Source: Nitrosopumilus ureiphilus
Lineage (GTDB): Archaea > Thermoproteota > Nitrososphaeria > Nitrososphaerales > Nitrosopumilaceae
Direction: 5' to 3'
DNA: 64,000 nt
NCBI RefSeq assembly: GCF_013407185.1
Contig: NZ_CP026995.1
Span: forward strand, 1,199,913 to 1,263,912
Below are positions 1 to 64,000 of this stretch, in pieces. The notes beneath the pieces were generated by a model. The model saw only the letters and a program-made list of their open reading frames with translations. It ran no database searches and was not told the origin of the DNA. Position 1 is the stretch's first letter, and each line of letters opens with the position of its first letter. Both the position numbers and the translations under genes were made by a program.

Positions 1-712
1 CAATAGTATAATCATCATTTATTCTAGGCGAATGATGGACTGTTTGGAATCCGTATTCGGCCCCATTGACAGTATCCATGGCTTTTCTAAACCATGTCTT
101 ATCTGAGAAGTTTCTTCCTGAAAGGCCAAATTTTCCTGCACCAGATGCCTTGCAATTACCTTCAACATCACATAATATCAGATCATAATAAACAGTGTAT
201 GATTTTAGAATAATACCTAGCCTGCTTTCTGCATTCTGGAATCCGTCAACACTGTTCTCAACAAGAGATTTTACCAAAATATCGTCAGTTGCCCACCAAC
301 GGATATCAGCTGATCTTTCAAACAAATTTCTGTCAATAAGCCTAATGTTTGTCAAGGCAAGATTTGCAAGTCGATTTCCTTGTATGCTGATTGATTTATT
401 CTCAATTACTGCCGATAATGCCTCTATTTCTTGAAGTGTTTCTTTTTTCATTTTATCGACTGCATTGTCTGTTTTAGTGCCTAATTCCTCAATGGAGTTT
501 GATACGATTAAAAAATTCCTTCCAACATCACCTGTACGATTTGCCTCGATTTTTGCAGTAGTGGAAAGCATGTGTGTTCTCCTGTTAATTACTTTAGTTG
601 ATTTTAAGGCATCATTAATCTCGTTACCAATAGATGATATGTGGTCTACAACTTGTTTGAAAAAATCTTTTTTCTTTTCAGTACCATCTTCAGATTTGGA
701 AATTTGAGACAC
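1..712 (-). CDS. Receptor-like protein: degenerate MCP hairpin plus Cache-type sensor domain (partial, C-terminus off the left edge)
   Basis: An open frame runs from about 712 through the left edge. The N-terminal third resembles the cytoplasmic hairpin of methyl-accepting chemotaxis proteins (IEANRTGDVGRNF, compared with the usual [13 protein letters not shown]) but has lost several conserved residues. It is followed by a helical linker and a Cache/PDC-like region (IRWWATDDILVKSLVENS, then YDLILCDVEGNCKASG). Signalling-like part first and sensor last is the same reversed order as the soluble MCP at 18.8-20.2 kb. No membrane segment is visible. The chosen start is GTG at 710-712. An in-frame ATG at 734-736 would place the AT-rich TATA-like stretch inside the gene and the operator only 8 nt away. 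Function is inferred; the protein may be a decoy or a non-methylated receptor. Confidence 0.72.
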   Translation of the reverse strand, partial: MSQISKSEDGTEKKKDFFKQVVDHISSIGNEINDALKSTKVINRRTHMLSTTAKIEANRTGDVGRNFLIVSNSIEELGTKTDNAVDKMKKETLQEIEALSAVIENKSISIQGNRLANLALTNIRLIDRNLFERSADIRWWATDDILVKSLVENSVDGFQNAESRLGIILKSYTVYYDLILCDVEGNCKASGAGKFGLSGRNFSDKTWFRKAMDTVNGAEYGFQTVHHSPRINDDYTI

Positions 713-744
713 GAGATAAAAATTATATAATTGCATTAAATTAC

Positions 745-770
745 TTGTTTGTTCAATTTTAACAAAACAA
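745..770 (-). promoter_or_regulatory. TGTTTG/CAAACA-type operator copy
   Basis: An imperfect inverted repeat, TTGTTTGTTC then AACAAAACAA, lies 33 nt upstream of the GTG at 712. It belongs to the motif family found upstream of archaellum and chemotaxis genes in this window. Confidence 0.5.
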
Positions 771-944
771 TAATATCATATCTTTTGTTCTAGTATTATG
801 ATAATTTTTTTATCCCAAAATTTTTCACATATAATTCTGTTTAGTAAAATTGAACATACAAATGTATTTTATCAAAAAATGATTTTTGTAAATTGAGTAT
901 GATTCAGTTTGAACAAAAATATAATCTAAGAAAAGAGTGGGAAT

Positions 945-1100
945 ATGATTTTTTTTAAAACACAACCCAAAGAATTGAGTAAATCCGAAATGCATCAGAT
1001 CTGTTATTTTTGTCAAAAAGATATGGATCTAGGGTTAAGACAGAGCACTCTTTTTAGAGGCCACTGGGTACACATATGGTGCTGGAAAAAACTCATTTGA
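945..1100 (+). CDS. Small CxxC...HxxxHxxC zinc-binding protein, 51 aa
   Basis: This is a complete short frame with ATG at 945 and TGA at 1098-1100. It contains CYFC near residues 20-23 and a second cluster HWVHIWC near residues 40-46, a likely zinc knuckle or treble-clef arrangement. No known family is recognised. It ends about 10 nt before the left end of the TnpB element. It resembles the many zinc microproteins elsewhere in this window. A plausible role would be nucleic-acid or protein binding, but nothing in the sequence proves it. Confidence 0.5.
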   Translation: MIFFKTQPKELSKSEMHQICYFCQKDMDLGLRQSTLFRGHWVHIWCWKKLI

Positions 1101-1137
1101 CCTATTTTTTTATGAGATGCGAGCGGGAAAACCCGGT

Positions 1138-1153
1138 ACCCTTTAGGGTTGGG
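1138..1153 (+). repeat. 16-bp terminal repeat of the TnpB element, left copy
   Basis: ACCCTTTAGGGTTGGG, identical to 2430-2445 and nearly identical (on the complement) to about 40147-40161 in the remnant element. Confidence 0.7.
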
Positions 1154-1226
1154 ATGAGAGCGAGCCATGATTAACAACAATTCCAACATCGTCTTTAAAC
1201 AATATGTGATGTGAAAATGGCCTGTA

Positions 1227-2448
1227 TTGCAACGAAACTACAAGTTCAGACTATATCCAAGTGATTCTCAAGAATACAAACTGAACAACAACCTTAATGT
1301 CTGCAAGTGGGTATACAACAAATTTGTAGAACAAGCTAAAAATAATTTTCTCACCAGAAACGACATGAACTATATTTTGACAGAACTAAAGCAATCAGAA
1401 TCATGGCTGTACAACTATCACAGCAAGATGCTTCAAATGGTATCGACACAACTCGAATCAGCAGAAAAATCGCTAATTGAACTATCAAAGAAAGGTAACA
1501 AGACAGGACAATTGAGATTTGCAAGATACGGAGAATATAGGACTTTCACATACAACCAGTCAGGATTCAAAATAGAAACTAATGGAGACAAGACATTGCT
1601 ATATCTCTCAAAGATTGGACATATAGAAATTAGAAAACACAGGGAAATTCCAGATGATGCAAACATAAAACAAGTTATAGTTACAAAGACACCATCAGGG
1701 AAATGGTTTGTGTGTGCGACTGTCGATATTTCAGAACCGCTGATCAGCATCATCCCAAAAATCTCATTTTCAAAGCCAGTTGGAATCGATGTCGGCATAA
1801 AATCATTTGCATACGATTCAGACGGATATCAAACACCAAATCCACTAAACCTCAAAAAGATGCTAAAGCCGCTTGCCAGAATTCAGAGAAAAGTATCAAG
1901 ACGAAAAAAAGGCAGTAACAACAGACTAAAAGCAATACTGCACATGCAAAAGATACACGAAAAAATAGCAAACAGAAGAAAAGACTTTCAGCACAAGCTT
2001 TCAACACAGTATGCAAAAAACAATGATGTCGTATTTGTGGAAAAACTTGAGAATTCCAAACATGGTAAAAAACCACAAATTGGCAAAAAGTATAATGGAT
2101 TCAAGCTGGGGGACATTTTTGCAAAAACTGGAATACAAGTGCAAGATGCTAGTTGAGGTACCTTCAAGAAACACTACAATAGACTGCTCAAGATGCGGAA
2201 ACAAGGTTTCAAAAAGTTTGGCAGTTAGAATACACCGATGTGACAAATGCAATTTGGCAATGGACAGAGATTACAATGCAAGCATCAACATCTTGCAAAA
2301 AGGATTGAACATATTCAATCACAATACACTACCGCAGGAACTGCGGGAATTAACGCCTGTGAAGATCTCAAAGAGGTCGATGAAGCAGGAAGTAGCAGTC
2401 ATTACTGCCTTCTCAAAAGAGAAGCCCAAACCCTTTAGGGTTGGGTAG
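1227..2448 (+). pseudogene. tnpB: tnpB, RNA-guided nuclease of IS605-type element, broken by a frameshift
   Basis: The N-terminal part reads in one frame to a stop at 2154-2156 and contains the wHTH-like start (MQRNYKFRLYP) and the first RuvC motif (GIDVG). It also has the glutamate-bearing motif VVFVEKL near 2030-2050. The C-terminal part reads in another frame from about 2050 to 2448. It contains the four-cysteine zinc ribbon (CSRCGNK...CDKCN) and the last RuvC aspartate in DRDYNAS. All three RuvC acidic positions therefore survive, but they are split by a one-base frameshift around 2045-2062. It could be a dead gene or a sequencing error. In this family TnpB cuts DNA adjacent to a TAM using a guide from the element's 3' end. 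Confidence 0.85.
2430..2445 (+). repeat. 16-bp terminal repeat of the TnpB element, right copy
   Basis: Same 16-mer as 1138-1153. It overlaps the tnpB C-terminus and lies just before the right boundary; by analogy it would form the 3' hairpin of an omega-RNA. Confidence 0.65.
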
Positions 2449-2533
2449 TTCACAATTGTGTAATTGAAGCTAGATGAGATCTTTATTATTTGGAAACATT
2501 TGACTCATAGTCACACTTAGTATTATGAGAGAT

Positions 2534-2790
2534 TTATGACTGCTTAATTGATTTTAACATTGCTAATGATTGCTTGACCAAAAAAGGTTTTTCAATTACT
2601 TTGAGTATATCATATGTCCCGATTTCTTGTATAATGAATTCGTCACGTTTCCCGTTAAAATAATAATTTTAGCATGGTAGAAACATTGCGAAAAGACATG
2701 GTAGAAACAAGATGGAGGCATGATTTCTGTAACATCGCCACCTTCAATTTTTACAATAACGTTGTCAAAACAATATGTTCTTGCAAACGT
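2534..2790 (-). pseudogene. Decayed response-regulator receiver domain
   Basis: Read on the minus strand, the segment gives KIIILTGN (the beta-4/threonine region of a receiver) around 2647-2673. After a frameshift it gives GTYDILKVIEKPF followed by a helix and a stop at 2534-2536. The KP dipeptide and the spacing to the end match the receivers at 7.4, 9.4 and 48.9 kb. Upstream of 2680 only scattered similarity remains and no start was found. It lies beside the TnpB insertion, which may have contributed to its loss. Confidence 0.5.
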
Positions 2791-2946
2791 TTATCTTTTT
2801 TCAGACTTGTTTACTCGGGTTATTATGAGATAAATATTTGTCTGTTTTTTTAAGCTGACTGATTTTCAGAAGATGATTTTTTTGATCATCTAATTGTACG
2901 TTTTGATCACACTGTTGGTTATATCAAAAAAAAGTATTATTTTTTT

Positions 2947-3081
2947 ATGAATATATTTAGTAGAAAATCTCAAAATCTAAGCACAATATGTAAAATATGT
3001 AAAATGGAATTTTTAGAATCTGAAAGGACTTTAAGACACATGTTAAAGGCGCACTCAAAACCACAAAAAGCAAAGAAATAG
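2947..3081 (+). CDS. C2H2 zinc-finger microprotein, 44 aa
   Basis: ATG at 2947, TAG at 3079-3081. A single C2H2 finger is obvious: CKICKMEFLESERTLRHMLKAH (C-x2-C, then H-x4-H), with a basic tail rich in K and S. It ends 24 nt before the membrane protein gene at 3106 and may be co-transcribed with it. Single-finger proteins of this size occur repeatedly in this window (for example 50496-50624, and fused to the NDH-2 at 4318). DNA or RNA binding is likely but unproven. Confidence 0.6.
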   Translation: MNIFSRKSQNLSTICKICKMEFLESERTLRHMLKAHSKPQKAKK

Positions 3082-3105
3082 AAAAATCAAGAATGATTTC
3101 AAAAC

Positions 3106-3747
3106 ATGGCCCTATTTAAAAAAAATTATCATGGGGCATCACCATTTATTGAATTTTTAATTGTCTCTTTATCCCTAATTGCCATTTTAATTCCACTTAG
3201 AATCATATCCAAAATAATTTTTGAAGAAGAACTTTTAGGTTCTCTAGGGTTGATTTCCATCGTACTAGGAATGATGTTATTCTTGTCAAAAAAAGAAAAA
3301 CTTGGAAGATTCGGAAAAATGTTCATCAGGCAAATTATCAAAAATCATAAAGGGAAGAGAAAATGGTTCATGTATATTCAAACTGCATTGTTTCTATCAA
3401 TAGGAATTTTAACAGTATTTAGCATACATATGGGAAATAATGAATATTACATTTTAAAAGAACAGATAATCACAGAATTTCACAGGCAGGGCATTACAGA
3501 GTCGAGTTTAAATTACGAAGGTATCAAACAGATTTCTTCCCAAATCCCCCTCAAACAACAAGTAGAAGTTGTTATTGCATTGCCTCTCCTGATAATACAA
3601 AACTTTGAAATTTTTTCAGCGATATTGGCCATTACTGATAATTTGATGGGAGGGTGGGTGATGTATTTTTGGCAAGTAGTATTGATTGAAATAATTGAGG
3701 TTTCAGTATTTTTGAGCATAACCAGAAAAATTTTTTTAAAGTCATGA
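3106..3747 (+). CDS. Multi-pass membrane protein of unknown function, 213 aa
   Basis: Four to five hydrophobic segments are visible, around residues 13-38, 43-60, 88-108, 153-172 and 182-205. A basic loop (KKEKLGRFGK, KNHKGKRKW) lies between segments 2 and 3. There is no catalytic motif and no recognised family. It follows a C2H2 microprotein at 24 nt. Confidence 0.7.
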   Translation: MALFKKNYHGASPFIEFLIVSLSLIAILIPLRIISKIIFEEELLGSLGLISIVLGMMLFLSKKEKLGRFGKMFIRQIIKNHKGKRKWFMYIQTALFLSIGILTVFSIHMGNNEYYILKEQIITEFHRQGITESSLNYEGIKQISSQIPLKQQVEVVIALPLLIIQNFEIFSAILAITDNLMGGWVMYFWQVVLIEIIEVSVFLSITRKIFLKS

Positions 3748-3808
3748 AATATTTAGAAAATTAAAAAATTACTCGATTAATAACGATGAAATCATAATAA
3801 TTAATCAA

Positions 3809-4171
3809 TTATTTTGAATTCCTAGCAACTAAATATTCATTCCATGTAGTAGTCTTGACATTTATTGCTTTATCTAAGAGATTTTTTGTCTGTAAAATCT
3901 TTTCTGCATCACCAGAATTTTTAACAATTTTCCAAGTATCTTTAATTATTTTCCAAGAAGTAAATGCTTCCCTATAATTTTTAAAAGCGAGTTCGATTTT
4001 ATTTTTTCTTTCAATTTTTTGTGTGTTTATTTCTTTAGACGTGGCTTCAGATTGTTTCCTTGCTTCTTTATTGTTATTTGAATTATGTGTTGCATCAATT
4101 GAAGATGTGGTAGGAGTTAAAATCAAAAAAAATCCAAGAACAACAGCCATGATCAAAAATTTGGTTTCCAC
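3809..4171 (-). CDS. Secreted or membrane-anchored helical protein, 120 aa
   Basis: The N-terminus is a signal peptide or anchor (residues 1-25, METKFLIMAVVLGFFLIL). A polar linker follows (NSNNNKEARKQSE), then a long charged helix with conserved-looking aromatic residues (YREAFTSWKIIKDTWKIV). No family is recognised. It is divergent from the NDH-2 gene at 4318. A palindromic operator copy lies 26 nt upstream of the ATG at 4171; M8 is a possible alternative start. Confidence 0.65.
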   Translation of the reverse strand: METKFLIMAVVLGFFLILTPTTSSIDATHNSNNNKEARKQSEATSKEINTQKIERKNKIELAFKNYREAFTSWKIIKDTWKIVKNSGDAEKILQTKNLLDKAINVKTTTWNEYLVARNSK

Positions 4172-4197
4172 AATATGCTAATTCAAACCTAAGGTAT

Positions 4198-4213
4198 AAC
4201 AAACAGTTTGTTT
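4198..4213 (-). promoter_or_regulatory. Palindromic operator copy AACAAAC-a-GTTTGTT
   Basis: A near-perfect palindrome (AACAAACAGTTTGTTT) with a 1-nt centre in the divergent region between 4171 and 4318. The half-sites match the operator family but are in reversed order, with AACAAAC first. Confidence 0.5.
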
Positions 4214-4317
4214 ATTTTATTTAAACATCTTTTACAATCATAAATTTCTTACAATACAGGATTTTTGTATAAATTAAACATACAGGTAATTTTTAGCAGG
4301 TTCTTTTTTAATTATAT

Positions 4318-5754
4318 ATGTCCACAATCAATTGCAACAATTGCAATCACGTGTTTTCTTCAGAATCAAATTATTATTCTCATTACTTAACTGTGCATAA
4401 AAGTAATTCGACATCTATCAAAAAAATTTTAATTTTAGGAGGAGGGTTTGGAGGAATAACAGTATTACGTGAAATTGAAAAAAATTTCAAAAAGAGCAAA
4501 GTTGAAATTACAATAGTTTCTGATGAAAATTATTTTTTGTTCACTCCAATGCTGCCTCAAGTGATTTCAGGGTTATTGCATCCTAGCAACATATCTACAC
4601 CTATACGATATTTTTGCAAAAAAGCAAAATTTTTACAAGCTATTATAGAGTCAATTGATTTGGATCAGCAACTAGTTACCATTCAAAGATCATTTGATAA
4701 TAAAATGCGTGCATTAGAATACGATTATTTGGTATTAGCATTAGGAGGAAACACCAATTATTTTAAAAATCATAATTTGGAAAAACACTCCTTTTCTATG
4801 AAAAGCATTGAAGATGCAATTGCAGTCAAAAATCACATCATCTTAATGCTAGAACATGCTGCACAGACAGGAAATTATGAATTGCAGAAAATGTTATTGA
4901 CGTTTGTTGTAGTCGGAGGAGGATTTGCAGGAGTTGAAACGATTAGTGAGATTAATCATTTTGTCAGACATTCAATTTCAAAATTCTATCCAAGTATTAA
5001 TCCAAAAAATATTAACATAGTTTTGATTTCATCAAAAGAACGAATTCTACCTGAAATTAATGAAGAATTGTCAAAAAAGGCGTGGGAATCCATGGAAAAA
5101 GCAGGGATAAACATATTGAAAAATACTAGAGCAGATGATGCAGGCGAGGAATTTGTTATGCTAAATAATGGAGAAAAATTGCCTTGTGCTACATTGATTT
5201 GGACTGGAGGAATCACTATGAATAATGTCGTTTCGGAATTAAAATGTGAGCACGGAGAGAGCGGTAGAATTGTAGTTGATGAAATATTGAGAATGAAAAA
5301 CCGAGAAAATGTCTTTGTTTTGGGAGATTGTGCATTGATAAAGGATTCAAATTTAGATAGTTTCTATCCATCAACTGCACAACATGCAATCAGAGAAGGA
5401 AAACTGATAGTAGAAAATCTGAAAGCATTATTTAAAAATGAAAAAAAATTGAAAAAATTCTCTTTTCACAGTATTGGAGTAATGGCCATAATTGGAAACA
5501 GAACGGGGATAGCTACCATTAGAGGCTACAGCATTATCGGAATTACTGCGTGGCTAATTTGGAGGGCATATTACTTGGCAAAAATTCCCACGTTAGGAAA
5601 AAAATTAAAAATATCTGTGGATTGGGCAACAGACTTTCTTTTAACACGAGACATAACATTGATTGGTACCATTAAAAAGAAAAAGATTCATTTCATACAT
5701 ATCACAGATAATGTTCCATCTATAAAACAACAGTTATCGTCAAATTTGGGATGA
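4318..5754 (+). CDS. NDH-2-like FAD/NAD(P)H oxidoreductase with an N-terminal C2H2 zinc finger, 478 aa
   Basis: Residues 6-27 form a zinc finger (CNNCNHVFSSESNYYSHYLTVH). From residue 36 the protein is a two-Rossmann flavoprotein: FAD site ILGGGFGG (39-47), NAD(P)H site VVVGGGFAGVET (about 198-209) and FAD motif FVLGDCALI near residue 337. The C-terminus (IGITAWLIWRAYYLAKI) is amphipathic, as in type II NADH dehydrogenases that sit on the membrane and reduce quinone. The length without the finger (about 440) is normal for NDH-2. The finger fusion is unusual; such enzymes normally begin at the Rossmann fold. A sulfide:quinone-type enzyme is less likely because no conserved redox cysteine pair is seen. 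Confidence 0.85.
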   Translation: MSTINCNNCNHVFSSESNYYSHYLTVHKSNSTSIKKILILGGGFGGITVLREIEKNFKKSKVEITIVSDENYFLFTPMLPQVISGLLHPSNISTPIRYFCKKAKFLQAIIESIDLDQQLVTIQRSFDNKMRALEYDYLVLALGGNTNYFKNHNLEKHSFSMKSIEDAIAVKNHIILMLEHAAQTGNYELQKMLLTFVVVGGGFAGVETISEINHFVRHSISKFYPSINPKNINIVLISSKERILPEINEELSKKAWESMEKAGINILKNTRADDAGEEFVMLNNGEKLPCATLIWTGGITMNNVVSELKCEHGESGRIVVDEILRMKNRENVFVLGDCALIKDSNLDSFYPSTAQHAIREGKLIVENLKALFKNEKKLKKFSFHSIGVMAIIGNRTGIATIRGYSIIGITAWLIWRAYYLAKIPTLGKKLKISVDWATDFLLTRDITLIGTIKKKKIHFIHITDNVPSIKQQLSSNLG

Positions 5755-6225
5755 TTACCTAAACATTACACAGACATAACTTTCAGTTGAAATAACATAA
5801 AACGAGTAGTCTTTTAAACAGACTTTAAATATTTTTTCGAAAAATTTTTTTAAAAATTCGGTTCCAATAAATCCTTGAGAATGCTCAATTCTAATGAGAG
5901 CCCTCCCAGTTTTTTGCAGGTATTCAAATGTTCCAAAATCAGAATCCTGAAAAAACTTTTGAATTGATGACATAACCTTTGTAACAGTCCCTGGAGTTGA
6001 TAATGAGGGATCATTACAACTCACATAAGAAACGACATTGTTAATTGCATTTTGAACAGTGTTATGTAGGATTTTTTCAATAGAGCCAAGTACTGGTTTT
6101 TTAGGATCATGTATAGGTGCGCTATTAACTGAGTTTTCAAATTCATGGAATAGACGGTCTTTTAACAGTTCATCAACTGTTGATTCGGCTGAATTTTTTA
6201 CTAATTTCTCATACAAACAAATCAT
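5755..6225 (-). CDS. Conserved-looking cytosolic protein of unknown function, 156 aa
   Basis: A helical N-terminal half (LLKDRLFHEFENSVN) is followed by an alpha/beta C-terminal half. That half contains LQKTGRALIRIEHSQGF, an amphipathic helix and a final beta hairpin FYVISTESYVCVMF. It ends exactly at the stop of the convergent NDH-2 gene. An operator copy 36 nt upstream suggests coregulation with signalling genes. Some features recall small-molecule-binding output domains, but no family can be named. Confidence 0.65.
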   Translation of the reverse strand: MICLYEKLVKNSAESTVDELLKDRLFHEFENSVNSAPIHDPKKPVLGSIEKILHNTVQNAINNVVSYVSCNDPSLSTPGTVTKVMSSIQKFFQDSDFGTFEYLQKTGRALIRIEHSQGFIGTEFLKKFFEKIFKVCLKDYSFYVISTESYVCVMFR

Positions 6226-6260
6226 TTTTAATTAAACCAATTATTACCATATGTGTGTCG

Positions 6261-6275
6261 TGTTTAGACAAACAT
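6261..6275 (-). promoter_or_regulatory. Operator copy TGTTT-agac-AAACA
   Basis: A clean inverted repeat TGTTTAGACAAACA with its inner edge 36 nt upstream of the ATG at 6225. Confidence 0.6.
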
Positions 6276-6340
6276 AATTTAATTTTTTAATAGATTTCAG
6301 AATAGAGTAATATCAAACATGAAAAATTTATCTCAGCATG

Positions 6341-6823
6341 CTACTTTACTAACAACACTGGAACTGGAGAGTTTTGAGAGACCTCAAGTGAAACGCTTCC
6401 AAGCATCAGTTTTCGATCTGTTCCGTTTCCTCTTGTTCCCATTATAACCAAATCTGCCTTTGTAGAATAAATGTAAGAGATCACAGATTCTGCAATAGAG
6501 GAAGAAATTGCCAAAAAAGATCGACATGGAATCTCATATTTTGCTGCAATTTTTTTTAATTCATTGTGTCTTAGTTTAATTTGATTTAGTTTTTTCTGCT
6601 CCAGTATTGTCTGATGAGTATTATAATCTAAAAATGATCTTGATAAAAGATCACTTTGAAAAACTGAAAGAATTAGAATCTCAGTTTTGTGATTCATGTT
6701 TAAATTGAGTGCATGCCAAAAAGATCTAGAAGAAAGATTCGAATTATCAAAAGGAATCAAAATATTTCTAAAAATTGGTGCAGGTGATTTTTTTTGAAAT
6801 TTAGGCCGTATCTGCATAAACAA
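6341..6823 (-). CDS. Universal stress protein (UspA family), 160 aa
   Basis: The single Usp domain has beta-1 NILIPFDNSNLSSRSFWHAL at residues 20-40. The nucleotide-binding signature is near residues 130-146 (MGTRGNGTDRKLMLGSVS, fitting G-x2-G-x9-G-S). The protein ends in the usual PVPVLLVK strand. The signature indicates an ATP-binding type. A 19-residue basic leader precedes the domain. GTTTAAAC lies 38 nt upstream. It is flanked by two-component genes, so a signalling or stress context is likely. Confidence 0.9.
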   Translation of the reverse strand: MFMQIRPKFQKKSPAPIFRNILIPFDNSNLSSRSFWHALNLNMNHKTEILILSVFQSDLLSRSFLDYNTHQTILEQKKLNQIKLRHNELKKIAAKYEIPCRSFLAISSSIAESVISYIYSTKADLVIMGTRGNGTDRKLMLGSVSLEVSQNSPVPVLLVK

Positions 6824-6860
6824 AGATATTAATCAAATTTTAAAGAATGGTGTGTGGTTA

Positions 6861-6870
6861 GTTTAAACAA
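6861..6870 (-). promoter_or_regulatory. Short operator copy GTTTAAACAA
   Basis: The palindrome GTTTAAAC has its inner edge 38 nt upstream of the UspA ATG. It is compressed relative to the consensus (no spacer), so assignment is tentative. Confidence 0.35.
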
Positions 6871-6888
6871 AATAAAGACGAGATGAAA

Positions 6889-7395
6889 TTATTTATATTT
6901 ATCATGAAGTTTTTTCATTATATCTAAATATGTGGTAATTTGTGAATGGGTAGGCTCTAGATCTTTGAGATTTTTAATATCAACATTAAGTTTTCCTAAT
7001 TCATCATAGACAGAAGTGTCTTCAATAATATCCAATAATGTTTTAAGACTGAATGGTTTTTGTAAAAGCTCCACAATCTGTTTTAGCGTCTTTATAGATT
7101 CTTTTAATGTGTCTTCAACATATGCCGATGCAAACAAAATTCTTTGTTTAGGACACTTTGATAAAATTGAACTTGCAACTTGCATTCCATTTTTTCTAGA
7201 CAATTGATAATCCAAAACAACTAGATCAAAAGGAATTGAATTAGGTTCTGAATCCAGTTTTGAGAAATATGTTTTAAGAGCAGACTCCCCATCTTCTTTC
7301 AGAGTTACAACGTGATTGTGAGATTCAAGAAAAATCTTATATTCTTCAAGTAAATCAACCTCATCCTCAACAATCAAAATTTCCATGATAACCAC
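6889..7395 (-). CDS. Single-domain response regulator with C-terminal helical tail, 168 aa
   Basis: The receiver domain spans residues 1-125: acidic pair EDE (10-12), phospho-acceptor DYQLS near residue 62, A/S position ILFASAY and lysine in LLQKPF. The remaining ~40 residues form a helical tail with no DNA-binding domain (LGKLNVDIKNLKDLEP...KKLHDKYK). It probably relays phosphate or binds a protein partner. It sits 15 nt downstream of a second receiver gene (7411-7800), so the two form one operon, opposite a membrane histidine kinase at 7914. Confidence 0.88.
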   Translation of the reverse strand: MVIMEILIVEDEVDLLEEYKIFLESHNHVVTLKEDGESALKTYFSKLDSEPNSIPFDLVVLDYQLSRKNGMQVASSILSKCPKQRILFASAYVEDTLKESIKTLKQIVELLQKPFSLKTLLDIIEDTSVYDELGKLNVDIKNLKDLEPTHSQITTYLDIMKKLHDKYK

Positions 7396-7410
7396 TCACC
7401 ATAGTATTAT

Positions 7411-7800
7411 TTATAATCTACAAGAAACAATTTGTTTATCATTATTTGAAACCTTGTTTATTGCCCCCATAATATGCTCAATTTTAAAAGGCTTGAAAAT
7501 CACTCCATCTGCATTTAATTCTTTTAGTTTTCTATTTGTTTCTTGAGTCAGATCTGCGGTAACCATAATCACCTTTGAATCAGGATATGCATTTTTCAGT
7601 GTGCTTAAGAGATAAAAACCATCATACTCAGGCATCCACATATCTGAAAATACAATATCGGGATGCTTTTCCTCATATAATATTACACCTTCCAAACCAT
7701 TTTCCCCCTTACCTATTACTTCAATACCTCGTAACATAAGAAATTCTGAAAAGACTTCCATGGTGTCAAAATCATCATCAATTACAATGACATTTGTCAT
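7411..7800 (-). CDS. CheY-like response regulator, 129 aa
   Basis: Starting at the ATG at 7798-7800, the protein begins MTNVIVIDDDFDTMEVF, the usual receiver start; an upstream extension to 7857 would add a non-conserved leader. Acidic cluster IDDD, acceptor FSDMWMP, T in MVTAD and K in FKPF are all present. It shares a divergent operator region with the kinase at 7914. It and the downstream receiver 6889-7395 are likely partners of that kinase. Confidence 0.88.
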   Translation of the reverse strand: MTNVIVIDDDFDTMEVFSEFLMLRGIEVIGKGENGLEGVILYEEKHPDIVFSDMWMPEYDGFYLLSTLKNAYPDSKVIMVTADLTQETNRKLKELNADGVIFKPFKIEHIMGAINKVSNNDKQIVSCRL

Positions 7801-7860
7801 GTTCACATAACTTCTATCTACATCAAAAAAGAGTGTTTGAAAATTTTGTACAAACACAGG

Positions 7861-7880
7861 TGTCTGTTTAATACAGACAA
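7861..7880 (+). promoter_or_regulatory. Operator copy TGTCTG-tttaata-CAGACA between receiver and kinase genes
   Basis: The inverted repeat TGTCTG/CAGACA has its inner edge 34 nt upstream of the kinase ATG at 7914 and 61 nt from the receiver ATG at 7800. The 34-nt distance fits the constant spacing seen elsewhere. Confidence 0.6.
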
Positions 7881-7913
7881 CCAGTAATTCAATTTGGTTT
7901 TAATTTAAAAAAA

Positions 7914-9362
7914 ATGTTGTTAGAGATCAAAAGTCACTCGCAATTTAGAATTGCAGTATGCATATCAATAATAATTTTGCTGCTAGGAATAGTCATAGTT
8001 TTTACTGTCAAAACAATGGAGGAAATAAATCATAATTTTAATTATCATGATGAATATGTTCAAAAATTATCAAATTTTGAGAGCATGAAATCAAAATATG
8101 AAAAACAGATGAGAATTTTTGAAATAATGAGTTCAGAAAAGAAATATGTCGAGGGAGGCAGTTTTTGGATATACAATACAGAGATAAAAACAGATCTACA
8201 GGATTTTAATGATTTTGTCATGAAAAACCAAAAAATCGACGAATATCTCACAGGAAAAAAATCTTTAGAACTTCAAAAAAAAGTTCTTTCCTATTATGAG
8301 CTACATCTGACTTATGAAAACAGTGCATCAGAACTATTGAAATATTTTTACGAAGGAAATCAATCAGAATTTATACGTGAGTATAACGTTGTAAAATCTT
8401 TACATCTAGAACTATTAGAAAAAAATGAAGAGATCAAGCAAATATTACAAATAATTCCAATTTATTCTAAATTATCAACAGAGTACATAATTAATAATTT
8501 TCAGATATTACAATTGACAATGACAGTAATTGTAGGAATTGTCACCACAATGCTAGTTTTCTTTTTGAATCAGATAAGTGCAAATCTGAAATTAGAGATT
8601 AAATCTCAAACAAAAAATCTTCAAAAACTCAATAACAAATTAAGAAGAATAGACAGTAAAAGAAAAGAATTCATTTCAATAGCATCCCATGAATTAAAAG
8701 GCCCCATTCAACCGATTTTTGGCTTTGTCGAACTGGCTAAAACAGAGATAATATCTAAACATGAAGCATTAGAAGGTATTGCTAATGTGGCTCTTAATTT
8801 AGAGAACATAGCAAACAATGTGTTAGATCTTACAAAAATTGAAAATAATGAATTGGAGCTATACCATGAAAAGTGCAATATCAATGACATTATACAGGAA
8901 GTAGTTAATTCTGAAAATTTCAATCCCGAAAAAAAGGTCCCAATTAAAACAAAACTAGATGTTGATGTTGTACTAAGTCTAGACAAGACACGAATCAAAC
9001 AAGTTTTTAGAAATATCATAGATAATTGTATTAAGTTTACAGAGTCAGGGGAGATTAAAATTCATACGCATTTACTAAAAGAGGAAAAATCACTAAAGAT
9101 CTTCTGTACTGATTCAGGTCCTGAAATCCCAAAAGAAATTTTGCCAAGAATTTTCAAAAAATTTGTCACACATGGCAATGGCAATATTTCAAGTGTTGGT
9201 CTAGGATTATACATTTCAAAAAAAATAATAGATGCCCACAATGGAGAAATTTCAGCATATAATCAGAATAAACATCCTGTTTTTGAGATCACATTGCCTT
9301 TAGTGACATTTCAGATTAATAGAAAAAGAGATGAATCGTCAAAGTTGCAAACAGCTATTTAA
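7914..9362 (+). CDS. Membrane sensor histidine kinase, 482 aa
   Basis: Transmembrane segments at about residues 12-34 and 196-217 bracket an all-helical extracellular sensor of ~160 residues. A coiled linker leads to the HisKA dimerisation helix with the phospho-histidine in SIASHELKGPIQP (about residue 259). The HATPase domain follows (N box IIDNCIKF; G box SVGLGLYISKKII; final DAHNGEISAY). The middle ATP-lid motif is atypical (DSGPEIP rather than DTGxGI), but the domain looks intact. It is divergent from two receivers and convergent with a third (9399-9767), forming a local two-component cluster. Confidence 0.92.
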   Translation: MLLEIKSHSQFRIAVCISIIILLLGIVIVFTVKTMEEINHNFNYHDEYVQKLSNFESMKSKYEKQMRIFEIMSSEKKYVEGGSFWIYNTEIKTDLQDFNDFVMKNQKIDEYLTGKKSLELQKKVLSYYELHLTYENSASELLKYFYEGNQSEFIREYNVVKSLHLELLEKNEEIKQILQIIPIYSKLSTEYIINNFQILQLTMTVIVGIVTTMLVFFLNQISANLKLEIKSQTKNLQKLNNKLRRIDSKRKEFISIASHELKGPIQPIFGFVELAKTEIISKHEALEGIANVALNLENIANNVLDLTKIENNELELYHEKCNINDIIQEVVNSENFNPEKKVPIKTKLDVDVVLSLDKTRIKQVFRNIIDNCIKFTESGEIKIHTHLLKEEKSLKIFCTDSGPEIPKEILPRIFKKFVTHGNGNISSVGLGLYISKKIIDAHNGEISAYNQNKHPVFEITLPLVTFQINRKRDESSKLQTAI

Positions 9363-9398
9363 AAACAGCAAGAATTTATAATTGTCAATTACATAATT

Positions 9399-9767
9399 TT
9401 ATATCAATTCTAGAATTTTCGAAAGGTGAAAAGGTTTTTGTAAAAATGAGATTTTATTTTTCAATTTTGAATAATTTTTTTCAGTAGATAATGCATATGC
9501 AGATGCAAGAATGATTTTTTGATCAGGATTCAAAGATAAAATATCAGCTGCTATATCAGCACCACTTCTCTTTGGCATTGAATGATCTAGGATTAAAACA
9601 TCAAATTTGTTCTCGTTTGAATTTTCAGCAATACATTTTGAATATTTCTGAATGCATTCATCACCATCAGATGCTATTTCTACCAAATGATCCTTGCTTT
9701 CAAGTAATTTTGCATATTGTATGGCAGTAAATTTGTTATCTTCTGCCACCAAAATTCTTTTGCCCAT
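9399..9767 (-). CDS. CheY-like response regulator, 122 aa
   Basis: The chosen start is the ATG at 9765-9767 (MGKRILVAEDNKFTAIQYAKLLES). The longer frame from 9833 would cover the operator and promoter. Motifs: AEDN, acceptor LILDHSMPKRSG, S in LASAY, K in LQKPF. It is a close paralogue of the receiver at 39159-39629, with the same AEDNKFTAIQY start, indicating duplication within the region. Confidence 0.88.
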   Translation of the reverse strand: MGKRILVAEDNKFTAIQYAKLLESKDHLVEIASDGDECIQKYSKCIAENSNENKFDVLILDHSMPKRSGADIAADILSLNPDQKIILASAYALSTEKNYSKLKNKISFLQKPFHLSKILELI

Positions 9768-9800
9768 GTTTTTTATTTTTATTACTTGTTTATCAGATAT

Positions 9801-9820
9801 TGTTTGTTCAAGCCAAACAA
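9801..9820 (-). promoter_or_regulatory. Operator copy TTGTTTG-ttcaagc-CAAACAA
   Basis: One of the best matches: a 7-bp perfect inverted repeat with a 7-nt spacer, inner edge 34 nt upstream of the receiver ATG at 9767. Confidence 0.65.
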
Positions 9821-9892
9821 GTTTTGTATGCATATTTAATTTTAAATAGTTCGTTCAATTGACACACATTATACCATATTATCAAAAGATCA

Positions 9893-10546
9893 ATGAGTAT
9901 AAGTATGAGAATTTTTAATTCCGATAATCATGATGGATTAGAATATGATTCTAAGGAAGAAGCTCATTTATTGGAAAAATTCAATGATTATGTTAATTTA
10001 GAAAAAAAAATATCAAAACGTGAATTCCTTGAGACTTCTGATGAATTCAAAGCAGGGAAATTCGGGAAACGATTTATCATATCTGCAATGATACAAGGTG
10101 CAATTGTAGCTGGATTAACAATTGCTCTTTTCCTTAATCAAATTCTTGTTTTTAATGGAAATGTAGAAAACATGTTTGAATTTGCATTTACAGACAAGTT
10201 AGGGATTTTCTTTTTTGGATACATTCTACAAATTGGATTGACTGCAGGGTTGGCAACTATAGGATTATTCTACAATTACATTGAAATAAATTTGGATAAA
10301 AGATTTACAAAATTTAGTAATATTTTATCATGGATTCACCTATGCGGTACCAATGTATTTGGGAATATGATTACAATGTCTCTAATGTTTATAGGAATTT
10401 CCACAAGTTCGCTTTATCAAACAGAGTTTGATTATTTACTAAAAATAATACCTCCACTGGTATATACTTCTGCAATTGGTTTAGTAGTTGTTTTAGGATT
10501 AGGAATTATTGGAACATCGTTCTTAGTCATCAACAAAAAAAATTAG
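9893..10546 (+). CDS. Four-helix membrane protein of unknown function, 217 aa
   Basis: A charged soluble N-terminus of ~60 residues (SKEEAHLLEKFNDYVNLEKK) precedes four hydrophobic segments at about 62-83, 100-130, 147-170 and 185-213. No catalytic or binding motif is recognised. It is an isolated gene between signalling clusters. Confidence 0.65.
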   Translation: MSISMRIFNSDNHDGLEYDSKEEAHLLEKFNDYVNLEKKISKREFLETSDEFKAGKFGKRFIISAMIQGAIVAGLTIALFLNQILVFNGNVENMFEFAFTDKLGIFFFGYILQIGLTAGLATIGLFYNYIEINLDKRFTKFSNILSWIHLCGTNVFGNMITMSLMFIGISTSSLYQTEFDYLLKIIPPLVYTSAIGLVVVLGLGIIGTSFLVINKKN

Positions 10547-10601
10547 GATAAAGCAATAGAGGGGTAAAATTTTAATCTAAATTTTAAATAGAATTACATT
10601 G

Positions 10602-10940
10602 TCAAATGTCGTCTGTTGTAGAATTTGCCTTGATTGTCGCAATACATTTTTTCTTGTGAACATCAATTCCAAGATCAATCAATTTATCACCTCCTTGTTT
10701 TGATATCGTCGGATACTGCGGAATTCTCTCATCCATCATCATTGCGATGTTTAGTTTTCCGCTCACTCCGACATCCAACAAATCAATTACTTTTCTTTTG
10801 TTTCCAGATATGACAGAAAGAATTCCAGAAATTTTATCAGATACAAATACTAAATGACGATTGGAATCAATAACAATTTGAGAAGTCATTGAGTTTCGAT
10901 CATTTATAGAAATCAGATCTTTTACAATCATGCTTTCCAT
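10602..10940 (-). CDS. Composite ORF: beta-propeller repeat fragment plus IS110-transposase-like end, 112 aa (probable remnant)
   Basis: Residues ~17-62 (QIVIDSNRHLVFVSDKISG...VIDLLDVGVSG) look like one YVTN/NHL-type propeller blade, far too little for a propeller. Residues ~85-108 (IDLGIDVHKKKCIATIKA) match the conserved N-terminus of IS110-family DEDD transposases, which begin LGIDVHKK. The frame therefore appears to be a chance fusion of two gene fragments. It may still be transcribed after cheC, 29 nt upstream. Treat as a pseudogene unless homologues of full length are found. Confidence 0.45.
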   Translation of the reverse strand: MESMIVKDLISINDRNSMTSQIVIDSNRHLVFVSDKISGILSVISGNKRKVIDLLDVGVSGKLNIAMMMDERIPQYPTISKQGGDKLIDLGIDVHKKKCIATIKANSTTDDI

Positions 10941-10969
10941 TTTGTTAGGAAGTATTTAGGCTAGTTCCT

Positions 10970-11572
10970 TTAATTCAAACCTATGATTTTTTTTGCCTCA
11001 ACAGGATCTTGGAATATGGAAGCAGAGATTATTAGTTGAGAACCTGTACAATGTAATTCTCCATAGATATGGATAAACGTATTTGAAACGGCAGTTTCAA
11101 TAATAGGAGATTCTAACAGGACTTCAGCAGTATCAATTGCCAATCCAGGTACAGATGACATTATTTTACACCCTGTCTTTTCATTAATTGCGTTGAATAA
11201 AGATGCAGCCAGAATATTTCCAATTTCAGCTAAAGATGATTTTCCTTCTAAGGACAGATCAGAGTTTGCTTCAGAACCAAGTAACATAGATGCCAATTTT
11301 TTTGCATCCCCTAACGGCAAGTGAAATAAAATTCCAAGCTTCATATCACCCTCACATGTAATATATACTCCAACATCATTTTCTTGAAATTCTGTTTGCG
11401 GAACAATCGTAGATATTTCATCTAAACCCAGTTCGCTAGTTTTGATTGACAAAAACTTTACTTCATCATTGGTTAGCGCAGATAAAGAGGGAACCATTTT
11501 TTTATTGATAAATGCACTAATGACTTTATCTAATTTTTGTAAATCACTTTGAGATAGTTGACTGACTTGCAA
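10970..11572 (-). CDS. cheC: CheC-type CheY-P phosphatase, 200 aa
   Basis: A two-fold CheC domain with the phosphatase helix motif in SSLAEIGNILAASLFNAINEKTG; the catalytic E and N, and a downstream P (MSSVP), are present. This copy has no C-terminal tail, unlike the CheC at 13479. It lies 8 nt after cheY (11581-11958), so it is the immediate operon partner of its substrate. CheC removes phosphate from CheY-P and can bind CheD. Confidence 0.88.
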   Translation of the reverse strand: MQVSQLSQSDLQKLDKVISAFINKKMVPSLSALTNDEVKFLSIKTSELGLDEISTIVPQTEFQENDVGVYITCEGDMKLGILFHLPLGDAKKLASMLLGSEANSDLSLEGKSSLAEIGNILAASLFNAINEKTGCKIMSSVPGLAIDTAEVLLESPIIETAVSNTFIHIYGELHCTGSQLIISASIFQDPVEAKKIIGLN

Positions 11573-11580
11573 GATAACAC

Positions 11581-11958
11581 CTATTTTGTCCTTAGTGCTT
11601 TATTCAATACTAATCCCACATTTCCTCTATCAAATGGCTTTATTATGTAATCTCTTGCACCAGATTTCATGGCATCTTGAACAATATGTTTTTGTTCAAC
11701 AGATGTAACCATTATTACACGAGCGTTTGGATTTACCTTCATAATTCCCTTTAGAGCTTGAATTCCATCAGCCTTTGGCATATTGACATCCATGGTTACT
11801 AAATCGGGTTTATGCTGAATATATTGTCGTACAGCCTCTACTCCATCAGGTGCTTCAATAATATCTGTTGCAAGTCCATTTGATTTTAAAATATCTTTGA
11901 GAACTGTTCTCATAAAAGATGCATCATCTGCAATTAAGATTTTTACACCATCACCCAT
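11581..11958 (-). CDS. cheY: CheY chemotaxis response regulator, 125 aa
   Basis: A single receiver: acidic pair ADDASFMRTVLKDIL, acceptor aspartate in VTMDVNMPKADG, T in MVTSVEQ and K in YIIKPFD. The sequence is of the classical CheY type (not the AEDN type seen elsewhere here). A strong Shine-Dalgarno (GGAGG) precedes the ATG. That sequence lies inside the end of a 28-codon leader ORF (11960-12046). CheY-P should act on the archaellum motor. Confidence 0.93.
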   Translation of the reverse strand: MGDGVKILIADDASFMRTVLKDILKSNGLATDIIEAPDGVEAVRQYIQHKPDLVTMDVNMPKADGIQALKGIMKVNPNARVIMVTSVEQKHIVQDAMKSGARDYIIKPFDRGNVGLVLNKALRTK

Positions 11959-11959
11959 T

Positions 11960-12046
11960 TTAAAAATCCTCCAGGATTAAAATTGTAGAAGATTCAGGAT
12001 TTTCAATAATTTTCATATTTCGTTGTTTTGCAATCAAAGTTTTCAT
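11960..12046 (-). CDS. 28-codon leader ORF of cheY
   Basis: ATG at 12044-12046 to TAA at 11960-11962, one base before the cheY ATG. The start lies 35 nt from an inverted repeat (12081-12097), the same spacing as real start codons in this window, with an AT-rich TATA-like stretch between. The cheY Shine-Dalgarno lies within its last codons. It probably marks the leaderless 5' end of the cheY-cheC mRNA and couples translation; the peptide itself is not recognisable. Confidence 0.4.
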   Translation of the reverse strand: MKTLIAKQRNMKIIENPESSTILILEDF

Positions 12047-12080
12047 GTATGATATAATTTGTGTATGTTAATATCTAAGA

Positions 12081-12097
12081 GTATGTCTAGAACATAC
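12081..12097 (-). promoter_or_regulatory. Inverted repeat GTATGT-ctaga-ACATAC upstream of the cheY operon
   Basis: A perfect 6-bp inverted repeat with a 5-nt centre; it also contains TGTCT...AACA, resembling the operator family, and is followed by AAACAAG. Inner edge 35 nt upstream of the leader-ORF ATG. Confidence 0.5.
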
Positions 12098-12157
12098 AAA
12101 CAAGAAAAATACGAATGGTAATGTCGTATAAAAAAAGACACATAAAATTTTAGAGGA

Positions 12158-12973
12158 TTATTGAGATTTTTTTTGATAGATTCTTTCTTTAGGACAGGGT
12201 AATTCAAAGTAATTACATCCCTTTGTTCCAATCATTGATTCATCTTGGCCAAGAACCAAAATGCCATCTTTTTTTAGCACGTCTGCAAACTTTTTGAAAA
12301 TTTGTTCATGAGCATCCTTGTCATAATAGATCAAAACATTTCTGCAGAAAATAATATCAAATAATTTTCCAGTGGTTTTTAGCATGTCTAATCTTTCGTA
12401 TTCAATTCTATTACGTATCACAGAGCTTACCTGATAGTGGCCTTCAGATGTTTTTTCAAAGTGAGTGTTTAGCCTTTCAGGATGGACATTAATCAAATTT
12501 TCATTTCGATAAATTCCTTTTTTGGCATGAGTGATGGCATCAGCACTAATATCAGTTGCATAAACTTGATAACCAATTCTAGTTTCTTTTAGAGAATCAT
12601 TTAACAAAATCGAGATGCTGTGTGGTTCTTCTCCAGATGCACTACCGCAGCTCCAGGCACGGATTGGAGAGAATCTAGTCGTTTTGAGAAAATTTGGAAT
12701 AATGTCGTTTTCTAATTTCTCCCAAACATGAGGATCTCTAAAAAATTTTGTCACATTAATTGAAAAAGCCGTGTAAAGAGATTTTGCTTCATCAAAACTA
12801 GTTGAAAGTAGTTTTACATATTCATCATAATCTAAAATTCCAACGGTTCTCATTCTGAAGAGTATTCGTCTTTCTAAAAATGTAGGTTTGAAATTATCAA
12901 TGTTTATTCCAGTTTTTTTCTTTACCTCAGAAATCACAGGGTCTAGTTTATGAATTATTTTTGGCTCCATCAA
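12158..12973 (-). CDS. cheR: CheR chemoreceptor methyltransferase, 271 aa
   Basis: An N-terminal helical domain (TFLERRILFRMRTVGILDYDEYVKLL) precedes a SAM-binding domain: RAWSCGSASGEEPHS (motif I), YATDIS, then FDIIFCRNVLIYYD and LGQDES. Length is normal. The start overlaps the cheD stop (ATGA-type overlap near 12970-12973), placing it last in the cheB-A-C-D-R operon. It methylates glutamates of the MCP signalling helices with S-adenosylmethionine. Confidence 0.93.
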   Translation of the reverse strand: MMEPKIIHKLDPVISEVKKKTGINIDNFKPTFLERRILFRMRTVGILDYDEYVKLLSTSFDEAKSLYTAFSINVTKFFRDPHVWEKLENDIIPNFLKTTRFSPIRAWSCGSASGEEPHSISILLNDSLKETRIGYQVYATDISADAITHAKKGIYRNENLINVHPERLNTHFEKTSEGHYQVSSVIRNRIEYERLDMLKTTGKLFDIIFCRNVLIYYDKDAHEQIFKKFADVLKKDGILVLGQDESMIGTKGCNYFELPCPKERIYQKKSQ

Positions 12974-13482
12974 ATTATTTTTTCACCATTATTTTCTTTT
13001 ACAATTACTTTTTGGGTATCACAGTGAAATGTCACCCATCTGCCATTTTTTGCTCCAACTGATTGAGAAATCAGAGGTATCTTTTTTTCTTGTAAAATTA
13101 AACGGACTTCAATGATGTTTTTATTTCCAATATTTAGTGTTCCAGTTTCACTTTCGTGAGCAAATATTTTTGCCCCACCTGCAATTTTTGCTTGTAATTT
13201 GAGAGATGGAGAAATGTTTTTGAGTTTTTCAATGATCACATCAATTGCCTCATCTGCAAATTTTCCTTCTTGCTTTGTACCTTTTGTTGAATTCCCAGTA
13301 TTGTTTTTGGGTAACATAATATGTGCCATTCCTCCGATTTTTTTTTCCTTATCATATATACACACAGCAACACAAGAGCCAACAAAAGTTCGTAAAATAG
13401 AATCTCCACTTACAATTTCAAGCCCAGCCATAGGAACAGAGATTTCTTTTGTAGTTTCTACTAAATTGTTTGCAAACATCAT
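12970..13482 (-). CDS. cheD: CheD receptor deamidase, 170 aa
   Basis: Catalytic Cys-His pair: Cys in TFVGSCVAVCIYD and His in GGMAHIMLP. There is also a GGAKIF segment and a conserved GRWVTFHCDTQKV end. CheD deamidates receptor glutamines and is held by CheC, encoded immediately upstream with a 4-nt overlap. Both neighbours overlap it, indicating tight translational coupling. Confidence 0.92.
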   Translation of the reverse strand: MMFANNLVETTKEISVPMAGLEIVSGDSILRTFVGSCVAVCIYDKEKKIGGMAHIMLPKNNTGNSTKGTKQEGKFADEAIDVIIEKLKNISPSLKLQAKIAGGAKIFAHESETGTLNIGNKNIIEVRLILQEKKIPLISQSVGAKNGRWVTFHCDTQKVIVKENNGEKII

Positions 13483-14294
13483 CGATTATCCTCTGTAAAT
13501 TTTTTTAGAAGAGAATCAATTTCAGAGTTGCTTTCTTCATTTTGAGATGAAACTCCATTTAATAGGCATTCAATTTCAGAGTTTTCTTCAGATGGTTTTG
13601 CCTTTGAATCAAAATTTGCCAATAAATCATCAATTGCAAAATTTTCTCCACCTAACAAATTGGTATTTGAAGAGTCCTCATATCTTATTTTTTTGGAGTT
13701 TCCTGCTTCAGGAGAAATTAGTTTTCTTGCATGTTCAGGATGTTGGATAATTAACATATGAATTTCAATTCCTGTGTTTTTTCCACAGAGTAGAGAATCA
13801 GTGATAACTGCATCATTTGAAGGAGTTATAACATCACATGCAGGTTCTAACAGCAAATCTTGTAACTCTCCTTCCTTAAACGAAGGGGTGGAAAGATCAA
13901 CACGGAATCCAGTGTTTTCAGAAAGGGCATTAAAGAAAGAACCAGTCAAGATGTTGGCAACTTCTTGTAATGCTGATGTACCCATTTCATCAATTTCATA
14001 TACCTCCGTTCCAAGCAATTTTGATGCAATCTTTACTGCATGTGCTAATTTCGTAGTGTACAGTAATTCAATGTGAAGATCACCTTTTCCATTTAATCGA
14101 ACAGAGCACATTTTAATTTCATCAGAGGGCAAACATACTGTTTCAGTAGAATATACATCGTTTTCAAGCATAGTCAATTTATGTCGAATTGGTTCACCAA
14201 GTAGAGTAGACAAAGCATTGCAGGTTTTTTCTGTAATAAAATCATTGAAGGTTCCTGTTAATTTTTGAATTTCAGTTTCTTGTAAGTTCATCAT
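13479..14294 (-). CDS. cheC: CheC-type phosphatase with a tail of FliM-like EIDxLL peptides, 271 aa
   Basis: Residues 1-195 form the CheC fold with a phosphatase helix (TSALQEVANILTGSFFNALSENTG; E, N and the later P present). Residues 200-271 are an acidic, low-complexity tail. It holds three related peptides: AIDDLLANF (about 220-228), SEIECLLNG (239-247) and SEIDSLLKK (257-265). These resemble the LSQxEIDALLNG N-terminus of bacterial FliM and FliY, which binds CheY-P; FliY is itself a CheC relative. Near-identical peptides occur in the ArlX-like protein at 26768. An inference is that the tail recruits CheY-P or docks at the motor. Confidence 0.88.
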   Translation of the reverse strand: MMNLQETEIQKLTGTFNDFITEKTCNALSTLLGEPIRHKLTMLENDVYSTETVCLPSDEIKMCSVRLNGKGDLHIELLYTTKLAHAVKIASKLLGTEVYEIDEMGTSALQEVANILTGSFFNALSENTGFRVDLSTPSFKEGELQDLLLEPACDVITPSNDAVITDSLLCGKNTGIEIHMLIIQHPEHARKLISPEAGNSKKIRYEDSSNTNLLGGENFAIDDLLANFDSKAKPSEENSEIECLLNGVSSQNEESNSEIDSLLKKFTEDNR

Positions 14295-14299
14295 ATCAC

Positions 14300-15853
14300 C
14301 TAATGAATTAGCAACGAGGGATCTATTACCAATGCAACTTTCCCATCAGGAAGTATTGTTGCGTTTGAAAATAAATTCGAAGATTCGCTTTTATCTAACT
14401 TTTTAATCACAATGTCTTGATTTCTCTCAAATTCATCAACTACCAATCCATAATTTTTACCATCATTTTCAATAATTATAACAGTAGTGGATTTAGAATC
14501 ATCAATTTTCTTACTTTCTATATCCAATAATTTATTGAGTCGAATTAATGGAATGATTTTGTCTCTTAGTTTAATCACTTCAGTTCCATGTATTGGAAAT
14601 ATTTTTTCAGGTTTTATTTGGAGAGTAGTCATTATACTTGATAGAGGGAGCACAAATCGTTGTTCAGAGACTACTATTAACAGACCTCTAATTATTGAAA
14701 GACTCAAAGGTAAAGACAACACCATAGTTGTACCATTTCCTTTTTCACTTAAAATCTTGACAGAACCACCAACTGATTCCACCTGAGAGATCACCACATC
14801 CATCCCTACTCCTCGACCTGAAACATCAGTTACTTCTTTTGCAGTAGATAAGCCAGGGGCACCAATCAACTGAATTGCTTCTTGATGAGGTATTCTGTTT
14901 GCTTCATCTTGAGTGATGATTCCTTTTTCTACAGCCTTTTCTTTAACCCTCTCTGCATCAATTCCCTTACCATCGTCAATTATAGAGATAAGAACATTTT
15001 CGCCCTTTCTAGCAGCAGTGAGTGTAATATTTCCTGTTTCAGATTTTCCAGATTTTAATCGTTCATCAGGGAATTCAATTCCATGATCTACACAGTTTCT
15101 AAGAATATGCAAAAGTGGATCAGTAATAGAATCCAAGACACTCCTATCAAGTTCAATTCCAGAACCATTCATATTCAAATTAATTTTCTTTTCAAGTTTT
15201 TGAGATGTATCACGTACGGTTCTACTAAATCTGCTGAAAACTTGATTTATTGGAACCAGACGTACCTGCATAGACTGATATTGCAAATCAGTTATCAGAC
15301 GATCTACTTCCATCAAGACTTGTTTTGATTCTTCATGGTTTTCGTTTTGAATTGTTTGTTCTAATCTCATTTTAGATATCAATAATTCACCAACTAGATT
15401 TACCAGAGAATCAAGATCGGACATTTTAACTCTGATTGTAGGGGAGGTAGTTGTAACAAAGGATTCACGTATAGGAATATTATCAATTTCTTCTTCAGGA
15501 TTTTCCAGTTTTTTCAAGTATGGCGTCAAATCAACTTTTAATTTTTCATCAGAGATCATTTGTTGTAAAAGATCAACACATGCAAAAAGTGCACTAGTTA
15601 GATGATGGGTTAGTTTTTCTTCACCATTTCTAAGAGTATCAAATATGTTTTCAATATTTTTGCACAATTCTCTTGTATCATCATACCCCATCGTTGATGC
15701 CATGCCTTTGATGGTGTGAGCTGAACGAAATATTTGATCAAGATAGGGTCTATCATCGGGCTTTTCTTCAAGTTGCAAAAGTGTCTGATTTATTATTTCA
15801 ACATGTTCAAGTGCCTCAGACACATACATCTCACGGTAATTATTATCTGACAA
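14300..15853 (-). CDS. cheA: CheA chemotaxis histidine kinase, ~517 aa, TTG start
   Basis: Domains: HPt/P1 with phospho-His in RSAHTIKGMAS; short linker without an obvious P2; P3 dimer helices; P4 ATPase (LLHILRNCVDHGIEFPD, DDGKGI, GRGVGMDVV, GNGTTMVLSLPLS); C-terminal CheW-like P5. The start chosen is TTG at 15851-15853, giving MSDNNYREMYVSEALEH, because GGAGGTG lies 7-8 nt before it. A longer frame to 15892 would overlap cheB by 50 nt and add a non-conserved leader. Without P2 it is shorter than bacterial CheA. Confidence 0.92.
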   Translation of the reverse strand: MSDNNYREMYVSEALEHVEIINQTLLQLEEKPDDRPYLDQIFRSAHTIKGMASTMGYDDTRELCKNIENIFDTLRNGEEKLTHHLTSALFACVDLLQQMISDEKLKVDLTPYLKKLENPEEEIDNIPIRESFVTTTSPTIRVKMSDLDSLVNLVGELLISKMRLEQTIQNENHEESKQVLMEVDRLITDLQYQSMQVRLVPINQVFSRFSRTVRDTSQKLEKKINLNMNGSGIELDRSVLDSITDPLLHILRNCVDHGIEFPDERLKSGKSETGNITLTAARKGENVLISIIDDGKGIDAERVKEKAVEKGIITQDEANRIPHQEAIQLIGAPGLSTAKEVTDVSGRGVGMDVVISQVESVGGSVKILSEKGNGTTMVLSLPLSLSIIRGLLIVVSEQRFVLPLSSIMTTLQIKPEKIFPIHGTEVIKLRDKIIPLIRLNKLLDIESKKIDDSKSTTVIIIENDGKNYGLVVDEFERNQDIVIKKLDKSESSNLFSNATILPDGKVALVIDPSLLIH

Positions 15854-16898
15854 GATTTTGCACCTCCTCAAAAATTTTTCCGGGTATTTCATCCAAGCTC
15901 AAAACATGATCAGCAGCATCAAGATCAATTACCGCCTTTGGCATTCCAAAGATCACACTGGTTTCTTTGTTTTGGACTATAGTATGTCCACCTCTTTTTT
16001 TGATGGATTTCATTCCAAATCCACCATCATGACCCATCCCAGTAAGAATCACACCAACTAGATTTGCACCATAAACTTCAGATGCAGAGATCATTGTCAT
16101 GTTGACAGAGGGCCTTACGCCAAATCTTTTTTCACTTGAATCAAGATGAATTTTCCTATTTGGTTGTACAACCATATGAAAATCTCCAGGAGCAACAAGA
16201 ACCTCACCGTCTTTTATTATATCGCCTTCCTCTGCCTCTCTAACTATAAAACCAGTATTTTTTGATAATCTATAAGCAAATTGTTTTGTGAATCCTTTTG
16301 GCATGTGCTGAACAAGTAAAATTCCAGCTTGGATTTCAGTAGATAAATCATTTAAAACTTTTTGAACAGTACCAGGCCCACCTGTTGAAGTACCAATCAC
16401 AACCAATCGTTCAGAAGTGTCAGTTCTTGGAATGATTTTTCGTTTTGGTTTTAGTGAGCCAATATTTTGTTGAATTAATTGAAAAGGATCAGATTTGTGA
16501 GCAATTTTTATTTTTGTTATTAGCGTATTCTGTAGTTTTTTTTCATTCTGTGAACCCTCCTGAATGGATACAAAATCAACTGCACCGTTTTCTAATGCAT
16601 CTAAAACTAATTTAGAGTCATCTTGTGAGAAACTGCTCACAATTATTGTTGGGAATAATGTTCCAGATTTCACCATTTCTTCAATGAATGTTAAGCCATC
16701 CATTTTTGGCATTTCTAAATCTAATAAAATAACATCTGGTTTTTTTGCAGAAATTTTAGATAATGCATCTTCACCATCTATTGCGGTATAAATTACTTCA
16801 ATTCCATCAAGAGAAATCAAATCAGATAAATATTTTCGCACAAGATTAGAATCATTTACAATACAAACTTTGATTGGCTTTAGCTGTTGGTCTAACAC
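15843..16898 (-). CDS. cheB: CheB protein-glutamate methylesterase, 351 aa, GTG start
   Basis: An N-terminal receiver (NDSNLVRKYLSDLI, acceptor LLDLEMPKMDG, S in IIVSSFS) is linked to a C-terminal esterase domain. The catalytic Ser is in VIGTSTGGPGTV, the His in LVQHMPKGFTKQF and the Asp in TGMGHDGGFGM. It is first in the cheB-A-C-D-R operon. The GTG start follows GGTGGT and overlaps the stop of a 21-codon leader ORF. It removes methyl groups from MCPs after phosphorylation by CheA. Confidence 0.94.
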   Translation of the reverse strand: MLDQQLKPIKVCIVNDSNLVRKYLSDLISLDGIEVIYTAIDGEDALSKISAKKPDVILLDLEMPKMDGLTFIEEMVKSGTLFPTIIVSSFSQDDSKLVLDALENGAVDFVSIQEGSQNEKKLQNTLITKIKIAHKSDPFQLIQQNIGSLKPKRKIIPRTDTSERLVVIGTSTGGPGTVQKVLNDLSTEIQAGILLVQHMPKGFTKQFAYRLSKNTGFIVREAEEGDIIKDGEVLVAPGDFHMVVQPNRKIHLDSSEKRFGVRPSVNMTMISASEVYGANLVGVILTGMGHDGGFGMKSIKKRGGHTIVQNKETSVIFGMPKAVIDLDAADHVLSLDEIPGKIFEEVQNLVR

Positions 16899-16957
16899 GG
16901 AAAATTCATACCACCTGAAATGAAAATCATATGTTTTTTGACAGCAGAATAAAGCAT
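16892..16957 (-). CDS. 21-codon leader ORF of cheB
   Basis: ATG at 16955-16957 to TAG at 16892-16894; the stop overlaps the cheB GTG region. Its start lies 39 nt from the operator at 16996-17013. The cheB start itself would be 98 nt away, the only exception to the constant spacing. The ORF therefore probably marks the true mRNA start, with cheB translated by re-initiation from the internal GGTGGT. Confidence 0.4.
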   Translation of the reverse strand: MLYSAVKKHMIFISGGMNFPC

Positions 16958-16995
16958 GGTTTTTTAATTTAAAAAAAGAATAATAATTTGATGTG

Positions 16996-17013
16996 TGTTT
17001 GTGTCGAACAGAC
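16996..17013 (-). promoter_or_regulatory. Operator copy TGTTTG-tgtcg-AACAGAC
   Basis: TGTTTGTGTCGAACAGAC, 39 nt upstream of the leader-ORF ATG (16957) of the cheB operon. Confidence 0.55.
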
Positions 17014-17026
17014 GAGTAAGCGGAAA

Positions 17027-17275
17027 TTAATGGGGTTTTAGTTTTTCATTTAGTTCACTTTGAACTTCATGGGCACGCATTAAAGAAGTTCGAAGTTGAT
17101 TGTACAAAATAGGATTGTTTTCTTTTTTTGCTTTAATTTTTAATTCAACTAATTCATCAATCAACAAATCCAAGTATTGCAGACCCCATAGATGCCCCTC
17201 TTTTTCAACATCTTGTTTTGATCTTAGATCAATTTTATCCCACATTGAATTGAGATCCGAGTGATAAGGAGTCAT
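17027..17275 (-). CDS. Small helical protein between cheW and cheB, 82 aa
   Basis: Fully open, charged and helical (LWGLQYLDLLIDELVELKIKAKKENN...LRTSLMRAHEVQSELNEKLKP). No family is recognised. Its place between cheW and the cheB operon suggests a chemotaxis accessory role, possibly a CheW/CheA-binding or scaffold protein; this is inference only. Confidence 0.65.
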   Translation of the reverse strand: MTPYHSDLNSMWDKIDLRSKQDVEKEGHLWGLQYLDLLIDELVELKIKAKKENNPILYNQLRTSLMRAHEVQSELNEKLKPH

Positions 17276-17385
17276 TACATATCATTACAACACTCAAATT
17301 AAAAAAGATTGTAAAAAATTGGAAATTTTTATTGCCAAAATTGGAAAATGGTAAAAATAGAGAGGATGATTGATTGAAACGATCT

Positions 17386-18036
17386 TTAATTTTGTGTTTC
17401 TTGTTTAATTATTTCCTCGATTTCAGGTAGAACACCTTCATCATTATTAACAATAGCGGGTTTTGATTCCAATTCGTCAGTAGGTTCTGAGGTTTGGGCT
17501 TCAATAGATTCAGAATTTGTCTGAGCCTTAGTTAACTGTGGAGAAATAGAGACTGCATCGTCAATATCATCAGCAGAGTCTTTCAGGAACCTAGAAACGT
17601 CAAGGAGAACAATAAGTTTCTCGTTGGCTTTAGCTATTCCTTTGATGTAGCTATTGGCTTCAAATGCACTTTGTGGGGCAGATTCAATATCTTTTGTAGG
17701 CAATCGCATTACTTCATTTACCTCATCAACTAATAACCCTGTAAGAGCTTCATTGACATCAGCTACCAGAATTCTTTGTTTTGAATTATCTGAGAGTTTA
17801 GAATCAGACAAACCAATTTTACCATTTACATCTATGATAGGAATAATTTTTCCTCTAAGATTCATGATTCCTTTCACATAGGATTTTGATTTTGGTATTT
17901 TTGTGATTGCATCTACTGTCCTAATTTCTTTGACTTGATCAATGGGTACTGCATAGTTACCTTTCTTTGCGGATTTTTCGGTAATAGTGAAGGTTACTAC
18001 CTGCATCGTATCGCTTAGTACTGTTTCGGTTGACAT
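17386..18036 (-). CDS. cheW: CheW coupling protein with extended C-terminus, 216 aa
   Basis: Residues ~8-155 are the SH3-like CheW fold: YAVPIDQVKEIRTVDAITKIPKS, VKGIMNLRGKIIPIIDVNGKIG, GLLVDEVNEVMRLP and KGIAKANEKLIVLLDVSRFL. The last ~60 residues are an acidic tail (SEPTDELESKPAIVNNDEG...IEEIIKQETQN) not usual for CheW. It links MCP to CheA. An operator copy lies 38 nt upstream, so it has its own promoter. Confidence 0.93.
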   Translation of the reverse strand: MSTETVLSDTMQVVTFTITEKSAKKGNYAVPIDQVKEIRTVDAITKIPKSKSYVKGIMNLRGKIIPIIDVNGKIGLSDSKLSDNSKQRILVADVNEALTGLLVDEVNEVMRLPTKDIESAPQSAFEANSYIKGIAKANEKLIVLLDVSRFLKDSADDIDDAVSISPQLTKAQTNSESIEAQTSEPTDELESKPAIVNNDEGVLPEIEEIIKQETQN

Positions 18037-18073
18037 TAAATTAATGATTAAATAAAAAGAAGATAATTATTAG

Positions 18074-18094
18074 TTTGTTCACAATGATCAACAA
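18074..18094 (-). promoter_or_regulatory. Operator copy upstream of cheW
   Basis: TTTGTTCACAATGATCAACA; half-sites TTTGTT and TCAACAA, inner edge 38 nt upstream of the cheW ATG. Weaker than the archaellin copies. Confidence 0.5.
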
Positions 18095-18110
18095 TCTTGT
18101 ATTATCAAAA

Positions 18111-18791
18111 TCAGTATCCACTAAATTCTTCAATCTTTAGATCTCTTAGAGTCACACCATTTTGAATAAGAAGTGGTTTTACTTTTGAGATGGTTTCAGA
18201 AGTTCCAGAAATAAAAAACAAGGTATTTTCAAAATCTTTTACATTATTTTTTATAAGAGAAGCATCAATAGAACCAATTTTAGTTTTGACAGTTAAATTA
18301 TTATTTATTTTTTCTATAGATAAAAGGTCATCATCATAAGGAATATCTTTATTTCCAGAATGAAGAACTATGATATTATTTCTAGACTTTTCTTCAGTAG
18401 CATACAAAACAATTCCAATTATTGGAACAATTCCAATACCTTCTGTAACAAATACAAGATTTTTGTTTTCATCAGGCAGTGTGAACAATCCAAAAGGACC
18501 TTTTAGTTGAATTTCAGAATTTTCTGGAAGTTGCTTAATTGATTTTTTAAAACCACTATCAGACATGTAAAATGCAAATGAAATGTATTCAGAATTATTA
18601 GGAGATGAAAGAATGTTAAATGTTCTAGTTTTTCCTTTAGGATCATTAAAAAGAAGAAAGGGCAGGGTGGCTTGGAGATGTTGTCCTGCCTTAAAAGGAA
18701 ATTCATTTCCATTCAGGTGACAAGTAACTTCAAGTATCCCTCCTGGGAGTTGACGTCTTTGAACTATCGGCACATTAATTGTGATAGCCAT
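18111..18791 (-). CDS. Ferredoxin-NADP reductase-like flavoprotein, 226 aa
   Basis: An N-terminal FAD barrel with the flavin motif RTFNILSSP (about 60-68) and GPFGLF (about 98-103) is joined to an NAD(P)-binding domain. That domain has FVTEGIGIVPIIGIV (about 112-126) and a terminal EEFSGY. The FNR family normally has GTGITP at the pyridine-nucleotide loop; here it is EGIGIVP. The ATG lies 3 nt after the MCP stop, so the reductase is co-translated with a PAS-bearing MCP. It may supply or read reducing equivalents for redox sensing; electron acceptor unknown. Confidence 0.85.
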   Translation of the reverse strand: MAITINVPIVQRRQLPGGILEVTCHLNGNEFPFKAGQHLQATLPFLLFNDPKGKTRTFNILSSPNNSEYISFAFYMSDSGFKKSIKQLPENSEIQLKGPFGLFTLPDENKNLVFVTEGIGIVPIIGIVLYATEEKSRNNIIVLHSGNKDIPYDDDLLSIEKINNNLTVKTKIGSIDASLIKNNVKDFENTLFFISGTSETISKVKPLLIQNGVTLRDLKIEEFSGY

Positions 18792-18794
18792 GGA

Positions 18795-20186
18795 TCAAAC
18801 GTTGTTGGTTATTTGGTAGTCACCTACACGTAGTTTTTCAACAACTGCTTTTAGATGAGGTTTAACTGGTTTTCCTGCTTCCATGTCACGACATGCACCT
18901 TCAACACCTATCATCACCATCAATTCAGTGATAGGAGTTCTTACACCTACGTAGCCTTTGATGTTATGGTTTTCATCATAAGTAGGACTGATTGCGGTTT
19001 TGACCCAATAAATAGATCCATCTTTTGCTCTGTTTCTGACATATCCTTGGAACATTTTTCCACCAGAGATTGTTTTCCACAGCAGATCAAAGAGACCAGG
19101 ATCATGCCATCCGGATTTGAGAATTCTATGGCTTTCACCCATGAGTTCTTCTGTAGGAAATCTTGCTACATCAAGGAAGAATTTGTTCATGTAGTTGATC
19201 ATTCCGTCTATATCAGTGATAGATACAATTGCGGAAGTATCTAATACATCAGTGATTTCAGCTAGTGTTTTTGCAGAGGAATTTGCATCATGAAGAGTTT
19301 GTGTTTCTTTGTCTTTTGCTATAACAATTTCTTCAAAACTCTTAAGATTGGTTTGTGCAACTGATAGAATTTCTTCGCTTGCAGCAGTTGCTTCCTCAGT
19401 GCCGCTTGATACTTGTTCGGTTGCAGCTGAAATTTCTTGCATTTGGGAAACAACTTCAGTGATTGATGTGGCGATATCCTTGATGGATGCCAGAATGTTT
19501 GTAATTACATCATACGCATCTTGTACAACGGAATTACCTTTTTCAATGCTATCAGTTGTTTTGTCAGAAGAGTCTTTCAAGGAACTAATAAGTTCAGAGA
19601 TGTCTTCTGCTCCTTTTTTGGAATTTTCTGCCAATCTTCTTACTTCATCTGCAACAACAGCAAATCCTCTTCCAACATCTCCTGCTCTTGCAGCTTCAAT
19701 AGCTGCATTGAGTGCCAAAAGGTTTGTTTGTTCAGCGATTTGAGTAATAAAACCAGTCATATTATCAACTTTAGCCAATTCTGTTGCTAGTTTCTTTACA
19801 TCATTTGATGATTCTGAAACAATAGATTTCATGCTATCCATCTTACTCATTCCCTTTTCAGCATCAGTGCTGATAGTTTGGGTAATTTGTTCGGATTGAC
19901 GCATCATTTCCATGGCTTTTGTGGCATTAGATGCCACACCCTGAATTGCAGTTGCGATGGATTGAATGGATTGCGATATCTCTTCAATACCACTGGTTTG
20001 ACTTTTTGTTGCAGATTCAAGTTCAGCAACAGTGCCACTAAGCTGTTCAGATACTGCCACAGCCTCATCAAATGATCTGAGGACCTTTGTGGTTAGTGTT
20101 TCATCTCCTGAAGAAGCATTAGTAGGGGACATGGATTTATTTTTGGTTGTTTTTTTGTCGACGATTTTGGTTGTCTGTATTGTCAT
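18795..20186 (-). CDS. Soluble methyl-accepting chemotaxis protein with C-terminal PAS domain, 463 aa
   Basis: There are no membrane segments. Residues ~35-300 form the coiled MCP signalling domain, with hairpin tip [41 protein letters not shown]. Residues ~315-430 form a PAS domain ([19 protein letters not shown]...[19 protein letters not shown]) of the flavin-binding Aer/NifL-like type. The sensor therefore follows the signalling part, the reverse of most MCPs. It is the only intact MCP in this window. The adjacent flavin reductase suggests an intracellular redox or energy signal. Confidence 0.93.
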
Positions 20187-20219
20187 GATAAAATCAAAGG
20201 TTATTTTCTAGATAATGAT

Positions 20220-20242
20220 TTGTCTGATCAGATAGAACAAAC
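20220..20242 (-). promoter_or_regulatory. Operator copy upstream of the MCP gene
   Basis: TTGTCTG...AACAAAC inverted arrangement; inner edge 34 nt upstream of the ATG at 20186. Confidence 0.55.
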
Positions 20243-20298
20243 CAACTAAAAAAATAGTAACAGTGATTTCAGACTTAAATCAAATGATTTTTGATTTT

Positions 20299-21081
20299 TT
20301 AGTTTCTAATTGGCAGGTTGCTAAATTCATTTACAGCAGTGTTGTTATCAAGAATTCTTGGAAAGTCACATCCTAATCCTCTCAACCTTCTAATCTCATC
20401 GAGATTTTTTGTAGCCATTGCCATGGCTATTCTTGCTGTTTTTTCTGCTCCAATTCCACAATTCACAACAATGTTGAGATTTTTTTGAATCAATGCGGCC
20501 AAATTTTTTGAATGTGTTTGTGTCTGACTGTCAGAGACAATTACAAAGTTGTCTCCACCCATAAAAAATCCCAATAGGTTATTGTCATAGCAATAATATG
20601 AAATTATTTGATGAGTTGCTTGAACTAACAAGGTAATTTCGTAGGGAGATGTGTTTTTTCTCATCTGAGTAATTCCTTCTATATCCAGATGAATCAAATG
20701 AACTCCATCATTAACAGAGTCCTTTCTTATTGCAGCACTAATCAAGTTACTGCAATCCATAGAAATTTGAGCCAAGTGTGCCTGTTTATTTGCCAAGAAA
20801 GGAGATTTAGCATTTGCAATTGCCATAGAAATTTCAAAGGGGAAAAGATCTTGTAGTTTTGTTTTGATTTCAAGATGGGTAGAATAAGAAATCCCATCAG
20901 TTATTGCAAAAAATTCATCAAATCTATTTGCAAAAACTAATCCCCCGTACACGGAAAACATGTTCTGAGTGGCCTCATACAATGATGATTGATACATCTG
21001 AAGTTTGTGTTCTCTATCATTTCCAAGTGTATGAGTCCAGGAACCATAATTATCAATAGTCAACAAAGTTATTTGAACCAT
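20299..21081 (-). CDS. arfA: GTP cyclohydrolase III (archaeal ArfA type), 260 aa
   Basis: The archaeal type III fold begins MVQITLLTIDNYGSWTHTLG and continues YGGLVFANRFDEFFAITDGI. Further motifs are LIHLDIEGIT and GFFMGGDNFVIVS (metal/nucleotide site), ending in KNLDEIRRLRG. The ATG at 21079-21081 matches the family start. A GTG at 21088-21090 overlaps the ribB stop (GTGA) and would add three residues. The enzyme makes the formamidopyrimidine precursor of riboflavin/F420. It is coupled to ribB. Confidence 0.9.
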   Translation of the reverse strand: MVQITLLTIDNYGSWTHTLGNDREHKLQMYQSSLYEATQNMFSVYGGLVFANRFDEFFAITDGISYSTHLEIKTKLQDLFPFEISMAIANAKSPFLANKQAHLAQISMDCSNLISAAIRKDSVNDGVHLIHLDIEGITQMRKNTSPYEITLLVQATHQIISYYCYDNNLLGFFMGGDNFVIVSDSQTQTHSKNLAALIQKNLNIVVNCGIGAEKTARIAMAMATKNLDEIRRLRGLGCDFPRILDNNTAVNEFSNLPIRN

Positions 21082-21086
21082 AATTA

Positions 21087-21761
21087 TCACGCGTAAATTT
21101 TTGAATGATTTAGTATTTCGCTAGCCTCAAGCATCGGAATTCTGTTTGAATCAGCATATTTTTTGGCTTTATCCAAACTCAATGCTTTATGAGTAATTGA
21201 ATCCATCATCTCACAAATCACAGATACAGGAGACATCTCTGCTAATCTTAGCAAATAGGTGGACATTTCGGTGTGTCCCTGCCTGGTTTTAATCAAATCA
21301 GGGGCAGATTTTAACAACGGAATGTGCCCTGGAACTTTAAACATTCTTTTAAAATAATTAATTTGGTAAGGTTCAGGCATTTCTGCAACTCTTGCCATTT
21401 CATTTGCAGTTAATGCTCGATCATAATCAGTAATGCCTGTTTTAACTTCTGTATGGTTTATCCACATTGAAAAGGAAGGATGATCACCATACTTTGTACT
21501 GTTGTATATCATATCTTTATGTTCGTCAACAGAGTATTGTTGAAGAGATTCATGCATGTATTGCAATTTTAAATTTCTAGAAATAATATCATCAACTGCT
21601 ATGCAGATTAGACCACCTGCAAATTGTCTCATTTGTGCAATATGTTCTGGAGTAACATGTTTTGCAGAAATTACCATATCTACTTCATTTTCTCTATCTG
21701 ATGAGTCATGAAGTAAAATAAAGTGACCTCTTTTTAGATAGTCCAATGCTTTATCTAACAT
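21087..21761 (-). CDS. ribB: 3,4-dihydroxy-2-butanone-4-phosphate synthase, 224 aa
   Basis: A RibB domain starts ALDYLKRGHFILLHDSSDRENEVDMVISA (acidic loop DRENEVDM). Later motifs are QFAGGLICIAVDD, and RQGHTEMSTYLLRLAEMSPVSVICEMM, containing the catalytic RxGHTE segment. It converts ribulose 5-phosphate to the four-carbon unit of riboflavin. It lies directly after arlJ on the same strand, with its own operator copy, and is followed by arfA. Confidence 0.92.
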   Translation of the reverse strand: MLDKALDYLKRGHFILLHDSSDRENEVDMVISAKHVTPEHIAQMRQFAGGLICIAVDDIISRNLKLQYMHESLQQYSVDEHKDMIYNSTKYGDHPSFSMWINHTEVKTGITDYDRALTANEMARVAEMPEPYQINYFKRMFKVPGHIPLLKSAPDLIKTRQGHTEMSTYLLRLAEMSPVSVICEMMDSITHKALSLDKAKKYADSNRIPMLEASEILNHSKIYA

Positions 21762-21797
21762 GATGGAATTTGAGTTGTTTTGGTATTAAGAAGTGAT

Positions 21798-21817
21798 TTG
21801 TCTGAATTAAACAAACA
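21798..21817 (-). promoter_or_regulatory. Operator copy TTGTCTG-aattaa-ACAAACA
   Basis: TTGTCTGAATTAAACAAACA, inner edge 37 nt upstream of the ribB ATG. It places riboflavin genes under the same motif as archaellins. Confidence 0.6.
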
Positions 21818-21826
21818 TGTAATTCA

Positions 21827-23311
21827 TTAAATTCCAGGTACAGGTGCAGTAAATATGATACTATCCAAGAATTCAGCCATGAATATGTTTATGGCATACA
21901 TTGAGATTCCTCCAACTGCAAGCAGTAATCCAATATGGTAAAATACTGTCTTGTATAATCCTCCCTGAATAATTTTTATTGAAAAACCACTAATAATCGA
22001 AGTCATTATTACTAAAATAGGCATAAGAGCACTCATGAGAACAGGATCTATCGGAGTCAGTTCAAATGCTGCATTAGAAAGATCACCACCAGATAGATCA
22101 TTGAACAATTCAGTGAGTTTATTCATCAATCCAAAAATAGAAAGAGAAAGAACATGTAAAATCACCACCACTAATTGAAATGTGGATGCATTTTGAGTTC
22201 TTTTTCCCCTCAACTCATTGATTTTTTTTGTGACGTCTGAGATGACGTTTCCCACAATATTCATATCTGCTCCTTTGTCAATAGATGTGGAAAAAATGGC
22301 GTTTCCATTTGCAATAAGATGGTTCCCAGTTTCTATCGAGAACAGTTCAAAACCTAGTATCTGATCTATTCTGTTTTTGGTTCTGTTTTTTAATGAATCA
22401 ATAAAAATTTGAAGAGGTCCAAAATTACTTCTCATCACTGCATGTAATGCTTGACCCATAGAACCCACAGTAGAATACAATTGACCAAAATGAAGAATGA
22501 ATGTAGGATACCATTCTGTAAGACTAGCAATTTTTGATTCTGTTTTTTTTGCAACAAATCCAGGATAAAGCAGAGGGATACCTCCCAACCCAACTGCAAG
22601 TACAGGTGGTACGATATTTGAAATCAACAGTACAGAAGAAATTCCCAGTGCTGCCCCTATACCAAGATAAATTTTCATTCTAAATTTTTTTTCTATATCA
22701 TTATCAGTATATGCTAATTTGTCTCTAGGGAACATAAAAAACATCATTGTAACAAAAACTGCCATTCCAGAACCAGTACCCATCATAGAAATTATTAGAA
22801 TCTGTCCTGAATCTCCAAATCCCATCAACATACTCATAATAGAGTTTGCAGCAATCATGAATGATGCAGTCGACATCAATGTGTAAAACATTTCTGAAAA
22901 TAGCTTTTGGGTTTCAAGATTTGCTTCGTATTTTATGGAATAAGTCAGCAGAGAATTTTTTAATTCATCTCTAAAAAACATCTTCATATCATCTCCCAAT
23001 CTTATTACTTGGGATAGTTTCACTAGGAGTAATTTTAGCGGATCATCTTTTTTATCAGAAACTTTACGCCCAATCATCTCACATGCAGATGCAAGACCGT
23101 ATGACCATCCAACACCTAGTCTGTATGTGTTTCTAAATGCAGTAGAATATTTTCCATATTTGGAATCTTTTCCTGTTTTGAAAAGATCAATTGCTCCAAT
23201 TTCACCAGTGGATATGCTGTATAGAAATGCTATAAAGTAAACAAAATTCTCATCAATTTTACTTCCAGAAGCAAGGAGTGCCTTTGAATTTGCAATAGTC
23301 TTTGCAATCAT
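21827..23311 (-). CDS. arlJ: ArlJ (FlaJ) archaellum membrane platform protein, 494 aa
   Basis: A type II secretion-F/TadC-like polytopic protein. Cytosolic helical domains surround several hydrophobic clusters (e.g. SFMIAANSIMSMLMGF, ILIISMMGTGSGMAVFVTMMFFM, LGIGAALGISSVLLISNIVPPVLAVG, and a C-terminal set). The gene overlaps arlI by 4 nt. It forms the membrane core on which the ArlI ATPase acts. Confidence 0.9.
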   Translation of the reverse strand: MIAKTIANSKALLASGSKIDENFVYFIAFLYSISTGEIGAIDLFKTGKDSKYGKYSTAFRNTYRLGVGWSYGLASACEMIGRKVSDKKDDPLKLLLVKLSQVIRLGDDMKMFFRDELKNSLLTYSIKYEANLETQKLFSEMFYTLMSTASFMIAANSIMSMLMGFGDSGQILIISMMGTGSGMAVFVTMMFFMFPRDKLAYTDNDIEKKFRMKIYLGIGAALGISSVLLISNIVPPVLAVGLGGIPLLYPGFVAKKTESKIASLTEWYPTFILHFGQLYSTVGSMGQALHAVMRSNFGPLQIFIDSLKNRTKNRIDQILGFELFSIETGNHLIANGNAIFSTSIDKGADMNIVGNVISDVTKKINELRGKRTQNASTFQLVVVILHVLSLSIFGLMNKLTELFNDLSGGDLSNAAFELTPIDPVLMSALMPILVIMTSIISGFSIKIIQGGLYKTVFYHIGLLLAVGGISMYAINIFMAEFLDSIIFTAPVPGI

Positions 23312-24978
23312 TGTATATCAAGTTCCCTTAGATATTCTTCTAGACCAATTTCTCTACAATGAGATATTGCATTAAAAACATCATAGTAGTTGAAGATTTT
23401 TTTCTCCAACATTTTTTCTAATATCTTTGCACGTAATTCTAATTCTTCATATAAAAGCCCCTCATCTTTTCTTTTCATCCCTCTTTTTTCTAAAACCTTT
23501 GAAATGAAAAGAGCACTACTTCCTCGTCCTTTGAATCTGACAGTATCAGTTCCTGCATCCCAATCAAAAACGGGAATAAACATTACATTACCATCATTTG
23601 AAAGTCCTAAAATTTCATTTATTGATAATACACGACGAACTCTTTTTCCATCAGGGTTGAGAACTGCTGCCTGGAATAATGCCAAGTTAAGATTTGGCAT
23701 GTATGTCTTTGGAATATTAATTGGGGCATTTGATAATCTTTGTATGAGTGGAACCATCGCCGCTGCGTGAAATGTTGCAATTACGGGGTGACCAGTCTGC
23801 ATGGCAGAAAAGGCGACATTTCCTTCTGCACCTCTGATTTCTCCTACAAGTATGTAATTAGGTCGTTGTCTTAAGGCTGCTTTTAGAAGATCATCCATTG
23901 TTACACTTGAAGCAGAGTTTCCAGTATCTCGGGTAGCTTCTGTAATCCAGTTGTTGTGAGGCAATGTCAACTCGGGAGTGTCTTCAATAGTAACTACCTT
24001 CCAATTTGATGGAATAAATGCAGTCAACCCCATCAGAGTAGTTGTTTTTCCAGATGCTGTTTCTCCATTTACAAAAAGACTCATTCCAGCTTCTAGCATC
24101 ATCCACAAATATGCTACTTCGGTAAAATTCATGACACCGGATGTAAGAACCTGTATGATAGATAACGGGGTACTTGCAAATTTTCGTATTGTTGCATTTG
24201 TTCCCTTTCTGCTGATATCTTTACCAAATACAATATTGATTCTAGAGCCATCAGGAAGAGTTGCGTCAACTACAGGTTTTGCATGAGATATTGTTTTTCC
24301 AAATTGTTCAGACAAACTAACAATCAGTTCATCTATTGCATCAACGCTAAGAAAAACAGGTACCTTTAATGTTCCAAATGCTTTATGAATAATATACATA
24401 TTTCCTGCACCAATGATTGAAATATCTTCAAGATTTGGATCATTCAGGAAAGGATCTAAAAGACCAGTTCCTGCCCTTTTTTGTAAGAAATGGTATTTCA
24501 GATTAGACAAATCTCTTGAATGAACAGGGAGTTTCTTAATTTTGAAAGGATCTTCTAATTTTGAATAATTTACAGGAGTAGAAGAGGATATCAATGTTTC
24601 ATTCAGATATGTGTCAACCATGTTAAATCTCTCAGTTATTTCCACAGGAGGATCTAATCCCCCTGCTTTTGCAGCAAATACCCTATCTGCAAATTCCATT
24701 AATTCACGATCAGGCTCATCAGGCTCAATAATGACATATTCATTATAACCATCATCAGAAGTGGTGTGCGGGTTGATATGGATGAAAGTGTCTGATGTAA
24801 TTGAATAAATCAAATTAGGATCTTTTAGTTTTTTGTGTTCGGACTTTAATTCATCAGTAAAAAGAGGGAGTGGGTTTCCTCTTATTTGGTATGTTTCTAA
24901 ATAATTTTTTAAATAAGGCTTTTCATTTAATTTCTGGACAAAATTTTTGTCATTAATTGAAGAGATATCAAAGACCAT
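23308..24978 (-). CDS. arlI: ArlI (FlaI) archaellum assembly and rotation ATPase, 556 aa
   Basis: PilT/GspE-type ATPase: Walker A NGETASGKTTTL (about residue 308-320), Asp box VVTIEDTPEL, Walker B YILVGEIRGAEG, His box ATFHAAA. The N-terminal ~200 residues are the archaeal FlaI-specific domain. Length is normal. It lies between arlH and arlJ. Confidence 0.94.
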   Translation of the reverse strand: MVFDISSINDKNFVQKLNEKPYLKNYLETYQIRGNPLPLFTDELKSEHKKLKDPNLIYSITSDTFIHINPHTTSDDGYNEYVIIEPDEPDRELMEFADRVFAAKAGGLDPPVEITERFNMVDTYLNETLISSSTPVNYSKLEDPFKIKKLPVHSRDLSNLKYHFLQKRAGTGLLDPFLNDPNLEDISIIGAGNMYIIHKAFGTLKVPVFLSVDAIDELIVSLSEQFGKTISHAKPVVDATLPDGSRINIVFGKDISRKGTNATIRKFASTPLSIIQVLTSGVMNFTEVAYLWMMLEAGMSLFVNGETASGKTTTLMGLTAFIPSNWKVVTIEDTPELTLPHNNWITEATRDTGNSASSVTMDDLLKAALRQRPNYILVGEIRGAEGNVAFSAMQTGHPVIATFHAAAMVPLIQRLSNAPINIPKTYMPNLNLALFQAAVLNPDGKRVRRVLSINEILGLSNDGNVMFIPVFDWDAGTDTVRFKGRGSSALFISKVLEKRGMKRKDEGLLYEELELRAKILEKMLEKKIFNYYDVFNAISHCREIGLEEYLRELDIQ

Positions 24979-24986
24979 TTCCTCAC

Positions 24987-25688
24987 CTACGCGTTAGCCA
25001 TAGACACAGGAACGATCTTTATTCCAAAAATCATGTCTACTTCAAATGCAAATCCGGCCTCTGGGGAGTCTTTAGCGCCCAACAGTTTTATGATTTTTAG
25101 AGTTTTTACTTCTTTATCACCGACTACCACTGTTCCGAGTTTAAGATACACATCGGCAGCACCAACAAGAGCTGTGTTTGTAGATTTAGAAAAATCAGAA
25201 GAATGACTTGTAAGGATAATTGTTTTGCCCTTTGTAACAATCTCTTTACAAAATGAAAGAAACCCCAGTATAGATTCATTATTAGAATTAATCACTAGAG
25301 GAGAAATAGAATCAATAATTACCCCATCTACTAGATCTAATTTTTTTAAAATAAATTCTTCAATTATAGGTAAAATTTTCTCTGTATTTTTCTCAGACCA
25401 CCTGGCATTTTTGACATAAATTGGTACAAAAATCAATTGATTTCGTACAAAGGGTTTTGAAAAATTAAAAGTGATAGATTTCATCTTTTGAATATATTGT
25501 GTAACTGTGTTTTCAATAACACAAAGTAGATTTTCTTTGGATGCAAGCAATCCAGTCATTATTTGAGCCGAAATTGCACTTTTGCCAGTACCATGATCTC
25601 CTTCTATGAATACAAAGGATGGGGTAGGTATACCTCCACCAAATTGTCTATCAATCTCCTCATTTCCTGTTGAAATAGTATTAATCAT
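24987..25688 (-). CDS. arlH: ArlH (FlaH) RecA/KaiC-like ATP-binding motor regulator, 233 aa
   Basis: Walker A at EGDHGTGKSAISAQIM (about residues 29-44); Walker B-like strand GVIIDSISPLV. The ATP site matches ArlH, which binds ATP, forms a ring and regulates ArlI. A GAGGTG Shine-Dalgarno lies 5 nt before the ATG, consistent with an internal operon gene. Confidence 0.93.
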   Translation of the reverse strand: MINTISTGNEEIDRQFGGGIPTPSFVFIEGDHGTGKSAISAQIMTGLLASKENLLCVIENTVTQYIQKMKSITFNFSKPFVRNQLIFVPIYVKNARWSEKNTEKILPIIEEFILKKLDLVDGVIIDSISPLVINSNNESILGFLSFCKEIVTKGKTIILTSHSSDFSKSTNTALVGAADVYLKLGTVVVGDKEVKTLKIIKLLGAKDSPEAGFAFEVDMIFGIKIVPVSMANA

Positions 25689-25767
25689 AAGTACACCTCA
25701 ATTTTGAAACAAACAAAACTATGAAAAATTTTTATTTAAGAAAATGTTTGATTTTTTTGAACAGAAC

Positions 25768-26277
25768 TCATACTGTAGTAGTTGCACTTGCAATAATCCC
25801 ATTAGGAGTAGAAACAACAACTATCAAATCTCTATTAATTTGGAGGTTGTTATCTACCTCAACATCAATAGATATTGTTTCACCTTCATTAAGAATTCCT
25901 GGATCTAAGACATCATTAGTCCAAGTTTTGATACACCATTGACCAGCAACAGGAGGGCATGTAGAATCATAAATCATAGTTTGAGTGTATGTTATTCCAT
26001 TATTATCATAAGTAATTATTACATCAAATTTATCAAATTCCCAAAATTTTTCTAAATTGGTATTGATTATTTCAAAACTGAATGTTGCATCAGTTCCAGG
26101 AGGATTAACAATGGTTACATCAATAGAGGTTTTTACCAATTTATTTTCCATATTAGATATTTCAGAAGAAACATCGGAAAAAGATGCAATATTGTCAGTC
26201 AATCCTGCAAATGTAAAAAGCACATATGTTATTCCAAACATAACAATTCCTCCACTAATGGCATTACTCAGACCCAT
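25768..26277 (-). CDS. arlF: ArlF (FlaF) archaellum stator protein, 169 aa
   Basis: One N-terminal membrane segment (ISGGIVMFGITYVLFTFAGL) precedes an extracellular beta-sandwich (VDVTIVNPPGTDATFSFEIINT...IDVEVDNNLQINRDLIVVV). Two cysteines (TCPPVAGQWC) could form a disulfide. The order arlX-like, G, F, H, I, J matches crenarchaeal loci and supports the assignment. It is thought to bind the S-layer as part of the stator with ArlG. Confidence 0.85.
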   Translation of the reverse strand: MGLSNAISGGIVMFGITYVLFTFAGLTDNIASFSDVSSEISNMENKLVKTSIDVTIVNPPGTDATFSFEIINTNLEKFWEFDKFDVIITYDNNGITYTQTMIYDSTCPPVAGQWCIKTWTNDVLDPGILNEGETISIDVEVDNNLQINRDLIVVVSTPNGIIASATTTV

Positions 26278-26288
26278 AGAAAATCACC

Positions 26289-26768
26289 TCAAGATATTGA
26301 AAAAATATAGTCATCAGACACGCCATTTGAGATAGTAAATTGGATAAGATATGAAGTACTACTTTGTAATGCAGAATCATCCTGTAATCGAATTTGGATG
26401 GTTTCGCCTTCAGACCATATAGAGCTTGTCGTAATGTTCCCCTCAAAAGCCCATTGTGGAGTAGAGCCTTGTGAATATCCTATAGAATCTATTGAGTTTA
26501 TTTGTCCAAAATAAACATCAACTAAATCCAATTCTTGTATGGGGGTAAGGCCAGTGTTTTTTATCCAAATATTTACAGATGTGTTATTAAATTTATTTAC
26601 GTGAATAATTTCAAATTTACTTAACATTTTTTCTTTTTGTGCCTCCGATGTTGCAGTGTAATATCCTTCAAAAGTTCCCACTTTACTTATTACCATACCA
26701 GTAATCATTCCAGCTATGATTACAGATGCAATAATCAAAATGCTTTCACTGATTATTCCAGATGCCAT
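26289..26768 (-). CDS. arlG: ArlG (FlaG) archaellum stator protein, 159 aa
   Basis: An N-terminal archaellin-like hydrophobic helix (IISESILIIASVIIAGMITGMVI) is followed by a beta-sandwich (SVNIWIKNTGLTPIQELDLVDVYFG...IQIRLQDDSALQSSTSYLIQFTISNG). Its stop/start region abuts arlF by 11 nt and the ArlX-like gene by a 1-nt overlap. ArlG polymerises and anchors ArlF in the periplasm-like space. Confidence 0.85.
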   Translation of the reverse strand: MASGIISESILIIASVIIAGMITGMVISKVGTFEGYYTATSEAQKEKMLSKFEIIHVNKFNNTSVNIWIKNTGLTPIQELDLVDVYFGQINSIDSIGYSQGSTPQWAFEGNITTSSIWSEGETIQIRLQDDSALQSSTSYLIQFTISNGVSDDYIFSIS

Positions 26769-27955
26769 TATGATCCCATACTTACAGTTTGAAGTTGAGA
26801 ATATTCTGAAGATAGTTCCGATTCAGATTTACTAAATTTTTTTGTTAGAACATCTGAATTATTTTTTTTATCTATCAAGAATATCAATTGTTTTTCATCC
26901 AGTTCTAATTTGGTAGTTTTACAATGAATTTTGGTTAATTCAAACACTTGTTCAGGTACAAAATCTTTGGATAGTTCATCCACCAAAGTGATAACTTCCT
27001 CAGGTAAATTCAGAGATTCATATTCCGTTGGTTCAGCGGTTTCATGTACTGGTTCAGCGGTTTCATGTACTGGTTCAGCGGTTTCATGTACTGGTTCAGC
27101 GGTTTCATGTACTGGTTCAGCGGTTTCATGTACTGGTTCAGCGGTTTCATGTACTGGTTCAGTGGTTTCATGTACTGGTTCAGTGGTTTCATGTACTGGT
27201 TCAGATTTATGTATAGGCGAAGTAGGATCTTTAATTAATTCATCTACGTTAATTGTTTGGATATTTTTCTTAAATGAATCATCTTTCATAAAATTTAGAG
27301 GATTGTTAAGATCAGTAACAAGTGATTTGATGTCAGTCAGAGTAGTTTCAAAAGAAGTTGAGAGAATATCCAATTCTTCTTTTACAACAGTAAGATCCTG
27401 CTTGAATTGATCAAAATCTGTTTTAATTGTCTGTATGTCGTTTTCTAAAGGCTCCATTTTTTCCATAATCAACAGATTTGTATCAGTGTCATCTAAAGAG
27501 TTTTGATCTATTTCAGACATAGTAGAGTCTGTTCCTGCTAACAAAGATTCAATCTCAGAATTTTCCCCCGTTTCTTTATCAGAAGAAATTCCTGCTAACA
27601 AAGATTCAATCTCAGAATCCCCAGAAGGATCAGAATCTGAAACCACAGAATTAATGGATTCATCAGAGGAATCAGATATCAGATTTTCAATAGAATTAGT
27701 ATCCACATTTTTTTTAGACATAGAATTATTTTTTAATGAAAAAGATTTTAGCGGTATTTTTTTTCTATTTAATCCAATTATCACTACCACCAAAGGTAGA
27801 ATTAATGTAAACAAAATGTTTTGCCCTCCAAAAATAAGAAAAGGGTACATTTCATATAAAATAAGAAAATACATTGCAAATGCAGAAAGAATGATGATTT
27901 TTAGATTACTTTCATTTAAATCAAATTTAGAAAAAATAGTTGTTGGGGGGAGCAT
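26768..27955 (-). CDS. ArlX/ArlCDE-position cytosolic motor protein with VNTR and EIESLL peptides, 395 aa
   Basis: Two hydrophobic segments (about 20-40 and 46-62) are followed by a large cytosolic part. It holds two copies of SEIESLLAG (114-122, 133-141), a coiled coil (about 165-225) and eight tandem PVHETAE/PVHETTE heptads. The last ~75 residues are folded (VITLVDELSKDFVPEQVFELTKIH...). The position between archaellins and arlG is that of ArlX or ArlCDE, the ring linking motor and CheY. SEIESLLAG closely matches the tail of the long CheC and the FliM N-terminus. Sequence identity to known ArlX cannot be shown here. Confidence 0.75.
   Translation of the reverse strand: MLPPTTIFSKFDLNESNLKIIILSAFAMYFLILYEMYPFLIFGGQNILFTLILPLVVVIIGLNRKKIPLKSFSLKNNSMSKKNVDTNSIENLISDSSDESINSVVSDSDPSGDSEIESLLAGISSDKETGENSEIESLLAGTDSTMSEIDQNSLDDTDTNLLIMEKMEPLENDIQTIKTDFDQFKQDLTVVKEELDILSTSFETTLTDIKSLVTDLNNPLNFMKDDSFKKNIQTINVDELIKDPTSPIHKSEPVHETTEPVHETTEPVHETAEPVHETAEPVHETAEPVHETAEPVHETAEPVHETAEPTEYESLNLPEEVITLVDELSKDFVPEQVFELTKIHCKTTKLELDEKQLIFLIDKKNNSDVLTKKFSKSESELSSEYSQLQTVSMGS
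27028..27200 (-). repeat. Eight tandem 21-bp repeats inside the ArlX-like gene
   Basis: The 21-mer GGTTCAGCGGTTTCATGTACT recurs eight times nearly without change; the last two copies have AGTGG instead of AGCGG. In frame it encodes a PVHETxE heptad. Because 21 is a multiple of three, copy-number changes would keep the frame and only lengthen or shorten the linker. All other frames are also open through it. Confidence 0.9.
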
Positions 27956-27963
27956 AAACTCAC

Positions 27964-28668
27964 CTAACCCAAATCTACTACTTGGTTTGTAATTGTTGGA
28001 ACTTGTCTTTCTACTGTCAAGGCTGCGCCAGTTGGAACAATTATCTCAGCTTTTACTTTATCTAAAGCTGATGGTCTTTCATTTGCTTTGAAAGCAATTG
28101 CAAGAACTGCTGTTTCACCTTGTTCGAGGATATCATTACTGGTACTTTCTTGTGACCAATAGATGAATGCACGAGTGTTGGATGGATGTGAAACACCTAG
28201 GAATGGATTTACATCAACGTCTGAAAATGTTTCAAATCCAGTAGAAGTAGCAGATACAGCTGCTGCAGTTGCAGATGATAGACTTTTGTATTCGCCTGAT
28301 AGAGTTCCTACGTAGATGTTATCATAGTCTATAGAATTGCTGACATATTTGACTGCAGCAGTCTTTGCGTCAAGATTGACATTGGCACCGCCAGATGCAA
28401 TCTTGATTGGAAATGCAGTCATATTCAATTTTCCTACGGTGGTATCACCAGAACCGATAACTTTACCGGCAATTTGCATGCTGCTACTTGCTTCATCCAA
28501 GCTAGAAATGATAGATGTCTTTGCCTTTTGGGTAGTAGTAAATCCCATGTTAAGTACAACAAATGCGAGTGCTGCAGCAACGATTACAAATGCAATCATA
28601 ACTATTGCAGACTCTACACCGATGACTCCACGATGAGAATGTCGCGTTCCCTTTCGTTGTAATTTCAT
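27964..28668 (-). CDS. arlB: Archaellin (FlaB), 234 aa
   Basis: A class III signal peptide (MKLQRKGTRHSHRG, cleavage before VIGVESAIV) precedes the hydrophobic polymerisation helix (IVMIAFVIVAAALAFVVLNMGF). A variable surface beta domain ends in the conserved TVERQVPTITNQVVDLG. It is the archaellin nearest the motor genes. The first ~50 codons are almost identical in DNA to the three other archaellins in this block. Own operator copy 40 nt upstream. Confidence 0.94.
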   Translation of the reverse strand: MKLQRKGTRHSHRGVIGVESAIVMIAFVIVAAALAFVVLNMGFTTTQKAKTSIISSLDEASSSMQIAGKVIGSGDTTVGKLNMTAFPIKIASGGANVNLDAKTAAVKYVSNSIDYDNIYVGTLSGEYKSLSSATAAAVSATSTGFETFSDVDVNPFLGVSHPSNTRAFIYWSQESTSNDILEQGETAVLAIAFKANERPSALDKVKAEIIVPTGAALTVERQVPTITNQVVDLG

Positions 28669-28707
28669 TACTTAGTGAAGAGTGGTGTGTGGGTATATCA
28701 TAGAGTG

Positions 28708-28726
28708 TGTTTGTGGTGATCAAACA
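28708..28726 (-). promoter_or_regulatory. Operator copy TGTTTG-tggtgat-CAAACA (archaellin)
   Basis: TGTTTGTGGTGATCAAACA, a perfect 6-bp inverted repeat with a 7-nt spacer, inner edge 40 nt upstream of the ATG. An AT-rich TATA-like stretch (ATGATATACC on the coding strand) lies between. Identical to 30381-30399. Confidence 0.7.
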
Positions 28727-28790
28727 CAGAGTATGAATTTTAGAATGAATCATAAATGATTCTATAACATGTAAAAAATCAAGTGTGTGT

Positions 28791-29510
28791 TTATCCCAGG
28801 TCTACTACTTTATGAGTAATATTTGGTATGTGACGTTCTATAGTTAGGGTTGCACCATTTGAAACGATTATTTCCAAACTGATTTTGTCCAATGCTCTAG
28901 GCCGATCATCAGATGCAAATGCCACTGCCAATGTAGCATGCTCACCAAGTTCTAAAACTTGATTTAGATTTTGTCGCTTGGACCAATATACAAAGGCAGT
29001 AGTTTCACTAGGAAGTGTACCATTAACGGGATTTGCTCCATTAAATGCATCAAAAGTGGAATCAGTCTCTAGATCAGCTTGTCTGAATGCTAGAACTGAT
29101 TGTCTAAAAGTATCTACAGTGATAGGTCCAGCATAAATATTATTGAATTGAATGGATTTTCCTAAATAACTAATAGATACTAACTCAGGAGAGAAATTTA
29201 CAGCATTTCCAGATTGAGAAATTTTAAGAGGGATTGTAGTTGCATTAATTCTTTGAATAGAAGTACAACCAGCATCAATATCAATACATCCAACTGCAGT
29301 AATAGTTCCAGATATTTTCATAGTACTACTAGATTCTTCAAGACTGGAAAGAGTGGCAGTCTTTGCCTTTTGGGTAGTAGTAAATCCCATGTTAAGTACA
29401 ACAAATGCGAGTGCTGCAGCAACGATTACAAATGCAATCATAACTATTGCAGACTCTACACCGATGACTCCACGATGAGAATGTCGCGTTCCCTTTCGTT
29501 GTAATTTCAA
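28791..29510 (-). CDS. arlB: Archaellin (FlaB), 239 aa
   Basis: Same signal peptide and polymerisation helix as the neighbours. Its surface domain is divergent: a pair of cysteines (GCIDIDAGCTSIQR) may form a disulfide, as in the copy at 29622. It ends IERHIPNITHKVVDLG. Confidence 0.93.
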   Translation of the reverse strand: MKLQRKGTRHSHRGVIGVESAIVMIAFVIVAAALAFVVLNMGFTTTQKAKTATLSSLEESSSTMKISGTITAVGCIDIDAGCTSIQRINATTIPLKISQSGNAVNFSPELVSISYLGKSIQFNNIYAGPITVDTFRQSVLAFRQADLETDSTFDAFNGANPVNGTLPSETTAFVYWSKRQNLNQVLELGEHATLAVAFASDDRPRALDKISLEIIVSNGATLTIERHIPNITHKVVDLG

Positions 29511-29545
29511 TGCATTGTAGGACGCTTGTAAGAGTATATTCTAAA

Positions 29546-29566
29546 GTCTGTATATTGTAAACAAAC
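29546..29566 (-). promoter_or_regulatory. Weak operator copy upstream of archaellin 28791-29510
   Basis: GTCTGTATATTGTAAACAAA with half-sites TGT and ACAAAC; inner edge 36 nt upstream of the ATG at 29510. Confidence 0.4.
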
Positions 29567-29621
29567 AAAACTAATTTGTAAAAAATAAAAAAGAAGAAAA
29601 AGGAGAAACCAGATTAGTGGT

Positions 29622-30341
29622 TTAGCCCAAGTCTACTACACTTGTGGTGATGACAGGCACTTGCCTTTCTACTGTCAAAGAAGCTCCAGTTGCAACAATT
29701 AGTTCTGCCCTGATTGTGTCCAATGATGAAGGTCTGTCAGAGGAGCCATATGCAATAGCCAATACAGCGTGTTCACCTTGATCCAAGATTGAATTGGTGT
29801 TAGACTGAACTGACCAATAGACAATTGCGGCAGTTTGACTGGCAACAGTTCCATTTACAGGATTGACAGCACCTGAAAATCCTGTTAAACCATCTGTAAC
29901 TGCTTGTTCAAATGCAATTGTTAATGATCTGTGTTCTGCTGCGGTGATTGGACCAGAGTAGATATCATCATACTCTACACTATTGCTGAGGTATTTCACA
30001 GCAGTAGTTGCCAAGGACAAATCAACTGAATCACCACCAGAGGTGACCTTTATTGGAAATGAAGTAGCGTTGAGTTTAGAGGTTGTAGCACAAGCGGTTT
30101 CACTTGAAGATGAGGTACAACCTACACCAGTAACTTTACCGGCAATTTGCATGCTGCTACTTGCTTCATCAAGTCCAGAAATGATAGTAGTCTTTGCCTT
30201 TTGGGTAGTAGTAAATCCCATGTTAAGTACAACAAATGCGAGTGCTGCAGCAACGATTACAAATGCAATCATAACTATTGCAGACTCTACACCGATGACT
30301 CCACGATGAGAATGTCGCGTTCCCTTTCGTTGTAATTTCAT
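29622..30341 (-). CDS. arlB: Archaellin (FlaB), 239 aa
   Basis: Signal peptide MKLQRKGTRHSHRG, then the shared helix. The surface domain has a GCTSSSSETAC cysteine pair and threonine/serine-rich loops; terminal TVERQVPVITTSVVDLG. Its upstream ~60 bp are nearly identical to those of the archaellin at 27964, including the operator. Confidence 0.94.
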   Translation of the reverse strand: MKLQRKGTRHSHRGVIGVESAIVMIAFVIVAAALAFVVLNMGFTTTQKAKTTIISGLDEASSSMQIAGKVTGVGCTSSSSETACATTSKLNATSFPIKVTSGGDSVDLSLATTAVKYLSNSVEYDDIYSGPITAAEHRSLTIAFEQAVTDGLTGFSGAVNPVNGTVASQTAAIVYWSVQSNTNSILDQGEHAVLAIAYGSSDRPSSLDTIRAELIVATGASLTVERQVPVITTSVVDLG

Positions 30342-30380
30342 TACTTAGTGAAGAGTGGTGTGTGGGTATATCATAGAGTG

Positions 30381-30399
30381 TGTTTGTGGTGATCAAACA
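30381..30399 (-). promoter_or_regulatory. Operator copy TGTTTG-tggtgat-CAAACA (archaellin)
   Basis: Identical 19-mer to 28708-28726; inner edge 40 nt upstream of the ATG at 30341. Confidence 0.7.
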
Positions 30400-30411
30400 T
30401 GTTTCAGAGAA

Positions 30412-31296
30412 TCAATTTTGAGGATGCTGATTTCGGAAAAAAACTATAGAATCAGAAAGCTCTTTTTGAGTAAAAAACCCATCACTAAACCAGCATAGTG
30501 GTTTTTTATACCAATTTGGTAATGAGATTCCTTCAAAAAGAAAATCAGAAGGCTCAGAATTTTGACAAACTTTCAAGGACTTTGATTTTAAATCATCATC
30601 TACACCATCAATTGGAATTTCGAGTGAAAGTGTAGTGGATTCACTTGGAATTCCATATACTAGTTTTAATACATAGTTTTTATCATGACTCCACATATAA
30701 CTTGAAATATCTATGAATTCATCAAAAGTCGCATCAGGTTTAAATGAATCAACTTTTTGAAAAACGAGATTGTTTTTGCTATCAAATATCAATATTTCAT
30801 ATCCAGTAGAGCCCAAATCAGATTCTACCAAACCATTAATCTTAAGCGTGTCTGGATTTTGAGTCTCATACGAGATATCTAGTGTAGACTGGTACATGTT
30901 AGGATTATCTTCAAAGAAGATTTTCCCAGTATACCATGGATGAATTTCACAAAAATAATAGTACGCTGCATATCCCTCAAAGTCCAAATTAACAGAAAAG
31001 TTTTCTCCAGGAGATAAAACACTAGTAGAAAAAAACTCTCCAGAATAATCAGGGTGTTCAGGCACACCACTTACAATCATATGTGCAGTTGAATCATGAT
31101 TTCTCCACGTAACTTTATCGCCAGAAGATATCGGAAGTTCGATAGGTTTGAACAGTTCCTTTTTAGATAATCCGTCATAGGGCTTTAAAAAAACATTCCA
31201 AGTGTTTTCTTCAGCGTAAACAGAAATCGAAAGAAATGTTGAGACCAAAAAGAATCCAAAAAGTAACTGTAATATCATACCCATTATTAGTTTCAC
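30412..31296 (-). CDS. Secreted cupredoxin (plastocyanin-like) protein, 294 aa
   Basis: A signal peptide (residues ~1-28, LLFGFFLVSTFLSISVYA) precedes a type-I-copper domain: the first His in HDSTAHMIVSG and the Cys-His pair in FCEIHPWYTGKI. The position after HPW, which could supply an axial ligand, is Tyr rather than Met, so copper may be bound differently. A second all-beta domain (about 140-230) and an acidic tail with two cysteines follow. It is inserted between archaellin genes on the same strand, so it is probably expressed with them. Thaumarchaea use cupredoxins for electron transfer; a role here is unknown. Confidence 0.82.
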   Translation of the reverse strand: MKLIMGMILQLLFGFFLVSTFLSISVYAEENTWNVFLKPYDGLSKKELFKPIELPISSGDKVTWRNHDSTAHMIVSGVPEHPDYSGEFFSTSVLSPGENFSVNLDFEGYAAYYYFCEIHPWYTGKIFFEDNPNMYQSTLDISYETQNPDTLKINGLVESDLGSTGYEILIFDSKNNLVFQKVDSFKPDATFDEFIDISSYMWSHDKNYVLKLVYGIPSESTTLSLEIPIDGVDDDLKSKSLKVCQNSEPSDFLFEGISLPNWYKKPLCWFSDGFFTQKELSDSIVFFRNQHPQN

Positions 31297-31374
31297 AAGG
31301 ATCTCAGCATTTATAATATTGTTTGATCAGAATGAATAAAATAAAAAAGTAAGAAACTTGGTTAAACTCTGAGA

Positions 31375-32055
31375 TTAACCAAGATCTACTACGGATGCAG
31401 ATATGTTTGGAACTGTACGCTCTACTGTCAATGGTGCACCTGTTGGAAGAATCACCTCTGCTCTAATGATATCAAGAGATTGGGGTCTTTCAGCATCAGA
31501 GAATGCAATTGCCATCATTCCATGTTCTCCTTGATCCAAGATGAAATTGTTATTTCTATTTACATTGAAATAGAATATTGCCTTTGTTTCTACTGGAGAA
31601 GTAACATTAACGGGATTGCTATTGATATAACCATCAGTTACTGCCTGCTGCATTGCACTTGCCAAGGTGTCATGAGTTCCAGTAGATAATGCACCGGCAT
31701 AGATATTTCCGTGCTCTACACTGTTACTTATGTAACGTATAGCAGCATTTGCAGGATTGAGGTTAATTGATGCACCTCCAGATACAATCTTGATTGGAAT
31801 AGCAGTAGCGTTGAGTTTACCTGCAGCGACATGTCCTGAACCAATGACTTTGCCTGCAATTTCTAATGCACTGCTTGCTTCATCAGCACTTGAGACTATG
31901 GCATTTTTTGTCTTTTGTGTAGTAGAGAATCCCATGTTAAGTACAACAAATGCGAGTGCTGCAGCAACGATTACAAATGCAATCATAACTATTGCAGACT
32001 CTACACCGATGACTCCACGATGAGAATGTCGCGTTCCCTTTCGTTGTAATTTCAT
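31375..32055 (-). CDS. arlB: Archaellin (FlaB), 226 aa
   Basis: First gene of the motility block. Same signal peptide and helix (ending VLNMGFSTTQKTK). Surface domain closest to the orphan archaellin at 41740 (shared GGASINLN, HGNIYAGA, FFNVNRNNNFILDQGEH). No cysteines. Ends TVERTVPNISASVVDLG. An operator copy lies 39 nt upstream and the TrmB gene is divergent. Confidence 0.94.
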   Translation of the reverse strand: MKLQRKGTRHSHRGVIGVESAIVMIAFVIVAAALAFVVLNMGFSTTQKTKNAIVSSADEASSALEIAGKVIGSGHVAAGKLNATAIPIKIVSGGASINLNPANAAIRYISNSVEHGNIYAGALSTGTHDTLASAMQQAVTDGYINSNPVNVTSPVETKAIFYFNVNRNNNFILDQGEHGMMAIAFSDAERPQSLDIIRAEVILPTGAPLTVERTVPNISASVVDLG

Positions 32056-32093
32056 TACTTTGTAAATTTCGTATATAGGTATATCCTAGAGTG

Positions 32094-32115
32094 TGTTTAC
32101 TGTGATCGTACAACA
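32094..32115 (-). promoter_or_regulatory. Operator copy upstream of first archaellin
   Basis: TGTTTACTGTGATCGTACAA region; half-sites TGTTTAC and GTACAACA around TGTGATC. Inner edge 39 nt upstream of the ATG at 32055, in the divergent region with the TrmB regulator. Confidence 0.55.
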
Positions 32116-32278
32116 CGAAATCCAATAAAGTGTTTGTTTGCAAAATACAGACAGGAATCTATTATCATCAAATATGAAAAATCTCTGATGACAAAACAGC
32201 AAGTATTTATTTCATACAAAATCCAAACAACGAGTAGAACAAGATTAAATATGTCCAAAATTACAGAGGAGAAAAGAC

Positions 32279-33088
32279 ATGGTAAATAAAGATGAGATTT
32301 ATTCTTCACTAGTTCATTTTGGATTAGAAGAGATTGATGCCAAAATTTACGTAGGCCTACTTCAAATGGGGTCTGTAACAGTCGGTACAATGGCACAAAA
32401 ACTTGATGTGGATAGAGGAAAAGCATACAGATCTTTGAACAAACTAAGAAACATGGGAGTGATATCTACAACATTTTCAAATCCCACAATAGTAAATGCT
32501 GTAGAACCATCTGAAGCACTTACCAGTGTGATTCAGAAAAAAGAAGATGAGATAGTGATGTTGCAAAAGGTAGCAAGGGGACTTGTTGAAAACCTTAAGA
32601 ATTATGAAAAGAATTCAACACCAACTGATTTATCATCATTTTCAATTATCCAAGGAAGGTCTAACATCTATACAAGAATTGGAAAGTTGGTTCAAGAAGC
32701 TTCAGAAAAAATATTCTTGGTAACAACATCACAAGATTTAATGAGAATGTATCACACATCAATTCCAGAAAAAATCTATGCTCAAGTTAATGCAGGAGTA
32801 GAAGTCAGAATCATCACAAATTCTTGTGATTCTAAATCCATGGAAATCATTGACCAATTAGGAGCATCAGAAATCAGAATTGGAAAACTGCCATCAAAGA
32901 GTAGAATGATTGTTGAAAATCAGCGTCAACTCATCATGTCAGGAGCAATGAAAGACTCAATGGACCTGAATGATGATGTAGATTCAATCATGTATACCAA
33001 CTCAAATGAAATGGTCGACAATATGTTTAGTCTGTGTACTCACTTATGGAAGAAATCAAAACCAATGCAAATGATTTCCTCTAATTAA
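32279..33088 (+). CDS. TrmB-family transcriptional regulator, 269 aa
   Basis: Residues ~5-75 form a winged helix of TrmB type (FGLEEIDAKIYVGLLQMGSVTVGTMAQKLDVDRGKAYRSLNKLRNMGVIS). The rest is an effector-like phospholipase-D-fold half (IQGRSNIYTRIGKLVQEASEKIFLVTTS, GVEVRIITNS). GAGGAG precedes the ATG. Its divergent position next to the archaellin block makes it the prime candidate regulator of the block, although the repeated operator motif has not been linked to any factor. Confidence 0.88.
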   Translation: MVNKDEIYSSLVHFGLEEIDAKIYVGLLQMGSVTVGTMAQKLDVDRGKAYRSLNKLRNMGVISTTFSNPTIVNAVEPSEALTSVIQKKEDEIVMLQKVARGLVENLKNYEKNSTPTDLSSFSIIQGRSNIYTRIGKLVQEASEKIFLVTTSQDLMRMYHTSIPEKIYAQVNAGVEVRIITNSCDSKSMEIIDQLGASEIRIGKLPSKSRMIVENQRQLIMSGAMKDSMDLNDDVDSIMYTNSNEMVDNMFSLCTHLWKKSKPMQMISSN

Positions 33089-33118
33089 TTTTTTCTTATT
33101 TTTATTTTAAAAATTAAA

Positions 33119-34927
33119 TTAATTTGTAGTAATTATTTGTTCAAACAGAAACGTGTCTTTTACATTTTCAAAGAGAATTTCATTTGAAGCAATAAATTTG
33201 AAGGCACTATTTGATTTTATTACCCTGGATAAAATTTCAAGTGATTGCTTTATGTTTCCCTGAATCATGTGGATTTTAGATTTTTGATATTGTGCAAAAT
33301 CATAGAGAGGATCCGAATCAGAGATTTGCTCTAAACAAAGAATGGATAAATCGTACTTCTGTTGAGCAAAAAATGCAATAGATTTTTCAAAAATGATCTT
33401 TGAGTCAAGTGGCTTTTTTCCAAGTGCACCATCAAAGAAATTAATAGCCTTTTCATAATTGTGTAAAATCATATGGATTTTACCTAATTCATAGAGAGTT
33501 TGTACATTTGTTTTGTCATGTTGCAATATTTCCAAACAAATTTGTCCAGATTCCTCATATCGTCCAAGAAGAGAAAGTAAACGAGATTTTGTCTCCAAAA
33601 GAGGATCAGATAGTGGAGATTGAGATAAGATTTGTTCGATATAAGACAATGCATTCTCATAATTTCCCACTTTTAGTGATAATTGAGCCCCGCTTTCTAA
33701 TGCATCTATATTTTTAGGATTTGATTTAAGAATTGTGTCTATACACAACAATGCTTCTTGAAACTCTCGTTTTTGTTCAAAAATTTTAGATTTGTATAGT
33801 AATGCCACACTGTTTGTCTGAGATTTTTCCAAAATCTCATTAAAGTTTGCCAGGGCCTCACCATATCTATTTCCATTAAACAACAAGATTCCCTTCTTTA
33901 GTATTTGCTCAGTAGGATCAGTCAATGATGATGCAAGATGATCACAGCACTCTACTGCCTCATCAATTTTATCTAGTTTTTCTAATAACACAATCTTCGA
34001 ATTTAGTGCATCTATGTGATTTGGAGATATTTCCAAGATTTTTTCAAAGTGAGAAATAGCCTCATTGGTATTGTCGATATCCATGTGAGTTCGTCCCAGT
34101 AAGAGATGGGCTTCAATGTGATTTGGAGAGGTACTCAAAATGTTCTCAAAGTGTGAAATTGCTTTACCAATATTGCCGATTGACACATATGATTTCCCCA
34201 TGAGAAGATGGGCATCTATGTGATTTGGAGAAAGTTCCAATAGTTTATCTAAATATGACATAGCCTTTTGATAGTTATTCTCGTTTGTGAAAATTTGTCC
34301 CAACATCAATAGTGAGTCTATGTGATCATGTTTTGCAATAATTGAATCTAAAATGCTTTTTGCATCTTCAATATTTTCTGATTTTAAAAGAGATTTTCCA
34401 AGATAATATTTTGCCTCAATGTGTTCAGGTTCTAGTTTTAAGACACTATAAAATTGGTTTATAGCTTCGACAAAATTCTGTTTTGCAAAAAATATTTTCC
34501 CTTTCATAAAAAAGGCTTCTGGAATATTCTTGTAGGTATTGAGAGCTTTATTATAGCAATCAAGTGCATCATCTAATCTTGAGAGTTTGTAAAGACACAA
34601 TCCCTTATTGCACAGGGCAGAGTAAGATTGGGGGTTTTTTACCCAAGCACTATCATAGTATCTTAATGAATCAATAAATTTTCGGCTTGCAAGAAAATAA
34701 TTTGCAAGATTTAGATCATCTGCAAAATCATCAAAATTATCCTCATCCATCTCCATTTTGATCCTCTCTCTGGATTCCAGTAATTTTTCAATTTTTGATC
34801 TGGTTTCAGTATCTATTGGAGGCAATTTTGGAAATAATGACTTTAAGGAAATGTTATTTTCATCCAAAATACTGCCTATGAGGCCATTCACCATCTTGAA
34901 TTTAACCAATGCAGAACTTGCAGACAT
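33119..34927 (-). CDS. Tetratricopeptide-repeat protein, 602 aa
   Basis: About 13-14 TPR units of 34 residues cover residues ~70-590 (e.g. YLDKLLELSPNHIDAHLLMGKSY, FENILSTSPNHIEAHLLLGRTH). Adjacent units SPNHIDAHLLxGK are very similar, showing recent internal duplication. No enzymatic domain and no signal peptide. A scaffold role is likely. It follows the TrmB gene convergently. Confidence 0.88.
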   Translation of the reverse strand: MSASSALVKFKMVNGLIGSILDENNISLKSLFPKLPPIDTETRSKIEKLLESRERIKMEMDEDNFDDFADDLNLANYFLASRKFIDSLRYYDSAWVKNPQSYSALCNKGLCLYKLSRLDDALDCYNKALNTYKNIPEAFFMKGKIFFAKQNFVEAINQFYSVLKLEPEHIEAKYYLGKSLLKSENIEDAKSILDSIIAKHDHIDSLLMLGQIFTNENNYQKAMSYLDKLLELSPNHIDAHLLMGKSYVSIGNIGKAISHFENILSTSPNHIEAHLLLGRTHMDIDNTNEAISHFEKILEISPNHIDALNSKIVLLEKLDKIDEAVECCDHLASSLTDPTEQILKKGILLFNGNRYGEALANFNEILEKSQTNSVALLYKSKIFEQKREFQEALLCIDTILKSNPKNIDALESGAQLSLKVGNYENALSYIEQILSQSPLSDPLLETKSRLLSLLGRYEESGQICLEILQHDKTNVQTLYELGKIHMILHNYEKAINFFDGALGKKPLDSKIIFEKSIAFFAQQKYDLSILCLEQISDSDPLYDFAQYQKSKIHMIQGNIKQSLEILSRVIKSNSAFKFIASNEILFENVKDTFLFEQIITTN

Positions 34928-35004
34928 CTGAAATTATGAGGTTAATACGTTTAATAGCATTCTGTACGTTCAATTTGGGTGAACTGCAGATTATATGATT
35001 TGTT

Positions 35005-37347
35005 TTGCTTGTTTTTATATTGAAATTTCTTTTCTTTGGGTTGATATTCTTAATGCTTTTCACAATTGTGGATGATGCATATGCTATTGAAAAAGAATCA
35101 ACACTAGAATACAATATACTGCCTAAAAAAATTCACGAAAATGATACAGTGTTGCTTGAAGTGTACAAAACTGTACGAGGTCAAGTACTTTTAGAAAAAA
35201 GTAGTCAACTAAAAGTTGAATCTCTTGACAAATCCATAATAGATGTTGTAGATTTGGAAGAAACACATGATTATAAAGTTCTTGTAAAACTCAAGGCAAA
35301 AAGTGAGGGAGAAACAATTCTTTATGTTTTTACTGAAGGATCACAGTCATTAGAAATTCCAGTTACAGTACATGGAAATAACTTTCCTAAACATATCTCA
35401 TTAGACATATTTCCAAACATTATTGACACCAAAGACAATCATCAAGGTGTCTTGTCTTTATTGTTGACTGATGAAAATGGAATTCCAACAAGAGCTGACA
35501 AAGATTATCTGGTAAAACTTAGTACCTCAAAATCAGGAGTAGTGTTGCTTGAAGAATTCAACATGATTATTTCCAAAGGAGATTTTGGAATCAAACAGAT
35601 ATTTTCTGGCATTAAATCAGGAACTGTGACAATCACAGCAAAATCAGAGGAATTTGAATCCTCAGAATCGATAACAGTAGATGAAAAACCTGAAAGAACA
35701 ATAGAAATCGCAGTAATCCCAGATAAAATAAGTTCATCAAATAATGCAAACGGACATTTAATTGCCCAATTATTTTCAGGGGGGAGCTTAATCAAGGCAA
35801 CCGAAGACATTACAGTATATTTTGAGATTTCCTCAGATTCAGAAGTTATCAATACAAGTTTAGAGACGAATTCCTTAAATCCAGCAGGATATTTTCAAAT
35901 CAAAAAAGGACAATCATGGGGGCATACAACATTTTCAATTCAAAAGGGAGTAATAGAATCATATACAATTACTGGAACATCTCAAAATCCTTTGATATCA
36001 GTAGAAGAAGGATTTGATACTATGAATGTGGAACTGTATGGAGATAAAGAAATAAAATTTTCTTCTTTGAGCATCCTGGCTGATGGAAAAAGACAACTTA
36101 TTGGAATTATCTATTTAGAAGATGAAAATGGCCACCCTGTTATTGCAAGCAGAGACATTGTTGTACCATTTACTGCATCAGATGAATCAGTTTTAATTGA
36201 GACATCGATAATAAAAAAAGGATTTAATTCAGCATTGGTCTATGGAAATGTAGGATATTTTGTACCATCTGATAAAAATATTGCACCAAAGATTCAGAAC
36301 TCAAAACCAATTGAACTTGACATGCATGGATTTAGTAAAGACTCTGTAAGTATCAAAACGCATCTGTCTTCAGATATTTTTCTAAAGGATGAACAGCAAT
36401 GGATGATAGTTTTCATGGAATCCTCAGATGGTAATTTATTTAGAATTCCAGAGGGGCAACAAATAGAAATATCCGAATCCGAAATTTTTCAAGTAGATAA
36501 AGACAAAATTGAAATTTTTCCATATTTTGTCTTAATTCCAATTACTGCCATAGATACAGGAGTAGAAGCCTTGGGGATAAGCAGTGGAGAATTTGAAACG
36601 TCTGTTGTCATCTCAAGCATTTCCTTAAAACCAGGTTCCCTAAACTTGGATTATTCTAAAAAATTATTCAATGGAATCAAAGATTCTTTTGTTATTCAAA
36701 TATTAGATTCTCAAGGATTGCCTGTAGAGATAGATGAGGATGTCAAAATCAAAATATTTTCATCAGATCCTTCTGTGATAGATTTTCCAAAGAACGTAGT
36801 CATTTCTCAGAAATCAAATTTTGTTAAATTATACGCAACACCAAACAAGTCAGGAAGTGTTGAAGTATCTTTGGTTTCTGAAGGATTACCAATAGTCACA
36901 GAGGAAATCACCATAGAAGATGTGACTCCAACAATACAAATCACTGGAAGCGATATTGTTAATGAAGGAGAGTCATTCATTGTCTCTATTCTTGCAAAAC
37001 AAAATGGGGCACCTCTACAAAATGTAGACGTGACGTGGGATTTTGTTGGAGGCATATCAACAATATATGATGAAAAAACGGGCTCTACAGGAGAGGCTGT
37101 AGCATCAATCATTGCCACCTCTGATGAATCAGTAAAGATTTTGACGAGCATAAATAACGGCCCTATTCAATCAGCATTTGCCTCAAAAATAATCAAAGTA
37201 AATGCAACCACTCAACAAGTTCTTGAAGAATCTGAACCACAAAATTCGTTTAAAAAGCCAGATATGGGAGGATTCGATCCTGTGTGGATTCTAATTCCAG
37301 GAGTGATTGGAGGAATTGTATTTTACATGAAGAAAAAATCAAAGTAA
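35005..37347 (+). CDS. Large surface protein with Ig-like beta domains and C-terminal anchor, 780 aa
   Basis: TTG start at 35005 gives a signal peptide (LVFILKFLFFGLIFLMLFTI, cleaved after DAYA). Several bacterial-Ig-like domains follow, of the type IDIFPNIIDTKDNHQGVLSL / IAVIPDKISSSNNANGHLIA, two of which are clear repeats. A C-terminal helix (WILIPGVIGGIVFYM) ends in KKKSK. Topology: outside, single anchor. Possibly an adhesin or S-layer-associated protein next to the motility locus; inference only. Confidence 0.8.
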   Translation: MLVFILKFLFFGLIFLMLFTIVDDAYAIEKESTLEYNILPKKIHENDTVLLEVYKTVRGQVLLEKSSQLKVESLDKSIIDVVDLEETHDYKVLVKLKAKSEGETILYVFTEGSQSLEIPVTVHGNNFPKHISLDIFPNIIDTKDNHQGVLSLLLTDENGIPTRADKDYLVKLSTSKSGVVLLEEFNMIISKGDFGIKQIFSGIKSGTVTITAKSEEFESSESITVDEKPERTIEIAVIPDKISSSNNANGHLIAQLFSGGSLIKATEDITVYFEISSDSEVINTSLETNSLNPAGYFQIKKGQSWGHTTFSIQKGVIESYTITGTSQNPLISVEEGFDTMNVELYGDKEIKFSSLSILADGKRQLIGIIYLEDENGHPVIASRDIVVPFTASDESVLIETSIIKKGFNSALVYGNVGYFVPSDKNIAPKIQNSKPIELDMHGFSKDSVSIKTHLSSDIFLKDEQQWMIVFMESSDGNLFRIPEGQQIEISESEIFQVDKDKIEIFPYFVLIPITAIDTGVEALGISSGEFETSVVISSISLKPGSLNLDYSKKLFNGIKDSFVIQILDSQGLPVEIDEDVKIKIFSSDPSVIDFPKNVVISQKSNFVKLYATPNKSGSVEVSLVSEGLPIVTEEITIEDVTPTIQITGSDIVNEGESFIVSILAKQNGAPLQNVDVTWDFVGGISTIYDEKTGSTGEAVASIIATSDESVKILTSINNGPIQSAFASKIIKVNATTQQVLEESEPQNSFKKPDMGGFDPVWILIPGVIGGIVFYMKKKSK

Positions 37348-37376
37348 TGTAAAGTCATTTTTTATGCATTTTAATG

Positions 37377-38141
37377 CTAAAAACCAGGATCTGCCAGCCT
37401 TTTTATTTCTCTTAACATCTCATCACTATTTTGAATGGCATATTCGGGTGTACAATTTAACATGTATCCGTTATCAATTTTATAAAATTCCCAATCTGCA
37501 CACGTTGTATTATCATACATGTCAAAGTTGTCATAAACCCAATCAAAGCCGTTTTTAATATCAGAGTGTGGAAACGAAGGCCCTTTCTCCAAAGTCATTG
37601 ACTTTTCATCATAATTTATTTTAACTTTGGAATTGAAAATTCCAGGGTACAAATAAACTACACTTGGGTGAGATGTGATTGCCAAAAATTCATTTTGAGT
37701 AACAAATTCATTGTGAAGTAAAATCACAGAGTTATACTTGTTTAAAATTTGTGGATCTTGATCAATATCAATATCATCAATTACATCATAACCCAGAAAT
37801 TCTAAAATTCTAAAGCTTTTGGCGCCAACTGAAAAAATAGGATCGTAAAATTCATCGATGTTAACCACATAGCATGTTTCACAATATCCAGAATAGAAAT
37901 CATGTATACCTCCCCACGAATATGCACTTTGAGTAAGTATAGGATACACTACAACCGTTTTTACAGGAGCACTTAGTTCCTCGTATTGTTCAAAAAATTG
38001 GGTTTCAGGCATTTGTGAAATTCTATAGTAATCATAGTCCTCAGACACATTAATTGCATCTGAAGAGCCAGTTTTCAAAACAATAATTATCGATAACATA
38101 ATCACCATTGAAAAAACCATCAATACTTTTTGAATTAACAT
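37377..38141 (-). CDS. Secreted or membrane-anchored protein of unknown function, 254 aa
   Basis: Start taken at ATG 38139-38141, giving a hydrophobic leader (MLIQKVLMVFSMVIMLSIIIVL). The longer frame from 38228 would run through two operator copies. Mature part: CETC pair near residue 70, a Rossmann-like middle (SVILLHNEFVTQNEFLAI), late cysteines in TTCADWEF and MLNCTPEYA. No family recognised. Ends near the convergent Ig-like gene. Confidence 0.65.
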   Translation of the reverse strand: MLIQKVLMVFSMVIMLSIIIVLKTGSSDAINVSEDYDYYRISQMPETQFFEQYEELSAPVKTVVVYPILTQSAYSWGGIHDFYSGYCETCYVVNIDEFYDPIFSVGAKSFRILEFLGYDVIDDIDIDQDPQILNKYNSVILLHNEFVTQNEFLAITSHPSVVYLYPGIFNSKVKINYDEKSMTLEKGPSFPHSDIKNGFDWVYDNFDMYDNTTCADWEFYKIDNGYMLNCTPEYAIQNSDEMLREIKRLADPGF

Positions 38142-38177
38142 GCATTGAATTCTCAAAGTAAATACAAAAAGAGCATT

Positions 38178-38194
38178 CTGTTCAATGTAAACAG
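38178..38194 (-). promoter_or_regulatory. Operator copy CTGTT-caatgta-AACAG
   Basis: CTGTTCAATGTAAACAG, an inverted repeat with its inner edge 37 nt upstream of the ATG at 38141. It supports that start. Confidence 0.5.
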
Positions 38195-38201
38195 TTACAA
38201 A

Positions 38202-38221
38202 GGTTTGTTCACCATGAACAG
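38202..38221 (+). promoter_or_regulatory. Operator copy upstream of the matrixin-like gene
   Basis: GGTTTGTTCACCATGAACAG (CTGTTC / GTTTGTTC-type half-sites around CACCAT). Inner edge 40 nt upstream of the ATG at 38261, so the two divergent genes each have their own copy. Confidence 0.5.
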
Positions 38222-38260
38222 ACTGCAATATATCGACACCAAATTTCTAAATAATTTCAA

Positions 38261-39106
38261 ATGTTTGGAAGAATCATTATTAGAGATCACCTAAAGTCCA
38301 AACACATTATAAAAAGAAATCCCAGATTTGAGCAAAAATTACCAAAACTTGGAAATCACAAAGCGATTCTTTTGGCTCAGTTTGGAATATTGCTTTTCTT
38401 TGGAGGGTACTTTGTGGGATTGCCAACGTTCTCAGGTCATTCTGAGATATTAAATCCAATTGGTCTTTTCAATAGTGAGTATGTCGTAGAAAATCTAAGA
38501 GACGACACCACAGGTTTATCCAAATACTGGAAGATATCACCCAGTACATCTCTTAGTGTAAACATTCTGAATCCGGTTTCAATGTCCAATGAATCTATTG
38601 AAATCATAAAAAATACCATCACATCAACAGAAGTAATAGAGATGGATGATTCGTTAATGTATAAAGATCCAAAAGATTCTTTTTCCACTTATTATAGAGG
38701 TTGGAAGGGTGCTCTAGAGGCAACACCGGAAACAAAGATTCCAATCCCTAAAAATTTTAAGATTAGCAACTTGCAAACATCAGATGGAGACATTATCATA
38801 ATACTTTCAAATATCAAGGACAGATCAGGCAATACGGGATACACAAAAACAGTTCTAGAAGGCGAGCAAATTGTCAAGGTATTCATTACCATCTATGATG
38901 TAAATGCACTTTCAAACAATCAACTTGAAACAATAATGAGACATGAATTTGGTCATGCATTGGGATTAGGCCATTCAAGTGCATCAGAGGACCTAATGGC
39001 ACCTACTATCGATATGACCTACCCATACATTTCTTATTGCAATGTTGCAGCTATTTCAGATCTATACAACGGAAACTCAGACGGGACCACAACCTGTGAA
39101 AAATGA
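38261..39106 (+). CDS. Matrixin-like zinc metalloprotease, membrane-anchored, 281 aa
   Basis: One N-terminal membrane segment (about 27-48, AILLAQFGILLFFGGYFVGL) and an outside domain with the metzincin motif HEFGHALGLGH (about 228-238, HExxHxxGxxH) and a downstream Met (DLMAPTID). The catalytic glutamate and three histidines are present. Family: peptidase M10-like. Substrate unknown; position near archaellum and surface genes suggests surface remodelling. Confidence 0.85.
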   Translation: MFGRIIIRDHLKSKHIIKRNPRFEQKLPKLGNHKAILLAQFGILLFFGGYFVGLPTFSGHSEILNPIGLFNSEYVVENLRDDTTGLSKYWKISPSTSLSVNILNPVSMSNESIEIIKNTITSTEVIEMDDSLMYKDPKDSFSTYYRGWKGALEATPETKIPIPKNFKISNLQTSDGDIIIILSNIKDRSGNTGYTKTVLEGEQIVKVFITIYDVNALSNNQLETIMRHEFGHALGLGHSSASEDLMAPTIDMTYPYISYCNVAAISDLYNGNSDGTTTCEK

Positions 39107-39158
39107 GCTTGATTTTTACAAACAAGTCTTGATAAATTCAAAAAAGATTGAAAAATAA

Positions 39159-39629
39159 ATGGCTAGAAAATTACTGATTGCAGAAGACAATAAATTCACA
39201 GCAATACAATATAAAAAATTTTTTGATGTAAATGGGTACAAGGTCACAGTCTTCAATGACGGTGCAAAATGTCTTGAAAAGTATGCAAGTGAGTTAAAAT
39301 ATAAAAGAATTGTATTAAAAGACAAAACACCACCGTATGATTATGTATTGCTTGATCATGATATGCCAAAAATGAGCGGTGCTGAAGTATCTAAAAAAAT
39401 TTACAGGCAGTGTCCAGAGCAAAAAATTATATTTTTGTCCGCATATGGCCAAAATATTCTAAAATCCCATGAGAGTTCTAAAGAAGGGTCTCTTCAAATA
39501 ATGCAAAAACCTTTTTCATTAGAATTTTTACTAAAGAAAATAGAGCCTAAATCATTTACAAGTATAAAAAGAACAAATCAAGAAAATAATGTAATGACTT
39601 CCACTCAGAATCCAGAAACTGTTCGATGA
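39159..39629 (+). CDS. CheY-like response regulator, 156 aa
   Basis: A receiver beginning MARKLLIAEDNKFTAIQYKKFF, acceptor in YVLLDHDMPKMSG, S in IIFLSAYG, K in MQKPFS. About 35 residues of polar tail. Paralogue of 9399-9767. A weak half-site (ACAAACAAG, about 39117-39125) lies upstream. Confidence 0.86.
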   Translation: MARKLLIAEDNKFTAIQYKKFFDVNGYKVTVFNDGAKCLEKYASELKYKRIVLKDKTPPYDYVLLDHDMPKMSGAEVSKKIYRQCPEQKIIFLSAYGQNILKSHESSKEGSLQIMQKPFSLEFLLKKIEPKSFTSIKRTNQENNVMTSTQNPETVR

Positions 39630-39883
39630 GTTTGTATTACAAATGAGAGATTTCAATTTTTTTAATTAATCCATATATATAATGATTATTTTGATCACAT
39701 AGACATCGTTACAGATGTAATTTGTGTATTGATTTATCGACAAAAACCATCAATACTTTTTGAAGATGATTTCTTTTCAAAAAGAAATTAACAAAATTCA
39801 AATTCGCAAGATTTCACAGCATCATTGCTAATCAAAAATAGAGATTGTAAGTATTTTGGGATAAATTCACATTTGTCAAAAAT

Positions 39884-40190
39884 GTAGTGTATATGCACAG
39901 TTGTGAACTACCACTCGCCAAAGCTCGTGGCTTCCTGCTTCATCGAGCCTCAAAGTTGCTTTCGCAGACGTTTGTGGTTGTGGCTCTTGCATCCCTTGGT
40001 CGGGGATTGTCTTTTCAGACTCAGGCGTTTGTATTTTGATGATTCCCATAGTTCCTGTGGTATCATATGTCATTGGTTTTCTTACACGCATATTATATTT
40101 GAATATTTGATTGTGTTTTGCTTTGAGTTGTGGTGTGCTCGCTTTCATCCAACCCTAAAGGGTTTGGGTTTTCCCGCTCATATTCCATAA
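39884..40190 (-). mobile_element. Non-autonomous remnant of the TnpB element
   Basis: Read on the minus strand, the left end (GAGCGGGAAAACCCAAACCC, then TTTAGGGTTGG) is at ~40147-40190. The right end (GATGAAGCAGGAAGCC ... GGTAGTTCACAACTGTG) is at ~39890-39945. Both match the element at 1.1-2.45 kb. Between them only a ~90-codon frame survives, ending with the TnpB C-terminal signature (KATLRLDEAGSHEL). All catalytic parts are gone. It could still be mobilised in trans or encode a guide-RNA scaffold. Confidence 0.65.
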
Positions 40191-40396
40191 AACAAGAAAT
40201 ACAAATCATCCAACTGAATTAGATATGAAAGTAAAAATCAACATCTAGAATTTCTACTCAGTGATTTTTGAATATAAATAAGACTGAATGCCAGTTCATT
40301 TTAGACACTGACATTTGTCTTATTTTATAGACTTGCCATTACGGGGAGTGTTGGTGGCAGTCATTTCCATTATGAGCGAGTATCACGTATTGTTGT

Positions 40397-40419
40397 GTGT
40401 GATTTTTTTGATCACACAT
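40397..40419. repeat. Inverted repeat TGTGTGAT/ATCACACA
   Basis: An 8-bp perfect inverted repeat with a 7-nt T-rich centre in otherwise gene-free DNA; it could be an orphan operator or a small hairpin. Confidence 0.4.
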
Positions 40420-40649
40420 GCTTTGTGTCCTGATTGTAATTTTTCAAAAAAGAAGTCTATTTAAGATGAGAGGATCTCTACGATGACAGCAGAAAGTATT
40501 CTTTCATTTCATGATTTAATCAAATTAAAGAAAAACTAATTCAATTGTATTTATGACTAGAATTAAGGGATTGCCAACCCACAAAATCTCAAATTAATTT
40601 TTTTAGGTGTGATTATGTATTGGATATTATTATATTATGAGTCTATGAA

Positions 40650-40802
40650 TTGTATGTTAAAAAAAGTGATACATGCCATGATGCAAAAATAGTCATTCAG
40701 AGTGGAAAGTATGATAAACACACAAAAGTACAAATCAACCAGTACAATGCATCCAGAATAGTAAAAACCATTGTTCATGTAACCAGACAGAACAAGTTTT
40801 GA
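40650..40802 (+). CDS. Possible basic microprotein, 50 aa
   Basis: TTG-started frame (MYVKKSDTCHDAKIVIQSG...VHVTRQNKF). No family, no clear ribosome binding site. It could be a fragment of a lost gene. Low confidence. Confidence 0.22.
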   Translation: MYVKKSDTCHDAKIVIQSGKYDKHTKVQINQYNASRIVKTIVHVTRQNKF

Positions 40803-41029
40803 AAATCATGGATAATTTAACAAACTCTTGAACAAAAGGCTATTTTAGAATTTTTAAAATACAATTTATTAAAAATAGATGTCTTAATTTTAAGGCGCAT
40901 ACGAACGAATGAAATCAGACGAAAGAAAAGGCGTTTCAGATGCATTAACTTTCTTAATAAACACCTGTTCTTTGATTTGCATCAACTTGATCTTATAATT
41001 AACAAAGAAAAATAAAATATGGTAAATAA

Positions 41030-41614
41030 TTGAAAAAATGGATAATAGTTATTTCGACAATTGCCGTTTTCATGGTATTTTTGAGTGGGACCTTTCAAGA
41101 AAACAAAGAAAAGTTCAATTCAAAATTAAACGAAGAATCATCCACATTAGAAATTGGAAAAGAATTTATCAGTTTAGCATCAAATAATCAAATTGAAGAG
41201 TACAAAGGGAGGATGTTGGGAAACGTCATCGATATTGACGAAGTTAAAGTGTTAAACGATGCAAGAAGTTTTGCAAATAATGAAGAAATTTTAGAGAGAG
41301 GGGTAAGACTAACAGATGCATACAATAGAATTGTATACGAGTTTTCAGCTGAGCGGATTTCTTACAAAGATTACATTATAAAAGTATACGAATACAGAAT
41401 AAAATATGAAAAATTTATGACAGCCATTAATAGTTACATAGGTAAAGAAGACATACTTGTGCTCAAAAACTCCATGTTAAAAGAACTAAATGACATGAAG
41501 TTTCAAATCAGAGAATTTGAAAATTCAAGAGCGCCTGAGAATGACTGGGAATTGATTTCAGAATATGACAAATACAGAAAATTTCTTCCATCCATGTTTA
41601 ATGACGAAGGTTAA
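41030..41614 (+). CDS. Exported helical protein beside the orphan archaellin, 194 aa
   Basis: TTG start followed by a hydrophobic leader (KKWIIVISTIAVFMVFLSG). The mature part is charged and helical (EIGKEFISLASNNQIEEYKGRM...YKDYIIKVYEYRIKYEKFM). No family recognised. It lies 125 nt before the archaellin at 41740 on the same strand. Possibly an accessory protein. Confidence 0.6.
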   Translation: MKKWIIVISTIAVFMVFLSGTFQENKEKFNSKLNEESSTLEIGKEFISLASNNQIEEYKGRMLGNVIDIDEVKVLNDARSFANNEEILERGVRLTDAYNRIVYEFSAERISYKDYIIKVYEYRIKYEKFMTAINSYIGKEDILVLKNSMLKELNDMKFQIREFENSRAPENDWELISEYDKYRKFLPSMFNDEG

Positions 41615-41739
41615 GTAAAAATAAATTTGAACACAGGAGTTATTGGCAGTTAAAAATACATTTCAAACTCAACAAATATGTTTAGTATCATTTTCAGTAT
41701 TCGTTCAAATCAAACGTACATTCCAATATACCATTTTGC

Positions 41740-42432
41740 ATGACAAACTATAATGTGAATCTAGAGAAAAAAGAAGTTCATCGAGGCATAATAGGAGTAG
41801 AAACTGCACTCATAATGATTGCATCGGTCATGATATCTGCTGCATTGTTATATGTAGTGTTTAATACAGGTTTTTCAACAGTCCAAAAGACAAAAAATTT
41901 CATTTCGGCAGGAGTTATTGAATCAAGAAGTAGTTTGGCTATATCAGGAGCACTGGTGGGAGTAGCATCGGTTGGAGAAAACAAACTAAATGTAACTGCA
42001 ATTCCTATCAAAGTGGCAATATCAGGTGGAGAATCAATTAATCTCAATACAGAAAATGCTGCCGTCAGATACATCAATCAAGACATAGAGCACGGAGACA
42101 TTTACACACATACAATTGTTGATGGAATATATTCAAATTTACAAGATGCAATGCAAAAAGCAGTTTCAGACGGGTTGTTACAAAAAAACCCCATTAATCA
42201 AACTGCTGCAACTGAAAATACCCAGGCAATTTTATTTTTTACAATTAATAGAAATAACAACTTTCTAATAGATTCAGGAGAGCATGCATTTATGGTAATC
42301 ATATTCAAAGATTTTGAAAGACCATCTTCGCTAGAGACCATAGTAACAGAGATTGTTTTGTCTACTGGAACTACACTTACAGTCGAACGTACAATTCCAA
42401 ATCTTACCAGCAAAATTGTAGATTTTTCATAG
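41740..42432 (+). CDS. Orphan, divergent archaellin, 230 aa
   Basis: Processing site EVHRG|IIGVETALIMIASVMISAALLYVVFNTGF and terminal TLTVERTIPNLTSKIVDFS identify an archaellin. Its leader (MTNYNVNLEKKEVHRG) differs from the MKLQRKGTRHSHRG of the main block, and DNA identity with the other four is low even in the N-terminal helix. Its surface domain is most like that of 31375-32055. It lies 10 kb from the cluster in a decaying region. It may be a minor or older filament subunit. Confidence 0.88.
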   Translation: MTNYNVNLEKKEVHRGIIGVETALIMIASVMISAALLYVVFNTGFSTVQKTKNFISAGVIESRSSLAISGALVGVASVGENKLNVTAIPIKVAISGGESINLNTENAAVRYINQDIEHGDIYTHTIVDGIYSNLQDAMQKAVSDGLLQKNPINQTAATENTQAILFFTINRNNNFLIDSGEHAFMVIIFKDFERPSSLETIVTEIVLSTGTTLTVERTIPNLTSKIVDFS

Positions 42433-42753
42433 TAAAACCAAAACAAATTTCAATGAAAATGGTTTGAGAGATCAGATTTCAGAGAAATAATTGCACCAAA
42501 CGACATGAGTATACAGGGTACAATTAATGTACAAAATAACCCTATAACATATTCAGTAAAACTTCTAAAAAATATAAGAACACCATAATATCCCAATTCA
42601 CCAGAATTGCCAAACAAAAAGAAGTAATACAGTAGTTAAAATAATCACAATTGATTATAATTCAGATATAACAAATCAGGGTTGAATTTCTAAATGCAAA
42701 AGAAATCGAGGTTTTAGCAAGATAAACAATATGAATTATTTTTCAAAATTATA
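42433..42753. other. Intergenic, no gene recognised
   Basis: About 320 AT-rich bases between the archaellin and a convergent gene. Only frames below 30 codons; no motif or RNA recognised. Confidence 0.5.
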
Positions 42754-43137
42754 TCAACGTCTTTCTTCAGATTTGATTTCCCATTTTTTTGCACCAAATC
42801 GGAGGGATTCTAATTCTAAATGCCCGATTACCTTATCGCCTTTCAGCACCTTTGCATAATCAGATTTTTTCCTACGAATGATTCTTGCTTTTTCATTATA
42901 CCCACCCTCAATCATCTTAATGTCAAATCTTTTTCCAGCCTTGTAAATCAATTTTCTAACAGGAATTGAATCATCAGACAATGAGAATAGTTCAAAATCT
43001 CCAAAATTTTGAGTCAATAGAAGATCACTCCCAAGGTAGATCTCAAGTTTCAACCCAATAGATTGTGCTTGTTCATTTAACCAGGATACGACTTTTTCAC
43101 CATTTCCTTTTTCTGCACCATATACCTGATCCTTCAT
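42754..43137 (-). CDS. Conserved-looking basic protein, 127 aa
   Basis: ATG at 43135-43137 chosen (a TTG two codons upstream is possible). Mixed alpha/beta with a basic C-terminal half (EKARIIRRKKSDYAKVLKGDKVIGHLELESLRFGAKKWEIK). No family recognised; soluble. Isolated. Confidence 0.6.
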   Translation of the reverse strand: MKDQVYGAEKGNGEKVVSWLNEQAQSIGLKLEIYLGSDLLLTQNFGDFELFSLSDDSIPVRKLIYKAGKRFDIKMIEGGYNEKARIIRRKKSDYAKVLKGDKVIGHLELESLRFGAKKWEIKSEERR

Positions 43138-43515
43138 AGACAATAATGAAAATTTTCTATTAATATGATTTTCATTTTCTCAAATTTTTAAAATAATGTA
43201 CAAATTTAACATTGGTTTTACTCCTGTTTTCCTAGTTTTATTCCAAATTGGCATGTGTTTATCACTGATTTTTCATTAAATGTATAAGATTTGTAGAGAA
43301 TACGGCGATATTGTACAAAATACCCATAAACACCTGAAAGGTACATGTATTGCATCTAAACCCTAAAAGACAAACATCGTATTGAACAGTTTTGAATCAT
43401 TATGACATATATCATGACGGAAATTTTTTAAAATTTAAACAGAGTGAATTTTTTGCACATACAACACCCAATAAACTAATTTATGGAGTATTTTGTGTCA
43501 TCGATAACTCTCGAA

Positions 43516-43555
43516 GGGATGTCGCGTCCTTTGCGACTCCCCTCTCGGGGGGGGG
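43516..43555 (+). other. GC-rich stem-loop followed by C4-TCTC-G9
   Basis: GGGATGTCGC pairs with GCGACTCCC (one bulged T, 7-nt loop), followed by CCCC-TCTC-GGGG and a G9 run. Composition is strikingly unlike the surrounding DNA. Candidate small RNA, terminator-like or mobile-element structure; identity unknown. Confidence 0.5.
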
Positions 43556-43666
43556 TTTGAACTTAAACCAGAATATAAAAAATAAAACCCTAAAAGTTGA
43601 AGGTTTTCTAAATGAGAACAGAGAAAATACATTAATTAAATTATTTTGTGTTTTATTGATAGTCCA

Positions 43667-43685
43667 TTTGTTTTATTTGAACAAA
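43667..43685 (+). promoter_or_regulatory. Operator copy TTTGTT-ttatttg-AACAAA
   Basis: A perfect 6-bp inverted repeat with a 7-nt spacer, inner edge 35 nt upstream of the DUF1059 ATG (43720). Confidence 0.55.
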
Positions 43686-43719
43686 CCATATGATTTATTC
43701 TATTACTGAAAACAACATC

Positions 43720-43884
43720 ATGGTAAAAATATTATGTGCAGAGTATGGTTTTGATTGTGTCTTTCAAGTCATCGGAGATGCTTCAGAAGTAATTGAAAAA
43801 TTTCAAAAACATTCTATTGATGCACATGGAATTGAATATAGCATGGAAGGATTGATGAAATTACTTCTTCGAATGAAAAATTGA
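43720..43884 (+). CDS. DUF1059-type small protein, 54 aa
   Basis: ATG at 43720 gives MVKILCAEYGFDCVFQVIGDASEVIEKFQKHSIDAHGIEYS, matching the DUF1059 pattern (CxxxGFDCDF...H...HG). Complete length for the family. Function of the family is unknown. An operator copy is at the standard distance. Confidence 0.75.
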   Translation: MVKILCAEYGFDCVFQVIGDASEVIEKFQKHSIDAHGIEYSMEGLMKLLLRMKN

Positions 43885-43911
43885 AAAATATGAACTGTTT
43901 TTGATTTGTAT

Positions 43912-44285
43912 TTATTTTATTGTTTCAAGTTCGTATTTGATTTGTAAAACAGAATCAACAGTCCTCTTTGCAACAGATCGAATTCTAGAATATGCATGTT
44001 TTTTCTGCATGTCAGGTCTTGTAATTCCTAAAGAGAAAGGACAAACAAAACAGGATGAAATAATTGCACATTCTGCTACCCATTCATTAACATATCTTTT
44101 ATTAAAATATCAAAAACCTTTGATAATTGCACCGAGTGTAACTACACCGTCAATATCTTTTTTTGTAATAATGTATCTATTACTAATGGCACATCATAAG
44201 CTCCTGAAACATAACATATATGATTGATGTTCAATTTTAATGATTTTACTTTTTTTAGTTATAACAATTACTGTAGGTGCCAATC
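43912..44285 (-). pseudogene. ribH: ribH (lumazine synthase) pseudogene with an exact internal inversion
   Basis: Minus strand: VSGAYDVPLVIDTLLQKK, then (after a 1-base loss in a poly-A run) DIDGVVTLGAIIKG. The next segment, 44041-44116, reads correctly only on the plus strand: GQTKQDEIIAHSATHSLTYL and LLKYQKP. Minus-strand reading resumes with FSLGITRPDMQKKHAYSRIR and SVAKRTVDSVLQIKYELETIK, to a TAA at 43912-43914. The inverted 76 bp are flanked by AAAGG (44036-44040) and CCTTT (44117-44121). Re-inverting them restores an uninterrupted reading frame across both joints. The N-terminus above ~44230 is degenerate. Confidence 0.85.
44036..44121. repeat. 5-bp inverted repeats bounding the inverted 76-bp ribH segment
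   Basis: AAAGG at 44036-44040 and CCTTT at 44117-44121. The exchange is exact at these repeats, as expected for template switching at a short palindrome or a small inversion. Confidence 0.75.
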
Positions 44286-44315
44286 AAATTATTCAAAATC
44301 TATTTTATTTAGACA

Positions 44316-44335
44316 CTTGTTTTTTACAAACAAAC
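44316..44335 (-). promoter_or_regulatory. Operator copy upstream of the ribH pseudogene
   Basis: CTTGTTTTTTACAAACAAAC; TTGTTT and CAAACAA half-sites. The standard spacing would put the lost ribH start near 44280, consistent with the degenerate N-terminus. Confidence 0.45.
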
Positions 44336-44362
44336 TGGCATCTCAAATTAAGAGTTTGAAAA

Positions 44363-44545
44363 TTAGTCTTTGATCTCTATGTCTTCTAGAATTTCTAGAA
44401 ATGATTGGTATGAATCTAGTATCTCAGGAGCACTTTGCTTAAGAGATTTTTCAATATTTTTTGATATCGATACAGATGAATTCATGCCTAGCTTAATGAG
44501 CTCAAATATGAAAACATGGCAAACAAAAATGGTTGACAAATTCAT
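44363..44545 (-). CDS. Possible small helical protein or gene fragment, 60 aa
   Basis: Frame from ATG 44545: MNLSTIFVCHVFIFELIKLG, then a charged helix (VSISKNIEKSLKQSAPEILDSYQSFLEILEDIEIKD). The helix looks like real protein; the N-terminus may be degraded. No family recognised. The opposite strand is also open but less protein-like. Confidence 0.35.
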   Translation of the reverse strand: MNLSTIFVCHVFIFELIKLGMNSSVSISKNIEKSLKQSAPEILDSYQSFLEILEDIEIKD

Positions 44546-44579
44546 AGAATGTATTTAATTGGGGAAAAATTCAAGTTGG

Positions 44580-45600
44580 GTCTTGCCTGCATTTCAAGGA
44601 GCATTCGAAAATGGACAAACCTCTTATAACATATGACAATTTTTACTTAAATTTGTGCTTAGTAATACTTTAGAAAAAGATCCTGTTTTAAGAGATTTGA
44701 CTGAGTCACCATTAATGCGTTAAAAGATCCAGAACTTGCAAAAAAAGAGTTACAGGAATATGACTTTCTAATGAAGGAGATAGACGGTTGGCAAATGAAA
44801 GTGTAGAAAAGATGTCTCGCGTAAATCATTAACTTCAAGAGAAAATTTCTTTTGTAGAAGATATGACTAAATCAATTCAAAAAAAACATACGTCTAGAAA
44901 AAGAACTAAAATCAGTAAATGTTGAAAAAACAAATTATCACAAATTTAATGGGTTGCTAAAAGAAGATCTTTCTAAAGTGATCAAAAAAGGAATATTCAT
45001 AAAGTAAGTATTTCTAGAAAAGAAAATTAATGAGCAGTCAGAAGAGATGTTAAGAATAGAAAAAATGGTAAATAATAGGGGTCAATTTACATCAAGGTTA
45101 ATCTACTATATGAGAAAGCCATGATCTAAACTAGAAATGTCTCATTACATTTTATGTGAATTGCTAAATATGAAAATTTTAGAAAAAATAAAACATCAAC
45201 AAAGAGTAAGTGACAACATTACAAAAATGACACATACTATTGAAGATGTTTTAGAATTTGTAAGAATGTAAGAATTGGATTTAAAAGAGAATTTTTTTGA
45301 AAACTATTTTGAATTCTTCAATTGATTGTACTAATGTTCTATCATCAATTAATCTAAAAGTAGAAGGAGATGTGTTGAGATTTTATGTGATCATAGAAAA
45401 TTAGAGGCAGTATTTATGAATCTGCTAACAAACGCCATAGATTCCATTCAAAATGAGGATATTATGTAGAGATAAAAATTATTAACAATGAAAACAATAT
45501 TGAAGTTTATTTTGAAGATTCTGGAAAAGAGGCAGATCCTAATTTAGAATCCTTGGCAGAAAATGTAACAAAATGCTATTCATGTTCATCAGATTACTGT
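44580..45600 (+). pseudogene. Decayed sensor histidine kinase
   Basis: Across several frames one can follow LKDPELAKKELQEYDFLMKEIDGWQMKV (linker), GQFTSRLIYYMRKP (former SRxxHDxRNP H-box, histidine lost) and HQQRVSDNITKMTHTIEDVLEFVR. These are followed by a DVLRFYCDHRKLEAVFMNLLTNAIDSIQ-like N box and NIEVYFEDSGKEADPN. At least six stops or frameshifts interrupt it. The order matches the PAS kinases at 45706 and 47787. Clearly non-functional. Confidence 0.75.
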
Positions 45601-45705
45601 TTGTCATATTTGAGATGTTTTTAATTGGTTTTATGGCGTTTTGTGTGTAATATTGTATTTGTTATAACTTCAACATGCAATTTACATAAATAGCCATGCA
45701 CAAAA

Positions 45706-46833
45706 TTAATCATTTTGGGGCAATATCATGGTAAATGTGGTCGGGTTGTTTTTGACAGATATTTTCCCACCATGTCGCTCTATAGTATTTTTCACAGAAG
45801 CCAGACCCAAACCAGTTCCTCTCTGTTTTGTAGTAAATAATGGCTCAAATATTTTCTGAATATTTTCATCAGGAATTCCACTACCTGAATCAGTTATTGA
45901 AATAATTGCAGAATCATTTTTTTCACTTGCAATTATTTCAATTACACCTTGCTCGCCACATGCATGAATTGCATTGTGAACAAGATTTTTTATTGTAGTA
46001 CACATCATGATGTAATCGCAATTTATTGAAAAATCATCATAATTTTTCTTTATCATGATTTTCTCAGGAATTTTTTGCAGTAAGAGTGACTCTGAGATCA
46101 GATCATCGATGCTAGAAGATTCTTTTTCCAGTTCTTTGCTTTTTATAAAATCAAGAACATCTTCCACCTGGTGTGCAATTCTATCAATTGCATTATCCAT
46201 TCTCACAAAAATTTTTTCTGAACTTGGGATGAAGCCATATAATAGCTGCATATTTTCAAGACTTGCTCTTAGAATACTAAGAGGATTGCGTAAATCATGG
46301 GCCATTTTGGAGGCAATTTCACCAATAACTGAAAAGCGATGATGTTTCATCGCAATTTTATTTTTTTCAAGTTCTTCAAATAGATCCATGTTTTGTTTTT
46401 GCAGTAAGTTTTGAGCCACTTGTAACATTTCTGCATAATGTATATTTTCAGTAATGTCGGTTCTGACTGAAATAAAATGAGTGATTTTTCCAGCCTTAGA
46501 AACAGGAAAAATTTTTGTTTTTAACCAAATTGTTTTTCCATCCTTACATTTGTTTAAAATTGCACCACTCCATACTTTACCACTATTAATAGTGTCCCAC
46601 AATGTACGATAAAACTGAACAGGATGATTATTTGATTTAAAAATTCTATGAGTCTTTCCAAGAATTTCGTCTTTTGAAAAGTTTAATGATTTTGCAAAAT
46701 TTTCATTTACATAAATTATTTTTCCTTCCAGGTCAGTAATTGAGAGCAAAATGTGAGAATTTAATGCATTTTCCAGATGTGAGATGTCTAGTGATTCTCT
46801 TGTCAATAAGTTTTCCAGGCTGTTTTGATTCAT
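45706..46833 (-). CDS. PAS-domain histidine kinase, soluble, 375 aa
   Basis: N-terminal PAS (HILLSITDLEGKIIYVNENFAKSL ... SGAILNKCKDGKTIWLKTKIFPV) of the same flavin-type as the MCP PAS. A coiled linker leads to HisKA with His in IASKMAHDLRNPLSILRASL. The HATPase domain has IKNLVHNAIHAC, ITDSGSGIPD and RGTGLGLASVKN. No membrane segment. Cognate receiver not adjacent; 48862-49218 is the nearest. Confidence 0.93.
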   Translation of the reverse strand: MNQNSLENLLTRESLDISHLENALNSHILLSITDLEGKIIYVNENFAKSLNFSKDEILGKTHRIFKSNNHPVQFYRTLWDTINSGKVWSGAILNKCKDGKTIWLKTKIFPVSKAGKITHFISVRTDITENIHYAEMLQVAQNLLQKQNMDLFEELEKNKIAMKHHRFSVIGEIASKMAHDLRNPLSILRASLENMQLLYGFIPSSEKIFVRMDNAIDRIAHQVEDVLDFIKSKELEKESSSIDDLISESLLLQKIPEKIMIKKNYDDFSINCDYIMMCTTIKNLVHNAIHACGEQGVIEIIASEKNDSAIISITDSGSGIPDENIQKIFEPLFTTKQRGTGLGLASVKNTIERHGGKISVKNNPTTFTMILPQND

Positions 46834-47175
46834 TTTTTAAAAGATGTTTTGAAAATAATTATTATGAATTTAAAGATATGGGCTTATGATTGTGCCAAGT
46901 TAATACTAGAATCAATTGTTGGCATGTTAGATTTCAGCAATACAGTTCGCATAATAATTCCTACTTACATAATTACAAAATTTCCCGTTATATTTTCGAA
47001 AAAATTTGCTTAGACACTCATACTGTTTTTTCATCTTCGGTAAATGAGATACATGTTTCTGGATTTTTTCATGTATGCAAAATTACTAATACAGTTTTGA
47101 TAGTCATCAAAATTCATACACATTTGAAGTTCGTTAAGATTTAATGCAGAATTCATATTTTTTATGATGGATTTT
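46834..47175. other. Intergenic, one weak small frame
   Basis: AT-rich, no operator copy. A 41-codon minus-strand frame (47031-47156) is the only candidate gene. Confidence 0.4.
47031..47156 (-). CDS. Possible microprotein, 41 aa
   Basis: Frame MNSALNLNELQMCMNFDDYQ...MYLIYRR. No domain; uncertain start signals. Could be a chance ORF. Confidence 0.25.
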   Translation of the reverse strand: MNSALNLNELQMCMNFDDYQNCISNFAYMKKSRNMYLIYRR

Positions 47176-47283
47176 TCAGAGGCTTGAGAAGTAAATTCCC
47201 TCTCCCAGAACAGAGAAAACGATAATCAGAATTACAGTTATCGTCATTAAACTTCCAACAATAAAACCAAATAGAGTATTCAT
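47176..47283 (-). CDS. Single-span membrane microprotein, 35 aa
   Basis: ATG at 47281-47283, TGA at 47176-47178. A single hydrophobic helix covers most of it (LFGFIVGSLMTITVILIIVF) and it ends EGIYFSSL. A similar one-helix protein lies at 62533-62643. Possible subunit of a membrane complex; unknown. Confidence 0.5.
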   Translation of the reverse strand: MNTLFGFIVGSLMTITVILIIVFSVLGEGIYFSSL

Positions 47284-47422
47284 TATCTGAGACATACAAT
47301 TTTACTATGGCATAATAAAACAGGGAATATTTGATTTCAATGAACAGTATTTTATATTGAAAAGTAATTCTCATCTAAACTAACAGATGACAGGATATTT
47401 TTCATTATACCTATAGAAATTT

Positions 47423-47552
47423 TTAGTATCGAGTTTTACCGCATTTTCTACATGAAATAGTTCCATTTTTGGAATACATATGATCAGACCTCAAATCCAA
47501 ATTCTCGTTCAATCAATTTCTCATACATGTCAAATTCGAAAGTTCTTTTCAT
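47423..47552 (-). pseudogene. Small zinc-ribbon gene, probably frameshifted
   Basis: Minus strand: MKRTFEFDMYEKLIEREFGFE in one frame, then after +1 SDHMYSKNGTISCRKCGKTRY to a TAA. Either a frameshifted gene of ~43 codons or two unrelated frames. The CRKCG end is zinc-knuckle-like. A TGTGTTACAAAC half-site lies 37 nt upstream. Confidence 0.35.
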
Positions 47553-47786
47553 TGTTATTGTAAAACTAGATTGAATTAAGAAATAAAGTGTGTTACAAAC
47601 AAACTACGAGACACACAAGAAGTAATCACAGAATTACCACTACAATTAATTGGACATAGTTTGTGAAGATTCATTTTCTTTTTCTCCATATGAGATAGTC
47701 ATAAAGTATTCCAATCTTTTACTCTTGAGACATAAAGTATGAGTTATTCGTAATCGTGTATAGGGCTATGAAATTTCAATAAGGAT

Positions 47787-48857
47787 TTATTTTTTGGGAA
47801 GTGATATGAAAAATGTTGTGCCATTTCCCAGAGCAGAGGTAAATGAGATTGAACCCCCGTGTTTTTCAACAATAGTTTTACAACTAGGTAAACCCAAACC
47901 AGTTCCAATCTGTCTTGTGGTAAATAAGGGTTCGAAGATCATATCTTTAAATTTATCAGGTATACCAGGACCAGAATCCTTAATTTCAACAATTACATTT
48001 GGATCATCATCGGTTATTCGAATTTTTATTGTTCCATCATATTCCATTACCTGAATAGCATTTAAAATTAAATTTATCAAAACAATTTCAATTTTTTCAT
48101 CATCACATGTGACTACTATATCGTTCTTCGGTGTAACAATTTCGACATTTTCTCTATGAGGTATTTTGTGAACAACATTGATAATTATTGATTGCAAAGA
48201 ATGTTGGCCGAGATGAAGAGGTTTAGGCTTCACATAATCCATGACATCATCTACCTGATGAGAAATCCTCATGGCAGCGTTTTCAATTTTTTGAAAAATT
48301 TCATAGTATTTGTTTATAGTAGGATCTTCAAAAGATTCCAATAGTTGAATGGAGGTCCTAATAATCGCAAGAGGGTTTCGTAAATCATGAGCTATTCTAG
48401 AGGATAATGTCCCTATGATTGCCAGTCTTTTTGTTCTAAGTTTATCAACTTCTTTTCTTATTTCTTTAATTTCAGAAATATCTCTAAGGTTCGTATTACT
48501 TCCAACAAGTTTACCTGTATTATCATATAGATTATTTGTATTAAGTAAAACTGGAAACTTTGAGCCATCTTTTCTTTTCAACCATATCTCAATGTTTGTA
48601 ATTTTACCAGTATTTTGCCATCTCTCGAAAGTGTTTTTCAGATCATCAAAACTATCTTCAGAAACATGATCAAAAATCGATTTCCCAATAATTTCATCTA
48701 ATTCGTAACCTAAATTTTTTGCATAAGCATCGTTACACAGGAGAATTTTTCCATCAAGGTTAACTGTTCTACATAAATCAAGAGATGTTTCATAGATTAA
48801 TTGATAAATTTCATTATGTGAAATATCTAACAAATATGGAGACGTGGAACTTTCCAT
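47787..48857 (-). CDS. PAS-domain histidine kinase, soluble, 356 aa
   Basis: PAS (LDLCRTVNLDGKILLCNDAYAKNLGY...IEIWLKRKDGSKFPVLL), then HisKA with LSSRIAHDLRNPLAIIRTS. HATPase (LINLILNAIQVM, IKDSGPGIPDKF, IGTGLGLPSCKT, GNGTTFFISLP). The ATG is 4 nt after the stop of the receiver gene 48862-49218, forming a receiver-kinase operon. It is closely related to the kinase at 45706 and to the dead kinase at 44.6 kb, indicating local duplication. Confidence 0.93.
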   Translation of the reverse strand: MESSTSPYLLDISHNEIYQLIYETSLDLCRTVNLDGKILLCNDAYAKNLGYELDEIIGKSIFDHVSEDSFDDLKNTFERWQNTGKITNIEIWLKRKDGSKFPVLLNTNNLYDNTGKLVGSNTNLRDISEIKEIRKEVDKLRTKRLAIIGTLSSRIAHDLRNPLAIIRTSIQLLESFEDPTINKYYEIFQKIENAAMRISHQVDDVMDYVKPKPLHLGQHSLQSIIINVVHKIPHRENVEIVTPKNDIVVTCDDEKIEIVLINLILNAIQVMEYDGTIKIRITDDDPNVIVEIKDSGPGIPDKFKDMIFEPLFTTRQIGTGLGLPSCKTIVEKHGGSISFTSALGNGTTFFISLPKK

Positions 48858-48861
48858 ATTA

Positions 48862-49218
48862 TCACACTAAACAACTAAACTCAATTGTTTCCACAAGTTT
48901 TTTCATATCACAAGGTTTGGTGAAGACTGCATTGACATCATTTTCCAAATGTTCATATTTTGAATATCCCGTCATTATAAAAATTTTAGCATTAGGATCT
49001 ATTTTCTTTATCTCTCTGATGGCATAGTTTCCATCATATTGAGGCATTTTCATATCCAAAATAACAAAGTTTGGTTTTAGCTCTTTGTACATGGTTACTG
49101 CCTGACAACCATTATTCCCTTTTCCCAAGATAGCATACCCTTTAAGTTCAAGGAATTGAGATACAACATCTACAATATCTTGTTCATCATCGACTATAAT
49201 TCCTGAAATGATACTCAA
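48862..49218 (-). CDS. CheY-like response regulator paired with PAS kinase, 118 aa
   Basis: Single receiver: VDDEQDIVDVVSQFLELKG, acceptor VILDMKMPQYDGN, T in IMTGYS, K in FTKPCD. First gene of the operon with the kinase at 47787. Most similar in style to 7411-7800 (ILGKGNNG / VIGKGENG, Q/EYDG). No output domain. Confidence 0.92.
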   Translation of the reverse strand: MSIISGIIVDDEQDIVDVVSQFLELKGYAILGKGNNGCQAVTMYKELKPNFVILDMKMPQYDGNYAIREIKKIDPNAKIFIMTGYSKYEHLENDVNAVFTKPCDMKKLVETIEFSCLV

Positions 49219-49945
49219 TGGCGTACAAAAAAAATCAGTAGGATAAAAAGTTTTAACTTATTCCAAAACGGATTATTTTGTAAAATAATTGAGGTCTGGG
49301 CATAAACATTTCCAAAGAAAATATTCAGGTTCCTAAAATGCATTTTACCTGTCTTGGGTTTTTCATACACATCATCAATTACGATACACTGCTACTTAAT
49401 ACACAAACACACACAACAAAACAAAGCCAGAAAATATAATTAAAAAAAGAACACACAGAGACTTATGAAGAGTTAAAAAAAAAGATATCAGAGAGAATCA
49501 AAACTAGAATCTCTTTTTTACTAAAATAGTCTTAATAATTATTGAAAAATTTGATGCACTTGAGGGTACTTTTCAAAGATTCAAGGCTATGAGATTCAAA
49601 CACTTGTTTGGAAAAAAATGCTAATATGAGCCATTAGAGGCATGAACCGTTTTTGGGCAAAGTTTGAAGATTATCCCACATTCAAACTCAAAATTGCTAT
49701 TTATCTGAATTCAATATTCGAACTTTTAGACTTTAATCATAACATATATTCAAATCAATTATTCAAAGTTTAAAATCCTTAGTATTTTGTTGAAATTTCA
49801 GAAAATATTATCAGGTTTACCCCCAAGAAATCACACTTGATTTAAAACGGTTTGAGAATATGTTGAATAAGTGTTGACTTGATGTCATCAGATCATAAAT
49901 GAAACAACTCATTTAGAATTTGTTGCCAATTAAAGCGAATCACAA
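49219..49945. other. Long intergenic stretch
   Basis: AT-rich, no operator copy found. One 43-codon candidate frame at 49642-49773. Nothing else recognised. Confidence 0.45.
49642..49773 (+). CDS. Possible microprotein, 43 aa
   Basis: ATG at 49642 to TAA at 49771-49773 (MNRFWAKFEDYPTFKLKIAI...). Aromatic-rich and helical; no domain. Low confidence. Confidence 0.3.
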   Translation: MNRFWAKFEDYPTFKLKIAIYLNSIFELLDFNHNIYSNQLFKV

Positions 49946-50356
49946 ATGAATGAAACGACACAAACTCAGATAAATTTGGGTGATTACAACAAGCCACAGG
50001 AACAAACCAAAGCAGTAAGAATAGGCTTGATGATTTTGCCTAAAATCAACATCAAAGACTTTCAGACCAATAGAGGCAAACCATCGCCATATACACCAAA
50101 GGATTCGATTGGGGATGACGGATTGACAGATTACAATGTCATCGATACTGTGGAGACATTTGAGGTAAATAATCAAGTGGTAAGATCATTTTTTGTAACA
50201 CCTGCAATAGTTAAGCAGATTCAAAGGGTTCCCAGTTACCAGTCAGAATTATCTGCTGGAAAGGTATTCGGACCATGTAAAATAGGTCAGAAAAAATCTG
50301 CAAAGAACAACGCAAATTATTGGTGTCTTCTTTTCCCTGGAGAAGAAGGCTACTAG
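49946..50356 (+). CDS. Conserved-looking soluble protein, 136 aa
   Basis: Polar N-terminus (MNETTQTQINLGDYNKPQEQT), then IGLMILPKINIKDFQTNRGK and DYNVIDTVETFEVNNQVVRSFFVTPAIVKQIQ; C-terminal YWCLLFPGEEGY. No known family. It starts the microprotein island. Not clearly DNA-binding. Confidence 0.6.
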   Translation: MNETTQTQINLGDYNKPQEQTKAVRIGLMILPKINIKDFQTNRGKPSPYTPKDSIGDDGLTDYNVIDTVETFEVNNQVVRSFFVTPAIVKQIQRVPSYQSELSAGKVFGPCKIGQKKSAKNNANYWCLLFPGEEGY

Positions 50357-50495
50357 ACTTTTTTTATTAAGAATTACGCCGGTATATATCAAAGGAACAC
50401 CATTAAAAGTATGATAAAAAATATCATTAAATTGAAATTTGAATCTTTGAAAATAAAAAGATATCAAATTCAGCAAAAAGATGTGACAAAATAAA

Positions 50496-50624
50496 ATGAA
50501 ATATCAATGCAGTGAATGTGATTTTCACTGGGTAGGAACAGTTGATACATTTGACAAAGTACGAGAACATGAAAAAATACATTTAGAAAAAAATAATGTA
50601 AAAACTAGTGAGGATAAAAAATAA
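50496..50624 (+). CDS. C2H2 zinc-finger microprotein, 42 aa
   Basis: MKYQCSECDFHWVGTVDTFD, then KVREHEKIH. One finger, C-x2-C...H-x3-H, charged tail. Its stop overlaps the next gene (TAATG at 50622-50626), so the two are translationally coupled. Confidence 0.6.
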   Translation: MKYQCSECDFHWVGTVDTFDKVREHEKIHLEKNNVKTSEDKK

Positions 50625-50764
50625 TGTCATTACGCTGTAAAGTTTGCAATACATCTAGTGGCATAAATGCAAACCAAATAAGTTGCAATGGGGAATGGGA
50701 ATGTCAGACATGCGGAAATATACTTGACGTAAATGGTAATGTAAGTACACCACAAAATCAATGA
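50624..50764 (+). CDS. Zinc-ribbon microprotein, 46 aa
   Basis: MSLRCKVCNTSSGINANQIS, then CNGEWECQTCGNILDVNG. Four cysteines in two CxxC pairs, like a rubredoxin or TFIIB-type ribbon. Coupled to the preceding C2H2 gene by TAATG. Confidence 0.58.
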   Translation: MSLRCKVCNTSSGINANQISCNGEWECQTCGNILDVNGNVSTPQNQ

Positions 50765-50835
50765 TCCTAAAACATGAAAAATGTAATTTTTAGTGTAGAT
50801 GAATCATGCAATACTCTTAATACGCAAATCAGTAA

Positions 50836-50934
50836 TTGATAGATGTGTCAAATCAACTATACTGTGATGTATGCCATAAGCTAAAATATCCTAGATTTGA
50901 AAAACAGCAAAAGTGCGAATGTCAAAGCACCTAA
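50836..50934 (+). CDS. Possible zinc microprotein, 32 aa
   Basis: TTG or GTG start; IDVSNQLYCDVCHKLKYPR, then CxC near the end (KCECQST). Short, but cysteine spacing is zinc-like. Confidence 0.38.
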   Translation: MIDVSNQLYCDVCHKLKYPRFEKQQKCECQST

Positions 50935-51079
50935 AAGTTTGATTTTAAAAAATGATTTTCTGCAAATCATATCAAAAGTATTCAGCTAAGTTTGTTAAAC
51001 ATACTCAGGCACAAAAACAGTGAATTTGAATAGGCGAAAAGAATTGAGTCAAAATTATCATTGAGATATTGTATCTAGT

Positions 51080-51232
51080 TTATTCAACATGATTCAGCGT
51101 AAAATCCTTAGAACGGAGTTTAGGTTTTCTGTTTTTCATTTTGACAGTCTTTACTGAATTCAGTTTCGTAGAAAAAGTAAAGAATTTTTCAATATATTTT
51201 AGAACAAACCAAAGAATAAAGATTAAAATCAT
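51080..51232 (-). CDS. Basic single-span membrane microprotein, 50 aa
   Basis: Hydrophobic start (MILIFILWFVLKYIEKFFTF) then a strongly basic tail (KTVKMKNRKPKLRSKDF). The start overlaps the stop of the next gene upstream (TAATG at 51230-51234). Paired with the zinc microprotein 51232-51366; functional link likely. Confidence 0.48.
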   Translation of the reverse strand: MILIFILWFVLKYIEKFFTFSTKLNSVKTVKMKNRKPKLRSKDFTLNHVE

Positions 51233-51366
51233 TAATCCAATAGAAAGTCAATTTCATAAATAAGGCATTTTCCTCTTGTACCAGCATATTTTATTTCAAA
51301 ATATTCAACAATATTAGTACCACATATCCAACAAAGATAATTTTTTGAATCTTGATCTGAAATCAT
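51232..51366 (-). CDS. Zinc microprotein, 44 aa
   Basis: MISDQDSKNYLCWICGTNIV, then a third cysteine in RGKCLIYE. C-x2-C plus one cysteine; incomplete zinc set within one chain, so it might dimerise or be a fragment. Coupled with the membrane microprotein below. Confidence 0.48.
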   Translation of the reverse strand: MISDQDSKNYLCWICGTNIVEYFEIKYAGTRGKCLIYEIDFLLD

Positions 51367-51455
51367 AAGACATACATTATAGATTCTTTACAGGAAAGAA
51401 ACACAATCAAATTCGATGATTTGATTAGATAGTATTTCATGTAATACGTCTCACA

Positions 51456-51797
51456 TTATTCCACCGACAATATCTCATACAGTGCATCCTCCTCGTTAAT
51501 CGTAATTAAGAACATTATTTGTTCATCAAAGGAATCATCAACAAACTCAAATTGTATGGCAATTTTTCCATCAGACGTACTAGTGGCATTAATCATCTCT
51601 ATCTTTTTTGATATTGGACTGAAATATTCTATTGTCATCTTTTGATTGGTATCAAATCTTTCTCCGTGTAGTTCCAACATCCTCAAGTTGTTTGAATATT
51701 TGACCTTCTTCAAGTGTACTACTGGATTGACTGATTTTGATAACTCGTGAGTTGCAGTATAATCCAATCCCAATTTATCTGGTATCTGACTAGTCAA
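51456..51797 (-). CDS. Conserved-looking protein with beta-sheet core, 113 aa
   Basis: Predicted beta-rich (YSNNLRMLELHGERFDTNQKMTIEYFSP...IAIQFEFVDDSFDEQIMFLITINEED). No signal peptide, no family recognised. Divergent from the RHH-like gene at 51822. Confidence 0.55.
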   Translation of the reverse strand: MTSQIPDKLGLDYTATHELSKSVNPVVHLKKVKYSNNLRMLELHGERFDTNQKMTIEYFSPISKKIEMINATSTSDGKIAIQFEFVDDSFDEQIMFLITINEEDALYEILSVE

Positions 51798-51821
51798 AAA
51801 AGCAATCTCAGATAGAGGGAC

Positions 51822-52397
51822 TTGTTTTCGATGTGCTACAAACAGTTCATTAAAATCATCTTTTATGATGTTAATGATTTTTGTATCAAGGAAATCAACT
51901 GTTGGAATCTAGACCAAAAGATAAAAGAGAAACTAAGTGAAGAAAGTGATCTTCAAAATACGACATTGAATTCTCTGATTAGTCAAATTCTAGCAAAACA
52001 TGTAGAACGTGGTACACTATACAGAGACATTGGATTTATGTCAATTAGAAAGTCATTGCTAAAAATTCTGTTTAATCAGTTATCTGATTCTTGTATAAAA
52101 CAGACTTCTCAAACATCATGCAAGGAATTTTTCAAGGAGACTGCACTATACCTTTATGGTAATTATGATAGAAATTCTGTAATAAAGACTCTGGATTCAT
52201 GGTTTGATGTCTCAAATATTCCATGTAGAAAGATAATAAATGAAGAGAGTACAAAAATTATCGTACATCACGAGCTTGGAGACAAGTGGACATTGTACTT
52301 TGAGACAATGATTAAATCAATTTTTGATGAACTAGATATCAAATCAGAGAACTTTGTAAAGACCACGGACAGTATATCTTTTAAAATTTACAAATAG
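51822..52397 (+). CDS. Ribbon-helix-helix-like protein with C-terminal sensor-like domain, 191 aa
   Basis: Residues ~30-65 (DQKIKEKLSEESDLQNTTLNSLISQILAKHV) fit the ribbon-helix-helix pattern of archaeal repressors. The C-terminal part has FLYG-like (ALYLYGNYDRNSVIKTLDSWFD) and IIVHHELGDKWTLYFETMI. It resembles a thaumarchaeal family known to me with this composition. The true start may be later, near residue 20; the TTG/ATG at 51822/51831 gives a poor leader. Possible transcriptional regulator. Confidence 0.6.
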   Translation: MFSMCYKQFIKIIFYDVNDFCIKEINCWNLDQKIKEKLSEESDLQNTTLNSLISQILAKHVERGTLYRDIGFMSIRKSLLKILFNQLSDSCIKQTSQTSCKEFFKETALYLYGNYDRNSVIKTLDSWFDVSNIPCRKIINEESTKIIVHHELGDKWTLYFETMIKSIFDELDIKSENFVKTTDSISFKIYK

Positions 52398-52585
52398 CCA
52401 ACTTTCATAATGTTTGTTAGAAATCTGTTTAATTATACTTGATGATTTATAGACACTTAATTAGTATGAAGACGTTGAAAGTCATGAGTGCATTTGAATA
52501 AACTATGCCCAGAATTTCAAAGGATAAAAGATCTGCCTGTAAAAAAACGGGTATTTTTTCTTAAAGAACATGATAATGAATTGGA

Positions 52586-52819
52586 TTGACAAATATCAAA
52601 AACATACTAAAACAAAATGGCAGAAGTATTGTCACATTACTAAATGGAATTCTTAATTTGAAAATAACACCCAAAGGCACCAATATTCCTGGAAATTATC
52701 GAAAATGTGAGGACGAAAGTTGTCAGCGATTAATTCCATGTCCTCATGTACGATGTCAAGATCATCGTACAGATATGGCGGTGCAAGATTGGATTGTAAA
52801 GCATGTCGAGCCATTATAA
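52586..52819 (+). CDS. Small Cys/His-rich protein, 77 aa
   Basis: TTG start. A helical N-terminus, then a cluster CEDESCQRLIPCPHVRCQDH with five potential zinc ligands (C, C, C, H, C, H). No known family. Followed 1 nt later by a 50-aa helical protein, so an operon. Confidence 0.5.
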   Translation: MTNIKNILKQNGRSIVTLLNGILNLKITPKGTNIPGNYRKCEDESCQRLIPCPHVRCQDHRTDMAVQDWIVKHVEPL

Positions 52820-52820
52820 A

Positions 52821-52973
52821 ATGTCCAAAGTAGAATCATCAAAAAAGGAGGAATTAAAGATCTCCTTATCATTAGAAGATATTGATAAAATCGATAAAGA
52901 AATCAAAGAATTTGAAAATTCTTTAAAAAATGAACTTGATAAATCAGACATGGTTCTTAGTAAAGGAAGATAA
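52821..52973 (+). CDS. Coiled helical microprotein, 50 aa
   Basis: MSKVESSKKEELKISLSLED, then IDKIDKEIKEFENSLKNELD: heptad-like coiled coil. ATG immediately after the previous stop and the next gene begins directly after its TAA, a three-gene run. Confidence 0.5.
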   Translation: MSKVESSKKEELKISLSLEDIDKIDKEIKEFENSLKNELDKSDMVLSKGR

Positions 52974-53117
52974 TTGACTGAATCACAAAATGAGAATACA
53001 GTTGAAAAATTGATTTTACAAAATACGTGTGAAAATTGTGGGAGTAAATTCAAGCCCATTAAAAGTATGACATTTGAAACATTATGTAATGCATGTTTAG
53101 AAAATAAATCAAAGTAA
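52974..53117 (+). CDS. Zinc-ribbon microprotein, 47 aa
   Basis: TTG start directly after the preceding stop. TCENCGSKFKPI and LCNACLENK form a two-CxxC ribbon (about residues 19-42). Confidence 0.55.
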   Translation: MTESQNENTVEKLILQNTCENCGSKFKPIKSMTFETLCNACLENKSK

Positions 53118-53225
53118 GTTTAGTCAATTTTTCATCTAGTTTATAGGACAAAGAGAACAAATCAGCATAATGATGATAAAGAGTTTAGTCAATGTGTCGA
53201 TATTTCGACTATGTAAAATGGATGA

Positions 53226-53408
53226 ATGTTAGATATGGTAGGGTATCTTGGAAATAAATCAGACATGGTTGTTCATCACTTGGCCACTATGGTTCCAGAT
53301 TGCAAAATTTACTATGTTAAAAAAGAGGATAAAATCTACTTTGTTCCAGATATTCTTGAAGAAGCAGTAAAAGAAAAATTTTCTCCTTGTAAGCACTGCC
53401 TCAAATAA
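53226..53408 (+). CDS. Small protein with C-terminal CxxC, 60 aa
   Basis: MLDMVGYLGNKSDMVVHHLA, then VPDCKIYYVKKEDKIYFVPD and SPCKHCLK at the end. The start may be the second Met at codon 4. Looks genuine; no family. Confidence 0.5.
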   Translation: MLDMVGYLGNKSDMVVHHLATMVPDCKIYYVKKEDKIYFVPDILEEAVKEKFSPCKHCLK

Positions 53409-53449
53409 AATTAAAGATGAGAATATTTTTGAATTAACTGCAATGCAAT

Positions 53450-53560
53450 ATGGAATCTAAATGTAAAAACTGTGGAAAGAATTTTGATCTATTCATAAGT
53501 GAGTTTTGCACTAAAGAATGTGAAGAAAAATATTTCACACATCCCTTAGAAATGCAATAA
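53450..53560 (+). CDS. Zinc microprotein, 36 aa
   Basis: MESKCKNCGKNFDLFISEFC then TKECEEKYF. Two CxxC-like pairs (CKNC, CTKEC), treble-clef-like (similar to small DUF-type zinc proteins). Complete frame. Confidence 0.52.
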   Translation: MESKCKNCGKNFDLFISEFCTKECEEKYFTHPLEMQ

Positions 53561-53612
53561 TTAAATATTTTAAAAATTATTAAAAATATTCAATAAAATA
53601 AAAAAGAGAGGA

Positions 53613-54239
53613 TTACTCCTCAATGTTTAGTTCACTTTCTAAATCATCTAATTCCTCAACGGACATTAGTGGTTTTACATGAATAACACCATCTTGTGCT
53701 AATGGAATTCTAAGTCCATTTTCCATGTTTTGTATTTTAGCCATAGACCAGTCAAGAACGAAATCTCCTGGTTGATCATAGATTGGGGCATAGTTTCCTC
53801 TTAGAATTATTCTAAATGGCTCTCCCCCATCTAATGTTCCAGTTCCATGTAGTCGAAGTTTTCCATCTACTGCTTTGCCTTTCAATTCTAAAGTAGCATG
53901 TCTATTTTCTACAGTAATGTCAGCTAGAGATTTTACTTTCCAAACCCCATTACCTTGATGAACAGCTTTTCCAGTCATTCCGATTTTAGAATCATATGCT
54001 TGACCGCCTATGATTGCCCATCCATCAGTACCGCCTCTGAATTGAACTATATCTTTGTCTACTGGTGATTCAGTTGATACATTCAAAAATGCATCAGATT
54101 TTTCAAGTGAAACATTATCTGGTACAAATCCAATGTCTACATCTGCAAAAGCATTGGAGGTTCCAATTGTTCCAAAAACAAGCGCAGCAAGCACAGGTAG
54201 TGCCAATAACAGTGAATGTTTTTTGGTATTTTGTTTCAT
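53613..54239 (-). CDS. Exported beta-rich protein, 208 aa
   Basis: A classical signal peptide (KHSLLLALPVLAALVFGTIGTSNAFA) ends at ~residue 31. The mature part is beta-rich with repeated G-rich strands (IIGGQAYDSKIGMTGKAVHQGNGVW, ATLELKGKAVDGKLRLHGTGTLDGG). The tail is acidic. A cell-surface protein, not further identified. Good coding signal. Confidence 0.75.
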   Translation of the reverse strand: MKQNTKKHSLLLALPVLAALVFGTIGTSNAFADVDIGFVPDNVSLEKSDAFLNVSTESPVDKDIVQFRGGTDGWAIIGGQAYDSKIGMTGKAVHQGNGVWKVKSLADITVENRHATLELKGKAVDGKLRLHGTGTLDGGEPFRIILRGNYAPIYDQPGDFVLDWSMAKIQNMENGLRIPLAQDGVIHVKPLMSVEELDDLESELNIEE

Positions 54240-54327
54240 ATGAAAAGAAAACAGAATTTTCTACTTAAGGAACAAGCAGAATTCATCAGTAAGAATCCTC
54301 AGTGAAAGAAAGAGACGACTCTAAAAA

Positions 54328-54663
54328 TTATTGAGTTTTTTCACGTAGGCAGATAATAGAGCGTAGAATCAAACCGGATATACCCAAATTTGAAATTAGA
54401 AAGTCTTTGGTTCGTTTCAGAGGATTTTCACCGCGAAATCCCTCATCATAAATCATTTCTACAGAACCTTTGTCAGTTTCTACAAATGAGGTAATTAGAG
54501 AAAATGTCCCTAATTTATCATCAACTCGTTCATTGTAAAGACGTAATTCTACTTTGGAAATAATAAACTCATCTTGGACAAAATTCCCTGAAGACATCAA
54601 AATTTCAAAATCATCAGGAAATTTGTTTACTCTTTGAGGATCATGCAAATCAATTATTTTCAT
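54328..54663 (-). CDS. Conserved hypothetical protein, 111 aa
   Basis: Alpha/beta with charged loops (LHDPQRVNKFPDDFEILMSSGNF...DEGFRGENPLKRTKDF). No motif recognised. Divergent from the DHS-like gene at 54765. Confidence 0.55.
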   Translation of the reverse strand: MKIIDLHDPQRVNKFPDDFEILMSSGNFVQDEFIISKVELRLYNERVDDKLGTFSLITSFVETDKGSVEMIYDEGFRGENPLKRTKDFLISNLGISGLILRSIICLREKTQ

Positions 54664-54764
54664 TTGGTATCATTTCAGATCATTCCTAATTAAGTAATAT
54701 TTGTGTGTAAAGTCAGAATTATGCAAAATAATCGCTTTCCGCAAGTATTATTTAGAATAAAAAA

Positions 54765-55844
54765 TTGTTTTTCAAAGTGGACCCACACGAATTTCATGGC
54801 AAAGACATTCCTCACATTAAACTAGACCCAGATATGACGATAGAAGATTTAGTGGATGTCTTTGCAAGTACAGGATATAATGGACGACAGCTTGGAGATG
54901 CCGCAAAACTTTATGCTCAAATGATTGAAGAAGATGCTACAATTTGTCTTACAGTTTCAGGAGCAATGACACCAGTGGGATTTGGTGGAATAATTAAAAC
55001 ACTTATTGAAAGAGGATTTGTTGACTGGATTATTACAACTGGGGCAAATGTATACCATGAAGATCATTTTGCTTGGGGATTACCTGTGAAGCAAGGAAGT
55101 TTTGATGTAGACGACATGAAATTGTATGAAAATGAAATTGTAAGAATCAGAGATGTATACATCAAATTTCATGAAACATTAGAGGCAGAAGACGAATTAA
55201 TTCAAAAAATGTTTGGAGAGGATTTTCCAGACAAGCCATTTACAACTGCAGAGTTTTGTAATTTGATGGGAAAAATTAGCAAAGAAAAAGCAAAACATCC
55301 TGAAAAAAGCTTCATCACATCTGCATACGAATACGATGTACCAGTATACATTTCAACAATAAAGGATTCGTCATTGGCCTTGAATTTAGTAGTACATAGA
55401 TTAAAAGACAAAATATACAATTTGGATTTTGTAAGAGAGATAATAGAGCAGGCATCTATTCTTTATGATTCAAAGAAATCAGGAATTTTAGAATTAGGTG
55501 GAGGAGTTCCAAAAAATACAGCTCAGCAAACAGGACCGCTATTAGATCAAATTCTTAAAAGAGATGACGGAGGACAAGATTACATTATTCAAATTACAGA
55601 TGCACGTCCAGATACAGGAGGTTTGTCTGGCGCAACATTACAAGAAGGAAAGAGTTGGGGCAAAGTTCAAGATGCACACAATGGAATGGTTACAGTATAC
55701 GCTGATGCGACAATCGCATTTCCAATTCTCGCATTATATGTTTTGAGCAATCAGAAAAAGAGGGAACCAAAAAGACTCTATAAGAAATTAGATAAACTAT
55801 ATGAGAAACTCAGAGATGATTATTTGAAAAATCCTTCAAATTAA
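54765..55844 (+). CDS. Deoxyhypusine synthase-family enzyme (DHS-like), 359 aa
   Basis: NAD-binding Rossmann motifs (ICLTVSGAMTPVGFGG, IITTGANVYHEDH). The catalytic region is GGGVPKNTAQQTG; classical DHS has GGGVVKHHI. Later EGKSWGKVQD. The catalytic Lys is retained but the downstream HH is replaced, as in the DHS-like subgroup also implicated in homospermidine-type reactions. TTG start. Substrate (eIF5A lysine versus a polyamine) therefore open. Confidence 0.82.
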   Translation: MFFKVDPHEFHGKDIPHIKLDPDMTIEDLVDVFASTGYNGRQLGDAAKLYAQMIEEDATICLTVSGAMTPVGFGGIIKTLIERGFVDWIITTGANVYHEDHFAWGLPVKQGSFDVDDMKLYENEIVRIRDVYIKFHETLEAEDELIQKMFGEDFPDKPFTTAEFCNLMGKISKEKAKHPEKSFITSAYEYDVPVYISTIKDSSLALNLVVHRLKDKIYNLDFVREIIEQASILYDSKKSGILELGGGVPKNTAQQTGPLLDQILKRDDGGQDYIIQITDARPDTGGLSGATLQEGKSWGKVQDAHNGMVTVYADATIAFPILALYVLSNQKKREPKRLYKKLDKLYEKLRDDYLKNPSN

Positions 55845-55853
55845 TCAAGAAAA

Positions 55854-56066
55854 CTAAAATTTGTCAAATCTGGCGCGTTCAAGATCACGATCGTCTTTAG
55901 ATTCTTTTTTCCATTCCTTATAGTGCTCTTTACAAAGGACTGTTTTTTTACCAGATGAATTTACTCGGAGACCTGCGTTTTCTACCTTTGCAGTGTTTAA
56001 AGAACGAGTACCGTCTTGGTCACACCCTTCAACATTGCATTTTGCGCCTTTGGATATAATGCCCAT
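55854..56066 (-). CDS. Small zinc-binding protein, 70 aa
   Basis: CNVEGCDQDGTRSLNTAKVE and VLCKEHYKEWKKESKDD: C-x4-C...C-x2-H, likely one zinc. Basic and highly charged tail. Conserved in appearance; unknown function. Convergent with the DHS-like gene. Confidence 0.65.
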   Translation of the reverse strand: MGIISKGAKCNVEGCDQDGTRSLNTAKVENAGLRVNSSGKKTVLCKEHYKEWKKESKDDRDLERARFDKF

Positions 56067-56189
56067 AACTTATGATAGACAAGATGTTATTTATACTTGA
56101 AAAGAGTTTGAAATTTTTAAATAATTTATAAAAATATCATACACAAGATTTCTTCATCGTTTATAAGAGGAATATTTTTTTCTAGAATT

Positions 56190-56501
56190 ATGGGTGGAGC
56201 AAAAAAGCCAACTGCTGCAAGTAAGGACAAATCAGCTGGAAGCAAGGACACAAAAAAGAGTAAAAAAGACAAAGGTGAAAGTGGTCCAAAGAAAGCAGAA
56301 ATTACAGTGATGGTAAATGAGCAACAGGCAATGAAAATTATTCAAAACTCCAAAGTAGTTACAGTCCAAGATCTTGCAAGACAAACAGGAGTCAAAATTT
56401 CTGCAGCAAATGCATTTCTAAAAAATTCTGCAATCAAAGGAACTGTGAAAAGAGTTGGAGGTTATTCAGGACATCATTTGTATCAAGCAGTTTCTTCATA
56501 G
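56190..56501 (+). CDS. rps25e: Ribosomal protein S25e, 103 aa
   Basis: A lysine-rich N-terminus, then the winged-helix core (QNSKVVTVQDLARQTGVKISAANAFLKNSAIKGTVKRVGGYSGHHLYQ) typical of eS25. Length is normal. The 3' end overlaps the convergent cyclophilin-like gene by 19 nt. Confidence 0.92.
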   Translation: MGGAKKPTAASKDKSAGSKDTKKSKKDKGESGPKKAEITVMVNEQQAMKIIQNSKVVTVQDLARQTGVKISAANAFLKNSAIKGTVKRVGGYSGHHLYQAVSS

Positions 56502-56878
56502 ATACACAATACATCTCCAGATTTAACATCCTTTAGTGCATCAATATCGTCACCTAATTTTCCAATTGGCGTCATAGTTTTTCCAGACACTACATCGTTT
56601 ATGAAAAAACAAATGCTTCCAGAGGATGATAAAAACGCCACATCGCCTTTTTTGAATTCAGATCTTGCCCTTTCGGTTCCAGAATCAACATTAGTTTCAA
56701 AATACAAAATACTTTTTCCTAAAAGATGGGCATTGCCCTCCAAGGGCAAGGATCTCATTATAGTCCCAACAGTGCGTGGAGACAAGTGACGTTTTAGATC
56801 ACATGAAATTTTTGCTTTTCCTCGAATTTCTAAAATAAGTTGTTTTCTGGAAACTGATGATGTACTCAATTCGTACAT
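56483..56878 (-). CDS. Cyclophilin-like fold protein (archaeal DUF369 type), 131 aa
   Basis: Start taken at ATG 56876-56878; the longer frame to 57031 would run through the rpoK promoter. Motifs: RHLSPRTVGTIMRSLPLEGNAHLLGKSILYF, KKGDVAFLSSSGSICFF and PIGKLGDD. These fit the cyclophilin-like DUF369 family. Isomerase activity has not been established for this family. Divergent from rpoK with only 4 nt between starts. Confidence 0.72.
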   Translation of the reverse strand: MYELSTSSVSRKQLILEIRGKAKISCDLKRHLSPRTVGTIMRSLPLEGNAHLLGKSILYFETNVDSGTERARSEFKKGDVAFLSSSGSICFFINDVVSGKTMTPIGKLGDDIDALKDVKSGDVLCIYEETA

Positions 56879-56882
56879 TAAA

Positions 56883-57434
56883 ATGATTAGATTATATAAC
56901 GTTTTAAGAAAATTTTGGTACTTGCCTGATGTCGAAGAAGCACCATTGTTAGAGGTACCTGAAACTGAAGTTTTAGAAACACCAGAATCTGAAGTAGATA
57001 TTTTACCAGAAGAAAATGCCGGACTAAACAAAGCACTCGATACTTATCGGAAATTAATAGAGAAAAAAGGCGGACTAGAACCGCTAAGTGAAAAAGATCA
57101 AGAAAATCTTGAAAAGAGAATCAAAGAGATTGAGAATAGAGAAGTTGTTGAAAAAATTGAAGAACATGAACCAAAAGAAATTCCATGTGAGAAAGGTAAA
57201 ATCACAATTGGCCCACCAACACTTACAAGATTTGAAAAAGCAAGAATTATGGGGGCAAGAGCTTTACAGCTATCATTAGGCGCACCACCATTCATTCCAA
57301 TTCCAACAACTGCAAGAATTTCATTAGATATTGCAATGGAAGAACTTGAACAAAGAGTGATCCCAATTACAATTAGAAGGGTACTTCCAAACGGAGATTT
57401 TCAAAATATTCCAATTGATTACTTTGAAAAATGA
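56883..57434 (+). CDS. rpoK: RNA polymerase subunit K (Rpb6/omega) with acidic N-terminal extension, 183 aa
   Basis: The last ~75 residues are RpoK: TRFEKARIMGARALQLSLGAPPFI, then ISLDIAMEELEQRVIPITIRRVLPNGDFQNIPID. Before this lies a ~110-residue extension, acidic and helical (EAPLLEVPETEVLETPESEVDI...IEKKGGLEPLSEKDQENLEKRI). Most archaeal RpoK are ~60-100 residues. A TTG at 56922 could be the real start because TATATAA lies at 56893-56899. The subunit stabilises the polymerase assembly. Confidence 0.88.
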   Translation: MIRLYNVLRKFWYLPDVEEAPLLEVPETEVLETPESEVDILPEENAGLNKALDTYRKLIEKKGGLEPLSEKDQENLEKRIKEIENREVVEKIEEHEPKEIPCEKGKITIGPPTLTRFEKARIMGARALQLSLGAPPFIPIPTTARISLDIAMEELEQRVIPITIRRVLPNGDFQNIPIDYFEK

Positions 57435-57485
57435 ATCATTGGTCGATAAAACTTAAAAGAACAAAAAATTGCTGATTGTTGAATA

Positions 57486-57800
57486 ATGCTCATGGAAGAG
57501 ACAACTGAACCGTATGGTCAAGAGCAGACCGAAAAGTCTGATGGCACCATTATAAACATTGGAAATGATCCTGTAATGCAATCAGCTATAGATGTATTAT
57601 CAATATTAGGAAGCAAACATCAAGTTATTTTAAAATCAAGAGGAAACGCAATTCCAAACGCAGTTGCAGTTGCAAACATAATCACCGAAAAAATGCTAAA
57701 AGGTAATTCCAAAATTCAAAAGATTACCCTAGACACAGTTGCAGCTCCTGGAATTGGCAGCATGACATCAACAATTGAAATTATTTTAAATAAAATCTAG
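57486..57800 (+). CDS. albA: Alba-family nucleic-acid-binding protein, 104 aa
   Basis: Alba core: PVMQSAIDVLSILGSKHQVILKSRGNAIPNAVAVANIIT and QKITLDTVAAPGIGSMTSTIEIIL. K/R-rich loop (LKSRGNA) present. A chromatin/RNA-binding protein. The stop overlaps the convergent HTH gene by 4 nt. Confidence 0.92.
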   Translation: MLMEETTEPYGQEQTEKSDGTIINIGNDPVMQSAIDVLSILGSKHQVILKSRGNAIPNAVAVANIITEKMLKGNSKIQKITLDTVAAPGIGSMTSTIEIILNKI

Positions 57801-58213
57801 TAAACGCTTCCAGGACCTTTGAGAAGCATGTTTTCACATTCTTTGCATACTTGTTCATCAATGTTTGATTCTAGATTGTGGTGTATTTCACAAATTAGTA
57901 GACTAGATTTGATATAATTACAAAGGCCGATGAATTTAGAAAGGCTAGATGGAGTGTATGCCATGTCTGATGAAAGACTGTCACTGAGCTCATCAATCAT
58001 TATTGCAACTTGTTTTTCTGCTAAAAGTTTTGCAATTAGAGATGGGTCACCTCTTGTTCCGCGAATGTAATTACTAATGGCCGCTTGGGTGACTCCCAAC
58101 ATTTTAGAAATTTCATCTTCTCGAATATCATGATCTTCTGCAAGTTTCTTGGCAAGTATTGCACGTAATGCAGGAATTAGAGTTTTAGATTCAATTTCAG
58201 CAGGAAGAAGCAT
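57797..58213 (-). CDS. HTH (XRE-like) transcriptional regulator, 138 aa
   Basis: Start taken at ATG 58211-58213. An HTH with KKLAEDHDIREDEISKMLGVTQAAISNYIRGTRGDP, then a helical C-terminus with a CKECENML pair near the end. Divergent from the Asn-synthetase-like gene with a 37-nt gap, so it may control that gene or itself. Confidence 0.82.
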   Translation of the reverse strand: MLLPAEIESKTLIPALRAILAKKLAEDHDIREDEISKMLGVTQAAISNYIRGTRGDPSLIAKLLAEKQVAIMIDELSDSLSSDMAYTPSSLSKFIGLCNYIKSSLLICEIHHNLESNIDEQVCKECENMLLKGPGSVY

Positions 58214-58250
58214 AATTCCCAAGAGCCCTACAACATATTTTAAGTTTGCA

Positions 58251-59264
58251 ATGAAATACAAGAGCAATCAAAGAGACTTGATTAGGCATAGATATTTTAA
58301 TTTCAGAGCAAACTGGGTTGTATTGGATAATGTTTCCAAGGATCTCTACAAAGTTTTAGAAGATTCCTGCAATTCATGCAAGTCTAATTTGATAGCATTA
58401 TCTGGGGGATTAGATAGTTCCATCATAGCATATTTCTTAAAACATAGAAAACCAAAAGCTATTGCAGTTATTGCAGAAGACTTTGTTTCAACAGATCTAA
58501 CATATTGCCAAAGAATCGCAAAGGAGATGGATTTGCCTCTTACAATTTATCATGTTAAAACTGCCATGATTCTTGAAGCAGTGGAAGAGACAATAAAAAT
58601 TTTAAAGAATTTCAACGATATTGAGATTCGAAATAATGTTGTAATGTATCTGGCAATAAAATGGGCAAAAGACAATGGAGAAAAATCAATCATCACAGGG
58701 GACGGTGCAGATGAATTATTTGCAGGGTATAGCTTTCTTATCAACAAACCTGAAAATGAATTAGAAGCAGAAATAAATCGGGTTTGCTCAGTAATGCATT
58801 TTCCAACACAAGAGATCGGTAAAGAAGTAGGAATAGATGTAGAATCACCGTTTCTAAAAGACTCAGTTGTGGAACTGGCAAAAAAAATTCCGGCAGATAT
58901 GAAAGTAAGAAACGAAAAAGAACAAAGATACGGAAAATGGATACTTCGTAAAACATTTGAGAAATATCTGCCTCGACAGATCACATGGAGAGAGAAATCG
59001 CCAATGCAAGACGGATCAGGCACTGCAGGGCTAACTAATTTGTTTGAATCGATAATTAATGAAGAAAAATATGTAGAAAAAAAACTAACTACAGAGAAAG
59101 AAGACAGTGTAATCATCAGAAGTAGAGAGTCAATGCATTACTATGAAATTTACAAGAAATGGTTTGGCATTCCTAAAAAAAGTACAGAGAATGGATGCCC
59201 CTATTGCAAACATGAAGTAAAAAATTCTAAATTTTGTAGAATGTGCGGAGCTTTTCCAATCTAG
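58251..59264 (+). CDS. Asparagine-synthetase-like ATP-pyrophosphatase with C-terminal zinc ribbon, 337 aa
   Basis: Start at ATG 58251. PP-loop LIALSGGLDSSIIAYFL, then TGDGADELFAGYSFL and the conserved VESPFLKDSVVELAKKIP, all of the AsnB C-domain. There is no N-terminal glutaminase domain (no Cys2), so any amide nitrogen must come from ammonia or a partner. Ends in a ribbon GCPYCKHEVKNSKFCRMCG. The ribbon could bind RNA, which would fit a tRNA modification role; unproven. Confidence 0.85.
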   Translation: MKYKSNQRDLIRHRYFNFRANWVVLDNVSKDLYKVLEDSCNSCKSNLIALSGGLDSSIIAYFLKHRKPKAIAVIAEDFVSTDLTYCQRIAKEMDLPLTIYHVKTAMILEAVEETIKILKNFNDIEIRNNVVMYLAIKWAKDNGEKSIITGDGADELFAGYSFLINKPENELEAEINRVCSVMHFPTQEIGKEVGIDVESPFLKDSVVELAKKIPADMKVRNEKEQRYGKWILRKTFEKYLPRQITWREKSPMQDGSGTAGLTNLFESIINEEKYVEKKLTTEKEDSVIIRSRESMHYYEIYKKWFGIPKKSTENGCPYCKHEVKNSKFCRMCGAFPI

Positions 59265-59407
59265 TTTTTATTTTTGTATTTTCGAGGTTTTTTGATAAAA
59301 ATACGCCTGCAGCCATTGCAGCAAAAATGGAATTTTTTTCCATCATATTCATGAAGTAATGCTAGATCTTCATCAAGTTCGATTCCACATACAGGATCTA
59401 CTGGCAC
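59261..59407 (-). CDS. YHS-domain microprotein, 48 aa
   Basis: GTG start at 59405-59407: MPVDPVCGIELDEDLALLHE, then YDGKKFHFCCNGCRRIF. The YHS motif (DPVCG...Y.GK.FHFC...C) is clear. YHS domains bind metals, often copper or iron, in metal transporters. Convergent with the AsnB-like gene (4-nt overlap). Too short for usual annotation. Confidence 0.68.
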   Translation of the reverse strand: MPVDPVCGIELDEDLALLHEYDGKKFHFCCNGCRRIFIKKPRKYKNKN

Positions 59408-59509
59408 AAGTTTTGTCTTTTTAATTTCTATTTATAGATACAGTTAGAAAGTCATCTTTATGATGAATGAAAGGAGTAATTTGTCTATCAATAAGACAAG
59501 TTTGGATAA

Positions 59510-59704
59510 TCATACAGTTAATTCTTTGAGGGGCAGTCTAATTTTATAGGCCATATCAAAAATAATTTTTAAGATGTACTCGACATCAGATGAAGATAAT
59601 TCTTTATGCACATTATCAAGAGATTCTTGGACAATTGAATTAATTTCAAAAGTTAATTCTGTTATTGCCAAATAATTAGAATCTAATTTGCTATTTGCGA
59701 CCAT
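59510..59704 (-). CDS. Small helical protein, 64 aa
   Basis: MVANSKLDSNYLAITELTFE...VEYILKIIFDMAYKIRLPL. Amphipathic helices; no motif. Resembles the C-terminal helix style of 44363-44545 but not closely. Confidence 0.45.
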   Translation of the reverse strand: MVANSKLDSNYLAITELTFEINSIVQESLDNVHKELSSSDVEYILKIIFDMAYKIRLPLKELTV

Positions 59705-59770
59705 GTTAGAAACAATGAGTTTTGATTGCTAATTAATAAGATCATAAATTCCTAAAAGTAAAAATAGATT

Positions 59771-60136
59771 CTATGCATGAATTATTTTAAGAATTTTTTT
59801 AGGTAAAACACCATAATCAGAATCAGGTTCTGACACTACGTAAAGAATATCCTCATTAATCAACACGCTAATTGCTAAAGCACGTTCTCGTGAGGCCATA
59901 GCAAAATTTACAGGTCCTAGTTGTTTGTCAAATTCTTTTCTCATTTTGACACGCAAAGCCAATTCCATGAAAATCATTTCGTCATCTTTTTCACTTTCTA
60001 AGGGTTCAACGTTCTCTCGCATTCCACCTGCAACTAATCGGCCCCTTTCATTAATTACCCCCGCAAATCGAATTTTAGGGTCTATTAATAAAACAGATTC
60101 ACAGATTTTTGTGTAATCATAAATCTTGGCAGACAA
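59771..60136 (-). CDS. DUF6659-type thaumarchaeal protein, 121 aa
   Basis: ICESVLLIDPKIRFAGVINERGRLVAGGMRENVEPL and MELALRVKMRKEFDKQLGPVNFAMASRER: roadblock/profilin-like alpha-beta fold with the conserved FAGVIN..G...GG segment. Function unknown; may act as a sensor-like or regulatory module. Confidence 0.68.
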   Translation of the reverse strand: MSAKIYDYTKICESVLLIDPKIRFAGVINERGRLVAGGMRENVEPLESEKDDEMIFMELALRVKMRKEFDKQLGPVNFAMASRERALAISVLINEDILYVVSEPDSDYGVLPKKILKIIHA

Positions 60137-60208
60137 GTACTCTAATGCCTAATAATGGCTCATTTATTATTTTTCCACAAGATTTTCCTGTCAGAATGAA
60201 AAAGGTGC

Positions 60209-61324
60209 TCACGAAGTAAGTTTTTTGACCAAGGCTAAAAATTCGTCTTCAGGGATTGGGGGAATTTTCATAATTTCAAGATTTTCTGATACATGTTCAG
60301 GAGATTTTTGCCCAACTAACGGAGCCAAAATACCAGGAGATGAGCGAATAAATTGCAAAGCGCGCAATGATGGTTTTAGGTCGTCAAATTCTGGCATTAC
60401 ACCAGGGGCCAACAAGCGTCCTTGCATAAATGGAACACTAGTGAAGACACCAATTCCTAATAATGACGCTGCCTCCAAAACTGAAACCTGTGTATCATTA
60501 ATCATTTGATTTTTCCCCAATAATGCTTGATCATAATGCATGTTAAATGGCAATTGAATAAATCTAAATCCATGATCTTCACCACCGACTTTTTTAGCTA
60601 AATTAATGGTGTCTTCAAGGGAAAGATATTGGGAGTTGTCTTTTGTAACTCTAAAGCACTCCCATGTTGCCATTCCATAGAATTTAATTTTGCCCTCATC
60701 GCGTTTTTGTTCGTATAATTCAAAAACAGATTTTAAATTCTCCAGAAACTGTTCTTTGGCAACATCTTTAATTTGTCCCTCTACGGCATTATGCAGATAC
60801 ATTAAATCAACACAGCCCATGTTTAGATTTTTCAAACTCCGATCTAGTTGATCTGAAAGATAAGTAGGAGTCATACAATGATATCCAGACGTGACATCAC
60901 CTTCTTTAATAACTCCTTTTTGAGAATATTCTTCTTTGACATATTCCCAAAAACCCAATTGAACATCTGCATCATTTGTAACGTAACCATTTTTGGTACT
61001 TAGAAACAATTGATCACGAGATATTTTTTCTTCTTGAATTAATTCAGAAATTGCCTTTCCAACGGAACGTTCTGCTTTTTGAGCACGATAATTAATTGCA
61101 GTATCAATTACATTTACTCCAGATAATATTGATTGCTTTACAGCATTTGTTACTAATTCATCAGTTCTAGAATCGGGATCACCAAGATACGTTCCAATCC
61201 CAACATTTGAAAGAGTTAGATTTGCAAAATCATTGAAATTTGATTGATTTACGCCTGAATTTTGAGCAAATTTTTTAGTTCCTTCCAGAGTCGCAAAGCC
61301 CGAAATCATGTTAATCATAATCAA
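60209..61324 (-). CDS. Aldo/keto reductase, 371 aa
   Basis: AKR TIM barrel: VIDTAINYRAQKAERSVGKAI (catalytic Asp-Tyr), LFLSTKNGY, DLMYLHNAVEG, GKIKFYGMATWE. Ends with LVGQKSPEHVSENLEIM. Longer than a usual AKR by ~50 residues, with an N-terminal leader and insert (GVIKEGDVTSGYHCMTP). NADPH-dependent reductase; substrate unknown. Several Met starts near 61324. Confidence 0.88.
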   Translation of the reverse strand: MIMINMISGFATLEGTKKFAQNSGVNQSNFNDFANLTLSNVGIGTYLGDPDSRTDELVTNAVKQSILSGVNVIDTAINYRAQKAERSVGKAISELIQEEKISRDQLFLSTKNGYVTNDADVQLGFWEYVKEEYSQKGVIKEGDVTSGYHCMTPTYLSDQLDRSLKNLNMGCVDLMYLHNAVEGQIKDVAKEQFLENLKSVFELYEQKRDEGKIKFYGMATWECFRVTKDNSQYLSLEDTINLAKKVGGEDHGFRFIQLPFNMHYDQALLGKNQMINDTQVSVLEAASLLGIGVFTSVPFMQGRLLAPGVMPEFDDLKPSLRALQFIRSSPGILAPLVGQKSPEHVSENLEIMKIPPIPEDEFLALVKKLTS

Positions 61325-61347
61325 CTGCTAAATTTATGTCTAAATCG

Positions 61348-62232
61348 TCAAATGTCAATCAAGAAACTAGCCACAAACAAGGCACCAGTAATTCGACCAA
61401 ACAACAAGGTGGAGGACATTGAAGGTACCAAATTCTCAACAGCGTCATAGTTTTTTTGCAAGCCCAATCCAGATTTTATCATTAAAGGCATGCTTAGAAG
61501 ACTAATCAAAGAAAACAAAGGAAATAGATTTGCAGATACACCGACAATTATTGCACCATATGAGATTAATGGAAAAATCCAAAACAGTTTTGATGCTTTT
61601 TTCTTTCCAACTGTAATAACTAGAGTCTTTCTACCTTTTGATTTGTCTGCATCGTGATCTGGAAATGATGCAATGAAAAGAACTAATGCAGATAAAGAGC
61701 CGACAACAATTCCTCCAAGAATGGATTCTATGTTAATTTGGCCTGATTGAATAAAGAAAGTGCCAATTACAATCATTGAGCCCTTTACTGCTACAAAAAA
61801 TTCACCTAAACCAGAATCAACAATTTTTGTAGAATAAAAATAGATAGACAAAATTGCAAATCCCAAAATCATTGCAATTAGTATCCCATCAGTGATTACA
61901 AAATAGCCACCAATTAGTGTTCCAATAATTAAAAATGCAATTCCTGCACGATAAACAGAAGATGGTTTGAGCAAACCTTCAGGCAATACCCCAGTACCAC
62001 CACTCATCTTGGTTCGTTTTGTTTTAGTGTCTATTCCTCGTTTAAAATCCCAAAAATCATTTAGTAAATCCACACTTGCATGAAGTGCCATTACACCTGC
62101 AAATGTCAATAATGCATCAAGCAAGTCTAGTGAAGAGTTTTGCCACCAATTTAGCGCCAATCCCACAGAAACTGCAATTACTGATGCAAGAAGGAATCGG
62201 ACTCTAATCACACGAAGCCATACTGAGAGCAT
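61348..62232 (-). CDS. UbiA-family prenyltransferase (MenA-like), 294 aa
   Basis: Seven to nine membrane segments. Two aspartate motifs: NDFWDFKRGIDTKTKRTK and FPDHDADKSKGRKTL. The NDFWDFxxGID pattern is of the 1,4-dihydroxy-2-naphthoate prenyltransferase type, so menaquinone-like quinone or related lipid synthesis is likely. Exact acceptor not provable here. Confidence 0.87.
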   Translation of the reverse strand: MLSVWLRVIRVRFLLASVIAVSVGLALNWWQNSSLDLLDALLTFAGVMALHASVDLLNDFWDFKRGIDTKTKRTKMSGGTGVLPEGLLKPSSVYRAGIAFLIIGTLIGGYFVITDGILIAMILGFAILSIYFYSTKIVDSGLGEFFVAVKGSMIVIGTFFIQSGQINIESILGGIVVGSLSALVLFIASFPDHDADKSKGRKTLVITVGKKKASKLFWIFPLISYGAIIVGVSANLFPLFSLISLLSMPLMIKSGLGLQKNYDAVENLVPSMSSTLLFGRITGALFVASFLIDI

Positions 62233-62318
62233 AATAATATGGACTATTTTTCAGTATAATATTCATGAGTTTTGAGGTAAACCATTGTTTATATCAAATC
62301 TAAAGAATAGATTATACC

Positions 62319-62525
62319 GTGATAATTGGAAGAATTTTGGAAAATGAAAAAAGAGTAAAATTTAATGTCAAGATTCATTGTAATGATTGTGGAATGTCAG
62401 TTCCAGGAGGACTACAAACTGGAGAATCATATTTTCAAACAGATGGTTTTAAGATAGAATTAGAAGAGTTTAAGCGAAATTATCTTTGTGGAGTTTGCAG
62501 AGACAAGAAAAGAGTTGAAAAATAA
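62319..62525 (+). CDS. Small zinc protein, 68 aa
   Basis: GTG start. KIHCNDCGMSVPGGLQTGES then YLCGVCRDKKR: two CxxC pairs. Function unknown. Confidence 0.62.
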   Translation: MIIGRILENEKRVKFNVKIHCNDCGMSVPGGLQTGESYFQTDGFKIELEEFKRNYLCGVCRDKKRVEK

Positions 62526-62532
62526 AAAATCA

Positions 62533-62643
62533 TCAGAAGAGGGAGAGGAAATATCCCCCTTCTAAATTGGCCTCAGACTTTAAGAAGATAAACATTGCAA
62601 TTCCCATCATTAAAATTCCGCCAATTACAAGATAAACAGCCAT
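62533..62643 (-). CDS. Single-span membrane microprotein, 36 aa
   Basis: MAVYLVIGGILMMGIAMFIF then LKSEANLEGGYFLSLF. A clean single TM helix. Complete ORF, convergent with the preceding gene. Possible small subunit. Confidence 0.5.
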   Translation of the reverse strand: MAVYLVIGGILMMGIAMFIFLKSEANLEGGYFLSLF

Positions 62644-62703
62644 TTAGGTAGTTCCAAATCAGTTGATGTCAAAAATTTTATCAAAAAAACAAGTGAGGAA
62701 TAA

Positions 62704-63105
62704 TCACACTAAGGACTCATCGTTAACTTCAATTGGTTTTCTACCCATAAAACCAGAATCTTTTTCATGCCAGAATTTTATTTCTGTCTCACCATATTTC
62801 CAACACAGCCAAACTTCCTCATCAAACCTCTTTGAAGGAAAATCAAGTAATCCTTGCTCAATACTTTTAACTGAAACACCAGTGTTTTCTAGGATTTCTA
62901 CTGCTTCATAGAATTTTGTTACTGCTGAATTTAATTTCTGCTTTAATGTGATAAATTCTTTAAATGAATTTGTAGTTGAAAGACTCATCTGGAGTTGTTG
63001 CTCCAATTTTGACACTTCATTCTTTTTGGAAAGAGCGTATTCAAATTTTTTTATTACATCAGGAAGTGCAGCATTTGCCTCATTAGTAGTAAAAAGTGAG
63101 AACAT
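62704..63105 (-). CDS. DUF2203-type protein, 133 aa
   Basis: ATG at 63103-63105 chosen. FTTNEANAALPDVIKKFEYAL, VKSIEQGLLDFPSKRFDEEVWLCWKYGETEIKFWHEKDSGFMGRKPI: the DUF2203 signature. Function unknown. Confidence 0.83.
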   Translation of the reverse strand: MFSLFTTNEANAALPDVIKKFEYALSKKNEVSKLEQQLQMSLSTTNSFKEFITLKQKLNSAVTKFYEAVEILENTGVSVKSIEQGLLDFPSKRFDEEVWLCWKYGETEIKFWHEKDSGFMGRKPIEVNDESLV

Positions 63106-63177
63106 ATTCTTTCTCAGGAAGGCTGGATTAAAAATCTTAGGCACAAATTTATTAAGAATTCTAATAGAAACTGCAAC

Positions 63178-63456
63178 ATGAGCGAAGACCCATTAGAAGA
63201 AATCATAATTCAAGTAATTAATGGAGCAGTATCAACAATTCCAGCTTACCTAGAGGATATTAAGGAAAATAAAGATACACTCAAAGTTGAAAACCCTCAA
63301 GAATTTGTATATGGAATAGTAATGGGCATGGCCCTTGGCATGGGCGGTGCAATACTGAGTGCTCAAAAAGAAGTACCAACTACAGAAGATCAGATGAAAA
63401 TAAGAGACATTGTATACAAACACATACCAGAGATAAGAGAACGAATATTCAATTGA
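63178..63456 (+). CDS. Conserved-looking small protein, 92 aa
   Basis: MSEDPLEEIIIQVINGAVST...YGIVMGMALGMGGAILSAQK. Helical, with a glycine-rich segment. Its TGA overlaps the TTG of the next gene (63453), so they are coupled. Confidence 0.65.
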   Translation: MSEDPLEEIIIQVINGAVSTIPAYLEDIKENKDTLKVENPQEFVYGIVMGMALGMGGAILSAQKEVPTTEDQMKIRDIVYKHIPEIRERIFN

Positions 63457-63851
63457 TTGAATTTAATCAAAAAGAAATAGATTTTCTAGAATCGCTAGAA
63501 GAAGCAAGGATTGCAACTTCTCACAATGACATTCCACATGTAAAACCAGTATCATTTGTATTCTGTGACAATGTCATTGTAGTTGCCACAGATTACAATA
63601 CTCGAACATTTTCAAACATAAAATCAAATCCAAACACAGGAATTGTAATTGATGCATACAAATCAGGAAATCATAAAGCAATCTGCATTCAAGGAAAAAC
63701 AGAAATTGTTGAAAACGGACCAGAATTTAAAAAACTATACGATATTTTTTATAAAAAATTTGAATGGGTTCAAAAAGATCCATGGAATGAAAACGAAGCG
63801 CCATTTTTGAAGATGATACCAAGAAACAAAGTAAGTTGGGGATTTAGTTAA
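63453..63851 (+). CDS. Pyridoxamine 5'-phosphate oxidase-like FMN-binding protein, 132 aa
   Basis: FMN-barrel pattern: ARIATSHNDIPHVKPVSFVF...NTRTFSNIKSNPNTGIVID and AICIQGKTEIV. Split-barrel flavoprotein of F420/FMN type. TTG start coupled to the preceding gene. Substrate unknown. Confidence 0.85.
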   Translation: MIEFNQKEIDFLESLEEARIATSHNDIPHVKPVSFVFCDNVIVVATDYNTRTFSNIKSNPNTGIVIDAYKSGNHKAICIQGKTEIVENGPEFKKLYDIFYKKFEWVQKDPWNENEAPFLKMIPRNKVSWGFS

Positions 63852-63876
63852 AAAAATTCAAAAAAATAATTTTTGA

Positions 63877-64000
63877 TTAGGCATACATTGAAACAGATTT
63901 ATTGAGAGATTCAATTACATGATTGATTTTTCGTATATTAAATGGCTTGTGGATTATTGCAGCAACCCCCCATTCTTTTAATTCCTTTTGAAGCTCAGCA
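63877..64000 (-). CDS. Response-regulator receiver, partial (C-terminal end only)
   Basis: Frame AELQKELKEWGVAAIIHKPFNIRKINHVIESLNKS...MYA then TAA at 63877-63879. The HKPF and terminal helix are the end of a receiver domain. The rest lies beyond the right edge. Confidence 0.7.
   Translation of the reverse strand, partial: AELQKELKEWGVAAIIHKPFNIRKINHVIESLNKSVSMYA

Follow-up and report, generated by a model that had tools for sequence, protein, structure and literature searches.

An ammonia-oxidising archaeon of the Nitrosopumilaceae carries a broken copy of ribH, a gene of vitamin B2 (riboflavin) synthesis, whose protein can be read partly from one DNA strand and partly from the other. How did the middle of this gene come to lie backwards, and is the arrangement a scar or a switch? 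The original prediction, made from the letters alone, described a ribH pseudogene with a short inversion that might be reversible. To answer the question we analysed a window of 64,000 nucleotides (bases 1,199,913-1,263,912 of a single-contig 2.17-Mb genome, 99.76% complete, the sole assembly used) and compared it with Nitrosopumilus, Nitrosarchaeum and other Thaumarchaeota MAGs, one genome per species. Positions refer to the window unless stated otherwise.

Results

A second, broken copy of ribH

The locus, hereafter ribH2, lies between a DUF1059 gene and a decayed histidine kinase gene (Table 1). An intact ribH, the search for which had been proposed as a check, was found at 2,016,012-2,016,398 of the genome, within a riboflavin operon together with ribB and the gene of GTP cyclohydrolase III. 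RibH homology, disabling lesions and this intact copy elsewhere in the genome bear out the pseudogene status of ribH2. Both of the other lesions named in the original prediction, a frameshift in a poly-A run and a degraded N-terminus, are present as well, although the frameshift in the A7 run may be a sequencing error. The N-terminal part is too decayed for certain alignment to intact RibH, and the alignment there is ambiguous. Phage records gave no match to the ribH2 pseudogene DNA.

Further to the left, between a 129-aa gene and the DUF1059 gene, we observed a non-coding element at about 43500-43553 (TTGTCATCGATAACTCTCGATGGGATGTCGCGTCCTTTGCGACTCCCC...GGGG) that is conserved in nine genomes from at least two genera of the family. 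A scan of 39600-48900 against Rfam (E up to 0.1) returned no match, this element included, and we regard it as a candidate small RNA.

Table 1 Features of the ribH2 locus and of the second ribB-arfA pair, in window positions
Feature	Position	Strand	Evidence or remark
ribH2 pseudogene (lumazine synthase paralog)	43912..44287	-	translation compared with intact RibH of the same genome
ribH2 stop TAA	43912-43914	-	
ribH2 possible start TTG	44285-44287	-	
Inverted segment, 76 bp, ribH sense here on the plus strand	44041..44116	+	re-inversion optimum and opposite-strand blastn match
Left arm AAAGG of 5-bp inverted repeat	44036..44040	+	
Right arm CCTTT of 5-bp inverted repeat	44117..44121	+	chance probability of arm length 0.012
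Poly-A run A7, -1 frameshift relative to functional ribH	44158..44164	-	functional gene of the same genome has one base more
TATA-like A/T-rich stretch CTAAATAAAATAG, between palindrome and possible start	44300..44312	-	putative, from position only
Operator-like palindrome TTTGTTT-GTAAA-AAACAAG, upstream of ribH2	44316..44334	-	
DUF1059 gene, left neighbour, synteny marker	43690..43884	+	PF06348, E 9.5e-5
Decayed histidine kinase, right neighbour	44662..45524	+	contains stops; intact in G001 and G037 (L109 2033-3118, L108 2060-3142)
DNA missing at the equivalent site of G001, G037, G056 and G094	approx. 43885..44362		~480 bp here, roughly 80-100 bp there
Second ribB (ribB2, DHBP synthase), intact	21087..21761	-	PF00926, E 9.3e-52
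Second arfA (arfA2, GTP cyclohydrolase III), intact	20299..21090	-	PF05165, E 2.2e-46
Palindrome TTTGTTT-AATTC-AGACAAA, upstream of ribB2	21797..21815	-	

A 76-bp segment of ribH2 is exactly inverted

On the minus strand, the unedited sequence reads DIDGVVTLGAIIKG and meets a stop soon after, and the reading picks up again at PFSLGITRPDMQ. The interruption falls after GAIIKG, and the absent middle, KGQTKQDEIIAHSATHSLTYLLLKYQKP, is readable on the plus strand. Re-inversion of 44041-44116 gave a single 81-codon frame across both joints to the stop (DIDGVVTLGAIIKGQTKQDEIIAHSATHSLTYLLLKYQKPFSLGITRPDMQKKHAYSRIRSVAKRTVDSVLQIKYELETIK), as had been predicted. This frame matched functional RibH without gaps, and across the joints the net number of bases is unchanged.

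Within the readable part, every re-inversion with a length of 20-199 bp (n = 24,570, exhaustive) was scored against RibH from the intact gene of this genome. The top score of 262 was shared by 44041-44116 and five repeat-equivalents (out to 44036-44121), which are identical to it because of the AAAGG/CCTTT arms; the unrepaired sequence scored 152, and the mean over the 24,570 re-inversions was 64. A blastn search with the unedited 501 bp against 95 genus genomes matched functional ribH genes at query positions 127-264 and 341-441 on one strand and at 262-345 on the opposite strand. The breakpoints fell at 262-265 and 341-347, i.e. at the arms. When matched with the intact ribH of its own genome, the inverted piece alone aligned (82%, E 3.9e-15). 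Scan and strand split agree with the claim of an exact 76-bp inversion between AAAGG and CCTTT, and the inner edges of the two repeats coincide with the segment boundaries.

An arm match of at least 5 bp was obtained at just 1.2% of random breakpoints of this sequence, which makes it probable that the arms were involved in the event; this chance frequency is only moderate evidence on the point. These results confirm that ribH2 carries a clean 76-bp microinversion, a clear case of an already known type of mutation.

The inverted orientation is derived

In functional ribH genes of the genus, the segment stands as in the re-inverted sequence. One relative, G048, has long stretches of the region in common with the window (75-80% DNA identity), including the same DUF1059 neighbour with a ribH remnant, QKPVSLGISGFGILERHTRNIIHLVAGHAVKSIVKI, directly after it. 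Alignment of this remnant to the window as it stands stops at the arm (AGG), whereas alignment to the re-inverted window runs through the joint (...AGGTTTTTGA). The remnant preserves one joint of the two, that on the C-terminal side, and the extension beyond the arm amounts to 7 bases. Because the syntenic remnant shows the ancestral order at one joint, the inverted orientation is derived. The alignments indicate that the inversion arose in the lineage of the window genome, after its split from G048. The original prediction had named relatives already in this orientation, and with no RibH-like reading, as evidence against it; the functional genes, and the G048 remnant at its one joint, show the other order.

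In four further genomes (G001, G037, G056 and G094), synteny holds for the DUF1059 gene and for the DNA beyond, with no trace of ribH in between; ribH2 was therefore gained in, or retained only by, the lineage of the window genome and G048. No intact ribH2 was found elsewhere in the genus, and there was a single ribH per genome among the genus genomes listed. In trees built on the readable part (110 codons), ribH2 formed a long branch within the genus and did not stand beside the ribH of its own genome. Its neighbour in the protein tree (56% support) was not the one in the nucleotide tree (86%); the trees favour neither duplication nor transfer as its source.

Lesions of ribH2 appear young

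Differences between ribH2 and functional genes at codon positions 1, 2 and 3 were 0.344, 0.102 and 0.465, and those between pairs of functional ribH genes were 0.157, 0.074 and 0.417. Second positions, taken over the whole pseudogene, are barely raised above the functional level (0.102 vs 0.074), and therefore little neutral decay has accumulated. The death of ribH2 is thus recent, and the inversion, the A-run frameshift and the N-terminal damage are all young. The raised first positions would suit a gene that, before its death, had long been under selection that was relaxed but real.

Comparing the substitution density of the inverted segment (25 codons) with that of the remainder did not reveal the order of the lesions. 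In the original prediction, the exactness of the repair had been taken to make the inversion recent relative to the other decay. This argument does not hold, as clean joints mean merely that no bases were gained or lost. What can be dated is that the inversion came after the G048 split.

An operator-like palindrome common to ribH2 and a second ribB-arfA pair

The retained copy of an operator that had been noted before ribH2 was recovered as an operator-like palindrome and looks genuine. The pattern TTTGTYT-N5-ARACAAR has two sites in the 2.17-Mb genome, one before ribH2 and one before ribB2-arfA2, and a control with the reversed pattern gave about one chance site per genome; since the pattern itself was built from the two sites, the count can only be suggestive and does not amount to a formal test. 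The palindrome is conserved upstream of ribB2 in G048 (L071 5383-5401). A further perfect copy in that genome (C16:11705-11723, L074) adjoins no riboflavin gene and has a histidine kinase gene near it. At the main riboflavin operon of the window genome, the palindrome was not found.

The ribB2-arfA2 pair lies inside an archaellum/chemotaxis region, 22 kb from ribH2. Among the 95 genus genomes, ribB2 was present only in the window genome and G048, with 83% amino acid identity between the two, and it is about 50-54% identical to the usual ribB of the genus. The two palindrome sites point to a separately regulated spare riboflavin set. A possible but still tentative reading is that ribH2 and ribB2-arfA2 made up an accessory riboflavin regulon with a dedicated palindromic operator, from which ribH2 would have been lost separately in both species while ribB2-arfA2 and the operator were kept. 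Under this reading, the dedicated operator would make the regulon independent of the main rib operon. The open-access literature on the riboflavin regulator RbkR in Thaumarchaeota yielded no useful text.

Two other observations were made in the archaellum region. Several archaellin genes (27964-32055, minus strand) have an identical N-terminal part and different C-terminal parts, and gene conversion of the 5' part is possible. A 395-aa protein contains an in-frame repeat, EPVHETT/EPVHETA, in about ten copies (26931-27410).

Discussion

We consider it highly probable that ribH2 underwent a one-off microinversion at short inverted repeats in a redundant gene, through template switching or microhomology-mediated repair. 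In the ancestor common with G048, ribH2 would have sat between the DUF1059 and histidine kinase genes, equipped with a promoter region of its own and a palindrome resembling an operator, of the kind found at the second ribB-arfA pair. Made redundant by the ribH of the main riboflavin operon, it would then have died. After the G048 split, 76 bp were replaced by their own reverse complement between the chance 5-bp repeats AAAGG and CCTTT. This was probably a single event; the machinery of replication or repair may have changed template at the short inverted repeat (a template switch or microhomology-mediated break-induced replication), copied the segment from the other strand and switched back at the second arm, with no base gained or lost. 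Since ribH2 was dispensable, the inversion would have been without consequence, and the outcome would be a fixed scar and no switch. The length of the arms counts against the copying model, 5 bp being short for two template switches, and so does that of the segment, which exceeds the lengths in the human/chimpanzee set cited below. Hairpin extrusion was considered as a driver and rejected, because the arms did not pair into a stem when the single-stranded DNA was folded, and its stability was unremarkable (z about -1).

The same 76 bp could in principle have been excised by two breaks and re-ligated in reverse, the arms being coincidental. The frequency of chance arms of at least 5 bp is not negligible for such a non-homologous cut-and-rejoin, but it would take two blunt breaks 76 bp apart and religation with neither gain nor loss of a base, which is improbable; exact copying between repeat arms requires fewer coincidences, and the human/chimpanzee precedent set favours repeat-linked copying (PMC8755829). 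We hold this origin to be very unlikely. Equally unlikely, in our judgement, is an artefact of assembly or sequencing, in which the inverted order would be a chimera and the frameshifts homopolymer errors. A single assembly was available, and the region does contain lesions associated with homopolymers, among them a run of nine G at a distance of about 0.5 kb. A chimera is nevertheless unlikely to turn 76 bp round precisely between perfect 5-bp repeats and lose no base, and the genome is a single contig, 99.76% complete. The histidine kinase gene next to ribH2 has decayed as well and contains stops, and therefore genuine decay is in progress in the region.

We give almost no credence to a phase-variable element, in which a recombinase would flip the 76 bp repeatedly and turn RibH or another product on and off, as the possible reversibility in the original prediction had implied. 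An exact inversion between perfect inverted repeats and an open 108-aa frame on the plus strand across the segment would suit such an element. This frame, however, combines antisense ribH sequence with the inverted piece in sense, and 5-bp arms are too short for a site-specific recombinase system. No serine recombinase (PF00239) was found in the whole genome, and its six tyrosine-recombinase (PF00589) matches are all over 60 kb away from the window, which leaves no cognate invertase near. The re-inverted ribH2 still carries the poly-A frameshift and the degraded N-terminus, so neither orientation makes RibH. The idea of phase switching was accordingly not borne out. As a regulatory device ribH2 is of little interest; its moderate worth lies in recording a natural inversion and in pointing to a second riboflavin set.

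A clean microinversion easily escapes notice, since the inverted stretch is in most cases too short or too diverged for alignment. Here, a reading frame restored by re-inversion, genus-wide functional homologs and the syntenic G048 remnant together make an unusually well-documented and polarised archaeal case. The exact boundaries, the arms and the polarity given by G048 bear out the description of the locus as a clear natural record of short-repeat inversion, and the shared operator highlights a second riboflavin gene set that had gone unnoticed. Our search of the open-access literature on microinversions in bacteria and archaea found no paper on prokaryotes, and ribH2 is therefore a usable seed for the question of how often archaeal replication or repair switches template at 5-bp repeats.

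Three known systems invite comparison. Chloroplast small inversions resemble ribH2 in that short segments are flipped between inverted repeats. They usually occupy the loops of hairpins whose stems are longer, and they recur among close relatives, whereas the ribH2 arms form no stem and no recurrence was seen. Invertons, the site-specific invertible elements, likewise have a segment inverted between inverted repeats (e.g. PMC11892184); ribH2 differs in that no dedicated recombinase is nearby, the arms are far too short, and there is neither evidence of two states nor a regulated product. The closest likeness is to the 59 definite microinversions of human and chimpanzee, every one of which has inverted repeats at its ends, the inner edges of the arms falling on the boundaries; arms of 4-8 nt occur in half of them, mostly as exact copies (PMC8755829). 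Their authors weigh template switching, find two switches with 3-4 nt arms hard to picture, and propose microhomology-mediated break-induced replication (PMC8755829). In common with these cases, ribH2 shows exact replacement by the reverse complement, short perfect arms at the boundaries, an unchanged number of bases and the character of a single event (PMC8755829). It differs in lying on an archaeal chromosome and in its length of 76 bp against 17-33 nt, a span that was the search range of that study and sets no defining limit to the process (PMC8755829). Because the segment lies inside a pseudogene, the protein reading of ribH2 provides an independent check of the inversion.
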